Below are positions 1-64,000 of a stretch of DNA of 64,000 bases, piece by piece. The position numbers were made by a program, and so were the translations under genes. Source of the DNA: Macrocystis pyrifera (lineage: Eukaryota > Sar > Phaeophyceae > Laminariales > Laminariaceae); contig JASSKH010000041.1 of NCBI GenBank assembly GCA_031763025.1, positions 496,001 to 560,000 on the forward strand. The letters are read 5' to 3'. Every line of letters begins with the position of its first letter. The stretch's first letter is position 1. Below the pieces are notes generated by a model that was not told where the DNA came from, did no database searches, and was given only the letters and a program-made list of their open reading frames with translations.

Positions 1-835
1 TGCTGGTATTGTTCACACCACGAACAGGTCTCCGAGACGCCGCGTTGTTCGCTCCGTCTCTCGGTTTTAGTAACCCCTAGTGTACGCAGCCCTCATAGCA
101 CTCTAGCTGTGTCACTTTTGTCTTGCGTGATGTCTACCATGCTGGGACCTTTGCCACAAGACAAGTCATAGCGCCTACAGCATATATATATATGTTTTTG
201 AATTGTGATCACTGTCTCCTTTTGAGAGTTTCCTGGTTCGCCAACCCGGTTCAGTGAACAACCCCCGTTCGTACTTCTTTGAGTCCCAAACAATGGCTCC
301 CGTAATATATTTGTGAGTCCTTCTTTTGCCTTCACTTCGGTCTTAGTTCTCCTTCAATCTTTGCTTCGGCTTCTGCCTCCTTTTTCTTTCGTCTCTCTTT
401 GTTTTCGCTTCGACTGATATCTCCTTTCTCCTCTGCTTTGAGTTCTGTCTTCCTCTCCTTCGGTTTCTTTTTTAGTGATTGTTCTCAGCGAACACCCCCT
501 CTTCGTAGTGTTTGGGTCTTATTACGAGGTGTGGGGGAATCTATAGCCTCATTTTTTTTGTTTCGAATAGCCGCATCTTCGACCATCTTTTTCTGGTCAT
601 TTGGGATGAGCCTTTGACCATTTTGTGGTCTGCATATACGACTATTCAGGGTGGGCTAATGTGATATGAGTGAAGTACTCATGGGCTATAGATGTAGGTA
701 ATATAGCCTGCAGTTTTGCAGTATCAAGAATACGAGGATTAACCCGGCGGAAATTCCGTTAGTCGAGAGTAACGCTCTTTTAGGAATGTCCTCTAGGGCG
801 GATAGCCCGTTAGACGAGAGTAGTGTCCCGTAACT

Positions 836-1114
836 GTTAAGATATTGTCTTGTATGAGATTGAAAGCCCAGTAACTACCTGGGTTCAGTCACTAGGAACG
901 TATTTGTAGTACTTGGAAGGCGTATCTTAGATGGAAAACCAGGGGTTTTCCAGAGGAGCACGAGCTTGGTCTCAGTCTCCGCGTGCACGAAAGGAATAAT
1001 ACTGCTCTTCTTCTATAGCTAAGCAAACAACACATGTGAGTACTATGTTTACCGACTTAAAAAACAAACCTGTCCAGGGATACAAAGTGTCCCGCAAACC
1101 TTGATCTTAACAAG
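836..1114 (+). repeat. LTR-like direct repeat, left copy
   Basis: This is the conserved 3' part of the left repeat. It shares long stretches with 2284-2557 and ends in the same TTGATCTTAACAAG. Confidence 0.7.
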
Positions 1115-2283
1115 TGGCGCAATCGAAGTGGAAAATATTACTGGACATCAATCGGTTAGAGGTCGAGGTGGCGTCATCGCGGTGATGTACGAGTCGCACT
1201 GGAAGGGACTTTCCCGGCCATCCTGGGAACTGGAAATGGACCTTCAGCTTTCTCGCCACGCAATTTTGCGCTATTGGGCCGGCACCCCGAACCAACACCG
1301 CCAAACCAACCGCCTGTATCGCCGAATGAGAATTGGCGCGGCACAACGGGAGCTTTCTCGGAGTAACGGCGAGCGGTTTCTGGCACCCGGCTATGGTTGC
1401 GTATCGCACGCCGATTGGCTCCGCCGATACAGCACCACTGTACTTCCCAACGGGGCCCACTTTTGGTACAAGGGCGACGACGGTCTGTGGTGGCTCGGGA
1501 AAATCAGCGCAACTACACCAACGGATGGAGTCTATCTGGTTCGATTTTTGGACCACCCGGGGCCACTCAAGCTTTCTCTTTCTCCGGCGCGCTACACGAC
1601 TTCGACGAGAGCTGTACGAGGTTCTTGGTGTCTGCAAATTCACTTGGCTAGCGCGTTTACACGGGGGGTCCAGCGTAACGTAGATGAATCTCGAGGTGCC
1701 GCCGTGGATAGCTGATTTTCGCTTCTTGACTGCACTCGTTATTTAGCTATTTTTTGTCGTCTTCCTGGGCCTTGGGGGATGATTTTTTGTCTGCCCGAGA
1801 TGTTTCTGGCGTGTTTTCTTTTTTTTTTTTGGACTGGGTTGGGGATGTGTTTTTGCGTATTCTGTCCTGCTTACCCCCCCCGTTCAGTGTAGGGTCTGGT
1901 CTGGGCACTCGGCCGCTCAATTGCGGCCCAGGACGCGCTTTCAGAGTTGTGGACTGGGTTTAGGTGGTTCTTGTCGTCTTCCGTGTTATTTTTCTTTTCG
2001 TTCCCGTACGCACTTTTCGCTTTTCCGTGCATCTTCCTCGCCCCCCCCCGTGCGGGCGGTATGGCGATGGCTTTCATCGACGATTTCTTCCTGCCACTTA
2101 AGGCTAGGTCTTCCCTTTATTTTTTTACGTACTTTGCCGGCTTCGTTGCCTCGCCGTTCAGAGGTGTGGGAGTGGGTTTTGAGGAGCCGCATCTTCGACT
2201 CATGTTCTAGTTCGTGGAATCGGGGTTTCCACGAATTTCCCATAGTTCTGCATATACGGCTCATCAGAGTGGGCTAGTGTTAA

Positions 2284-2557
2284 AATATTGTCTTGTATGA
2301 CATTGAAAGTCCGGTAACTACCTGGGTTCAGTCACTAGGAACGTATTTGTAGTACTTGGAAGGCGTATCTTGGATAGAAAACCAGGGGTTTTCCAGAGGA
2401 GCACGAGTTTGGTCTCAGTCTCCGCGTCCACGAAAGGAATAAAACTGCTCTTCTTCTATAGCTAAGCAAACAACACATGTGAGTACAATGTTTACCGACT
2501 TAAAAGGCAGACCTGTCCAGAGATACAAAGTGTCCCGCAACCGTTGATCTTAACAAG
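2284..2557 (+). repeat. LTR-like direct repeat, right copy
   Basis: This is the partner of 836-1114, about 90% identical by eye. A more diverged upstream part reaches back to roughly 1750. Confidence 0.7.
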
Positions 2558-3044
2558 GGCTAAAGGTAAAAGGTTAACCGATCGCCTACCCAATCTAAGC
2601 CTCATAACATAACGGAGATAGGACCATACAATGAGAAGTTCTTATATTAGCAGAAGAACGATCGGTAGCCATAGGAAAGTTCTTCAGGAGTACATCAGAT
2701 AAAAGGGTTTTAGGAGAGCTTGTGGCGTGGGGTGGGACGAGTATATCTGAGTGTCGAGTCCCTCCCCCCCACCTCTCGCTTCTCTACCAGAGCACCTCCT
2801 CAGCTCTCGCCATCAATAAAAAAGATCTAAATCAAAAGAAGCGAAGCACTGCTTCCCAGCTGCCAGACACACCTGCGTCCCTTACCTTTACCCTAACTCG
2901 GCCATCTCTTCACAGAACCCTAAATCAAGCGGCGTCGCATCGGCTGCACAACAATTACTGGTATTGTAAGAAAGAAACTCCCCGCCCCGCTCTTTTTTAA
3001 GTGTCCATCATAATCCAAGCGGTGTCTGTCTTTCTTTTTCGTAG
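2558..3044. other. No gene seen; probably intron of the zinc-finger gene
   Basis: The stretch ends in a pyrimidine tract and TTTTTCGTAG, a good 3' splice site for the next exon. I see no exon encoding the missing first Cys pair of the zinc finger here, so the upstream exon may lie before the window, with the retroelement remnant inside the intron. Confidence 0.35.
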
Positions 3045-5293
3045 GGGTTACGGCCTTGCATCTTACGAGATCCATCTCAAGCAATGCAAAGTTATGTGGG
3101 AAGCGAAGCAGCAGGGACTCCCAGCATGTGAGATAATTTGCCTGTTGACGAGGTTCACTTGGTGGTGGCGTACCTCGCGAGTGTTCCCGGTTGAGCAGCA
3201 GCTGGTCATCGTGAACTGGTGAACTTTCCTTCGCTGATTCGTGATTGTAGTTTTTGTGGGGACTAGGAAGGTGCAGACGCACTGTAGTTTAATCTACGCT
3301 TCGTATAGATACGGTCTATCAACAGGGAAATAGGGTGGTGTACTCGTGTAGACTAAGCCATCATCTAGCATTCTTCAGTACGGAACGCGTTATAGATGGA
3401 TCGGGAATAAGGGGGCTATACATGGCCTGCGCGATTTCCCCTTCTTCGCTTCCACGCCCGACCTCCATTCACCGATGATAAAAGTAGCAACGTCTTTCAA
3501 GAGGCGTGTAATAGCCGGCGATGATATCCCTGCTTCCCATCACCGGAGTACCATAATAGACTACAGTACAGGACATAACCGGTATGTTCATGCATCAAAG
3601 GTTAGCAGTATATTCTTAAGTAAAGTATAAACTACAGTTTGCCCTTCCGTGGACGCATTTTCTTTGCAGCGGAACGCAAACCCCTGCCGACAGAGCCCAG
3701 GGTTGGAGTTGAGTTAGGACAGCAAAGACATCAAGATGCAGGGTTGTTGGAAGCCCAGAATGAGGCTGCCACGCAAGTTTTCAACAACGAGGCCCTTCAA
3801 GCATGTGAACACTGCGGCCGGACATTCATGGAGGACAGGTGAGGGTCAAACATACAACTGTCGTTACATGCAGAGTAATATTCGATATTCGACCCTAAGC
3901 ATGCGGCCTAGGGCATTCAGCCGAAAGCGACTGGCAAATTCGGGCTAGGGATGGTGTTATTACAACAATTCTCTACTAGTTATGAACATCATCTCAACAG
4001 CACCGATTAATACCTCTTCACCTGCTGAAGAAGTGGATCATGGGTGGAGACGATTTCATTCCCCCCATTCGCCCCCATGCCTATGTTCACGATGAAATGC
4101 AGGCTTAAAATCCACCAGAAAAGTTGTACATCGGAATCGCCCGCGAAGGCAGTGGGTGCCGCTCGTCTAAGTTCTTCTACGCCTGCGGCGTTATCAGCCA
4201 CGGCAGCCGTAAGACCGAGGGTGAGAGCCGCTACAACGATTCAAGCGACGATTTCAGTCTGATAAAAAGACACCCTTCCGCGGCGATTGTAACAGCAAAT
4301 TATCATTTATAGCTGAACATACTGGAGTATGCTGACCATTGTTTTTTTTGCTGTGTAGTCTTGCTGTAGCTAGAGCTACCGCAATATGTTGCTTAAATTT
4401 GCCTGCTTTTCATTTTGAGCGTTGCCTTTGACGGCGCTCATCGTAATTCCCGCAGACTGCAAGAAATAAACTCGTGAGGCCGGGGAATACAACGACAGCT
4501 GTAAAAAGCAACGGAGCTATTGGGGCCCCTGAAGGTGAAAACCCAAAAAAGGACTTTCTACTGATTCTACCGATTGGAACCTTGTCAAATAAAAATTGAT
4601 TTGTTTGGATTCGTCCGGGGAACGCCAATTCATCCAGCGGTGCGAGTTGCAAAGAGTCGGCGCCCGAGTGTCTGTAAGAGTGACGTTCGCGAACTCGCGA
4701 AACACGTGGCGTCTAGTCATTCCAAGGCACGGCGTAGTTAAATTGCTGAGGGAGCATTAAAGAGAGCGCAGAACCCCGGATAAATTACGCGTTGGAGAAT
4801 ACTGGTGAAAACCAAACTGCGACGAGAGGGCGAGACGGCCATGACGAAAAGGAAGACTTTGCACGCTCGATCGTGCCAGGAGTTCGACACGAGGAGCTCC
4901 AAGCTCGTCCTGTGAGATGGTATCAGATGTGCTAAAACGAATACAAAGCACATGCACTGTTCATTGAACAGAAGGTGACTTTGATGACAACAGCCGTTCG
5001 CGTCTGCAACGTCCCCACACTTGCTTGTTTGTCCACAAGATATCAACTCTTCATCCGGGCTACCTCGGCAGACGGGCGCTCCTCTGGCAGGCAACTACGG
5101 AGGAATTGCTCGCCGTGGCAGCCGGGGGTTGATGGGTCCTGGTCAAGCGATCTCTTCATCTTCTAGTGACCAATTGCCAATCGAAGTCGTCGAAGAACGA
5201 CTTAAGCGGGTAGAACAAGAACTCGTGCATACAAAGGCACAGGTCACAGACTTGCGCAAGACCGTCGATATGTTGCAATCGAAGTTTTCATGA
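3045..5293 (+). CDS. C2HC-type zinc-finger protein (ZNF474/ZC2HC1-like), 3' part of gene
   Basis: Four exons are supported: 3045-3127, 3670-3838, 4103-4208 (or to 4220) and 5072-5293. All have GT/AG borders and compatible phases. Exon 1 gives GYGLASYEIHLKQC followed by a WEAKQQGLP segment, the second half of a C2HC finger as in ZNF474; its first Cys pair must come from an upstream exon not seen here. Exons 2-3 give a whole second finger, CEHCGRTF...RLKIHQKSC, with the arginine codon split across the intron. The final exon ends in a charged heptad-like stretch (VVEERLKRVEQELVHTK), probably a short coiled coil, then TGA at 5291. Such proteins are small zinc-binding proteins of poorly known role, often linked to cilia in animals; no function is inferred here. 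More small exons could lie in the 4221-5071 intron. Confidence 0.7.
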
Positions 5294-6074
5294 AATCATG
5301 GATATTATCTTGGAATAATTATGTTTGCACGTGATACGGGATGGTATACCACCGCCCGTAGTGCCAAGTCCCTGGCGTCTTATGGTACTGCGGTGCACGT
5401 ATCTCTGTACGTACTGTTTTTTTTTTCGATCGGGACGTGTTGCTTCGTTTTTCTAGCCTGTTTTGTGACCACAGGCTAAATTACAGGGAAATGAGTCAAT
5501 GTCACAACCTATCATAATCATCACATCGTGCCGAGTGTATGTCTGTAACATACGGAATATCGGGGAAAAAAATAGCGAAAAAGTCACAAAATAGTTCTTT
5601 GAATGTGCTTGACGGCAATTCGCCGACTCTGGCGTGAATTCGAAGCAGGGATGAACAAACTGCTATTGCATCCGTAGCTGCTCCATTTAACCTCTATCGA
5701 GAACGGAGGCGACGTGCAGAGACCTTCCGAGGTTGCGAACCACCATCCAGGGAACCGAACCGCCAAAGCCGCAACACAACCAACAAAATTTAGGAGTGTG
5801 TCCACATTCATGAGGCATCTCTCGACGTCATGAAAGGTAAAATGCCACCAAACCGTTACCAGTGTTCGCACCGTAAGCACAATTCCGAAGAGAGCAAAAC
5901 GTCGACGCTGACTTCAGCGATACTCTTACCCCGTTGACAATTGATACTGCCCCATTACACATTGTTCTCCCCCACGCCTGTCTTCAATTGAACTCAACAC
6001 CTGCCGGGAGACCACAGCCTCGCACGCCCGTAGCGAAACAAATATCGAATCGACTCGCGAGCAAAGTTTGCGGC
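5294..6074. other. Intergenic between convergent genes; nothing recognised
   Basis: This is the 3' flank of the zinc-finger gene and of atpC, which converge here. A/T-rich runs are present, but I see no conserved coding, RNA or repeat feature. Confidence 0.4.
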
Positions 6075-9000
6075 CTACTTGGATCCCGACTGCGCCGCGT
6101 CCGCCCCAGCAACAATCTCCAGGAGCTCCTGAGTGACGCTTGCCTGACGAGCGCGGTTGTAAGTAAGTGACAGCCGCTTGGAGAGGTCAGCGGCGTTGTC
6201 CGAGGCAGCCGCCATGGAAGCCATTCGCGCAGCCAGCTCTGCGGCAACCGACTCCTGAAGCATGCGCAGCACCTGGCCGTCGAGGTAGAGAGGAAGGATG
6301 GAGTTGAGGATCTGGATGGGGTCCTGCTCGAAGATGAGGTCCTGCGGCAGCTCAGCGGGCTCCGAGGATCCGACCTCTTCCCTCTCCACCTTGAACTTTC
6401 CTCCGTCGGTGGTGAGCTGGAAGATCTCGTCCTTCTCGTCCTCAATGCCACGGATGGACAGCGGCAGCAAAGTGCGGATCGACGGCTCCGACGCGATGAG
6501 AGAAACGAACTTCGTGTACACGATTTCAACGCTGTCCGTCTCGCCCGAGAGGTAGTCCGCCAGGAGCTCCTGGGCAATCGCCGAAGCCTCGGCCGCGTTG
6601 GGGGCCTGTCCGCAGTCGAACGCCCGTTTCACGGTGTAGATCTCCTCCCTGCGTCGGAAGTACTGCGAAATCTTCTTGCCGATAGTGATGTACTCCACGT
6701 TGTACCCCTGAGCCGTGAGCTCTTTCCCCCTCGCCTCCGTCTTCTTGATGGCGTACGAGTTGTACGCCCCGCACAAACCACGGTCGCCTGAGAGCCCCAC
6801 TAGCAGCACGTTCTTGACCTCCCTCGCGTTGAGAAGAGGGAGGTTAACGTCCTCCTTACCGAGCTGAGCAATGAGGGCCCCGAAGATGCTCTGAAGGGTC
6901 TCGGAGAAAGGACGAGTCTTGACTACGGCTTCTTGAGCACGACGCACCTTGGCGGCAGCCACCAGCCGCATTGCCGTCGTGATTTTTTTCGTGTTGTTGA
7001 CGGTGGTGATACGCTGCCTGTAACCCAGACAGGGGTTCGAAAAAGAGGGGGGATGACAACGGACGTTGTGAAACGAGCATATCTTTCGACTTTGGACCGT
7101 GAAAGCTACGTGCACGTATGTACCTGCCCAAGTCCCCTATGCGTAGCAATGGGGAGGGAAACAAAAGACGAAACACCATCCCGACCCACCCAACGTCGTG
7201 CTATGTGTGTGTACGACAATATTTTTCTTTTTCGTTCCGGGGTAATTGATCTACAGCAGTAACTCTGCCGCGCCCACAATGTCAGCACCCTGGGTGGGAC
7301 TGTCGTGTTGGTAGTGCCAGGAGGACTCATCTAACCCAAAATTTACCTCGACTCCACGGCTTCGACATGTTATGTACGCAGCGTACTTTAGTTGCATTAC
7401 AGTGTATATGGGGTCGCCAACAAGAAACACTCAACATGGGGACGGACGAGAACCTTCCTGTGACACCACCCTTCAACACCCCTGAGAATAGGCTACAGAA
7501 GTAATATACACCTCGAAGGATCTAGTATATACCAGGTATAGTGTAGCGCTCGCCGCGCAGCCCGACTTTCTCAGGGTCCAACAAAAAGTTGTGTTCTGAT
7601 GACGTTGTTTCACATTCGTGGCCTGTACCGTATGTCGAAAACGTGCTTAAACCGTGTTGTTGTTTTCTTCACATTATTAAACCGTTCTTTCTACCCGTCG
7701 ACATCCAGCACAGCCAGTGTCCGTGCCGATTCTTCAATCCTAGAGATACAACTTCTGTGGTCACAACGCGTGTACATATTTACAACCTCTGCAAGAAACA
7801 TGTACCTGATGCTGCTGTACTCCAAACGTAAATACTTCCACGACGAAAACCATACACGCTTCGGACAGATGATGATCTACACTGCTACTGTAGATGTGAT
7901 ATGATATATGTACAGTACGTACTTCCTCACTTGCCGTTGTGAGAGCTTGTGCACAATCTGCATCATGAGTAAATCCAACCGGGGAAACATGTGCTACTGC
8001 TGTAGATAATAAAAAGTCGGGAGTAGATCTGCCTTGAAAGATCTATTGCACAGCAGTAGAGTAGATAATCGAGTGGGAATCCATGATCTGTCCGAGGTGT
8101 GAAAACCTTGACTTTATTTGTACGAAACTAACAACCCAAAATGCACACAATCTTTCTGATGATTTGTGGGCATCAGCCGTCCGCCCTGATCCCATACGGA
8201 ATAGATTTCCAGAGCAGGTCCATGCCACTCAATCCACAAGCGCCAACAACGAGCTACAGAAAAGAAATTGCATATGCCGGCGTCCCCGGTGGCGTAGTAC
8301 GTACCAGGAAGGTGGTTCGCGTGTCTACCAAGATCAACTTCGTGGGTTCAAGTCTCACCGAGTGCATACTCGTACTCGTAAGGACTTTTTCTTGCATTAT
8401 AAATTGATTAGCGGAAAGCGCGAAAGCGTGAGTTAGCTACTTCGATGAAAGTCGACGAGCAGTGGGAATGCTGAACCCTATGCGCAACAAAATGAAGGCA
8501 CGTACGTACCCGGGGGGGAAAGGGACGACACCTATGACCACGGCTTGTCCAGAAGAAGACTGCTGAGGGTAAAACCTCCTATTAATACGAGTTGGAAAGT
8601 TACAGCAGTGATGATTGAACAACAATAAAAAAAAATACGGTACTGCTGTACAACATGTACAGCACTCGAACAGCAAACAGCAGGTTTAACAGCCGAAAGT
8701 AGCCTGCAGTATCTTACGAGTACACAGCGAGCAGTAGTACTTCGTACAGCAGTAGCCTACCAGGTACCAGGTATTTTTTTATTTTTATTTTTTCATCATT
8801 ACTTTTACTTTCCAGCCCACTCGTAGGAGGTTTTACCCTCGACGATCTTCTGGACAAGCCGTGGTCACAGGTGTCGTCCCTTCTCCCCCCCGGTACGTGC
8901 CTTTAGTTTTTATCGCGCATAGGGTTCAGTATTCCCACTGCTCGTCGATTTTCATCGAATGTACAGCTAACTCACGCTCTCGCGCTTTCCGCTAAAATCA

Positions 9001-9932
9001 ATTTTATGCAAGAAAAAGTCCCTATGAGCATGCACTCGCTGAGACTCGAACTCACGAAATTGATCTTGATAGGCTCGCGGACCACCTACCAGGTATACCA
9101 GTATCGATACTGCTGCATCAATACAAGTATACCGTCAAATATTGCTGGTGGAAGCTGCCAATCGACAAACGTCAGCATAGGTCTTCCCACGAGCGCTACC
9201 ACAGCTAGTGCCCGATGGTGAAAGCCCCCATTGCTGGGATTGTACATTACTGACACAGGCTGCAGACACAGATAGATATTCATGCAGGATGCAGGGCCCA
9301 TTCATTCACTTACGTAGGACGGACGGATCGGTATCACACCCCACGGGGACAGAACGAGTTGTTCGCGCGCTTTGAACTAGAATGTCGATCTGCGATTAGT
9401 CGCCGTCTTGGGAGTTGGGAGACGATTTGATTTGGTGGGCAATACTCTGCCAAACAGACCCAAAAATCCGGCGTGGACGCACGATGACCTTTAACATGTT
9501 TCGCTATCATGCAGAGGTATACCGGGGGTAGGTCCGATTCAATCGCCTGACACGCCATCATGCTATCATGCTCATATGCTGCAACTTTACGTGACGTTGC
9601 AACCCCTCAAACCCTGATAACGTGGGAAAAGCCTCACACGTTGTCTTGCCAGACCAAAGAAAAGGCCATCTCGAACTCGATGCACTTGGGGCATCAACAG
9701 CGCGGGTCGTAACCACGAATGAATCTTACCTAATAGCGTTTTCCTTCCCGCCCATCCTTGGCGTTACGACAGAGCGACGCGCCGAGGGTGCAGCTGCCAC
9801 GGTGTCCACGCTCTCAGGCACACGCACGCCGGTAAAGCTGGTCACGGCCATCGGCCCTGTGAATGCCGACGCGCATGCTGCCCCTCCCACAAGCACGGCT
9901 ATCGTACGTGCCAGTTGCACCATTGTGAGCAA
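6075..9932 (-). CDS. atpC: Plastid ATP synthase gamma subunit precursor
   Basis: The gamma subunit is the rotating shaft of the CF1 part of the plastid ATP synthase. There are two exons: 9932-9730 (start, targeting peptide) and 7017-6075 (mature protein), about 381 residues in all. The phase-2 junction joins ...GGKENAI to RQRITTVNNTKKITTAM, which is contiguous in the family. Exon 1 has a hydrophobic signal segment, then ACASAF|TGP, the ASAF-type site of bipartite plastid targeting in red-lineage secondary algae, then a Ser/Thr/Arg-rich transit part. Exon 2 has the diagnostic LVAAAKVRRAQEAV and GDRGLCGAYN motifs and the C-terminal helix. The region where green plants carry a redox-regulatory Cys pair reads GIEDEKDEIFQLTT, so that insert is missing. 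The start ATG at 9932 has an in-frame second Met three codons on, so either may be used. The 2712-bp intron carries two opposed SINE copies and other repeats. Confidence 0.93.
7667..7790 (+). repeat. Dispersed repeat, about 120 bp (copy 1 of 3)
   Basis: This copy contains CGTCGACATCCAGCA, then CCGTGCCGATTCTTCA, then a TAGAGATAC block ending in TCTGTGGTCACA. Related copies lie at 43135-43255 (same strand) and about 42060-42170 (opposite strand). All three are in introns or intergenic DNA. The family is unknown to me. Confidence 0.6.
7905..8045 (+). repeat. Fragment related to the CGGACAGAT-type MITE family
   Basis: It shares a TGCCGTTGTGAG...TTGTGCA block and a CCGGGGAAACATG block with the elements at 20784-21045 and 35003-35272. 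No clear terminal repeats are left, so I read it as a degraded copy. Confidence 0.4.
8271..8640 (+). mobile_element. tRNA-like SINE, copy 1
   Basis: The 5' end has polymerase III promoter-like boxes: an A-box-like TGGCGTAGTACG at about 8290 and a B-box GGTTCAAGTCT at about 8346. The B-box sits in a pairable T-arm, GTGGG/CTCAC. A shared body follows (GGGACTTTTTCTTGCA-like block, GCGGAAAGCGCGA, GAGCAGTGGGAATGC, GGTAAAACCTCCTA), and the 3' end is A-rich. The tRNA-like head, body and A-rich tail are the plan of a tRNA-derived SINE. Copies are at 8768-9105 (inverted) and 27571-27815. Confidence 0.65.
8768..9105 (-). mobile_element. tRNA-like SINE, copy 2 (inverted)
   Basis: It is the reverse complement of most of copy 1, at about 80-85% identity by eye. 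Its B-box reads GAGTTCGAGTCTC, closer to a canonical tRNA T-arm than that of copy 1. The A/T-rich tail points toward the tail of copy 1, so the two copies are tail to tail inside the atpC intron. Confidence 0.65.
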
Positions 9933-10200
9933 CAGAGGATAGGCCTGACGGGTTCTTCTTGGTTTCTAGGGTAGTCTTTCTATGATGATGATAGCTCAAT
10001 CATGTACATGAACTTCCGAACATGGGGGACAAGCCGAGAAGCAAAAATCTGAGAGCCGGTCAACTGGCAAAACAACAATAACGCATCCTCGGTATACTGG
10101 AAACCCAAGATTGACATCAGAGGCAAAAAACACAGAGGACATACAGAAACAGAAACCACCACTCCCCACCAGCACCCACCACCAAACACCAACCACCACC
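9933..10200. promoter_or_regulatory. Shared upstream region of divergent plastid-protein genes
   Basis: The start codons of atpC (minus) and the ferredoxin-like gene (plus) are 268 bp apart, so 5' UTRs and both promoters must fit here. A CA-rich run of ACCACC repeats immediately precedes the ferredoxin ATG. I see no convincing TATA box. A shared, light-responsive promoter is an inference from the layout only. Confidence 0.5.
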
Positions 10201-10908
10201 ATGAAGAAGAGCTTCTCCTTTCTCGCGGTGGTTCTCCTCTCGTTGTTGTTCGACGTTTGCAGTGGGTTTGTGGTTCCCTCAACGTCGGCACTCAATGTGC
10301 GGCAGTCACCCCAAAGCGGGGGTATGCGAATGTTTTTCGGAGGTGGAGGTGCCAAGAAGGGAGCGGCTGCCAGCAAGGGTATCGTGGTGAAGGTGCAGCA
10401 AAAGACCGGCTTTAAGGAGACGGAGCTTGTGCTTCAGGGCAAGACGAACCTGAGGAAGGCACTGCTCAATAACAAGATCGACGTGTACCCGCTGCAGGCG
10501 AGTTTCATGTCTTGATGTCTCCATTGGAATTTACTTCGAACCGCGTACGTGTGCGAACACGTCGATCATGTTTTTTTTCAACCTGTCAGGAATGATATCA
10601 TAGGAGTGTACACTGTGGCCGGTCCTTTTTCTTTCATGCTTCCGCAAAACCTCACAAATCGTCTTCGCTCGCCACAGCCAGACCGCTGACCAATTTATTC
10701 CATGATACTCTGTTGCAGGGTAAAATTTATAACTGCGGGGGTGGTGGCTCTTGTGGCACGTGCGCCGTTAACGTGGTAGCCGGAGCGTCAAACTGCAGCC
10801 CTAAAGGGCCGGGGGGAGAAAAAGCTGCTGGACAAGAAACCGGCGACATACAGGCTTTCGTGTTGCACGATGGTGTCCGGACCCGTTACGATCAAGACCA
10901 AGCCATAG
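10201..10908 (+). CDS. Plastid-targeted 2Fe-2S ferredoxin-like protein
   Basis: A small [2Fe-2S] electron-transfer domain, about 162 residues as precursor. Exon 1 (10201-10497) starts with a hydrophobic signal segment and CSGF|VVPS, a plastid bipartite targeting site with Phe. A Gly/Lys-rich linker and the first beta strands of the ferredoxin fold follow (VKVQQKTGF...LRKALLNNKIDVYPLQ). Exon 2 (10719-10908) gives the cluster loop CGGGGSCGTCAV and the last ligand region YRLSCCTMV, ending in KTKP and TAG. The intron has a GC donor (CAG|GCGAGT) and a normal AG acceptor. Exon 2 needs one base removed in the G6 run at 10811-10816 for the cluster loop and the C-terminal Cys to share a frame; without that the reading frame runs on to a poor C-terminus. 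I read this as a sequence error, though a real frameshift is possible. It resembles NDH-associated or FdC-type ferredoxins more than PetF; the partner is unknown. Confidence 0.8.
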
Positions 10909-12152
10909 GTCATGGTTGGCGAATGTGCTGCCTCCCGAAAGCGGGGACTCATTTTTGTTTTCAGGGTCGGTCGCAATGTTCTCTTTGGCTTGAGCTTGTG
11001 CTTTGACTTCGCCAGTATCACATAACACAGGTGTTTTTTCGAATGTCGGGTCGCGAACCGTGGGGATGTCTATTCGTAGACCTGGCTGGATCGAACCGAC
11101 GAAGGCACCGGTTTCCTATGTTTTCCATATAGGCATATAGGCGTTCGAGTGCGCGATTAGGTGTCCATAATGTGAGCAGGGACGTGGCTGGGTTTACCTT
11201 TGCTGTAGTACTCTTTGTCGCCGTCTACGGATTACAGGTAGAGAGCTGTGGATTTTGCTCTTTATGTAGACGCGCTTGACAACGCTCAGTTTTCGAGCCT
11301 TCAGCTCTTGAACTCTCAACACAGCAGCATTAGAGACGAATTTAATGCTACGAACACAAACACAGTAGAGGCAATTATACAACTAGGAGCGCTGGAGTTG
11401 TGGGTGGGTGCCAACGCAAATCGTTATCTGAACACGTTTTTTTTGCATCAAGTGCTTAATATTTTATTATATCATACGTCGTCACACCGTGTCTTGCGTC
11501 AAGCGAATGGACAACAGCAGTGCGTTTCTCCCTTCATATTCCATCAATCCCATCATCATTACTGAGGGGCAAACTCGTGAAATGAACTTTCTAAGACCCC
11601 CCGCGCACCAAACCCACGCTATCATATCATACGCCGGATGAACCACAATGCGTACAAGCGTCACATCTTACAAAACGACCGTCACATGACAATACTTGAA
11701 ACGCCAATCGCGCGAATAGGCTCTGTCGCAGCGCTGTGGAAGATGAGCTAGAAGAAAAGTGGACGCATTTCCCTTTGCGCCACCTGCCCTTCCTATTACG
11801 CGCGTTTCCCCCCGTTACAACGATTGCTATCTCGTGCCCACGTTCGCAGTTCTCAGAACAAAGGCCTACTCAATACAGCCATCGGCTTCATCCCGAATGG
11901 TATAATTACCAAGACTGAAGCTTTTGGTGCTTTGGACCGAAACACCTCGCATAGGCCACGCCGACAGCTCTTACAATCTTTTTTTACACAGGCCTTAGAC
12001 TGGCCGCCACACGGGTCCGGGTATTTGATCTGTTGACGAGGGGCAATGAACGACCATTCCTCTACACACCAGTTTCATCCCAAATACGCTCTGGACTTCT
12101 TCGTTTGGTCTGTATACCTGGGCGTCTCGAACACCACGTTCAAGATACTGCC
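10909..12152. other. Intergenic; nothing recognised
   Basis: No conserved coding segment, RNA gene or repeat was recognised. A few open frames of 60-105 codons look random in composition. Confidence 0.4.
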
Positions 12153-12629
12153 TCACGACCAAGGACGACCGACATCGCCTCGGCGGGGGATACCCTGCAC
12201 CCCACTGCCCGCTTCCATGCGCATGTCGTCGTCAGCGTCTACCGCAGTCTCCATTTCACGCACGTTCTCGTTCGCGTAAGCTGAAACGCGGGGGTCCTCC
12301 TGACTAGCGCGGCCCGCCTTCCTCGACACGGGGACCTCGTCAATGGCTCTTGAAGCGCTGCCGATGACCCCCATTGGCGATGCTGTTTCGATTCCACCGT
12401 CATCAATGCCAGGAGCACCGATGTAGGCGGACGAGTTGGCCTTTTCGCCAAGTCCGGCCTTTATCCCACGCTCGTGGTCACCGAACTTGTCGTCGTGTAA
12501 TCTAGAACCAAAACGTTTCCCGTCGGGCGATGACTTCACATGACGAGCTTGGCCGGCAGCACCTGTTTTTGCCCGCTGATGAACCAGGCGAACAAAGCAA
12601 AACCAAAAAAACAGGTAACAAAAAGGCAT
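12153..12629 (-). CDS. Hypothetical open frame, possibly a downstream exon of the 13-18.8 kb gene
   Basis: An open stretch of up to 158 codons. Its first 20 residues are hydrophobic and aromatic and probably reflect a pyrimidine-rich 3' splice region ending near 12590; the rest is hydrophilic, Gly/Arg/Asp-rich and looks like a disordered tail. It lies 0.4 kb downstream of the last well-supported exon of the minus-strand gene. A GTGCGT donor candidate before that gene's apparent stop would allow joining. No family is recognised. Confidence 0.25.
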   Translation of the reverse strand: MPFCYLFFWFCFVRLVHQRAKTGAAGQARHVKSSPDGKRFGSRLHDDKFGDHERGIKAGLGEKANSSAYIGAPGIDDGGIETASPMGVIGSASRAIDEVPVSRKAGRASQEDPRVSAYANENVREMETAVDADDDMRMEAGSGVQGIPRRGDVGRPWS

Positions 12630-13022
12630 TCTCGCGATCAGTGCAAGCTTCCTCCTACGCGGATTCAGACGGGTGAATACGCATGCAGCCTTGCAACATA
12701 CCTGGTTTTCAACTGCACGTCATTATTCTCGATCCTATTGCGTGGCGCACTGCGCGCGCTCAAACTTCAATATTGTCTAGCTCACAGCAATATTTCCGTC
12801 TGGCGCTTTGGTAGTAACACGCGGGCGAGGGGGAGGACATAAACATGCCGTCGTGGACTGCTCAACAATAGCCATCGGCAGCGTCAGTCAGATATCATAT
12901 GCACTTTCTTGGCCTTGTATGTAGCACGGTACACCTAAAACCAATGCGTGGCAACAACTCGCGAACTACATTTGACACATAAAACATTTTGCCATCGGGA
13001 AGAGGAGGCCTCGCGAAGGCGA

Positions 13023-16000
13023 CTACGGAACGCACGCCCCCGCCCATGCCGTCCGGCAGCAGTCGTCTTGATGTTCTTCCGGAGGCAAAAGTTGGGGGAA
13101 ATATTGGGACACGACCCAATAGTGGTGCGTGATGAGGGCCTACCGATGAAACAGATGAACAATCCCTGCGAAAATGGTCCAGGGTTACAATTGAAGCCCC
13201 ACCTTGTTGTCGAAAGCCCTGAATCTCGGGTCCTCTACAAAAGTGGGATCTTTTGAATTTGGGTCTTTGCAAGTGGACGCCCAGCACTGCCAGCGGTAGA
13301 GAGCAGGGTCTTCCGAGAACACCTCGTGCGCTTCAAGCTTCCTCTTTCTCTTGGTTTCAAGCCACTGGTATGCAGTGCGCAGTATATATTGGTGGGGACG
13401 GGGTGCGGGACATGAGCGGGCTATGCCTCCAAACCATGGCACCTCGACGAACTTGGCAGTTCTCAAACTCGACGCTAAATAACACGATTTCGCGCGGTTT
13501 GCTCGTCATACATCAGGCCGGCCACGAAAATCAACATCTAAAACCAGTCTCACGAGGTCAACTGTTGTCACAGTAACCAAATCAGGTTGGGCCGGTGTCA
13601 TACTCATGCATTCCTTATCTTTCACATGTAAAATACGTACCAACACGTATAATATATACCAGGTATACAGTAATTGAACCCATGTTTATTAATAGTTGTA
13701 ATGATCTGTAATTCTCTTCAATCTTCAGAGTTTTTTCGCCACATTCTGCGTGTTTTTTCTGTGACAAGTGAGGCGACGAAGACCAAGCGGAATGTGGGAC
13801 ATATTGGTTTTCTATGCAATGCACGTACCTTCACAGGCGCCTGCAGCGCGCTCGTTAACGCGTAGTCGATGATGGTTTCCCTCCCAAACGAATTCATGTA
13901 CCCTTTGCGTTCTTGCGACGGAGACTTCGCGGGGCTGGCGAGACTGGCGGGGCTGACGGAGCTGGCGGGGCTTGCTTCATCCGCGTCTGTCTTGCAGTAT
14001 GAGCCGAAAACGGGCGACAGCCAGCACTCTTCGTTCCAGCAGAACTTATCGCCATCCTGAGGGCCAGCAAGAAATAAGAGTGAGACATGGCCGTTTAGAT
14101 TTGTGGGCGACACTACCAAAAACGAGCGTAAAGTTCGAAGGATGTACTCTATGATTCAGCAAAGATGATCTAGGATTCAACAGCTATCAACAGCAATGAT
14201 TCGATTTATCGTAGCTCGAAGTGGCGAAGGCATGTGTCGAACTGCGGTATATATACACTCGGTCAAAAAATCGTATTTATGAATAAAATTCCTTGAAAAG
14301 ATATCTTGTGCCTATGATATCTCCTCGCAAGTGACAAAGGTAGACACGGCAGTATAACGAAACAATGCAGTACTCACCGATTTCTCGTGGTAGCATACGT
14401 CGCAACGCACTCTCATGAGCTCGACACTCAATGTGGCGTCTTCAAAGTCCTCGGTACTGTCCTTGGTGATGGCCACCAGCTCATCACGCCAATGAACCAG
14501 ATTCGGACGCTCCTTAGCCTTCTGCATCTGCGTGACCCACGAGGTCTTGATCACGGCCTCATCCTAATCGCACAAGAACACGCCGCAGGGTAGAAACAAG
14601 TGACGATTAGATGCGCAAGAAACGTAATACCTGGTACAACTTACGGCAAGCGATAAATAAAAGCTAGGGGTACCATGACTAAACGCAGCGTTTACTTAAG
14701 AATCCACCAAAATAGGCCGACTCCGCGCCAAACCTTTTTCCCGTTAGGTGTAGGGCCAAGCTTGTCTCTGGAACGTTCCCCTCGCTCTCTGTAGCCACCA
14801 CCGGACGCATGCTTGTCTTCCAAGTCACCGGGTAACGCGTGGGAAATGCCGAGGTCCCTTCTTTTCGCCCGAGACCCTCCCCCCTCAGCCTCCTTGTCCT
14901 TGCCCCTGCCGATCGGCATGAAACCGTCTCCCTTCATCCCATCCCGCTCCCTGCCAATTCCAGCTTTAGATGGATCACCCGTCTCTCTCCCACGATCCCG
15001 CTCTCGCATCTTGTCTTGATCCCCAACCCTGCCCCGCGGCTTGCCGGCACCACCACCTCCGTCCCGCCTAGTGTACGTAATAGACATTCTCCCAGAGGAC
15101 TTCACGGGTTCGCCTGTACCGTATCTGTCCCCTTTGTCTCTGCCCCCTTTCGGGACTGACCGACCCTTGAGGGCACCCGGAAACGCCCGACCGCCCCCTC
15201 GCGTTCCTTCCCTTGCCCTCATCATAGCGATCGTCGTCATTGTCTCCGTCTTCGTCGTCCTCATCCCCTAGGTCAGCGTCTTCGAAATCGCTACCGTCCT
15301 CCATCGTAGTCCGTCCTCTGCGGCGGTTCGAGCGACCGTTGTCGTGCTCGTCTCCATCGTCCTCGTTGTCGTCCTGGAAACGATTTTATGTGGCTCAAGT
15401 TAATTAAAGCCAATTTTTTTTCCACATATAATTGAAGAACTAAGACCTATGCCAATGGAAACACGAAGTCAAAAAGTTTTCTTCCAACAAGATTGATTTC
15501 AAAGAACAGCCGAAAATATCCTCCTACCGCCGCTGTGGGAAAAAAGGAAGAAAAGGTTTTGATTTTTTCTCTTCTGGCTGCAGGCGGCGCAATTTTTTTT
15601 TCTCGTTGCAAATAGTCAACACGCTGATAAAAATCAGGTCGTGCGACGATAGACGCTCGATCTCGACAAAGACTCAGACCACGGTCAACTCGCTTGGTGA
15701 TGGGCAAGGCCAACGAGTATAGATGACGGCCTCGAAGATATCAGATGGGTCCATGGTCTAGGAGGCGAGAGCTTGCCGGCGGCGTCCTACGGTATCCTCC
15801 CAAACTTGAAAAAAAAAAACTATTTTTTGCCATTCGAGACGGCTCGAGAAATTTTGTCATATGTTTCGTGCACACCAGCGGCCAATTGTTTTTTTTATCG
15901 TACTCCCGGCCTTCGAACCAAACATCCGCCTGAGTTTTTCTGAAGCCGATCTTGGTCCAATATCGGCCCCAGAATTGATTTTTTCGGGCTTTTCCAAGAG

Positions 16001-18795
16001 TTTGGAACTTTTGGTTTGAAGAAACGTGCCCATAGCAAGCTGTGCCTGAAAAACTCTGACGGGTATCTGGAATTCAAACTTTTTATGGGAAACTTGCGTT
16101 TCCATTAGCAAAGAGGTCCATAAGCTGGGAGATCGAAAAATTCAAATTTCCTCAAAATTCGTCTTTGCAAAAGCTTGCTTGGTGTGATACTTCGAATAAA
16201 GCGTGCTGCGCGGTATGTAACTTGTAGGAAATACATAATGGTCTACATGGAACCTGATATATCAGTCACCATAGAGGTGAGCAGTATACTACCTGGTATT
16301 GTACCTGTGGTACTAAATAAGACGTTTGCGCATATAATCTGGCTATATATGTTATGGTCACGACTACCATGACGCTTGCGGCATCAGATCCAGGCGGAAG
16401 CTTGCACGCCCTCCCGGCGAAAACAACCGGCAAGAACGGAACCGAGAATCGTAGCATCGTACATCCAATATCGTCTAATAATAGTGGTTCGGCACCTGTC
16501 CACTCGAATCTGAGCTCGAGTGGGCTGTGGGATGGTTTCCGCGCGGGTTGCGAGCTCTAGCGGCGGATAGTTTCCTCTCATCTCCAGATCCTGAATTGCT
16601 GCCTATGCTCGCCTGTCCACCTGAGCACCGGAAAGAGCAAAATGTTGCCAGCAACGAACACAACACCCAATACGGGTTAGATCAAGTACAACAACTGTTT
16701 CAAACTGAGGTACGAGCTGTGTCGTGTGTACTGTCTTTGATATACCAGGTAATATATATACCAGGTAATATATATATATATATACCAGGTATCGTTCTAC
16801 GAATATATGCCCATCCATCAGCACACCCCAGGTCCGCACTGACCACCAGTACCAGGTACCATTGTTTACTATTAATATTAAATATTAACAGAGGTATGTT
16901 TCCTAGACCAAGCTGTGCAAGTGGAAATCCTGGACGAGAAAGCAACCTCAACCTCACGCTTGGCGGGAGCCGTACCTTTTGGGCCTCTGTATCTCTTGCC
17001 TCGAGACGCCTCTCCTTTGCCCATTCCGCCAACACCATTGCCAATGCTAGCCCTCTCCTCGGGGATGACGACGAGGTCGTACGCCCGCTTTGCAACATCT
17101 CCCACCGCAGTCTGAAGGTTCACCCAGCCGTTGCCGGTTCTGTGAACGAGGCCTGTCGTGCCGTTGTGTCTCGGGGTTGTGATGCGCACGTATCGCCCGA
17201 CCCACGTGTCCAGAGGAACCGAAATAAGTGCAAACTCATCCTGGAAGAAACACAAAGAGGATGATAAAGTGTACCAGGTATCAAGCACCAGATATTAGGT
17301 TCCAGGTACTAAGTACCAGTCGAGTATACTATTAATACTACAATACGAAATACCACTACTAATGTTAATACAAGCAAAATCCGTATGCTTGCAGCAAAGT
17401 AGTATTAATACAATATTAATATTAATAGTACTCGTACATGTATTGTACATACCAACGATTTCATCGACAAATGTCTGGCGTGAGAAAATATGTCGATATA
17501 CAGCAGTAGCAGTGTACCAGGCACCGCAGCATCATACATGACTTATCATACTGGTATGATTTAACACGTACACGTCACATGATCTGGTGTGCACCGATAC
17601 CTTGCCTATGCCATTACATACACAGCAGTACCGCCGTTACGATAGGTTGGGCGAGATACCTTCACGAGTCTGCGTGTGCGCTGATTCTCCGTCTGTGGTT
17701 TGGGCCAGTGTGCGTTGCGCGTGATGTGCGCCGCTTCAAAATCTCCAACCTCGAAGCCACGGCAAGGTTTCATATGGTGCAAGGTTTCATATGGTACATA
17801 CATCATGACATACCTCATACGTGCCCATTTTTCTACTTCATTTCTCGACGAGTTTCGCACGGACGCGGGCCAATATATTTTTCATTCTTCGTTCGTGCTG
17901 ATTTTTCTTATTTTTTTCAAGTAAGAGACTTTCGTTGATTATTTCTTTGCTCTACCAGCTACGTCGTGCGCTCCAAGCTTTGGATTGCTACATTTCTTAT
18001 GCCGTTTCAATCCAGGCGACGTACTGATTCTGAGTCCCTCTCACCGACGAGAGCGGGCCTCGACGCGCACTGTCTGAATCCACCTTCGAATCATCGTTGT
18101 CTCCATCCTCTTCGGACACAGCGCCCCGTTCAGCCTCCTCGTGCCTATTTCCTCTGCCTCTGCCCCCGCCGTTCGTGGCATCACCATCAACCGACCTCAT
18201 CCCTGTCGCAAAACGACAAATATACCGGCAAGGAAGATAAGACAAGGCAGCCAGCACCGTCGTGATACCACAAGCCTACCGGAGTTCGACACGCGCGATA
18301 ATGACGACGAAACCGATGTTGCTGTCTCTATAGTATGGGCGGCAAGCGTAGCTGGAACAGAGCCGCGTTGGGCGTGATCCGGCAATATCACCTGTCAACC
18401 CCTGGGTAGAATGAGGCAAAACGCTGGCAACACCTGACAAGAAGGAGGCACCAGACATATAACTTACCATCGCTCCTGTCTTCGGTAACATTGCGTCTTG
18501 AGCCGTCCGCCGCGACTCGAGCTGGCACGCTACGGTCTGGTGGCACTCTGGTGACGGGCGACGGCGGTCCCGATGCTGAACCTGCGGTTTGCAGTGGACT
18601 GGCCATGTCGTCTGTTGTCTGTTGTTGCCTGTCTGGGCGTAGTCCTTCCGTGTACTGACTGCTCCTGCTGTGCTTTGTGTCAACAGTTGGCTGGCAGTCC
18701 AGCTTGAAGCGATCCGCGCTTGATCGACCCAGCGGACTCCCTGACGAACAAGTGTTGTGTCTAAGGATGTATGCCTCACAGGCGTGCTCAGTCAC
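13023..18795 (-). CDS. Unrecognised multi-exon protein with KOW/SH3-like segment and Cys-bearing exons
   Basis: Exons were inferred from splice sites and phase: 18795-18468 (start uncertain), 18202-18045, about 17760-17654, 17240-16976, about 15373-14735, 14563-14378, 14056-13829, 13364-13203 and 13139-13023 with a TAG stop. The 17240 exon carries WVGRYVRITTPRHNG then a GLVHRTGNGWVNLQT strand pattern, like a KOW or small SH3-type barrel as found in transcription and chromatin proteins. The 15.3-14.7 kb exon is first acidic (DEDDEDGDNDDD) and then Arg/Gly/Lys-rich, and the two parts lie in different frames, so its model is doubtful. Later exons contain CDVCYHEKS, FCWNEECW and a WQCWASTC segment, which may bind zinc. 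The composition suggests a nuclear protein. I do not recognise the family, and an ending farther downstream (about 12.15 kb) is possible. Confidence 0.55.
16741..16800. repeat. (TA)n with repeated TATACCAGGTA motif
   Basis: Three copies of TATACCAGGTA separated by TA runs lie in an intron of the minus-strand gene. Confidence 0.7.
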
Positions 18796-20679
18796 GGACC
18801 GTCTTGCCAGGGGGGTGATGATGGAGAGCAGCAGGCTATGTAACCGAGATTTTCAGTTTTTTTTCCCGGTTGCGCCGGGTTTCTTGGAAGGCGTTTCTGC
18901 TTGGGTGCAATTTTGGGATGTTCTGCCTGAAAAATCACAACAAGCACAGGCTGGGCTGGCTACAACATACTTACTCTCCATGCAGCGTTGAACGGAGACG
19001 ACAAAATGGACCGAGCAAGAGGAAGAGGAACGGAGCGAGGTGGTGGCAGAGGCTATGACAGAGCGAGAGGAAGAGCAAGAGGATGGAGCGGTCGCAGGGG
19101 TGGTAGTTCCTTCCTACAACGCGACAATTCAGCTCTCTACACATCGGCTGGGCAACAGCGTTCGAGAAGACCCGCCGTCTACGAAAATTATGCCCAATGG
19201 AAGGTGGAGAAAATTGTTTTTCAAGAAAAAGTACAAGCTTACAAAGTTGGGTATCAACGATTTAATCAGTCGACCTCACAGCGGGCGTATTTCAAAATTT
19301 ATAAAAATAAAAATAAAAAATACCTTGTACAATACAAGTATATATCTGATATACAATAAACAACAGCAGTTCAAACCGTATCCTTTTCAATTTTTGAACG
19401 TACGAACCTCTTCCTTTATGCGTAGAATGGGCTGTTTGTATTGGTGTGAAGGCGTGGAGTCGTGACACTAATAATAGTTGTTCAGGCTGTATTGATCGGA
19501 TCAGAGATTGATGCCTCTGCTCGTACGTATTATATTAATTTCCATGCTACTATGCTCGCACAGGTAGTCATATCATGGACACCCTCGTATGTACCTGCCT
19601 GGTACTAGCGGTAACAACAGCACAAACCCATGATACCAGCCACTACTATTAATACTCCTGTACCAGAGGAACAATATTAATACTGCTGTTGTATACTCGT
19701 CTATATACGGGTATTAATAACAACACCATAACAGCCGATACCTTTGGAGACCCCAAATATCGATGTTATATACTGCCTGTACGCATAGGTAGCCAGTTTA
19801 GGCACACGTCTCACCCAGAACACTCCACAGCTCGCGTGCTCGTGTACCGCTCTGGTACAAGCATACGCACGACTAAGCTGGGTACTGCAGTACCTGGATG
19901 CTGTATTGTCTGCAATATCATTATAATGAGGCGCGCGAAGCGCAGCGCGAGCCTTTTTTTCTTGGATTTTTTGCAAGAAAAAAAAAGTCTCTTCATAATG
20001 GCTCGGATACGAGGGTGGGGTGCCTTGCTTTGAGTTTCTCTGTATGTGTCGGTATCTCTGACACGGTTTCCCGGCATATAGCGGTAGCCAGAGACTCCAA
20101 GCTCCGGTGATGGCGAACAACCCACTACCGCATGCTCTTGGCAGTTGTCGTTGTGTTCTTTAGCTTTCAGCAATGTCAGCGCACTGCTCCTTGATGCTGC
20201 AGCCGACTGCCAAGCTTGGGGACCGTTCGTCGAAAGAAGCCAACCCAATCCAGGAAGCTCGAGTCTGCGAAAGCAAGCCCCATGTTATTCGGCGGGTACC
20301 AAACAGGATGCGTGGGTGCCGTGTACTGCCTCTGCCGAATTCGAATATTATTGCGGTAACTCCTCCCTCCAACGTCCTCCCAATTCAAACGAAACCCCGG
20401 CATACTTACCTAAAACACCATAAGATAGGAAAAAACGAAACTCGATGTACGAATCTGGGCCATACGGAAAACAGAAGTGCATGCCAGTCCTGTTTTCCGG
20501 TTTCGGCTCCCATAAGACTCAGCCTCAATAATCAGGCGCAAAAACAAAATGTTCGAGGTTTCTCATGACCAGAAACACCGCTCGTGGCGTGTGCTCTTTA
20601 CTTGGTTTCAGTATGCAATTGTTTTTGGCTCAAATGGAACAGGTGTACCTAATTTTGGCTTTTGCCCTATATTAACTCT
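18796..20679. other. Intergenic, no recognised gene
   Basis: An Arg/Gly-rich open frame of 123 codons lies at 18988-19359 on the plus strand (RGRGTERGGGRGY...). It resembles an RGG-box stretch, but it has no recognised domain and ends in A/T-rich low-complexity DNA. Elsewhere there are short TACCAGGTA and TACTGCTGTA motifs and no other feature. Confidence 0.3.
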
Positions 20680-20763
20680 TTTAGAACTGCAGTCCCGTTT
20701 TGAGGACAAACTACTCAAATTCCAAGTGGTTTGTCCCCAAACGGGACTGCGGTCCTAAATGGG
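20680..20763. repeat. Short foldback (inverted repeat, arms about 33 bp)
   Basis: GCAGTCCCGTTT-GGACAAAC on the left is mirrored by GTTTGTCC-AAACGGGACTGC on the right with a spacer of about 12 bp. It is a near-perfect hairpin, likely a small foldback MITE. Confidence 0.7.
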
Positions 20764-20783
20764 TCAACACCTCAGACCATGCT

Positions 20784-21045
20784 CGGACAGATCACGATCT
20801 GCAGATCCTATATATCCTGCCGCTGTGAGATGTTGTGCAGGATCTATCTGTACGGTACAGCTCCAACCCACAGGAAACATGCACTAGATCAGGCAGATTA
20901 TACGGCTCCCACCCGGCAACATGACCTACTAAAATAGATCGTATACAAGTACGGTATATGAACCAGGACTATTTTTGCCCCGAAAGATCTACTTTAAGTA
21001 TATAAATAGATCATGAAGCGGAAATCAATCATGATCTATCTGTCC
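20784..21045 (+). mobile_element. MITE, CGGACAGAT family, copy A
   Basis: The ends are CGGACAGATCACGATC and its approximate complement GATCTATCTGTCCG. The interior has CCTGCCGCTGTGAGATG...TTGTGCAGGA and a block with CCCACCCGGCAACATGACCTAC that recurs at 35003-35272. It is about 262 bp with no coding capacity. Confidence 0.65.
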
Positions 21046-21207
21046 GTGATGTGCATATCATGCCTTATATATACAGTAGTATAACTATTACAGCAGTTTG
21101 GGTCCGGTGTGTGTGCGGTGGGCCGCCAGTGACCCCGTACGAGTACTACTCTGTAGTCCAGTTGATTGCGGTACTGCACTACTGTTTTAATAAAGTGGGT
21201 TCCGATT

Positions 21208-21950
21208 AGGGCCGTTTATACCAAAAAAAAATCACGATTCGTGACTTTTTGGCATGGCAAAAGATCACGATACGTGACATTTCGGTTCAAACGAATAAAA
21301 CTGAAAAACGTCACGTTTCGTGATAATTACAAATAGTGAAAGTTCCGATATGTTAAACCAACGGTTTTTGCGGGTGGAGGCAACTCTCGCGAGCGGGGCA
21401 CGGCCAGGTCGGGCCGGGCCGACCGCGCCTCCCGGCCCGGCCCGTGATATATTCGAATCACGGGCCGAAGCCTGAGCCAGCCTGCGAGATTCCAATCTCA
21501 ACGACCGTCGGCCACGCCAGGTCCGCGAGATTTGATCTCACGGGGCCGTCTGCTGGGCCTTGCCGGTGACATGCTCAGATCATGCCCGCTTTTGTCTTGG
21601 AGCTGCCGCTCCTCTCCTCGAAATTTCGAGGCCACAAGGTGCTGCTTAGCCCGCGCCCAGCGGTGTCTTTGGGTAGCCCTCCGTTGTCCACAAGCGGAGT
21701 ACGAAACGGAGTCCGACATGCCCCTATACCGGCCTTCGGATACCGTTGGTGCGCGTGGGTTGTGTAGTGCGTTGATCAGGCGTATGTCGAGACACGACAA
21801 AAAAATGATGAATCGTGATTTTATTTTTTTAGGGAAAAGCTAAAAAAAATACCTGGTAAGCGTCATGAATCGTGATTTTTTTCACAAAGATCACTATTCA
21901 TGACGAAAACCTCACGAATCGTGTTTTTTTTGTTCGTTAGGAACGGCCCT
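21208..21950. mobile_element. Non-autonomous TIR element, 743 bp, with internal ATTCGTGA repeats
   Basis: It begins AGGGCCGTT and ends AACGGCCCT, an exact inverted match. Just inside, both ends carry poly-A/T and CACGATTCGTGA-type sequences, which recur several times in the flanks of the element (about 21227-21330 and 21810-21930). The middle (21380-21780) is GC-rich with GGCCCGGCC runs. No transposase is seen and no target duplication is obvious. Confidence 0.65.
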
Positions 21951-24742
21951 AGCGCGGTACAGTACTCAACCGGGTCATACCTGTATACCAGGTACCAGGT
22001 ATATTTTAGGAATCATTGTTATTAGTTCAGTAGTGATAATAGTCTACCTGGTACGTACTTCGTAACTACCTGTACGACTATATACAGTAGTAGATGCCAG
22101 GTACTACTGTACTGTTCTCTACTACCTGGTACTGTTGATAACATTAGACTTGTAGACTACAGCAGTTGTATTGTACACCAGTAGTCGACGAGGGAAGAAA
22201 GAGCTGAAATCTTATCGCGATAGAATGAAGGCACGAACCGTCACGGGGAAGGGGTAGGAGAGCCTGCGATGTGACCCCGGATCTGAGTTACTACTGCGTG
22301 TAGGTGGGAGAGAGTAAAGAAGGGCGAAGATAAATTAATCGGAATAGAAAAAAGAAGTCCAGGTAGTACCCGTATTGGTGTCGATGACCTGCTCTTACAG
22401 GTGTCTTCTGTATTATATATAGTCTACTCGTAGCAATGCGTTTGTGAATTCACGAAAGGCGAACAAACTCGCACAAAGTTTTCTCGAACGGCCCCGTCCC
22501 AACGAGAAGGAAAACGAAACCGGTGCAAGAGCAAGGGATACCTCGGAACACGGACACCCCCCTCAATCCTTGATCATGCCGCCATGTCATGGACACGTCA
22601 GTAAGGGTAGCTACAGAGGACCTGGTACTGCTCAAGGTTAAAAGTAAAAGCAAAAACCAAAATCAGGTACGCCTGTTCCATTTGATCCAAAAACAGTTAC
22701 ATATTGAAACGAAGCGCACGCCACCTTGGTTCTGGCCATGAGAAATGACGAACTTTTTTTTTTTGCGCGTGAATATTGAGCGAGTTGCCTCCAAAATCTT
22801 GATTGTTTTGTTTCCTTTATTTAGGGTATAGGCACCACGGGCTCCGCTTAGACCTACGAGGGTCACCAGTCACCAGACTTTGTTATTTAGTTTCGCCACG
22901 GCGGGCGCGTCAAAAGTATTTGTTCCGGCGCCTCCCCCCCGTTGCCACTTTTACAGCCTCTCGACGATCCTCCCGGAACCGCCTTCTCGGCGCAAAGTTA
23001 TTTGCTGTACCAAACCTGAGTCCACCTCGACGTGGGGCGAGGCAGACGGACTGCCGTCTGTGTCCACGTTGCTGTACAACAGTACACGTCATAACAACAA
23101 ACAGCTGAAACACATCGTTGTTGTAGATACGGATGTGCAGAGTTTAGACATGGGAATTGCAACCGAGGGACCGGAAACCGCATTCGCAGAGAAAAAACGG
23201 TGTACGTACGTGTGGCCTCTGACTGGCTGAAAATCAGAAAAAAACAGTTGAAAGCTATTTACATAGACAACGTGGACAATCCAGATGTACCTGGCCAGTT
23301 TACAAGCCCAAAACAGGTACGATGTGAGGCTGACTAATGGCAGTAATGGCAGGGCTCCTGGTGTGTGATTTGTACTTGTTTTCAGACTGTTGTAACCAGT
23401 GTTGGCTGAAAAGTGACAAGGTATACCCGATTTTGGCGAAAACCCTTGAAATGATGCTAAAGCCTATAATAGTGTACGTACTCGTACCAAATTGTCTCTT
23501 CTCCGGAATATTTTAACTTTCTTCTCCGGTCGCGGGTCTTTTCTCGCACTCTCGGCTGCGGGGCACGCAACCACCTCATGTGTACACGCAGCGCAAGTGG
23601 GCGTCCCGGCCGAGGTCCGTGGCGCGTGCTCTGGGCCTTCAAAAACGCGAATTCTGGCATATAACAACAGGGAGCCAGCCATTCCGACCTGATAAAACCA
23701 ACCAGGACGATGACAACCCCACAATTAGAAAGATTTTTTCGATTTTTCTCTGCTACTGGTGGCTGGCTGCTGCTGCTGTATCATGTCTGATCACACCGTC
23801 CCTTGAGCTCTCTACAATGAGGCAGCCACGGAACAGGGGCAGTCGCGCATCACGCTCTTCCTTTAGTGACGGCCACGGACGGCGCCATGTGTGTGCGTAT
23901 GTAGGCCGGGATTCCTGTCAACCTACGAGGAAGTAGGAACGAACACTTTTCATCTCAGGAAAGGTGCTATTGATTAGTGATTAGATGTGCTGCGCAGGGC
24001 GCAGGGGGCAGGACGACGATACGAACCCACACTTCCTGGTGTTTCAAAAGTAACCGCGCAGCCACGGTATGCACGACAACACTATATGTATACAGGCAGC
24101 AGCGGTACAACAGCAGTGTTCGTACGTATGCGTGTGCAATGTTCACCAGGAGATACACACAGTATTATATACCTGGTATGGTACATACGATCTTGTTATC
24201 ACTGGCGGCTTGGAATGTGAGCTTCGACGAAATCCCCGATTCCACAGCGCAGTATTATTGTCGATCAATATCGTGTCCGCTTTTTGCCGGAAAAATCAAT
24301 GCACACCAATTCAAAGTCACAAATTAATTAATGCCAAATACATGTCTCCACCTGCCTCGTGAGTGGAATTTGGTCCTCGCACGCCCAGTTTATTTTTCTT
24401 CCCTCTAAAAATATACTCGTATACACATCCTCATTATTTAATGCCGCTCGGTAGTAGTGATGATGGTATCCGAATACCGGTATATATTTATGAAACAGTA
24501 TTACCAGGTAACATACACACCGCCGGAAAAAATTCCCCACTCGTTGCAATCTACGTGCAACCTCCGATTTTTTTTGTTGTTTCCCAAATACAGGCACACC
24601 CACTCCTTTATATACCACTCCTTGAATTCTGCAGCTTCAGGTTCTGTCTTCCTCATAACGTACATACGTATACGGACTGCTGTAGGCATACTAGTGTATG
24701 CTATGATACAGCAGTATAAAACCCGTAGTACTCGCGATCGAA
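21951..24742. other. Repeat-rich intergenic DNA, no gene recognised
   Basis: A dense cluster of TACCAGGTA and TACCTGGTA motifs lies at 21975-22150. The remainder holds several short open frames without family resemblance. At about 24210-24255 is a block with CTTCGACGAAATCCCCGATT that recurs beyond the minisatellite at about 25825. Confidence 0.35.
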
Positions 24743-25796
24743 TTATCAGTATATAGTGTAGTATCAGTATATAGTGTAGTATCAGTATATAGTGTAGTAT
24801 CAGTATATAGTGTAGTATCAGTATATAGTGTAGTATCAGTATATAGTGTAGTATCAGTATATAGTGTAGTATCAGTATATAGTGTAGTATCAGTATATAG
24901 TGTAGTATCAGTATATAGTGTAGTATCAGTATATAGTGTAGTATCAGTATATAGTGTAGTATCAGTATATAGTGTAGTATCAGTATATAGTGTAGTATCA
25001 GTATATAGTGTAGTATCAGTATATAGTGTAGTATCAGTATATAGTGTAGTATCAGTATATAGTGTAGTATCAGTATATAGTGTAGTATCAGTATATAGTG
25101 TAGTATCAGTATATAGTGTAGTATCAGTATATAGTGTAGTGTCAGTATATAGTGTAGTGTCAGTATATAGTGTAGTGTCAGTATATAGTGTAGTGTCAGT
25201 ATATAGTGTAGTGTCAGTATATAGTGTAGTGTCAGTATATAGTGTAGTGTCAGTATATAGTGTAGTGTCAGTATATAGTGTAGTGTCAGTATATAGTGTA
25301 GTGTCAGTATATAGTGTAGTGTCAGTATATAGTGTAGTGTCAGTATATAGTGTAGTGTCAGTATATAGTGTAGTGTCAGTATATAGTGTAGTGTCAGTAT
25401 ATATCAGTATATAGTGTAGTATCAGTATATAGTGTAGTATCAGTATATAGTGTAGTATCAGTATATAGTGTAGTGTCAGTATATAGTGTAGTGTCAGTAT
25501 ATAGTGTATGTAGTATCAGTATATAGTGTAGTGTCAGTATATAGTGTAGTGTCAGTATATAGTGTAGTGTCAGTATATAGTGTAGTGTCAGTATATAGTG
25601 TAGTGTCAGTATATAGTGTAGTGTCAGTATATAGTGTAGTATCAGTATATAGTGTAGTATCAGTATATAGTGTAGTGTCAGTATATAGTGTAGTGTCAGT
25701 ATATAGTGTAGTGTCAGTATATAGTGTAGTGTCAGTATATAGTGTAGTGTCAGTATATAGTGTAGTATCAGTATATAGTGTAGTATCAGTAATAGT
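24743..25796. repeat. 18-bp minisatellite, about 58 units
   Basis: The unit is AGTATATAGTGTAGTATC. Two variants differ by one base (GTAGTATC or GTAGTGTC) and occur in blocks: the first half is nearly all the A form, the centre all the G form, and the right part mixed. One spacer disruption each lies near 25400 and 25505. Because 18 is a multiple of 3, the G-form blocks stay open and translate as SVYSVV repeats on one strand and DTTLYT on the other. I regard these as artefacts, not proteins. Confidence 0.95.
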
Positions 25797-26135
25797 ATGA
25801 CACACTGTCAGCTTGCCAAAGGATGAGTTTCGACGAAATCCTCGATCTCACAGCAGCTGTTGTTTGTTTGATTGTATAAATACATGCAATTATTTGTTCA
25901 CCATCCACGTATAATTTTATAGCGGAGCACACGTCGTTGAACCTCGTCCTGTCACACCGCAGTAATACAGCAGTACTGGGATGAAATAGGGACGCATGAT
26001 GATGTTAAGGCTGCTGCTGATGATGCTGCCCCTTTTCAACTTGCGACACCCCCAGGATTTCAAGTCAGCGACGTGCCGAAGGGGAGTATGTATTTAATAA
26101 TTCATATTTCACCAGCACTAATCATTTATATCGCA
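25797..26135. other. No gene seen
   Basis: The segment starts with the repeat block also found left of the minisatellite (GTTTCGACGAAATCCTCGAT). Nothing else was recognised. Confidence 0.4.
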
Positions 26136-26366
26136 CTCGGGAAAAGGCTTCCTGGCCCTCCCTCTGATTGACCAACTCCCGATCGTACCTAATGTTGACC
26201 GAAAGGTTCCAGGTACAACCTCTCTGTGTCTACCCGTACTCAATTTGGGCTTCACCTACTTTTGCCTTGAAGTGAAACCTGTAGAACCTTTCAGCCAACT
26301 ATAGACACGATCGGGGGCTGGCCAATCAGAGGGAGGGCCAGGAAGCCTTTCCCGAGAGCAATACGT
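26136..26366. mobile_element. Foldback MITE, arms about 80 bp
   Basis: The left arm has CGGGAAAAGGCTTCCTGGCC followed by CTCCCTCTGATTG. The right arm has the complement (CAATCAGAGGGAG and GGCCAGGAAGCCTTTCCCG). Similarity continues inward through CGATCG to the GAAAGGTTC regions. It is non-coding. Confidence 0.75.
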
Positions 26367-27570
26367 ATTCGACCAGCTCACCTGGATATTGCTCAAAAGG
26401 CATACATATAGTAGGTATACTTTGTACCTGGTACCTATTTTTGGCTTTGGCCCTTGAAAACAGATGTGAGGTGTTCGCTGGCGCTCACTGTCAAAATCGC
26501 GCGCACCAGAGGCTATATGATGTGCGGCTTGCCGCTGTGCAGGAGTTGGGTCCGTTTCGCGGCAGGTGAATGAGAAGTGAGAAAGAAAAACATGAGGCAT
26601 CGTTTGCCATGTTGCTCGGCACATTCATACCTATTTTGAAGCACAAATAACTCGTCTACTCGTGCTGCTTGTTTATTGCAGATTCAGTTCAGTAGTTTGC
26701 CGTTTTGCTCTCCCTGAGGACGAATCAGGCCTCGAAAAGCTCAAGAAGATAAAGGAAGAAATGATTTCAATGATCGTTACATCGTTACATCCCTATCATG
26801 ATCGAGATCGTACATAGCTTCTACTTGGATTTTATATTGTGTGTTTGCTTGCGGTTTGCATGACATTCCAAGCCAGCCTGACGCACGCCTACTGTTAAAT
26901 ACCTGGTAGTCTGCACCAGGTGTTGTAGAGGGTGAAGGGAACGGGTAAGACGCACGTTTGAGTCTGTCAACGCATACTGCGGCGGCCCTCCGGGGGGGCA
27001 CCACGCACTCCGACCCGTGGTGCGCTTCGCGCATCACGCCCCGGCCGCCTAATTATAACTCCGGCACTGCTGTACCATCGGATGTCAGCAGCGAAACGAA
27101 ATTACGTGTACCTGGGGTAATAGCTTACCGTGTACATACAGTACCTGGTATTTATGTGTGTTACAAGTACTGCTGTATATTCATAGCAACACGGCAGTGA
27201 TTTCAGGCTTCGTCCCTCGCGCGGAGCAACAACAGGCATGCTACTCGTACACATGCGACGCGTTTTACCTGTTGACCTGACAGGAATCGCAGTCTAGCGG
27301 TTCGAATAGTCGAATGATCCCCTCCTAATATTGCTATATTGTTATGATATGTTTGCCATCCAACAACGTGCAACGTTATTGTTAATAATAATATTTAAGG
27401 TGTCAATCGAAAAAAATGACGGAAAAAAAGACAGAAAATAACGACCGCTGCAAAATCGTGTACTTCGTATGTCAAGTACCAGATACCAGATGCCAGGTAC
27501 CAGGTGTATAATATGATGCCATTTTCAACGAATACTTACCCAGTATGTACCTACCTACCATACTATATAT
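26367..27570. other. Intergenic, no gene recognised
   Basis: It holds scattered TACCTGGTA motifs, a short GC-rich palindrome around 26980-27050 (CACCACGC / GTGGTGCGC) and A/T-rich DNA. No coding segment is supported. Confidence 0.35.
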
Positions 27571-27815
27571 CATATCCGGCGTCCCCGGTGGCTTGGTTGG
27601 TGGTCCCCGTGCCTACTAAAAGTCACACGGGTGATGTTCTCACTGAGTTCATGTACTCGTTGGGACTTTTTCTTGCACGAAAAATGATTACATGGCGGAA
27701 AGCGCGAGAGCGTGAGTCACCAAGGTTCGATGAAAATCGATGAGCAGTGGGAATGCCAGAAGCTGGAAAGTAAAAGTGTTGATGAAACAAAAAATGTAAA
27801 TAAAGGGCTAATATC
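27571..27815 (+). mobile_element. tRNA-like SINE, copy 3
   Basis: It opens with the same CATAT-CCGGCGTCCCCGGTGGC as copy 1, keeps GGGACTTTTTCTTGCA, GCGGAAAGCGCGAGAGCGTGA and GAGCAGTGGGAATGC, then skips the middle body and ends in CTGGAAAGTAAAAG and an A-rich tail. The tRNA-like boxes are more decayed than in the other copies. Confidence 0.6.
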
Positions 27816-28769
27816 GGTATCTGGTACATCATAATCATAACAAAGCAGTACCCACTTGAATTGAGATCGGGCTGCATCGTTGCCGCCAGCGCCCCCTTTT
27901 CCGCTGGGCTGCTGGGATTACTCATATTAATAGTATACTACTTGGTCATGGCGCTTTAGTTTCACATGCGTGCATGCCTCAACGTTTGTTTTTGTAGCCC
28001 ACAGCATTCCTAAATAGCACGTTTCGTATTTGGGAAGGGTTCAGGCAGGTTGCAATGTGCGGATTCTCGCGGACTCAAATACTCAAATCGACGGCAGTTG
28101 AGGCGCGATTCCAATGGAACAACAGTCTAACAACCATACCTTCAGCGTTCGACTTTCGGTCTTTGGCTTGTGAACGAGACATGTTCCAATAATCCAATAA
28201 TTGGCATGCGAGTGAATAGTTCTAATTTTGACGGGGCCCAAAAAATAATGCAGTTGCCTGAAACCTCCGGCCCCGCCCCAACGCTCCCTAAAATCAAGGC
28301 TGATCGAGAAAAAAATGAAGGGGAAAACATTTGGGTTGGTTTGTACCTTTCAGCAATGCACACAAGTTGACGACAGTTACACGTATCCTGCTGCGCGAGT
28401 TCCTATTAATAGCGACGGCTATACTGTAGTATCAATCATCTGTGTTCCAGTGACGCTCGTTTCGCGTCTGAAGAACAGAGTCAAGAATACCAATGAAGGT
28501 ACAACTGCTGTTATCCCATGTGCCATGTAAGGGCTGCTCCTTCCTTCTACGAGTGAGTGCACGTAGATATGTACATATTTATACTTGGTATTTGTTTTTG
28601 GCCACTCTTGACAAGTCCCTCGGTTGGTGCCCCCGAACCGTCATCCAGTCATTCCGACTTTCGCGTGTGATGAGCACCTTTCAAACCACGGAAAAGTATT
28701 ACCATCACCGGACAGGAGGGAGTTAGACTCTGCCATCACCGCCGACCGCCACCCTCTGATTTTCAAGGC
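27816..28769. other. Intergenic, no gene recognised
   Basis: Open frames of about 65-75 codons around 28140-28370 exist on both strands. They show no family resemblance and I do not call them. Confidence 0.35.
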
Positions 28770-29990
28770 TTGCCATGGGCCGAGGTTTTTGAATATTTGA
28801 TGGACCGGACCTGGCCGCGCTGGGCCGAGGATTTTGAATATTTGATGATCCGGGCCGGGCCGAGGAGTTTAAGTATTTGGTGGGCCGGGCCGGGCCCGGC
28901 CGGGTTTTTTTTTAAATGTGATGGGCCGGGCCAGGCCGCGGCCCATGAGATGTGGGCTCTACATGGGCCTCTCCGTCCTGCCCATGAGGCGGCCCACGTG
29001 TTTTGACGGGCCGGCCCGGGCCGCTACCCATGACATGTGGTGCACTACTGCTGCTACGACGTCCGCCCATGCTGATCTGCTGTTCGTGGTCCTTGTAGAA
29101 ATGCCTTATCATGGCTTTGGTACCGCTGTGGGTGTAGAGACTGGATGACACTAAAAAACACTAAAGGACACTAAAGGACACACACTCCTTGCCATCTCCG
29201 CGACCCGGGCATCATTTCACGCTCTTCCCCTGGTCCGGTGAAAACTTGGTCAAGTATGCCCAGACAGGGGACAGTTCGAACCGCAAGTTGCAACGACGTC
29301 CACCTTCGTGTGTGTGTTGTTCTCAAACCGGCAATGAGAACTGCTGCTGCTGCAGTCTGCGAAGCCCCCGCCAAAGGATCGCTGGCGGCGTGATCTATTC
29401 TCCCTTCGGATGAGATATTGATAGCAGCAGGTGTTGTTGCAGGAGCGGGTCTTGCAGCAGCACGTGCTGCAGCTTCTCTGGGCATCGCAGCAGCAGAATG
29501 AGGTGATGGTGTATCATTCAGGGCGGAATCCATTGGACTGGACCGTTGGAGGAACAAAATTGTGTGTGTAGTGGGTATATATGCCTCGTGGATAGCTATT
29601 CGTGGACCAGAAGCAGCTGAACCATGGGATCCATGAGAAAAAAAACAACGTTGATTTTTTTTTTTTTAAATAAACACGGAATCGCATATGCGTGACATAT
29701 TAGCACACGGGACAAAACATGGGCCGGCCCGTGTTTCGACCCATCAAATAGACGGGCTGGCCCATGTTTTTAGGTGGACCGGCCCGTGTAGAGCCCAGGT
29801 CTCATGGGCTTCGCTGCCAATGTCATGGGCTGGGCCGGGTCGGGATTTTTTTTTAAACGTCATGGGCTGGGCCGGGCGGCGGCCCATCCATCTGAAAATT
29901 CGATGGGGCAGCGATCCATCATGTGAAAAATTGATGGGCCGGCCCATCAGCGTCGGCCCATGACATCCCCCGGTGGTTTTGGGCCATGTA
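28770..29990. mobile_element. Candidate non-autonomous element with GGGCCGG-rich subterminal repeats
   Basis: The left block (28770-29035) has about three tandem units of GGGCCGAGG + TTTGAATATTTGATG, followed by GGCCGCGGCCCATGAGATGTGGGCTC-like DNA. The right block (29715-29970) carries the same kinds of units, partly inverted: GTGTAGAGCCCAGGTCTCATG is the complement of the left block's CATGAGATGTGGGCTCTACA-type segment. Both have a poly-T/AAA spacer after GGGTCGGG/GCCGGG. Between them (29171-29557) is an Ala-rich open frame of 128 codons on the minus strand with no known domain. Inverted GC-rich subterminal arrays suggest one element, but I could not define its termini. Confidence 0.45.
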
Positions 29991-30187
29991 CGATGTGGTG
30001 CGTATTGACCCTGGGAGTGTGTAGAGAGTGGACATTCCATGGACCACGCGATATCACGAGACAGAGTCCGCATCCCAACCTCTGGAGGAGAAATACCTGT
30101 CGAACGTGTGAACTGGCTATGTTTGCACCCACAGTCAGCCAGTAGCCTGGACACATTGTTTTCTACCCTCCTTCATTAAATACCAGG

Positions 30188-30295
30188 TATTACGGGGGAC
30201 TATAGTTAATAGGACCAAATGTTGTTAGTAAAAATAGGCAAATATATAGGTTTTTATGTGTACCATAGGTCTATTAACTATGGACCCCCGTAATA
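30188..30295. mobile_element. Stowaway-like MITE, 104 bp plus TA duplication
   Basis: Arms TATTACGGGGG...TAGTTAATAG-ACC are mirrored at the right end (CTATTAACTA...CCCCCGTAATA). If the outer TA on each side is the target duplication, the TIRs begin TTACGGGGG. The size, AT-rich interior and TA target fit Tc1/mariner-type MITEs. Confidence 0.75.
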
Positions 30296-32417
30296 GTATG
30301 TGTGGGAACAGGAAGTAATTACCTGACGAAGCATCTGTTCATCTGTCAGGCGCCCTCCTGATAAAGCCCACAAGCCGCGTGAGAGGAATCAACATGTATT
30401 TTATATGCTTAGGAACTCGCTTGAACTTCAGATAGTTTTAGAGCTTTGGCACAGCCGATTGTTGCTATTCGATTTTTTCATTTTACGAGTGTAACGTAAA
30501 GAGATACGAGTAGAGCGCTTGCATATACGTACTGTATACAAGGAAGTCTGACAGTCTAAGATGAAGTAATCAATTTTTCCGCCACGAAAATCAGAAACAA
30601 GAGGGAGCTCGGCCAAGTCACCACCCACCCATCCACTCACCCCATCACAAAAGCGTAAAAAAAACGGGATACCAACGGTAGAACTCTAGGCACGTATTAA
30701 CTGTTCTCTTGAACGTCATTGCAGTCCAGGTTTGAGGGTCTGCACAGCACGCAGATCTCGACCCTCAAGCTGCCCTTTTCGCGGCGGGATGGCGCCACCG
30801 CCCGCTGCGAGAGGTGGTCCCTTTGTTCTGACTACTTCGTAGTCGGCCTACTTTGTGCGCAGTGGGAGGTGGGAGGAAGGTCCTCGATATGTTGCGCGAC
30901 GTGCGGTGTACGCCCGACCCCCCCAAGGCGGCAACACGAGTTCAGCAGTGATTTAAAACGTAGGAGTGTACGAGCCGACACCAGTCACCACCTACCAAAC
31001 ACCAGACCAGTCAACAACTTGGTCAACAGCCAACAGTCAACAGCAAACCACTTCCGGACTATTCGCACTTGTTGCATTTTGGTTGGCCAAGACTTGTACT
31101 TGGTACTTTGCAGTTATTTGCTATTTTGCTATTTTGCTATTTTGCTAATTTGCACATTTGTACAATTGCACACAGTACGCCGCAACCATGGTCGCGTCGT
31201 GCCGCTCTCTTTGTTGATGGGTTGATGTGACCCTCCTCTCCCTCTACCCTCTACAGCTACTACGTACAGTTGGTCGCACCCACAGCGAGCTGCGTGACGT
31301 TCAGCACAACTCGCAATAACAGCTGGCTTCAACTAAATATTCCGTTCGCCGGTGAATGTCGATGTAGTGCGGAATATGGCCAGTTCACCTGCACATCCCT
31401 GATGTTGCGCGTTCTTGCCATGCTCAAGTTGCCCTTGCGGACCTCTGTGCTCTCGAGCGATTTGTGTCCACGGCAGGCCTTGTCGGGTTTGAGGTGCTGG
31501 GTTGCGTGGCGTCTGAAAGAAACCTGGAGCGTCGGGTTAAATTTTGGTACTTTGTGAGCCATTTAAATGGAGACTAAAAACGTATGTAGAGGGTCCTACT
31601 TTCCAACACTCGATAGACGTACGAGTAGTGTTTTTTTTGCGTTTTTTTTAACAACTTACCGCAACTCTTATGTACGTACCTTCGAGGTGGATTCATGGAG
31701 ACATTATTTTCAGAAAGGGTCGCGTCGCAAATACTCTGATTTGTTTATTTTTCGTACTGTACATATTTTTAACAAATTAGTGTTGAAAATAGCGACAGCG
31801 GTGGACAACGTTTAGTCAACTACAAGTTGGCGAATAGTGTACCACTTATCTCCTACGTATACCACGCAAAGCCTATGTGGCCCGGGGCATCACGGCAACA
31901 CAACGAAGAAACAAATAAAGTAGTCTACTGCTTGTTGTACAAAACTGTATACATGCCAGGTACTTGTACTTGTACTTGTCTTGTGCCTGATATCGTGTAC
32001 TGGTATACGAGTACGTGGCAGCAATCAGCAACTCCAAAACTTTGTACTGGTCCAATGTTACGTAATACTGTTTGTATTCTATTCTAATATTTCAATCGAT
32101 GCTGCATTACTTTGTTTCACGTTATGTACGTACGTTTCGTATACTGGTACCCTATACGAAGTTTGATGTGTTTGTTTATCGAGAACGATCTTGTTGGAAA
32201 CTTTAATGGAAACTGCAACACTTTACGGCACGTTTTTTGTTTTTTTTCGAGGTGATCGGTGACGAGAAACGTGTGCATTTCCGAGCCAGGTGCATCTCTG
32301 TAGTAGCTGCTCCAATCAAACTGCACGGGAGCAATTGTACCATCGCGAGGGTCGTGCGTGGATACTCACCTCTGACATGCATACCTGGCACGCCGTTCTT
32401 CCACCTATTTGTCGCAG
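30296..32417. other. No recognised gene; may contain 5' exons of the DIS3L2-type gene
   Basis: A candidate exon lies at about 30723-30811 (after CATTGCAG, before GAG|GTGGTC) reading SRFEGLHSTQISTLKLPF. It does not resemble the N-terminus of DIS3L2, so I leave it unassigned. The DIS3L2 start codon must lie here or farther upstream. Near 31120 there is a short tandem TTTGCTA repeat. Confidence 0.3.
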
Positions 32418-35400
32418 GATGTGAGGAATGGACTAGAAAATGGCAAGCTCTTGCGAGGAAAGCTTCGCATCAACCCACACCGGCCATCCACAGCATTCGT
32501 ATCTGCCGAGGGTGGTGTTCTCCCATCGGACATATTCCTGAACGACGAGAAATCGCGAAATCGGGCACAGGAAGGAGATGTGGTACGTACGCAAGGAACT
32601 CTCTACGGTCGATGCATATAGCTTGTATCGTGTAATATAGTTCGTTTTTGTTTCCTCCAGGAATTTATTCGGAACGAGTACCACCCATGATGGAGACTGC
32701 TGCTCTCACAGCGTTACAATTGAAACGTGCCGTGCGTTGTCAAGCGGTTCATCGCAGCATGGTCGATTTTTTTTTTTTGCTTTGCTTTGCTTTGCGTGCA
32801 CGTGAGCTGTGAGCTGAGCTAAACCGATTGGTTTTCAACCTTGCAAGATGAGCCAAACGTGTTGTGTGCGAGTTATGATACCGTGTAATGATGTAACGCA
32901 GAACAACAGTACTTTAGTACCCCTGAGCTGTGAGCTGTGACGTAGAGCGCTAGACTCGAAATAAAATAAAATAAAATCTAGTACATACCATACCGGGTAA
33001 GGCAGATTTCGGCCTCCCCGATGTAGTCGTACTGTACTTGTAAGTGTTTGTGTGAATTCCACCCACGTTGTGTGGAGACAAAACACTTGGAAGTAGGGTA
33101 TAGTCCTTTTTACAGTAGCAAAGGGATAACCACTTCGTCGAAATACAAGGTTGACAGGCACAAACCCTGTTTGTAGCGTAATTGTGTCATTTCCCAAGTT
33201 CTCGCAGTCACGTTAGGTCTTCACTGCTGTAGTCACGACCAGGCACCGCCAACATAAGGAGAAACGTCTTGCATAAACTATTTCAGCGCCAAGGACGCCT
33301 CGACTTGAGCCCCAACTACCGCGCAGCATAAGCATGACACGGGTCGCAATCGAGTTTGGGGTTTGGGTTGGGTTGGAAGGTGGGGTCGGGTTGCCCAAGC
33401 AACACCAAGCAGTGTCTACGACATGGCTCAGGTTCGACAACATGGTTGATAATCGACAATAATTCCTCCGTACATTTCCATTCCAAGAAATTTCCTCATG
33501 CGGTCTGAACTCGGGTTAGTATGTAAAGTCGAGTAATTTTCAACCAGTTTGTCGTAGGTGGTCCTCCAAAAATGACAGCCCTCCAAAACCGATCACACCA
33601 AACGTTGTTGGAACTTTCCTGCAATAGAGAAAGTTTCACTATTACAGGCGTTTGGTAGCACCGGGAATTTATTACGTCCACGCTCGCCGAACGCCAGGGT
33701 TCCTGATGCGCATGGATGAGTCCGATACCCTGGCAGATGAAAACATGCAGCTATTTTACGCTGCTGAACTACCTACTGGTGTAGTGATTTTCGTCGCTTG
33801 CGTCCTCGGTGCTCGCCGAAGACTTTTTGATGCCACATGCACGTTGCGCCAACGCAGGCTTGATTTTGGTTGGTTACGTTTCCTGTCGGTATTATGTGTG
33901 GCTGTGGCCCTACTCCCCCGACGGTGGCTCTGGTGTGCGAGTGTGTGCAATGACGCTCAAGACGGTTGAATACAGTACAATCGGCCTTGCCGAGTCTGGT
34001 ATCGACCGGGTCCTGTACAATACAAGCACGACATCATCTTCTTCTGTGATGGCTTTGCTTGTTCGGCAGGAAAGGGCAACGAGTGTAGTATTGGAGAGTA
34101 AATGTCGAGTAATGTGAACCAGACGTGTCGTACGGAATGTTGAGTGATGGATAGTGCTCAAATTTTGGTCGTGAGCAGTTGACATGACACCTCTGTTTGC
34201 CTGTTCTCGCCTTGACTCGACGAAATGTACAGTACAGACCATAGCTCGAGACACGTGTTCCGGCCGAGGCGTACGCTTTGGGTGACTAGGTTAGAACCGT
34301 TGGACGGGGATTCAATACTATTAATAAGTAAAATCAATAGCTGCGTGCGACTGAATTGTATAATATATTCAGCCTTTGTATGCACGGTACCTGCCACACT
34401 CTTTGTGATGGTACAGGTTTGCGCTCGACAAGACTTCATGCCCTGTTCCACGGCCCTATTTCACAGCACACAATTTCGAAAGGTGTACATGTCCTTACAA
34501 CGGATGCATCGCTTGCGACGTGTGCTTTCATGCGTCGGCCTTCTGTTGCGTGACCAGGTGGTGATCGAGCTTTCTCCAGTTACCCAATGGATGCCGATTC
34601 CGCAAAAATCCGCTCGGTCAAGCGGATTGACGGTTGCAGACGCCCTTGATTTTCTTGCGATTGGAGACCAGTGCGAGGCCGGGTATGAAACCAAAGAGGC
34701 AAACGAGGGTCGTAATGAAGCGCCAGCTTCCGGGCTTCCCTCAGCTGGCAGGGCATGGGAAGGGGCGGATACCCAATCTGAAGCAGACCGGCTGTATCGG
34801 CCTTCGCCAAAGGTCGCTGCTGGTCCCGGAGGAGGAGAAAGACATGCAGACAACCTGTCCGAGCAGGGTAAGCTGGCTAGGCAAGGCAATCTCCGAGTGA
34901 CGGGCAAGGTGGTGTTCATCTGGAAGGCTAATCACAGGGTGAGCGATTTGGCGGGCGATGGGATGGGTACTGACTTGTCGGTGCACCGATTGTTTCACAC
35001 ATCGGACAGATGATTTATCTACGGTATCTATCTACTATAGATCATCTAGGTCATCTAGATCATCTAGATCCTAACCTGCCGTTATGAGTTATTGTGCAGG
35101 ATATGCATAGTCGAATCCAATCCAGGAAACACGTGCTAGATTATGCAGATTTTACGACTCCCACCCGACAACATGAGCTACAGTAGATCATATATATAGA
35201 CCAGGAATATTTCTGCCCTGAAATATGTACAGTAGATCATGACGTTGGGATACTGCTCTAGGTGGTCTGTCCAATATGTGGAGTTATTCCGTGTCGCGCG
35301 CTTGAGACTTGGAAAATGAATGACCCTGCGTGTGACCCCTGTTCACTTTCTCTCCAGGAAAATCACATGGGGTCCTTGGTTCTATCAAGTCCTCTGAAGG

Positions 35401-38400
35401 CTGACGGCATGATGTCCGATCGAGATTCGTACGTGAGGTTCCATCCGACTGATCGGAGGGTACCGTGCATCCTTATCGCCAAAGGGGAGCTTCCTTCACA
35501 CTTCGTCGATGTGAGTAATTCGTCGCCCCATTTGATGTTTGCTCTCTCTTTTGCTATTTAGCGTTGTACCTGGTAGGATTTTATTTCAATTTACTTTAGT
35601 TTTTCCGTGTTCATATGTATGTCTGTGTTCGTGTGCAAATGATATCCCCGTGCTTCTTTATACCGTACGTGCCGATGTGCTGCGTAGAACCCGGGAGCGT
35701 ATGTCAACTCGATCTTCATGGCGTGCATGAAGCCTGAGTGGCCCGTGTCGTCGAAACTACCTTGGGGAGAAAACGTCCGATTCTTGGGCGAGGCAGGGGA
35801 GATAAGCACGGAGACGAAGGCTTTGCTGCGCGAGAATGGTGTGGACCACGGGGATTTCCCCCCCGGTGTGTTGGACTCTCTCGAACAGTTCTTGCCCGAG
35901 AACAGGGAGGAAGCCTACCCAGGAGCGAATATCAGAGGGTCGAGGTGGAAAATTCCTGAAGAAGAAATTGCCAAACGGCGCGACCTTCGGAAGGAGCGCA
36001 TCTTCACCATAGACCCAACCGGAGCCAAAGATCTCGACGATGCCCTCAGTGTTACACCTTTAGCTGACGGGACGATCGAAATGGGCGTGCACATTGCGGA
36101 TGTAACCTACTTCATTCGACCAAACTCTGACCTTGACCAAGAGGCTCGGCGACGAGCTACCACGGTGTACCTCATTCAAAAAGCAATTCCAATGCTACCG
36201 CCCCTGCTGTGCGAAGAGCTGTGCAGCCTGAACCCCCAGGTGGACCGTCTGACGTACTCGTGCATCTGGCGGATGTACGCCGACGGCACCCGCGTGGACG
36301 AGCCGGCGTGGTTCGGACGAACGGTTATACGATCGTGCTGCAAGCTGGACTACCAGACCACGCAGAACATCATCGAAGGGTCGATCAAGCCCGAACAGGC
36401 CTCGTCGACCGCATCACACCTGTGGGATCCCAACAGGTTTGACTTTTCTACAAGGTACCAGGTATATACCTTTGATGAGATGCAACATATACCAGGTATC
36501 AAGTAGCCCCGGAATTCCGTCCCAACCGGCACAGAACAGCCCATTGCGCGGCAGTCCTGTCTTCCATGCCTCTTGCATCGATCACGACCGTACGACGCCC
36601 CTCTTGCCGATCCGGGGGCGTATGTCGACCCTGTCCTTGTCCACCAGGCGACCCCAAGCCTTTACTTGCGAGGAGGTGTGCAACGATGTTTTGCTGATGA
36701 ATACATTGGCGAAAGAACGCCGAGCGAAACGCTTCAAGAATGGGAGTCTCTCTCTGAACGTGCCGAAGCTGGTCTTCAAACTTGACGACAACGGAAATCC
36801 GATCGACTTCGAGCCCTACCTTATTCGGGACAGCAACAAGTTGGTCGAGGTGGGTCCAGGATGCCGCCTTCCTCCCACCGTTACTGTTTGTATAAAACCT
36901 CGCCTACGCTTTTTTTGGAGCCCTACCTGTATGCCCATCTTCCATCGGTTCAAGCTCCGGGCACGTCAGTTCAAGCTGGGGGGACGTTTACGGCCCTTGT
37001 TACGCTGTTGATGTTGATGGTGTCGGAACGTTCATCGATGGTACGATTATGGCTTGACTGTAATAATGCTGATGCAGGTGTCTCGTGAAGAGTGTCGCAT
37101 GTGCATGATGGCACCTTGTGACGGTGAGGTTCACTTCGGTTGTCCAATATAACAGAAGAGAGAGATGGTTGGAGGTGTGGCGCTTATGCGCCTTGCTCTA
37201 GAGAGCAGTGGGGGTGGAGAGTTGGGGGAGTGAGCTGACAACTCTGGTGCGATCACTTGGCGCGATCACCGTGATAAGTCGGGCATGGCTCATGCTTCAT
37301 GACTCCATGATAGAATTATGTTCCAATACCCCATGATATGATGCACTACGCGTACCTTGTACTCTACCATGATTGTTTATCATACCGATAATCTTACCGT
37401 ACATCATGGTAGATCTGCCGACATCAAGGGGGTGTGTGGGACTACAGAAAAGCTATGCTATCAGGTCTGTTCGTATGTTATTTCGATGTCGGCAGATCTA
37501 CGATGGTCTACGGTAAGATCATCGGTAGGATAAACAACCTTTGTAGAGTACAGGGTACGGGTAGTTTATGGTATCATGGGGTACTGGATCATAATCCTAT
37601 CTTGGTGTCATAGAGCATAAGTCATGCCTGACTTATCAGGGTGATCACACCAAGTGATCGCACCAGAGTTATACGCCCCACCTCAGCTCACTCCCCCAAA
37701 TCTCTACCACCACCGCTCTCTGGAGCAAGGCCATATAAGCGCCATCTTTCCAGCCATCTCTCTCTTCTATTAAATTGAACAACGCGAGTGAATCTCACCA
37801 TCACAAGGTGCCATCATTCACTTGCGAGTCTCGTCACCAGACACCTACAGGTCATGAGTCTTGCTGCTAAAGCACCGTAAAATGGCGTTCTTTAAGTACG
37901 TCAGGGTCATTAAAGAGAGAAGACTGCTACCACACTTCTTCGCGTGAGGCAACAAGTAAGCACAGTTGCTGGCTCGTTTTCAAGCGGGAAGAAGTGGCAA
38001 GACAGCTCTATCACTACCGCGCGAGAAGCTACTAAACTGCTGTACATAAAACCTACTAATGTTCTGTCAATATTATACGAACAGACGCAAGAGTCTTGGT
38101 ATATTTCAACATTGAGATGCTGCAATTAATAAGATGCTGTTAAGGTGCTGCTAACTCCTGTACGTTCTTCATCCCATTGTCCTGCTGAAACAAATGAACA
38201 GGAATACATGCTCCTGGCGAACTTCTTGGTGGCGCAGCAGGTACTCGGTCGTAGCCATTAGCATGGTACGGTATGGTATGGTATGGTATGGTATGGTATG
38301 GTATGGTATGGTATGGTATGGTATGGCAGATTACAACACGCCGTTGCGAAGGTGTGTGAGGTGTACAAGTCGATGCTTGAAGTTTCATAAGCGCCGCCGC

Positions 38401-40515
38401 TGCTCGATAGCTAGGCGGCGTCGTTTATATTTCTCGGACGCGGTTCTTTCTCGCCGTCCGCACCGAAGTTCGTCGTTTGAATTTCTCGGATGCGGTTCTT
38501 TCTCGCCGTCCGCACCGAAGTTCTGGTGGCTCTTACGGCAGGTAGTCAAGCGTAGGTCCTTGCGTAATAGTTTGTACCGCTGGACTCTGTCCGAGGAAGC
38601 GATTTTGTTTTGCTAAACGCTGAGAAACGTGATTGTTCGTACTCACGGGACCCACTTGATCGTCGTGTGCCATCACTATACGGCAGATGCTGGAGGTCGC
38701 TGGCAGCCAGGCTTTCCTGAGGATGCATCCGCCGCCCGAGGGTATGTCTGGTTCGGTCGGACTGTGTTTGGCGCTATAAAGACCGCAAACGCGTTTTCGA
38801 ACCAAGTATGATGCAATAGTTAATGCATACATGATCAGCACGGAATCCTACACCCGTGAAATATTTCATTGCGACCGTAAACTCCTGCTTCCTTCTTTCA
38901 GATCTCGAGCTTCTCAAGAAGACGCTGGCTGACTGCGGGGTTGAGATCGACATCACGTCGTCGGGATCGATTCACGCATCGCTTCTTCGTCTTGGAGCCC
39001 AGTGCGATGACCAAGATGTTGTTCTGGTGAATTGGAAGGGGTGATTACGTTATTGCGAACGAAGCGAGTTGCTGTCACAGCCGCCTGAAATATAGGGCAT
39101 GCCTCACCCTGCTGAGTTGGGTTAAATCCGGAGATCCTGTAGAAAATTTACAGCGGGAGATCCGCGCAATCCGAGCGACATTTTTTTTTTCAATATTGTC
39201 CACCAGCGCACACGGTATGAAATATGCAGTAGTTGACCAAAGTTATTGCACACACATCCACCAACGCGAAGTCCTAGCGAGAGCTACGTACGTTCCCTAT
39301 CTGTTCTCGGTAGTATTGTGGCTGTGAGAGGCAGAATAGTTGGCTACCGAGGCAGCTATCGCAACTAACGCTAAGCCAGGCCGCGAACACACTTATTTGA
39401 CGTTTCAGACCGGCTGACAGCTCTGATTCGTAGATGATGACTTTTGTAGGGGAAACTTGAGTGTGCACACTAACTGTCGACAGACGTGCTCCGGCATGAT
39501 TCGGGTTTGCAGCACCCATCCATGTAGAGCATGCGGCGCTTGATTCATGGCACGAATGCGCGGGGCGTGAGAGGAGGGTCGTAACTTATCATGTACAAGC
39601 AACCGGCTCATCATTCTCCACACCTGTACTTCCAGGCGTGCACGATTATGGCCACGATTCCAATGCCGCTCGCGCAGTATTTGGCGGGGGAAACGCCGGC
39701 ACGTGGAAACACTATGCCTTGGCCATGCCTTGCTACACCCACTTCACCAGCCCCATCAGACGTTACGCCGACGTTATGGTGCATCGGATTCTCACAGCGA
39801 CGCTTGAGGGAGGGGACGCGATGGCAAGGACTTACGACTTGGAGGCTGTGCAGACAATAGCTGATCACTGCAACAACAAGCGGCTGGCGGTGGAGTCTGC
39901 GGGAAAACGAAGTGACGAGGTCAGTATTTCGTATGTGAGGCTCTCGCACTGCCACGATACGTGCAACGTTAAAGTTCGTGGCTGGTTTTAAGTTGAATGC
40001 TGAGTTGTGACAGCTGGTGGAAGGATTCGGACTCCCTCGATTTTTTTCAACTGACGCATGGCGCTAGTAGTGCCCACACGAGCGCAGCAGCCGCTTGGGA
40101 TCCTGATTTTTCCGCCTACCGCGTACAGGACGGTGGCAGATAATTCTTCCTAACGCACCACTCGAATCGCTCCATGTTTTTCTTCTGTACACTCCGGCAG
40201 ATGTATCTGGCAGTTCATGTCCGATCACACCCGCTCGAGGTGGAGGGGGTGGTGCTGTCGCTTGGTAGGAAATGCTTCACGGTCTACGTGCCGCTTTTGG
40301 GATTGACGGAGCGCATCTATCTCGACAAGATTCCGGGGACCACTTCAACGTTCAATGAGACGGAAAAAAAATTGTTTCTGCAAGCTACATCGACAACCGC
40401 CAATGGCTGGACGACTGCAACCATCAGAGTTCTGTCGAAAGTTTTTGTTCGATGCATGGCTGCAGCCAATGCAGGACCGATTCAACCACGTCTAGAATTT
40501 CTATGGCCGAAGTGA
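32418..40515 (+). CDS. DIS3L2: DIS3L2-type 3'-5' exoribonuclease (RNB family), 5' end not found
   Basis: DIS3L2 is a cytoplasmic, exosome-independent enzyme that degrades uridylated RNAs from the 3' end. Exons: 32418-32582, 34558-34938, 35358-35510, 35688-36436, 36648-36849, 38202-38240, 38687-38741, 38902-39026, 39636-39919 and 40201-40515 (stop). Every junction keeps phase. Cold-shock part: [19 protein letters not shown], then [14 protein letters not shown]. The second OB fold ends [17 protein letters not shown]. The RNB core has [12 protein letters not shown] (catalytic Asp cluster), [53 protein letters not shown] and [16 protein letters not shown]. An S1-like domain closes the protein. 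No PIN domain is seen, as expected for DIS3L2 as opposed to DIS3. The exon at 39636-39919 needs one added base at the G5 run 39686-39690 to link MPLAQYLAG to [12 protein letters not shown], probably an assembly error. Introns hold a MITE and a 0.78 kb palindrome. Confidence 0.9.
35003..35272 (+). mobile_element. MITE, CGGACAGAT family, copy B (in DIS3L2 intron)
   Basis: It starts CGGACAGATGATTT and ends TGGTCTGTCC. It shares CCTGCCGTTATGAG...TTGTGCAGGA and CCCACCCGACAACATGAGCTAC with copy A. A CATCTAGAT tandem stretch follows the left end. Confidence 0.6.
37076..37852. mobile_element. Long palindrome / foldback element, about 0.78 kb, in DIS3L2 intron
   Basis: Two arms of about 340 bp mirror each other around a spacer at roughly 37432-37482. 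Paired landmarks include GCAGGTGTCT / AGACACCTAC at the ends, ATGATGGCACCTTGTGA / TCACAAGGTGCCATCAT, and GTAGATCTGCCGACATC / GATGTCGGCAGATCTAC next to the spacer. Identity is about 80-85% by eye. No coding capacity is visible. The intron here spans 36850-38201, so the element fills over half of it. Confidence 0.85.
38268..38327 (+). repeat. (GGTAT)n pentanucleotide microsatellite
   Basis: About 11 tandem copies of GGTAT with one variant unit at the left lie in a DIS3L2 intron. Confidence 0.95.
38403..38523 (+). repeat. Tandem duplication, about 60 bp x 2
   Basis: CGTCGTTT-ATTTCTCGGA-GCGGTTCTTTCTCGCCGTCC followed by GCACCGAAGTTC occurs twice in a row with few differences, within a DIS3L2 intron. 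Confidence 0.85.
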
Positions 40516-42780
40516 CGGTCGTCAGGTAAATATCTTTACGTGGATAGGTAACCCGCCGTAGACCGAAGGTAGCAGCACGAAATTGTTTCCAACTAAGTTG
40601 ACGCGTGGTGAGGTCTTCAAGTGATACCGCGTCAAACCCCTTGACCAAGAAAGCCAAAACACGTTAAAAAAACATTGAGCTAGATTTTCAGCTCTAACGT
40701 GTAGACCCACGGCCCTTTCACGCTCAAGTACCATGCATTATTTTTTGTTTGTGAGGATTCCATGTGATCTGCGTCGCCACGACGCAGCACTACGTATTGT
40801 TTGACAATATGGGATGAAGCTAGAGGATTGTCCACGGTTGTGACCCAGTGTACACCAACGCTTGTACAATTTTATGCTTCAAACTGTCTACGAATAGCGT
40901 GGTACTGACTGCTCTAACTCCCAGACCCCGGCCTTCTTGCGGTATTTGCGTTGCATTGCGACGCAAATGTCGTACGAAGCGATACACGAATTGAATCTAC
41001 TCGGGGCGGCCCCCACAATTCGGAGGGCCTACGTGTGATTCGGGTTGGTATCTCTCGCAGGAAACGGGTCACAAGATTACTGTGGGACACCCGCACTTTC
41101 GTTCTGAGAGGCCGGTTGTTGCTTGCTATCTGCCGACCGCTCCGGTCCTGTAGTACGTGGGGAACCGCTTGCTATTGATTGTTGAGCGATTTCCTCATGA
41201 TATACTGGCTGTAGATCGGTAAAAAAGAATGGGGTTGATTTCAATACGTCGCAAAGAACTGCGGCAGACGCCGATCAGAAAACCGCTCAGAACGCGTCTA
41301 CGAAGGTGCGTGTGAAGCGTTCCACAATTCGACGTAAGTAGGTCGAAGGGCGCTGCTCGTAGTGTCGAAGAACTTGATGGGCGATATATACAGTAGTTCA
41401 CGGCAGGATGGCTGGCGAGGTCGAGAGAGAGGTCACATCGCATCCCTGGCTGAAGAAGCGTCTCCATACAAAATAGACATGGCAAGCCGGGATTCGAGAC
41501 ACGGCGAGGAGCCAGAGAACAACAAGCGATGACAATGTCGTCGTGACAATATCATGTCATGAAACCAGCAATGATGCAAAGATAAAACAGCATGCACGCC
41601 TTACCAACCGCAGAAAGCCTGAAGTTCGTTGGCTCTGCATGCGGCGGGCGTCAGACAGTTAGTATTGTCTCAACACGACTATATCAAGTCGTCGAACAAA
41701 CATGGAAGAAGTAGCCCTAACCTGGAGGTATAATTATCTCGTACCTGGTATATACATTGCTTTGAAGCACATTATTTCCTTCGGTCTTTTAAGTCTTCCT
41801 CTGTTTTTGTAGTGATATTATTTCTCGTCCAGTATTTGATTCGTGTCGTCTGCCACACCTTTTTTTGGGAGGCACGACACTTTTTTTTAGTTTTTCTAGT
41901 TTTTTTTCTTGTCTTTCCGATTTCTCTCTGTTTCACACTATATATACCGTGCCTATCGTATTCGGTGATGATATCCAGGACCATGACATGGCATTGCATT
42001 GTCTACTACTCGTATGCTTACTGCATAACAATGTATGTATGTATGTGCTGTAGTATCTCTGTGTCGTAGTTTTGTGACACAGAGCTTGTTGCTCGTATCT
42101 CTAGGATTGAAGAATCGGCACGGGCACAAGTTGTACTGGATGTCGACGGACGGGTATGAAGAACGAAGAACACATCCGATAATATTATAGTAATATTAAA
42201 TACTACCAGGTAATACATACTACAGTAAGTGCACACGTCATCGATGGTATAAGCTTGTTTTTGTTCCTTCACCCAATCACATTGAATGCAACTCAGCCAT
42301 GGAACGCATGTTGGAACAGGCTCTGCCAGCAGCCTAAGATGCTTGCTATAACTTGGCCTTGAATCGTTCTTCTATGATGCAACACAATCAATCACGACAT
42401 GTATACGAACGAGTATCTGTATCGATCATACAACACATACAATACCTACCTGGTTCGTCGTCACCAGTTTGTTCTACAGTACAGAAGAATCAGACGACAG
42501 GGGAGCTATATCTTTTACTCGCCTTACCCCAATGCGCAAAGTGTAACAAGAATAACCAATAGAGGATACACATACAGTAGGCTACACAAAACCCGTCGCT
42601 CAATAATAATAACAACAGGTGCACCCCACCTCCGAGAAAGGAAAAGAAAAGGAAGAAGACCAAGGCTTTCCAAGTAATATAAAACCCTGTGTTCGTTTCC
42701 AAAACATAACCAAGCATCACAACAACCACCCACAACAAGCTTCGCATCACCGACGACAGAAAGGCAGGACACATCTCACA
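40516..42780. other. Intergenic, no gene recognised
   Basis: Poly-T/pyrimidine-rich DNA lies near 41790-41940. One copy of the 120-bp dispersed repeat is present on the minus strand at about 42060-42170. No coding segment is supported. Confidence 0.4.
42060..42170 (-). repeat. Dispersed repeat, about 120 bp (copy 2 of 3)
   Basis: It is the reverse complement of the copies at 7667-7790 and 43135-43255, with CGTCGACATCCAGTA, CCCGTGCCGATTCTTCAATC and a CTCTGTGTCACA end. Confidence 0.6.
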
Positions 42781-43703
42781 ATGGTGAGACCTCTTGTAAG
42801 CGAAGTACGTTCATTTCATCCTTGTAACTTTCTGCTTCCTGGGGATCAGCGCCTGATCACCCCTGTGCTAACAGCCCTACGTCCGATTATGTCTATGGCT
42901 CCACCTTGTCCAGGCGTCTCTAGCAAGAAAGTTCGCACCTTTGGCTGACCGCGTCCTGGTCAGGCGACTTGTGGCAAAAACGCAGGTGCGATGATTATAC
43001 GGCCTGTGTGCCGGGATAAAGGCCTAAAAAACTGTCGCACAGAATGGTGCAATGTATCCGCAAGTACCACTTTCTGCTCTCTGCTTCAAATACGCACTTG
43101 CTGGAAACTGGTGCTGTCTTTCTTCGAGTGTGTGTGTGTGTTCTTCACATTAAACCGTTCTTCTACTCGTCGACATCCAGCAAGCCCAGTGCCCGTGCTG
43201 ATTCTTCACCCTAGAAAGATACGAGCTCTGTGGTCACAGACTACGACACAGAGATAACACACCGTAATGCATTAATAGCCTACGCAATACCATGCCTTAC
43301 TCGCTACACAACAGCAGTAGTACAAGTAGTCCTGCTGTACGTACTGGTACTGCTGTACCTGGTACCACTCTACGCAGACTATGAAGTACCCCTTTAGCTG
43401 CCGCGATCTTCCGACCTAGTGTTACGTGCTCCTTCTTGAACACTTCACCTGATAATTTTTCTCCCCGTATCGCTACAGACAGCTGGTGGTATCTACCTTC
43501 CCGACAGCAAGCTAGGGAAGACAAACGAGGGCGAGGTTGTTGCAGTAGGGCCGGGTCGGGTGACGGAGACGGGCGCGAAGGTGTCGGTGAATGTTGTTGT
43601 AGGAGACACCGTTCTGCTCCCCGAATACGGCGGGCAGACCTTGAACCTGGGGGATGAGGAGCTCAGCTTGTTTCGCGATGAGGACATCCTGGGGAAATTC
43701 CAG
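42781..43703 (+). CDS. Mitochondrial-type 10 kDa chaperonin (Cpn10/GroES)
   Basis: Cpn10 is the lid of the Cpn60 folding chamber. Exons: 42781-42795 (MVRPL), 42914-42985 (ASLARKFAPLADRVLVRR...KTQ) and 43479-43703 (TAGGIYLPDSKLGKTNEGEV onward), all phase 0. The order matches Hsp10: the N-terminal ...PLADRVLVRR strand, the mobile loop around TAGGIYLP, VVAVGPGRV, VGDTVLLPEYGGQ, then LFRDEDILGKFQ. The single-domain length and short N-terminus fit the mitochondrial matrix protein rather than the double-domain plastid Cpn20. After FQ the sequence offers a donor (CAG|GTAATC). Family members end one or two residues later, so a tiny last exon is probably still to be found downstream; reading through adds a poor tail of about 14 codons. 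Confidence 0.88.
43135..43255 (+). repeat. Dispersed repeat, about 120 bp (copy 3 of 3), in Cpn10 intron 2
   Basis: It contains TTCTTCACATTAAACCGTTC, CTCGTCGACATCCAGCA, a CCCGTGCTGATTCTTCA block and CTCTGTGGTCACAGA. It is closely similar to the copy in the atpC intron. Confidence 0.65.
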
Positions 43704-45786
43704 GTAATCTATTGGCGTGGCAGAGCTGCCCAGAGTTGCCACGCGTGAATGTTGAGCGTGTTGAGCTACAGCAGCTACTCGTACATCAGCAGTGGATGCT
43801 GAGATCGGAGATCGGTCGAAGACTATCGGCCTTGAGTGCTGTCAACATGTCATACCACTTGTAGTGTACTCGTCGCAGAATCGCACGACTACTCGTGTGT
43901 AATGCGCCTGGTAGGGTAAAAAAACCGAGACCTCGTTTTGGGCATCACGACTCGGACGAGTCGTACATGATGCCCATTGTAACGAAGATACTTTCGTAGG
44001 CTGGCTTTCTCCTGCAATTTCTGCTGTACTACGAGTATACCGTTGATGCACGTGGCGATCAATGGCGAAGCGGGTGCACCCAGCAGGCTTGACTCAGATT
44101 CCAGATGAAGTTTGGTTGTTTGGTTACCTGGTATGCATGATACGTATGTACCTACCTGGTGTGTGTAGTTATTTGTTAATTCGTACTGGTGTGTGATAGT
44201 TTCGCCACGACTTCGCCGCGGTGCTGTACTGCTGCCCGCTTGAAAATTGAAGTATCAACTGGCTGTTTTTTATACATGGTACACGGGTATCATAGATCCG
44301 CAAAACACGACGGTAGTACGAACAGTCCAGTCGAGTCGACTAACCAATGGCCTTACTGCACTACCTAATAGACAAGCTGTAAGTAACGGCTGTTCTGGTG
44401 CGAATCACGGCATGAGTCTTACATCTACTGGACTACTGTCCGTAGTCGAGGGATCGAAGTCGGTGTGGCGTGACCCTGAAACCCAAAGCGTGACCCACCA
44501 CATGTGAATACTTCCTGCAACGTGTATTTTGTACTTTCACCGGCGCGTACTGGTTAAGTCGAACGACACCGTTTGTGATATTTCCCGTGATGAAGTAATT
44601 AGGAGTTTCAGCAGCAGTGTGGTAGTGTGGACTATCTGGCTATCAACCACCTTGTCAAAGCGGGGCCCAGCTGAAAACACTACCGGTTTTCCAAACCGCC
44701 TGGTATAAAGGCCGAGAATGTGTTACGATCTTTGATAAGTAGGATGACGGATTATGCACGGCATCTGGCATATACGTAAGTGTTGATGAGTTGGAAAGAC
44801 CCCATGCCTCGTAGAACATGAGCTGAAACGCCCAAATCATCGTCGAAAGCCAGACACTCTTGACAACCGAGCTGTTACACTGTAGAATGATGCACCTATT
44901 TATAGGATTATTTTAACCGTGCGCGGATTGTCCACGCCGCAAGCATCCTGTACCGTCAATAAGATTACTGAGGCCCTTAAGTCGCGACTAACCGCCAACG
45001 CCCACCGCGCTTCTGGCCGCTACATATCATGCACGGACAGGGCTAGGTGACGAACGGGGTTTTCTACGTAACTGCGGCGGAGGCACGCGCAGAACGGCCG
45101 TTTACGAGACGGCGTCCTACAGTTGGGGGGGGGGGGTCCGCATGCGTCGTTGGGGGCGTCACGGCTAGCAACCCAAACGCGCGAACAGCAGTAGTCCGTG
45201 TTCCGTTCTGGGCAGCCGCTTCATGTCATGCGCACGAGGACATGCAGTTGCAGTGCCATCAAAGCTGCCAAAAAATGACGTATCGGGTTGTGACGGTAAA
45301 TATGGGCGCCAAGAGGCTACCAGCGTGTCTGGCGCAGCGCATCGATATTACACCCATGTGGGCAGCGCTGAATCATAGCTGAATTAACCCCGGGTCTTTC
45401 GTTTGTGAAGGCTTCCGCGCTGTTACTTGCCTAATTTTGACAGGAACTAGTGGTTTTCATCGCTCGCGAGTGAAAGTGCATTCGCTTGCTTTTTCCCAGT
45501 TCGGCGTTTTTTTTCGTTTGGGTCGTTTCTAACTACCGAATGAAATAGCAAAAAACTTGCTATTTTGGCGAGACAAAATTTCCATCAAGTTGCCAAAACG
45601 TTCTATCGTGAAACACTGCATATGTGGCAATATTTGGCAAATGTTCGCATCAGAACGTCCTCAGATTTTATTCAATCCCCTTACAGCAGCAGGTACCCGA
45701 CGGCGCGCCGACGCTCTCTATGAAGTAAATGCTGCCGCAGAAAGACTCCAGGCGCACCCCATGTACCTTAGAGGTCGGCAGTCCTT
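43704..45786. other. Intergenic, no gene recognised
   Basis: It contains scattered TACCTGGTA motifs and a poly-G run near 45125. I see no supported coding segment except a possible missing last codon or two of Cpn10. The last 8 bases, CAGTCCTT (45779-45786), are the left target duplication of the next element. Confidence 0.4.
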
Positions 45787-47695
45787 CACACCTCGGATAA
45801 CGTAACGCTCGGATAACACTTATCTACGTTATGGGGCCTAACACAGGAACGTGGTAACGTACTAACATAGTGTTAGCACTAGAGGAGCGATCACGGTAAC
45901 GCAGTAACACAGTGTTAGCTGGAAACCCACGAACGTGCACGAGCCTTAACGTTATGTTGCTGTTCGGTCTCGTCCAGCTCTGGTACAGTAACATGTTACG
46001 CCGTGATCAGTCCTTGAACTAACACCGTAACACAGTGTTAGGCTTTGACCAAACACGTAAGTTATCACTCTAACATTCCCAGATCGATATCCGCATGTTT
46101 ACTAACACGATAACATGATGTTATTGCCGACGCAGCGTTAGACGTAACACAATAACATTATGTTACCCTTAGGAGGAGTGTTATACATAACACCCTAACA
46201 TAACGTTACCATGTTCGCCAGCACTAACACATAACATTGTCTTACAGATAACACACTAACGTAACATAACGCAATGACCAGCACTACGAACACTATACGT
46301 TATCTGGACCCCCCATCTGATTGCCTTAGGGTCGGATAACGTAACACTTAAAACGTACGTTAGATACGTTACAGTCTTAGCCGGCCCATGCGTAACATTA
46401 TGTTAGGATGTTAGCCTAAATGCGGAAGTCCCTGTAACATTATGTTACGGGTGTTACCGTCAGTAAAGATCTGATGGTAACATTCCGTTACCGTGTTACT
46501 ATCAAAACCAATCCGGTTCTAACTTTATGTTACTGAGTTACCGTTGGGGCCGAAGTCGTTCTAACGTAATGTTACTACGTTACCCTTTGGATCTTCCCGA
46601 GATCCAACATGTGTTAACTGTGTTAGTGGTAAAGCGGGCGTGTGGGAGTAACATAGCGTAGCCGTGTTATCCAATTTGGCCGACATCCCAGTAGGGGATA
46701 CCTAAAAAAAAATACTCGGGAGGGAGGATAGCATGGCATCCCCGGTAAAAAAAAAAAACGCCTCCATATTTTAAAACCCCAAAACAGGGGATATTTATGA
46801 GGGATCCCCACAAAAAACGCCTCATTTATTTTTGTGGAAACCCCGCCAGTACGTTATCCATCTATAACACATTACGTTACCCATCTATAATCTGCACACT
46901 CGCACGTACGAGTTAACACGGCAGTAACATATTGTTGAGTTTAGATTGGGGGTGTACGTTATCTACTAACTTGTGTCACTACATACATTGCATACGAGTT
47001 AACATTAACATAATGCTATTAATAGTGTTTTATCGATCATATACGTTATCCGTTTGACGTGTGTTATGTTGTTATGGTAGCAAGACTTCCGTAATACCCT
47101 CACATAACGTCGCTCGAAACGGACTGCTGCTGCGGCTGATACAGTAACATAATGTTAACGTTGTATTGACCATGCACGTTATCTCTCCAACGTGTGTTAC
47201 GATAGCCCCTAGGAATTTCACTAACACACTAACATAGTGTTATGTACGCGTTTATTTGGCCGTGTACGTTATCCGTCGAAAGGGTGTTACGGTAGCACGA
47301 AGAATCCGGCTGACACACTAACATAACGTTACTCGCTACGGGCTGATGCCGCTAACACGGTAACATAATGTTAACGTTTAAGTGACCATGTACGTTATCC
47401 CTTTAACGTGTGTTACGGTAACCACCAGGAATTCCGCTGACACGCTAACATAGTGTTACTCGCTATGGGTTGCATACCCTAACACCGTAACACATATACT
47501 GCGGTCAGTACGAGATCAAGGTAACACTCTAACATAATGTTACGCGATTGCCCGCCAATATCATAACACACTAACACTATGTTATCACAAAATCCAGAAA
47601 GTAGTTAACGTAGTAACGTAATGTTACGTTTTTTTTTTTTTCGCTGACGCCTAACATTAACATAAAACGTTAAGTGTTACGTTATCCGAGGTGTG
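45787..47695. mobile_element. TIR element of 1909 bp built of short palindromes, with 8-bp target duplication
   Basis: The ends are CACACCTCGGATAACGTAAC and its exact complement, 20 bp each. The flanks are CAGTCCTT at 45779-45786 and CAGTCCTT at 47696-47703, a perfect 8-bp target site duplication. Inside, some 25 or more degenerate copies of a palindrome around TAACATAATGTTA recur every 40-80 bp, usually preceded by CTAACAC. In the right half they alternate with TACGTTATCC, the core of the TIR, and GTGTTACGGTA, giving a higher-order period of about 110-130 bp. A different segment with ATCCCC and poly-A (about 46675-46845) interrupts the array. No open frame of note is present. An 8-bp duplication fits hAT, P or Merlin-like transposases acting in trans; the family is not identified. 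Confidence 0.88.
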
Positions 47696-47703
47696 CAGTC
47701 CTT

Positions 47704-48257
47704 TCAACCCGGCCAAAATCCCCTGGGAAAAGCTAGGATGGCTCCTGTTTGCGATTCTGTTTTTGCCCCCACAAAAAACGACACCCATGTGGCGTCCACA
47801 CGGGGCTCACGGCCAGTGTCGCTAGCCCTATTATCGCTGTGATCAATACCACCGGGTCTCCTTCGTATTTCCCCTATTACACAAGTTTGAGCGAGTCTAG
47901 CGTGGGGTGTCGTGGGGTGGTCTGGTTTGTACAACCTTGCGTTGGCGTTATTGGGCTAAAATAGCAAATTTCACTTCCCAAAAACTTGCGAACGAAGCAC
48001 AACAGAAACATCCCAAAAAGTGTTTGGCAACTTTGCTATTTTGACAAGTCAAAAATACGTGTCGTTAGAAATGCCCCTTGGGCGGAAGCACAAAACATCG
48101 TGTTCTGACCTTCAGCAGCGGCAGGAAGTGTGCTAATTTTTTCAACAGAAAAATATAAATAGGCCCACTGGACGCATCTTAGAGGGGGTAACTTTTCGGG
48201 TTTTCAAAAGTGCTGATTCAGGTTCGACACGTCGTCCGAAGCGTTGACGCTGATTTC
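47704..48257. other. Intergenic, no gene recognised
   Basis: This is unremarkable sequence between the TIR element and the 3' end of the TIMELESS gene. An AGCAAAGTTGCCAAACAC-like stretch near 48025 (minus strand) faintly recalls 45560-45600. Confidence 0.35.
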
Positions 48258-48375
48258 TGTGCGGACCCGACTGGTCACTGGTCAGTCGTCCTCGCTACTG
48301 TGCTGTCTTCTAAAATTGCCCCGACAGGTCACTCAGGTCACTCGTCATCGCTACTGCTGTCTTCTAAAATAGCCC
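48258..48375 (-). repeat. Tandem duplication of the TIMELESS C-terminal codons into the 3' flank
   Basis: On the minus strand, ATTTTAGAAGACAGCAGTAGC followed by GATGACGAGTGACCTGAGTGACC (codons ILEDSSSDDE and stop) is followed by a second copy, ATTTTAGAAGACAGCACAGTAG and GAGGACGACTGACCAGTGACC. The unit is about 57 bp. The first copy holds the stop; the second lies in the 3' UTR. Confidence 0.8.
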
Positions 48376-51300
48376 TCTTCTTGGACCGATGCGTGGGCGG
48401 CGATGATGCTGAAGCTTCTCCTCGCCCGCTCGTCTCGGCGTTGTCGTTGCTGCCCTGTGTGATCGTGCGATTGAATTGTTTGTGTCGAATGAGAAGAAGG
48501 GAGTGGTGTGTCGTTCAAAGGCTCGGAAGCGACGGGCCAAAATAAGACACAGGTGCAAAACTGTCTACGGTACGTCGTACTATACATATATAGGTAAAAG
48601 TATCTGGGCAAACCCCGTGGAGATTTTTGTGCTCCCCTCCGCCCTCCTTATCGAATGCGACAACGCTTAGAAGCCAAGCAGAAAAGCTGCAGTGCCACTT
48701 GTATGATATCTAGCTGATCCGACTTTATATTCCCTGTTATGCGAACCATTCCTATACCGCCAGTCGGGCAGATGAGGGAGAGTTCCGGGTGGTATACTAC
48801 TGCCCATATGATGCATCGTTTTCTTGGACGTGCTCGTTTTTCAGGATTCGGGTGTTCGGCAAAAGGGTCGGATTACCACGAGCGAGTGGAGAACAGACGT
48901 AGATCAAAAACACCATGCGTACAAATAATACCCACCTCGGGGGAACTAAAGAGTCCCTCATTGTCATCATCGCTCTGCCCATGGTTTTTGCTCTCGATCT
49001 TCCTCACGTGCACCGGGCTCGCGGGACCGGTGTCTCCAGCCGGGCTCTCTTCGTCACTCCCGGCCGTCTTGTCGGACATTTTGGCTTCCTCGCTCTCGCC
49101 CTTATTATCAGCCACATCCGCATCGCTGCCACCGGGTTCTTCGTCAGTGTCTAGGGCGCTTTCGCTATCGACCCCCGCGGAGGCATAGTTCGCCGCTGTC
49201 AACCCGAGCTTCTTCACTCTCGCCTTGATCTGGTCATGTGTGCGACGTTTGGCCTCCATCTCGTCTGCCGCTCCGAGGACCTCGAATGCGCTGCTGGTGT
49301 CGGCGTACACGGGGTAATGCTTCCGGAGATAGGCGTCCTCCTGACAAAAAACATCATCCAAAACGACCCCGCAGGCATACGCGAGATGGGCACGTTGCGA
49401 TCGTCAACACTGACAGTCCAGTAGCAAACGAATTGGTTCTCGCCATAAAACTCAAAATCACTTCACAAGAAGTGCTTCCAAAATGCGGGAAACCATGTCG
49501 GTACTGCTCAGTCCCCCCTGGCGAGAGACAACTGCGTGAAGTATCGTCCTCCGTTTAGATAAAAAAATGTAACGGTTATGATGAGGCAGTACGCGTAAAC
49601 TTGTAGACTGACCTCCTTTGTCCACCGAGGCGCCCGTTTCTTCTTGCCAGAACGAGGCAAAGTGTCTCCCGGCGTTTTCGTACGGCCCCCACGACGTCCC
49701 GCTGCCTTGTCTTTCTTTCTTCTTCCCCTTTCTACGACCATCATCGCTCTCCTCGCCACCCGAGGCCTCGGCAGTCACCTCTGAGCTTCGCTCGTTCCAT
49801 TCCTCCTCGTCACCCTCGTCCTCATCCGCACCAGCATCATCGTCTCGCCGGACTGGGGCGGCTGGGGTCTGACCCGCGGAAGCGTCGCTGGCTTCGTTCT
49901 CGCTGTCGCTCTCTTTCTCGTCCATATCCAACTTCCTCGTCGTCCGCTTCTTTCTCGGCTCGTTGTCCTACATAGCACAGCAAGCGATGAACGAACCGTC
50001 AGGGGGACAGAACCTGAGCTATTATACGTAAACAGGTGCATCACAGCATGCAGCGGAGCCACCGGGCATATCAAATTTAGGTCTAAGCTTCAAACCCGCA
50101 TCCAAGTGCCTAGTCAACCTCAAGAAGGGCATGTCTATGTACTGTACCTGTTGCCGGTTCCTGGGGATGTGAGCCCCACGCGCTATCTACACATCACGCC
50201 CAGTCACCAATTGGACAGATTCAACCAATCCTAAGGAGTAGAAGCATCCAGGAGCTCACTTCGTTGTTGTAGAACTCGGCGTCGTGGTAGACGTTGCACA
50301 GACTTTCGCAAAAGGGCTGGGGGTGGGGGTGTTGGAAGAGCGCCTCCACAAAAACCAAGCGATTCTTCTGCGCCAAGGTCCCGAAGTGTCGCACGACAGA
50401 CCTGTATGATACGATATATAGCCATTACGCGAGCATGCCCCGGAATACATCACTTTCAGTATTTGGCTTGTTGGGGGGGGGGGCGACATTTGGCACAGTT
50501 ATACTCGGGCCGTACACACAATGCACGCTGGCGCGGCCGCTTGAAGAAAGTAAACGCAAAACATAATTTTGCGGCGAGGTGGACGCCCGTGGGCAGGGGC
50601 AGTCGCCGAGTAGCGGCGCCCGAGATGAGCCTTAGCGAAGGCACTCACAAGATGTAGTGCACAAGGTTCTTGAAGGCGGACTTGCTGGTGAAGGGGTCGT
50701 CCAGGATTTTCTGAAACACTCCAAGGGTGTGGACATTGTACAGCATAGGCTCCAGGCTTACTCCGTCGTTGGGTTGCCCCCTGTCCAGTTCAGCCGCCTT
50801 CCCTCGCCTCTTCCTCGAGGAGCCGCCTCCCTGGATATTTTACGGTACGACGTGCATGTGAAGCCACCGTGAACACCCTCAGCTGGAACTAATCCCTCGG
50901 GCCAGAGCTATACAACGATGGGGCCCGTGTGACCGGCTGTCTTGGTGCTGGTCTTTCTCTCGGTATACTTCCTTGCGATACGAATTACTGCCCGTGAAAA
51001 ACGTCTGCTTCCTGCGGTAGTGTTGCATGAGCAGCACAGCGCGGCACGTCGCCACCAACAACAGGTACATAGAACACCGACCTTCCTTAATGGTGCGATA
51101 TAAAACACACCCTCAGAACGGATTAATTAGCACACGTGGGCATTAACCCCAATGTCCTCTTAATTGAGGAGTAGGTTTTCCGTTACGTCACAAGGACGCC
51201 TATGACTCACCCTGGAGGCTGATAGGCGCATCATGAACGAGAGGATGTAGTGGTTCGTCCGGGTGCTGTTGGTGGCGTAGTGCTCCAGAAGATTGGTGTA

Positions 51301-54300
51301 CATGCGCACGGTACTGCCGCCGCAGCAACATCGAAGGGAATCGCGATGGAATTAGTAACTCGAAGGCGCTCAGTGGGGGTCATCTATTGAAGGCACGTAA
51401 GGTACTACTGTCGACAACGCAATGGCGTCGATAGAATAGTACGGGGAGCATGGCGAGCTATAAACTAATATTTTTATGCTCTTCGGCGCGAGCGAGAAAC
51501 ATGTCAAGACACCGCAACGCAGCGCTCTGTATGGACTCGACTACAAGAAAAGTTATACACTCCATTGCACAGCACTCACGCGTTGGTGGCCAGTTTGCCG
51601 AAGTAGTGGTCGAAGTCAAACTTCTTTGCAGCTGCGACGCGGTCCAACACAGCCTTGTCAACCTCTCCCCCCGTTTTCCTCTTGCTGCCCGTGCTCCCGT
51701 CAATGCCTCCAATGTGATTGGTCCTGCCTTCCCTGTACCACTCCAGCGTCTTCAGTGTAGTGTGCACAAGCTCCACCAGATGGGAGAGGAAGCTTTTCGT
51801 GAACTTTCCGGGCTTCCAGTTCCGCACAATGTCACCGAGCTTGTCTGGGCACAGCGGTACAATCAGTCGTGCGGGATCCGGGTGAGGGACATCGTATGTG
51901 TGCTCGAAATTTCGCTGTACGGTCCAAGCTGCGCCACCATGAGTAAATCTCCTAACGGCGTGGCTGAACGGCCTGTACTGCTCTTGGTCAAACGCAACCT
52001 TGCAGCCGCGAACACGACGGGGTGCGCAAGGCGGCGAACCCTTAGAGTATACAACTTGAGCGCCACGTCCTAAAGCACACACGATATTCTCATCAGAAAG
52101 AGGGGTCTAAAACTACGAATGTTGTTAACGATAGTCATACACGAACTATCTTCCAGAGATGCAGTAGTAGAAATGTTTTGAAGGGCGAGAAAACTTGCTG
52201 AAAGGCGGTGAAACTCACCAAGGGGTTCTGATGTGTAGAATATTCTCGACAAGAGACCCAGCGCCACGAGCTGGTGCGCCTCCTCAGAAGACTCGTTGAG
52301 CATTGTCTGAGTTCAAAGCAAGGCGGTCCAGCGTGAGGCACGATAATACAGCACAGCTTGGCGAGGAAATGAGAGAGCTGCTGCTCCAAAGTAGGCTCAT
52401 TTTCCCAACAACGCTCCAACAGACATAGCACAAGGCTTACACGACGGCAACAACGCAAACGGCCATTGATCCGGCAGCCGAGTTACAACGTTAGGACTAA
52501 GTCAATCTACTCAGCATTTTCTCGAATGTTTCCAGGCAACCTGCCACCGAACAAAACCACGGTGCACTGTACCATATTCCTTGCAACAGCCATCATGACC
52601 ATGAATCTCTTGTGCTGTTCTGGCGAGCAAGCACGCCAATAACTATTGTGTCCACCCACCACGATGTGCATCATCTCCTTGAGCACAGCCACACACTCTG
52701 CCAGCCTCTTCGCGTTCTGCTCCGAAATGTTTTTCTCCGACATGGCCGTCTCCGCTTCCCGGAGCACCAAGTTAAATGACATGAGGTCCATCGTCTCGAG
52801 GACGTGCCCCAGCTCAAACTTGGGCAAGTCTGCTCCTTTTCGGCCAGCATGGGTCGCATCCTTGACCCCAGCCTGGTGGAGCTGGTGGTGGAAGCTCATG
52901 AAGAAGTACATCAGCCGGAACATCATCCCTTTGTCCTCTGGTTGCAGCCGCGATGAGTCGATGCGGAACTCGTTCTGAACAAGGACACAGTCGGGGTTGC
53001 GAGAAAAAACTAAGATCGGGACATATCCAGTTGCACTTGTTTAAGCAGCAATGCGACAAAGAAAGACCTGGGGCAGTCCGGTCAAGGGCGCAGTCAAAGA
53101 GCACAGCCTGCTGTAGAACCACGTTGCGATGATGTAGACGTGAAAACGAGCGCATTGTCCGCTGCGACAAGGTGCCGGTCTGTTAAGATCGAACGTTTCG
53201 CGAAAGCACACTGTTCCTGACTCATCGTGGGTAGGCTCACCTTGATACTTCGCATAAAAGGGTCGTACGCCGTCTTGAGGAACGAGCAGCAGAACTCGTA
53301 CAGCGCCTCACGCGCGAGTATTGACTTGTTGCTGGTGGCAGGGGGGACAGACCACAGAACCGGTGCTCATGGTAAGCTTCAAATACGGCATTTCAATCAT
53401 CATTCTGGGCCTCCGAACACTTTGTCGAATGAAATGCGACAACTCGATCAGTCACTAATGACACAATACTGGCCAGTTATAGCTATCATGGCCCCATCCG
53501 TGGGGGGCCAACCGACGGGGGGCATTGGGTGCACGGCAAAAATCCGTGCCCCCCACCCCTGACGGCATGTCTTGTTGTCGACTTTGCGACAAACGCAACA
53601 CGCCTGCGACGAGGGTGCGTGCTGGTCAGCAAGCAAAAGGTGTCGAGTTTCCATACAACTTTCCACCGACACGGATACACACGACACGATTGCGGCGGAT
53701 TTACCTTTGAGACGATCCCTGGGAGTCTCCTGAAACGCAGTCAGTCGTGAATGTTTTTCCTATTTTGCTTTTCTGGCGCAATGCCTGAGGCACGCAATCC
53801 ACCCGATTCTTAAACGGGTTCGCCACGATCCTGGCATTGAGACCATTCCCCCCTCCGACTTGCAGAGTGCCTCCAAATCTGGTGTGGCGGCTGAGAAGGA
53901 AAACGCGAACGTAAGGTGGAGGGAGGCGGAAAAGCGAGAGGGCACCCACGACAAAAAGCAAACGCAGTGTCATTCCAACCCTTTCGCCAGCCCCATTCCC
54001 GTTGGTCGCATTCGAAGGTCGCCACCCACCGCAAAGTCATCGACGAACACCATCAGAATCGTGCAATCTCTACCCCTTCCTTCTAGTGCGTGAAGCGCAA
54101 GTCAAGACAGCTCGAACTCAGGAATGCGCCCAGATGAGAAACGAAAGGCGCCTGTCCGTAAAAAACGCGTCCCCAAGGAAACAATTCCTGAACGATACTT
54201 GCTGGCCTGCAAGCACCTCACCTGTGCATCCTGCCAGCTCCAAGTTCGCGCTTACTCTTCTCCTTCGCCAAAACGCTCATAAGCGAGCTCCCAGCATGCC

Positions 54301-56205
54301 GTGTCGGCGAAGGACCGCCTGCGGGCCCTTTGGAAGCCTCCCTTTGCATCTTCGATCGATGGACTGCGATTACTGCGCCTGGTTCCTGGTCCCGAATGAC
54401 GCAGTGGAAAATCTCAACGAGAAGCAAGTTCAGCTTGGCGTTCTCTCGCGCGTGCACGTCCTGAGCTAGGAGAAGAAGAATATCCAGCAGAAGCGCGTCC
54501 TGAAAAAGGGCCACGAGCTGCTCGTGCATCTGCGCGTAGTGGTCGCCCAACGACGTCACCAAGCCCTGGGTTGGGTCCTGGATGTTGAGGACGTTCCTCA
54601 GAAGCGTGAGGCACAGCTCGATGGAAAAGTTATCATCTTCTGTACGAGTTACCCCCGTGTGGCTGAGCGGTTCTTCGAGCATCCCCACAATAACCGACAG
54701 CACGTCCTTGGAGATGAAAGCACGCTTGAAAGCATGTAGGGCGGCCTGTCCAGCATTTGGGGAGACGCCAAACATTCAAGGTTGCAAACTTGAGTCAGGG
54801 TTGCAACCCATCCAAAAATCAAAATGGGTAGTGCTACTATAATACGAGTAGTGGCACCCACCTACACCACGGAGAAGAACGATCCTTCGGATCACGCGGT
54901 AACGGCACGAAGCCGTAAAGAGGGATACTGCGCAAGCAGGGGTTGGTGAGACGAGAGTGAGTCTCGACAACTCTCGCGGGAACATACTGAGCGTCTGCGT
55001 GCTGGCTATCGGTGCTACTCGTGGTCGTACTGGGCGGGGATATGGGATATTCGTCGTGGTACGCAAATGGCATTCGATATGCTAGAAAAAAATATGCTTC
55101 GTGTTGTTGGTAGTGATGCACCAGACTCTTTCACAGCCTACGTACTAATACTATTATTAATAATAGAAGAGTGGGAATGACGAACGTGACAGATCTACGC
55201 CAGCATTGGGCAACATCGGGGTTTATTGATATTGTGCTTGTACGCACGACGGTCACAAAGTAATCAACAGACGAACAGACAGAAGATATCTGTACCACAC
55301 AGAGGATCGCAACACAGAAAAGCGAAATACTTTTCGTCTTGAAGTTGTATATACTGCGGCTGCGGCTGAACAACGCGGGACTCGAAGCGCAGTATCAATA
55401 CTACTATTGGTACTACTCGTACTTCAAACCAGTATTTACGTACGAGTACGAGCACGAGGATACCCGTATATTTGTGCTCGTACTGCTGAACTGCTATACT
55501 GCTGTACACTAAGAGTATACGTTCTGACTGCTGCAACTTGAAAACATCCTTGGAAACGTACCTGCTGTGCGAGCGCGTTTTCTCTTCGACGAGCCTGCTG
55601 GTCGCGCACGTCGCCCTGAGCTTTAGGGTTGACGGGCTTCGCTAGAGCCTCCTCCGCCGGCTTAGACAGCGGCATCGTAAGCATTACGTAGATCTTCAGG
55701 AGAGTCTTGACGAGGATGCTGTCGTCCCGACACTCCAGGATGAGAGGAACTAGCTTTTGCTGGACCACCCGCCAAGACGAGATGGTAATGCCGATCTCCC
55801 GCGTGCTATCGTCGTCTCGTCGAAGCGCTCTGCATAGGCATGTGAAGACACGCGTAACGACAGGAGGGTCGTCGCCCATGAACTGAGAACGTTGGAACCG
55901 GCCAAGGTCTCAAGGTTGGAAGAGACACAGCCGAGCACAGCTCGTCCTGGTATAACTGTTGAAAGTTGAGGGTTGGTGGAACAAGCGATGTTTCTCCGAT
56001 CGTAGTCGATGCACAGGCGAGATCGAGCAGTGATGTGGGCGTGTACGTACCTCTGGAGATCCTGAAGCCACTCAAGGCAGTTCTCTCCACGTACAAAGCG
56101 TTGTTCGGATGGTGCTTCGGCGTCCAGCTCCGAGGTCTCAACACTGCCAAGAGCACTGCAAACCAGCAGCAGCTCTTTGAGCATATGCTTGTCGAGGGTC
56201 GACAT
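48338..56205 (-). CDS. TIMELESS: TIMELESS/Tof1/Swi1 replication fork protection protein
   Basis: With Tipin/Csm3 it travels with the replisome, couples helicase and polymerase, and signals fork arrest. Exons (minus): 56205-56047, 55882-55562, 54745-54222, 53890-53705, 53331-53241, 52974-52660, 52306-52219, 52069-51580, 51313-51211, 50830-50649, 50401-50260, about 49970-49614, 49340-48936 and 48454-48338. Phases agree throughout. Diagnostic parts: LLVCSALGSVETSEL and CLEWLQDLQRY; LVPLILECRDDS and KIYVMLTMPL; a MLEEPLSHTG...CLTLLRNVLNIQDP segment then LLLDILLLLAQDVHARENAK; SRHTRFGGTLQV; ALYEFCCSFLKTAYDPF; FLSHLVELVHTTLKTLE; LLEHYATNSTRTNHYIL; and a late SANT-like region, KRAPRWTKE|EDAYLRKHYPVY...RRTHDQIKARVKKLGL. 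The tail is acidic and ends KKRAILEDSSSDDE. The exon near 49.7 kb needs one base removed around the C4 run 49725-49728 (G-run on the coding strand). Confidence 0.9.
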
Positions 56206-56514
56206 GATGCAAGGGGTTGGAGGCAGGGCCTTCGAATCAAGTTCGGGAAGTAACCTTCTCGCTGTGGCCGTGCTTCTTACAGCGCTTGGCCGTGGCTGCC
56301 ACTCTAGACTACGCATGCATGCAACTCAAATTCAAATTTCGTATGGGTTTCCATCCTCGCGAAAGGCATTACTGCTCAAAATTCAAAAGTGGTCAAATCG
56401 TGCGTTCTCAACGGTAAAAAATCAAATGTCGAAATTGGTCTGGAGTCTCTGCCTATCTCATACTCTGTCTGCGGGTAATATCGTGCTGGCGCGTGAAGGG
56501 CGTGCTACACATTA
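56206..56514. promoter_or_regulatory. TIMELESS upstream region, bounded by the Copia LTR
   Basis: Only 309 bp separate the TIMELESS start codon from the retrotransposon. No promoter motif is evident to me. Confidence 0.4.
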
Positions 56515-56900
56515 TGAAAAGTATACTCACAGCATTGTCAGATTATCTTGAGAGGAAATATCCCGTGAGGTATTGCGGAGATTCGGGGGGGTTTCGTGTC
56601 TGAGTGGATCTACGATCGGGATACCATCTTTACCCCTGAATTGTGTTTTAGGCCGCATGTGTTTGTGACGTACGCTGTGGCTTGCTACTTCTTCTTGTAA
56701 TCTACTTCCTTTCCCGACTCCGTGTCGACGACTCCGTGTCGAGGACTCCGTGTCCAGGACTCCGCGTCCTTCAATCCAAACTACTAAACCGGGGTTAATC
56801 AGCCACCGTACAAAAGGGGGTCCGTCCACCCAGGGGCTAACACGCCACCGCCACCGCTGCTATCAAGTCCAGCTTCAATACATTTCATATCATCAACAGG
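56515..56900 (+). repeat. Copia 5' LTR (end uncertain)
   Basis: The start is fixed by comparison with the copy at 63897. The end cannot be fixed because the 3' copy is cut by the window. A primer binding site is expected somewhere between 56850 and 57070. Confidence 0.6.
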
Positions 56901-58990
56901 GCTCCTCAGCCACGACAAGGGTACGGGTTGTTTATAGGGTTTATTTCGTCTTTCTTTTCCGCCGAGCATCGGGCTATCCCCCTCGGCAACAACAACAAGG
57001 GCGCCCGGAGCACAGGGGCTACTCAACACGCTAGCGTTGGTACGAGTCGTCCACGCTTCTGTGCAAAAGGGCTGTGAGGATGAGGTTCTTCCCGTTTAGG
57101 ATTCCTTATCTGGGGACTTGGATTACGCCGGTCATCGATGGAGACATGGCGATGGGAGGAGGAGGAGGAGCAGCAGCATCTCCTCAGGATTCTGGTCAGG
57201 ATGAGGCTGATCAGCGAGGGGTGGCCTCAGAGGAAAGGAGGGAGGATGCACGACAGGACCTGCCGAGTCTAGAGGACATCCGGCGGCTGACAATCCTGGC
57301 GGATCTGATACGTCAAGGGGTTGGGCAACAGAGCGGGCCCGCCCACCCTTCAGGCATGTCTACAACTGTAGAAGTACGAACTAAACTTGAGATTAGAGAG
57401 TGGACTGGTATGGTAGGAAAAGGAGAAAGCCTTCACACTAAGTTTAGGGTGTTTGAGAGTTCATTTCGTTCATATCTGGCAGCTGAGAAATTGTCTGACG
57501 TTCTTGGGTACGAGGACATTCCCGTAGGGTTGCCTGACGTGGATTTGGAAATGCTCAAATTGAACAGAGGTGCAGAAAGAGTGGAGAAGTCTTTGAGAGT
57601 ATGGAACTTGCTGCTGACAAAAATCACCGACGGTCCGACTCAAAACCGAATCGTCGCGTCTGGGAGCCCTCAGCAAGGATGGAGGATTTTTGTGTCACAG
57701 TACAGAGAAGGATATGACATGGAGGGAGAGCGTTTAGAGAGGGAATGGAACGAGTTGTGGCAGGGCGATGGTGAAGATGTCTTGGAATACCTTCGTCGTG
57801 GGGAGACTATCGTGATGAACATGAACTCCCGCTTGGGCCCTAGTGGCCACGGTAAAAAGCCTGAAGATGTTGTATGTCGTCATATCGCCCGACGTCTAAA
57901 CACCTCTTTTACCCGCGCTCGGGAATCCCTTATTTTTTTTTTCCGAATCTCTCGAGGAAACACCTGGAGTTTACCTTGACACAGGCCCAGCACGAGCGTC
58001 GGCAGTCCGGGGGAGAGGGACACCGAAGTGAGGAGACGAGGCACGCGCTCTACACTGGCGGCATGGGTCGGAGTGGACCATCCTACGGCAGGGGCCAGGA
58101 TGATGGTGGAGCACGCGCTGCAGGATGGAACGGTGGAGGAGCACGCGCTGCAGGATGGAACGGTGGAGGAGCAGGCGCTGCCGGATGGAACGGTGGCGGA
58201 GCAGGCGAGCGAGGCCCTCACCAACAGTCACCGATGTTCTGCAGACGACACGGCCCGAACGACTCCCACAACACCGCGGACTGCGTGGCCCTTCGACGGG
58301 AGTTCGAGGAATTCTTGGCCTTCCGCGAGCAGAGAGGAGCCCAGGGATTTGCGCATGAAGGCCGACAGACGGGGCGGGAAATTGACGGAATTCGCCGCCC
58401 GGACTTCGTGCAAGATCGACCCAGGGAGCAGCCACAACGTTCAGACGGGAATTGGGGTCGAGGCCTCCCGCCAAGGCAGGCACCTGGTCGTGGACGCGGG
58501 CCTGCAGGGTACACGGGTCGCCAACCGGGGGGGAGAGGTTTCGCGGACGGGCGTCCTTCCTCCTCCGGCGGCAGGGGGGCGAGCAGAGCACCGAATTTCC
58601 GCCCTAATTTTCCACCTCGCTCTGCCACCCACAACGGGCCCCCGCGTTACGCGAACTACGCTGGGCACAACGACGGCTACGGGTACAACGCTACTGCTGA
58701 CGAGCGCTGGGCTGCTTCGGAATGGCAATCCTACGAGGAGCAGCAGTACTCCCCCGAGACGCAAGAGTACGGCCTCGCAGCTCAAGCGAGCGGCTCTCGG
58801 GAAGGCTACGGAGACGTGAGCGGAGGATACGGCTCAGGCTATTTCTCCGGCGGCGGGGGAGTTTACCCGCCGCAGCCCGCCGTTCATGGCGATGGCACAT
58901 ACGGCTCTTACGCAGGATACTCTCCAGCTGGACCAGACGCCTTTCAGCCGATGCGGTATCTGGAACCGAACGGCGCGTCACAGCAGCAGC

Positions 58991-59035
<45 letters not shown>

Positions 59036-62000
59036 ACAGCAATACGGAGTTCAGCAGCCCGCCAGCGCCGCCTCATTCTCTCTCACTTCGTCGTCTCCCT
59101 CTTCCGGATCGCCGTCGTCTCAAGGGCCTCTTCGTAGCTGTGTGGCATTGAATGTGTCTCGAGGCAAGTTTGATTTGGTGTCCGATTTGGTGTCTGATTC
59201 GGCGTCTGACTTGATTGATTTCGGTGTGGAATCTCCTGCTTCTGAGTGCAAGTCTGGTGTGACTAAGGAGAGTGAAACTGTGCTTGTGAGTGCGCATGTG
59301 ACGGAATCTGCTGTGAGTGCTGCTTTGCTGTGCGAACCCCAATCCTCGCTCACTCCCTCCCCTCCCGGAAGTGAGAAATGGACGTCTGATTCTGGATCCA
59401 CGTCGTACGTAACGAACGACAAGACTCTCATGTACGATTTGCGTGACGTTGAGCCAAACCGCGAGTTCATCCAGATTGGAAACAAAGGCATGATTCCCGT
59501 GGTAGGGGTAGGAAGCATCAACTTGCGATTCCACATGTATGATGAAGACGGATTCGTGAAGGATTTTGACGTGCAATTGAAGGAAGTTTTGTATGCACCA
59601 CAGATCGGCTCCAACCTTTTTTCCGCGTGGAAAGCTTCTCACCGCCAGGTCGTTACCCTCGATCCCACGGGTACCCACCTCATGGAAGGGCAACTCAACT
59701 TTGCACGTGGTAAATCGAGCGATTTCTTGTATGCCACACGTTTGCCCAACGACCCAAGCAGGCAGGTGATCAGTGTTCCCCGATTGTTTCCGACTCCGTC
59801 TTGCCCGCCTGCATCAGATGACGTACGTGATGTTGCGAATTCGTTTTTCGACTTGTCTTTGTGTGCAGAAACGCATCCCGACATGCACCTCGGTCGGGAA
59901 GTCGAGGGAGTTCTGAGTGACGTGAGGCCTGACGGTGGTTGTGATGAGAGTTCCAGTTGGTGTTTCTCGCCTGAAGTGATCCCAGAGAGTGAAGCAGAAA
60001 TGGACGCGCGACAGTTTGACAGAATAGAGCATGAGCAGGCGAATGCTGTTTTGGGTCCCGGTTCGAATCCATTCTTTGTGGGAAACCGCACGTCACACAT
60101 CGACGTTAACGACTTCCACCGTGCGAATGGCCACCTTTCCGAATTTCTGTTGCGAGAGACCGCCCGCCAACAGGGTATCACTCTCACAGGTGTGATGCAG
60201 CCGTGTGGGGATTGCATGGCAGCGAAGGGGAGGAACACACCCGTGAGAAAAAGGGCGGGCTCGCGGGCGGAGGAGCCGAACGACCTCGTGCACCTCGACT
60301 TCTGCGGGCCGTACAGCGCTTCCCTCGGCGGCAATTGCTACATGCTGTACGCCGTGGATAGCGCGACGCGGTTTTCCAAGTCGTACGCTTTGCGGCGGCG
60401 ATCGGAGGGTCTCGTGGTGTTCAAGCGTCTCATCGTGGATCTCGCTCGCATCGCCAAGCGCCCCGTCCGCTGCATTCGCGTGGACAACGACGCCGTCTGG
60501 ACCAGCGTCGCTTTCCGCGATTTCTGCGCGAGCGCGGGCATCGCCGTCGAGTTTTCTCCGCCCGGCGTCCAGCAGTACAACGGAGTGGCCGAAAGCGCGA
60601 TCTGGCGGGCGAACAAGGCGGGGATGGCTGCGCGGCGCTGTGCCGCCCGTCTTCTCGGGCCTGGGGGTTTCTCGAACATCCCCGGCCTCGACGAGCGCGG
60701 CGACAAGCTGTGGGCCGAGTCTGCAAAATGGGCGACGGAGGCGTTCAACCAGTCGGGGACGACCGCAAACGAGGGCCGCCGGTCGCCGCAGGAGCTGTTC
60801 ACCGGGAAGAAGGGGCCTTTCCGTGTCCTGCCGTTTTTCCAGCGAGGATACATGCGCGTCGAGCGGCGGAACAAGATGGAGGACCAGGCCGTCGTCTGCC
60901 ACTACCTGAACGGAGGCGACAACCACGCGGACTGCTGCGTCAAGGTCGTGAAGGCGCGCACGGGGCATGTTTGCTACACGAGCAACGTATCGTGGGCGTC
61001 GCTGCCGTCGTCGGGGGGGGGGAATTCACGTGGAGTCGGTGTCCCTCTCTCCCCTTCCGCGCCTGCGCCGCCCCCGCACCCAGGTTTCCAGATCCAGTTC
61101 GTGCCGCCGCAAGGGCCTGCCGCTCCGCCGCCGTTCAGGGCCGCCGCGCCGTCGCCGTTGTCCGTGGAGCCGCCCAGGTTCGGAGCCATGCCGCTGCCCA
61201 GAGGAGCTTCGCCGTCTTCTGCGCCGGCCGCGTCATCGCCGGCGCCGTCGCCGCAGCAAGCATCGGGAGCGCCGTCGTCCGGCTCGCACCCGCTTCCGGC
61301 ATGGTCTCCGTCCCCGATCCATGGAGCTTCTTCGCTTGGTGGTTCATCATCATCTGAGCCGACGCCGGCGGCGTCGTCGCGGCAACAGCGCCCGCCGCCG
61401 GCAGCTGCCGCGAGATTTCCGCCTCTCACTCCGCATGCTATGAGACAGGTCGGGGGTGAAGGGGATCGTCGGATTCAAGGGCGCACTCGGCTGCAAGCAC
61501 GGGCGATCGCGGAGCAGAGGATGCTTTCCCCGATGGTGGATGGGGCCGTAAACTCGCCGCTGCCGGAGTCTTCGCCGGGAGATGGGCACCGTTTGGGTCT
61601 TGCTTCTCAGGTCGGGCCGAACGTGATGGCGGCGTGGGAGAGGACTGCCTGTGCGACGAGGGAGCATATCGATGCGGTCATTCGTGACGAGGTTCCGCCT
61701 CTTCAGCGTCCCGAAATGCCCACTTGACACGCGAGTGACCTTCACGTGCCGAAAAGTTACAGGGATGCCGTGCAGGGTGATCATTCGGTGCAGTTTTCAG
61801 ATGCCATGCAGAGAGAAATTCACGGGTTGGCTGAAGGACAGGTTTTCGAGCCTGTGCCGGAGCAACAGCAGATAGACAATTGTATCGGGTCGAAATGGGT
61901 GTTTGACTGGAAGGTTGATGCGTTCGGTTGGCCTGTGAAAGCGAAGGCGAGACTTGTTGCCAGAGGTGATATGCAGAGAGAATTCTTGGATTTTGGGGAA

Positions 62001-63896
62001 CTGTATGCACCTACTGTAGATGTGTCGTGTGTTCGTTTGCTGGCAGCCTTGGCGTGTGAGCTTGACTTGGGGTTGTTTCACCTGGATGTTGATCAGGCTT
62101 TCGTCCGAGCGGAACTCGAGGAAGAGGTGTTCATGCGTTTACCGCAGGGATGTGGTGCGTTGTCGGGGAAGATCGTGAATTTGGGCAAGAGTCTTTACGG
62201 GTTGAGGCAGGCATCCAGGCAGTGGTTTGCGAAGTTGAAGAAATGTCTTTTGCGTCTGAGTTTCGAACAGTGCCTGGCAGATCCATGTGTGTTTCGTCTG
62301 ATTGAGGAAGGAAAAGTCGTTTTGCTCTTGGTGGTTCACGTCGACGACATTTTTGCAGTGGGAGAACAGGCAAGGTGTGATCAGTTCAAGGAAGACCTGA
62401 ACAAATTGGTTCCAGTGAAGAACTTGGGGGATTTGACGTGGTATTCCGGGTGCTATTACGAGAGAGACAGGGAGGCAGGAAGATTGACGATTTCCCAGAA
62501 GACATACGTCGACAACCTGGCAGGAGAATACGGTGTTACGTGGGGGAAAAGTACGCCGTTGAGCACGACGTACAGACTTTGGGAGTTTGATGTAGATGAG
62601 CCGGAGGTGAACGAACCTTTTCGACAATTGGTCGGATCGCTTCTGTGGGTCGCTCGGTTGACCAGACCCGATCTTTTGAACGCAGTACGGGCAGTAGCGA
62701 GGTATTGCAGTTCGCCGAAACTGATTCACTGGAATGCGGCGCTCAATATCCTGGGGTATGCAGTGAGGACGAGCCATTTTGGTATTTCATTTCAGAGAGG
62801 TACTGTCGAGGGGCTGAACTTGGTTGCATTTGCAGACGCTGACTACGCAAGCAAGGCAGCAGACAGGAGGTCGGTGTCAGGAGGAGTGATTCTGTGTGCG
62901 GGGGGGCCGGTCAGCTGTATCTCGAAGACGCAGAATTGTGTGACAACATCTACGACGCAGGCAGAGTATGTGAGCATGGCTATGGTTGCGCACGATATTT
63001 TGTTTCTGAGGCAGGTATGGCGGTTCATGTTGCCGAAGGCTGGTATGCCGTGCATTCCTTTGTTTGAGGATAACGAGGGGGCGATTCAGATCGCGAAGCA
63101 TCCGATTTCGAATTCGAACTCGAAGCACATTGACGTGCGGCACCACTTTCTGAGGGAGCTAGTGGAGAGGAAGGAATTGGAAATTATTCACGTAGCTTCG
63201 AGGTACAAGCACGCAGACTTTCTCACGAAGCCGTTGCCTGAGAGAGAGTTTGAGTTCCACCGGAATTTTGTGATGAATTTGAGGTGATTTTTCGGATGAC
63301 AGTTTTTGTTTTCAGATGGAGGATTAAGTGTTCGTGATTTTATGGAGTTTGTCGGGTTCACCGTTTTCACTTGGTGACACCGCATGTTTTTTCTGGTTCT
63401 GTTGGAGCGCAGTTTGTGGAGGATAACATGAAATTACCGTTTTACAAGGGTGGTTTCCACTGCGCAATCTATATTTTTTAGTTTTGATACCTTGACGTGA
63501 AATTGGCGTTTTACCATGCGATTTCACGAAATTGGATATTTGAAGAAATGAAGAATTGCCGTTTTACCCTGGCGATTTTGAAAAGGGACTACATTTTAGG
63601 ATTGATGAAACCTCGCAGAATTGCCGTTTTACATTGACGATTTGGGTAGGTTTCGAAAACAATGTTTGAATCGTTGGAGTTATTTTCTCTGTTCGAAATA
63701 TTTTTGAATTCCAGGATGCGAGGATGGTTTGATTTTCTTGGAATTTATTTTTGGTATTGATTGAGGAATGATTTGAATGATAGTGAGAACGTTGTTTTCT
63801 GTATTGAATGAGTACAAGTATGATTTCCGGTATGACAATTTGACGAGGAGTTGAAGATTCGGGTCGAAATCATGACAATGTCGCGAGCAGGGGGGC

Positions 63897-64000
63897 TGAA
63901 AAGTATACTCACAGCATTGTCAGATTATCTTGAGAGGAAATATCCCGTGAGGTATTGCGGAGATTCGGGGGGGTTTCGTGTCTGAGTGGATCTACGATCG
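63897..64000 (+). repeat. Copia 3' LTR, first 104 bases
   Basis: It follows a purine-rich tract (GAGCAGGGGGG) typical of a polypurine primer, and is identical to 56515-56618 as far as it can be read. Confidence 0.9.

Follow-up and report, generated by a model that had tools for sequence, protein, structure and literature searches.

What kind of element has a body that appears to consist of little else than short repeated palindromes, and what could have kept those palindromes intact? The question is raised by a locus in the window (the whole 64-kb stretch of DNA analysed here), which a preliminary description, made from the letters alone, had read as a transposon-like element of this kind. 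We found that the element is real, non-random and unusual in degree. Its parts are as follows.

45779-45786, forward strand: left target-site duplication CAGTCCTT, an exact 8-bp match to the right copy
45787-45806, forward strand: left terminal inverted repeat (TIR) CACACCTCGGATAACGTAAC, 20 bp, including a complete TAACG half-site and the first bases (TAAC) of another
45853-46279, forward strand: left array, palindromes at 45863, 45905, 45947, 46028, 46111, 46153, 46196 and 46232
46332-46351, forward strand: internal end-like copy, 20 of 20 bases equal to the inverse of the right terminus at 47670-47689
46393-46671, reverse strand: middle array, palindromes at 46393, 46435, 46478, 46520 and 46562 and a degenerate one at 46649
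46681-46846, no strand: motif-free core of 166 bp, no half-sites, with A-runs and GGGG/CCCC blocks
46850-47630, forward strand: right array of forward palindrome units, interspersed with end-like TACGTTATCC sites and including tandem duplications of 216 bp and 127 bp
47676-47695, reverse strand: right TIR, 20 bp, exact inverse of the left TIR
47696-47703, forward strand: right target-site duplication CAGTCCTT, an exact 8-bp match to the left copy

The element itself extends from 45787 to 47695 (1,909 bp) between the two copies of CAGTCCTT, and the exact 8-bp target duplication and the exact 20-bp TIRs of the preliminary description were both confirmed. One more base (G) matches on the left side of the duplication, so that 9 bp is possible; we prefer 8 bp because of the symmetry of the TIRs. 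The duplication lies outside any longer repeat, as the flanks of about 0.5 kb share a direct word of at most 12 bp, at non-corresponding positions. The TIRs are perfect inverses over exactly 20 bp, or over 23 bp when one mismatch is allowed, and the tips of the element read CACACC...GGTGTG. At up to 3 mismatches, the window contains the first 19 bases of the TIR only at these two ends (chance expectation 0.01), and their exact sequence had 0 matches in IMG/VR and 0 in the GTDB species contigs. With terminal inverted repeats and a target-site duplication, the locus carries two of the features of a TIR (cut-and-paste) transposon, and it probably sits in the nuclear genome.

The element has no coding capacity: stop-to-stop stretches reach at most 76 codons in any of the six frames, and the region from 45382 to 48210 contains no open reading frame (ORF) of 100 aa. 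A Pfam scan (E 0.01), which short exons would escape, covered 90 of the window's 107 ORFs of at least 100 aa and detected no DNA-transposon transposase; the 17 ORFs outside the scan all lie inside a Copia-type element at 57.8-62.8 kb. Besides this retroelement, the window contains a DIS3L2-like exonuclease, two ORFs with TIMELESS matches and, on the minus strand at 6075-7115, a chloroplast-type gene for ATP synthase gamma, whose best PDB matches are chloroplastic chains and whose product does not have the 9-residue cysteine-bearing stretch of the matched chains. This gene content makes the window most likely nuclear DNA from a photosynthetic eukaryote, probably an alga, and the absence of the cysteine-bearing stretch hints that the host may stand outside the green line.

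The body is dominated by one motif. The palindrome TAACRYNRYGTTA is 13 bp long, with arms of 5-6 bp around one central base, and was scored at 12 positions; 22 copies in the element score at least 11/12, and 17 of these score 12/12. Over 500 dinucleotide shuffles of the element, the corresponding numbers were 0.33 on average (maximum 3) at 11/12 or more and 0.02 (maximum 1) at 12/12, and 0 palindromes at 11/12 or more occur in the 62,091 bases of the window that lie outside the element. The palindrome-rich 1.9-kb interior described before is therefore well founded. Half-sites (TAACA/G or the inverse) number 109 in the element, or 57 per kb, as compared to 2.2 per kb in the remaining window, where any other stretch of 1,909 bp holds at most 13; no other motif array is present within the 64 kb. 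The TIRs hold TAAC half-sites (GGATAACGTAAC), the same half-site as the body, and the TIR core GGATAACGTA/TACGTTATCC, which had been said to recur in the body, is found 7 times exactly (both ends counted), 11 times at up to 1 mismatch and 20 times at up to 2. To the right of 46850, these core sites are oriented like the right end in 11 of 12 cases (up to 2 mismatches) and in 5 of 5 exact ones. The further claim that motifs make up the whole body holds insofar as dyad and end-like motifs dominate, but it is overstated because of the motif-free core at 46681-46846, of which the window contains no second copy; half-sites cover 28% of the bases of the element.

The palindromes are regularly spaced. 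Fifteen of the 21 gaps between neighbouring palindromes fall on a 42/43-bp ladder (within max(1,k) bp of k x 42), while random placement gave a mean of 2.3 and a maximum of 8 in 20,000 trials; the six gaps off the ladder are 81, 36, 161, 444, 139 and 89 bp. Between 46393 and 46562 in the middle array, for example, the gaps are 42, 43, 42 and 42 bp. Self-identity of the element peaks at lag 42, where it exceeds the average of lags 5-399 by 6.5 sd, with lag 216 second at 4.0, and the basic period is thus 42 bp, which corrects the repeat pattern given in the preliminary description. The tandem-duplicated blocks of 216 and 127 bp correspond to about 5 and 3 units. This ladder, the extra half-site and the switch of its side between the outer and middle arrays, which are presented below, are additional to what had been described.

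When 22 units were aligned on the palindrome (the degenerate 47488 included, 47006 excluded), an extra half-site appeared 8 bp upstream of it, giving a 21-bp unit TAACAC-NN-TAACATAATGTTA. Columns outside this unit mostly carry less than 0.45 bits, with the exception of position -10 at 0.71 bits. Among 19 of the 22 sites scoring at least 11 (46232, 47006 and 47614 omitted), pairwise identity was 75.7% in the 21 bp, a value inflated by the choice of units by their palindrome, which makes the 13-bp identity partly a matter of construction, versus 27.7% in a 15-bp spacer stretch; shuffled spacers gave 24.8%, with a maximum of 28.5%. A test free of this selection used all 22 sites (17 outer and 5 middle) and the block from -8 to -3, on which site choice had not depended. 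In the 17 outer palindromes this block is 61.3% identical between pairs, as compared to a shuffled mean of 30.3% and a maximum of 37.4% (2,000 shuffles), whereas the mirror 6 bp on the downstream side reached 26.0% versus 25.4% when shuffled. The downstream spacer showed 26.8% identity versus 25.0% shuffled, equalled in 79 of 2,000 shuffles, and the upstream spacer (-24 to -10) 30.0% versus 25.2%, equalled in 0 of 2,000. The upstream spacers are thus slightly alike, so the spacers are not fully random and a trace of common descent remains. The conservation of the extra half-site survives the removal of the selection bias, and the claim of spacer randomness is weaker.

The most similar spacers are those of 47145/47361 (80%), in the 216-bp duplication, and 47319/47446 (73%), in the 127-bp duplication. 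Taken together, duplicated units, conserved motifs and near-random spacers suggest that the units arose by duplication and that the spacers drifted close to saturation, while the sites and the distances between them were preserved. The contrast between conserved motif and drifting spacer, seen across the units of one copy, is the strongest evidence here for the predicted binding. The earlier proposal of a non-autonomous element expanded from its own repeats agrees with the TIRs, the target duplication, the lack of coding capacity and the 216- and 127-bp tandem blocks, with the qualification that the expansion was partly tandem.

The extra half-site changes sides within the element. In the left array it lies, where present, on the upstream side (forward units), and in the middle array on the downstream side (reverse units). 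Of the 17 outer palindromes, 11 have TAAC at -8 and 0 have GTTA at +17; of the 5 palindromes of the middle array, 0 have TAAC at -8 and 4 have GTTA at +17. Under a looser rule (4/5 bases), the left (45863-46208) and right (47230-47626) arrays supply all 13 units that point in one direction, and the middle array (46393-46574) supplies all 4 that point in the opposite direction, which leaves 5 units undecided. The middle array is preceded by the end-like copy at 46332-46351, of which 14 matching bases fall in the TIR and 6 beyond it; an inverted match of 20 bp was reached by 6 of 1000 half-site-preserving shuffles, and a separate set of 200 shuffles had a maximum of 21. Local inverted matches exist (e.g., 46368-46496 versus 47567-47440, 64%), and the segment 46332-46680 matches the right arm inversely in several registers, with a MAFFT alignment that does not place the ends opposite each other. 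It is possible that this segment arose from the right arm by inverted duplication.

In IMG/VR, two palindromes 26-32 bp apart were found at 14 loci, holding 2 (8 loci), 3 (3 loci), 5 (2 loci) or 9 (1 locus) palindromes scoring at least 11, none of them near 22. The locus with 9 palindromes (L013) was rejected as a relative, being AT-rich and tandemly repeated in units of 58 bp, and so was one with 5 (L008), a 21-bp tandem repeat (about 280 bases of L013 and L008 inspected). Matches to the 21-bp composite motif at 1 IMG/VR locus and 3 in GTDB contigs, with 1-2 palindromes each, were taken as chance.

We conclude, with a probability of roughly 0.6, that this is a non-autonomous cut-and-paste transposon whose body is a phased array of predicted sites for a protein acting in trans, either a transposase or an accessory protein. 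Since the TIRs contain the same half-site as the body, the simplest account requires one DNA-binding protein, and one predicted protein probably reads both the ends and the body. An autonomous partner would encode this protein, either as its transposase or as an accessory protein. It would bind the half-sites as dimers with one extra subunit, and for the partner's transposase the predicted target would be TAACAC-NN-TAACATNATGTTA. In B-DNA, 42 bp correspond to about four helical turns, so that the units would share one face of the helix and could be occupied cooperatively; the four helical turns may be the cause of the spacing. Cooperative occupation would load many copies of the protein and may aid the pairing of the ends. 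The body would have expanded as whole units were duplicated, and the sites and their phase would presumably have been preserved by selection for a good substrate as the spacers drifted. Part of this mechanism is supported by the precedent of phased palindromic subterminal sites in Hermes, as described in the excerpt of the Hermes work cited here (PMC10368747). A bolder and tentative extension, which we think doubtful, is that a lattice of three-half-site dyads at four helical turns carries a transposon-encoded protein as a filament or comb over the whole element, and thereby acts as a titration or loading platform that out-competes the autonomous partner.

The arrays might also have other origins. 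The tandem period, the duplicated blocks and the slight likeness of the upstream spacers are what a plain, decayed 42-bp minisatellite, lying within or bounded by a TIR element and with unselected sites, would leave behind; neutral decay, however, should not spare the half-sites, including the one not used in site choice, while the spacers become near random, nor should it hold most spacings to within 1-2 bp, and we find this origin highly improbable. A plain satellite would decay uniformly along its unit and have no TIR or duplication as its bounds, whereas this array has both bounds and an uneven decay. We assign an equally low probability to a foldback source of RNA, in which facing arrays would form long hairpins that feed small RNAs or a structured RNA. 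Its basis is in folding: the left 894 bp (45787-46680) folded as RNA with z -9.4 and the right 850 bp (46846-47695) folded as DNA with z -2.3, each with 0 of 20 shuffles as low. However, strong folding follows from repeated palindromes, which pair in any register; they can explain the RNA fold of the left part, which binding sites do not require. Rfam at gathering thresholds returned no match, and hairpins do not need a 42-bp spacing. Single cruciforms would be weak because their arms are 5-6 bp around one central base.

The sites may instead belong to a host factor, such as a transcription factor or a centromere- or replication-type binder, with the transposon carrying a captured regulatory or chromosomal array. 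Dyads at constant phase are typical of cooperative host binders, and a 14-bp word, CCCCACAAAAAACG, is common to the motif-free core (46806) and the right flank (47767). On the other hand, the 64-kb window has no other motif array, and half-sites are common to the TIR and the body, which makes this origin improbable. Somewhat less improbable, if still unlikely, is an anti-silencing array, in which the motifs would recruit a DNA-binding protein encoded by the partner that removes host silencing in the manner of VANC, serving expression or escape from silencing rather than synapsis of the ends. The array indeed lies inside the element, has blockwise orientation and was amplified by lengths close to multiples of its unit, and the targets of VANC21 are likewise dense, in the same orientation, often tandem and non-coding in the published excerpt (PMC5735166). 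But the half-site in the TIRs and the end-like sites in the body point to a transposase, an element with no genes would benefit less from such relief, and the VANC21 site in that excerpt is a 9-bp YAGTATTAY, in contrast to the phased dyads here.

For the preferred reading, a transposon filled with phased sites for a protein acting in trans, the 21-bp motif offers a direct bait for finding that protein. If the motif/spacer split recurs in other copies, the element would document how selection has acted in nature on the binding sites of a transposase or an anti-silencing protein, helical phase included, and would indicate to what extent a non-autonomous element can convert its body into binding sites.

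hAT elements produce 8-bp duplications, have ends of the form CA...TG and prefer, not strictly, duplications of the form nTnnnnAn. The 8-bp CAGTCCTT and the tips CACACC...GGTGTG agree with the first two traits, which are not exclusive to hAT, and CAGTCCTT departs from the preference in having A as its second and T as its seventh base. hAT transposases have BED, RNase H-like and dimerisation domains, and no such transposase came up among the 90 window ORFs scanned. The statement in the preliminary description that no described family is like this element was too strong, as Galileo (PMC3688188), Hermes of the hAT superfamily (PMC10368747) and VANDAL (PMC5735166) are related in design, as far as the excerpts of these sources go. 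Many short subterminal sites are shared with the hAT elements Hermes, Herves, Tol2 and Ac, and an 8-bp target with Hermes (PMC10368747; Herves, PMC3143072). In the Hermes excerpt, a quasi-palindromic subterminal pair is bound cooperatively by two BED domains, and a 1-bp shift of the palindromic pair severely impairs cleavage (PMC10368747). The Hermes sites described there are mostly towards the tips, with one further palindromic pair deep inside, whereas regular units run through the body here.

Galileo, of the P superfamily, resembles our element in having tandem repeats within the element, where extra transposase (THAP) sites inside the repeats of the long TIRs were identified by footprint and gel shift (PMC3688188, excerpt). 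In the excerpt on Tetris, TIRs contain tandem repeats of about 220 bp that seeded satellites (PMC4079207). The long TIRs containing tandem repeats that characterize Foldback/Galileo are absent here: in these excerpts the TIR is 1.2 kb in Galileo-G and up to 1,735 bp in Tetris, as compared to 20-23 bp, and the Galileo-G TIR has three identified sites, as compared to 22 dyads on a 42-bp ladder. The excerpt on VANDAL (Mutator-like) describes short motifs at high density and in the same orientation in non-coding parts, often in tandem repeats and bound by the anti-silencing protein VANC21 (PMC5735166), and dense, oriented, tandem-amplified short motifs in non-coding DNA are what we find. VANDAL elements, however, carry genes and the 9-bp VANC21 site, while this element is gene-less and built of phased dyads. 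Rehavkus and Phantom (Mutator-like and related) have minisatellites and duplications of 8-10 bp in the excerpt cited (PMC6446971); their minisatellite lies beside a transposase gene, in contrast to the gene-less, short-TIR element here.

From its present features, the element cannot be filed under hAT, P/Galileo or Mutator. Five motif strings matched only unrelated work in the literature, as far as titles and the beginnings of abstracts indicate, and none of the literature matches listed describes an element made wholly of such sites, which is not proof of absence. The design of multiplied binding sites is thus known, and what is distinctive here is a body-wide, phase-locked series of three-half-site units with nearly random spacers.

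One copy of the word CCCCACAAAAAACG lies inside the transposon-like element (46806-46819), in its motif-free core, the stretch between the TAAC/GTTA palindrome arrays that holds no half-sites. Another stands in the right flank, just outside the element (47767-47780), and no further copy was found elsewhere in the window.

A second palindrome, the 9-bp TACCWGGTA, is present 30 times within window positions 7530-44133 as compared to 0.38 occurrences expected from shuffles. Its copies are dispersed over 7.5-44 kb, with none in the right 20 kb of the window, and a literature search with the whole word returned no paper.

The window also carries several repeats of other kinds. Positions 37073-37849 and 8375-9028 each hold a long, imperfect inverted repeat that resembles a foldback element or a MITE, and segments within or adjoining the latter (8271-8471 and 8931-9091) match 27571-27756 in both orientations. 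One dispersed repeat is found at 7661-7765, 42095-42165, and 43137-43238, likewise in both orientations, with 79-85% identity. Direct repeats of 280 bp (835-1114 and 2278-2557; 94% identity) stand 1,443 bp apart. A minisatellite with the 18-bp unit TATCAGTATATAGTGTAG occupies 24744-25796 in about 59 copies with 96% matches. At the right end, 56515-64000 is a Copia-type LTR element with integrase and RVT_2 domains, in which identical 104-bp stretches begin at 56515 and 63897, the second running to the window end.

Short tandem repeats with TAAC/GTTA palindromes inside them were observed in two of the IMG/VR contigs that carry paired element-type palindromes, with a 58-bp unit in L013 (2659-2845) and a 21-bp unit in L008 (1768-1864).
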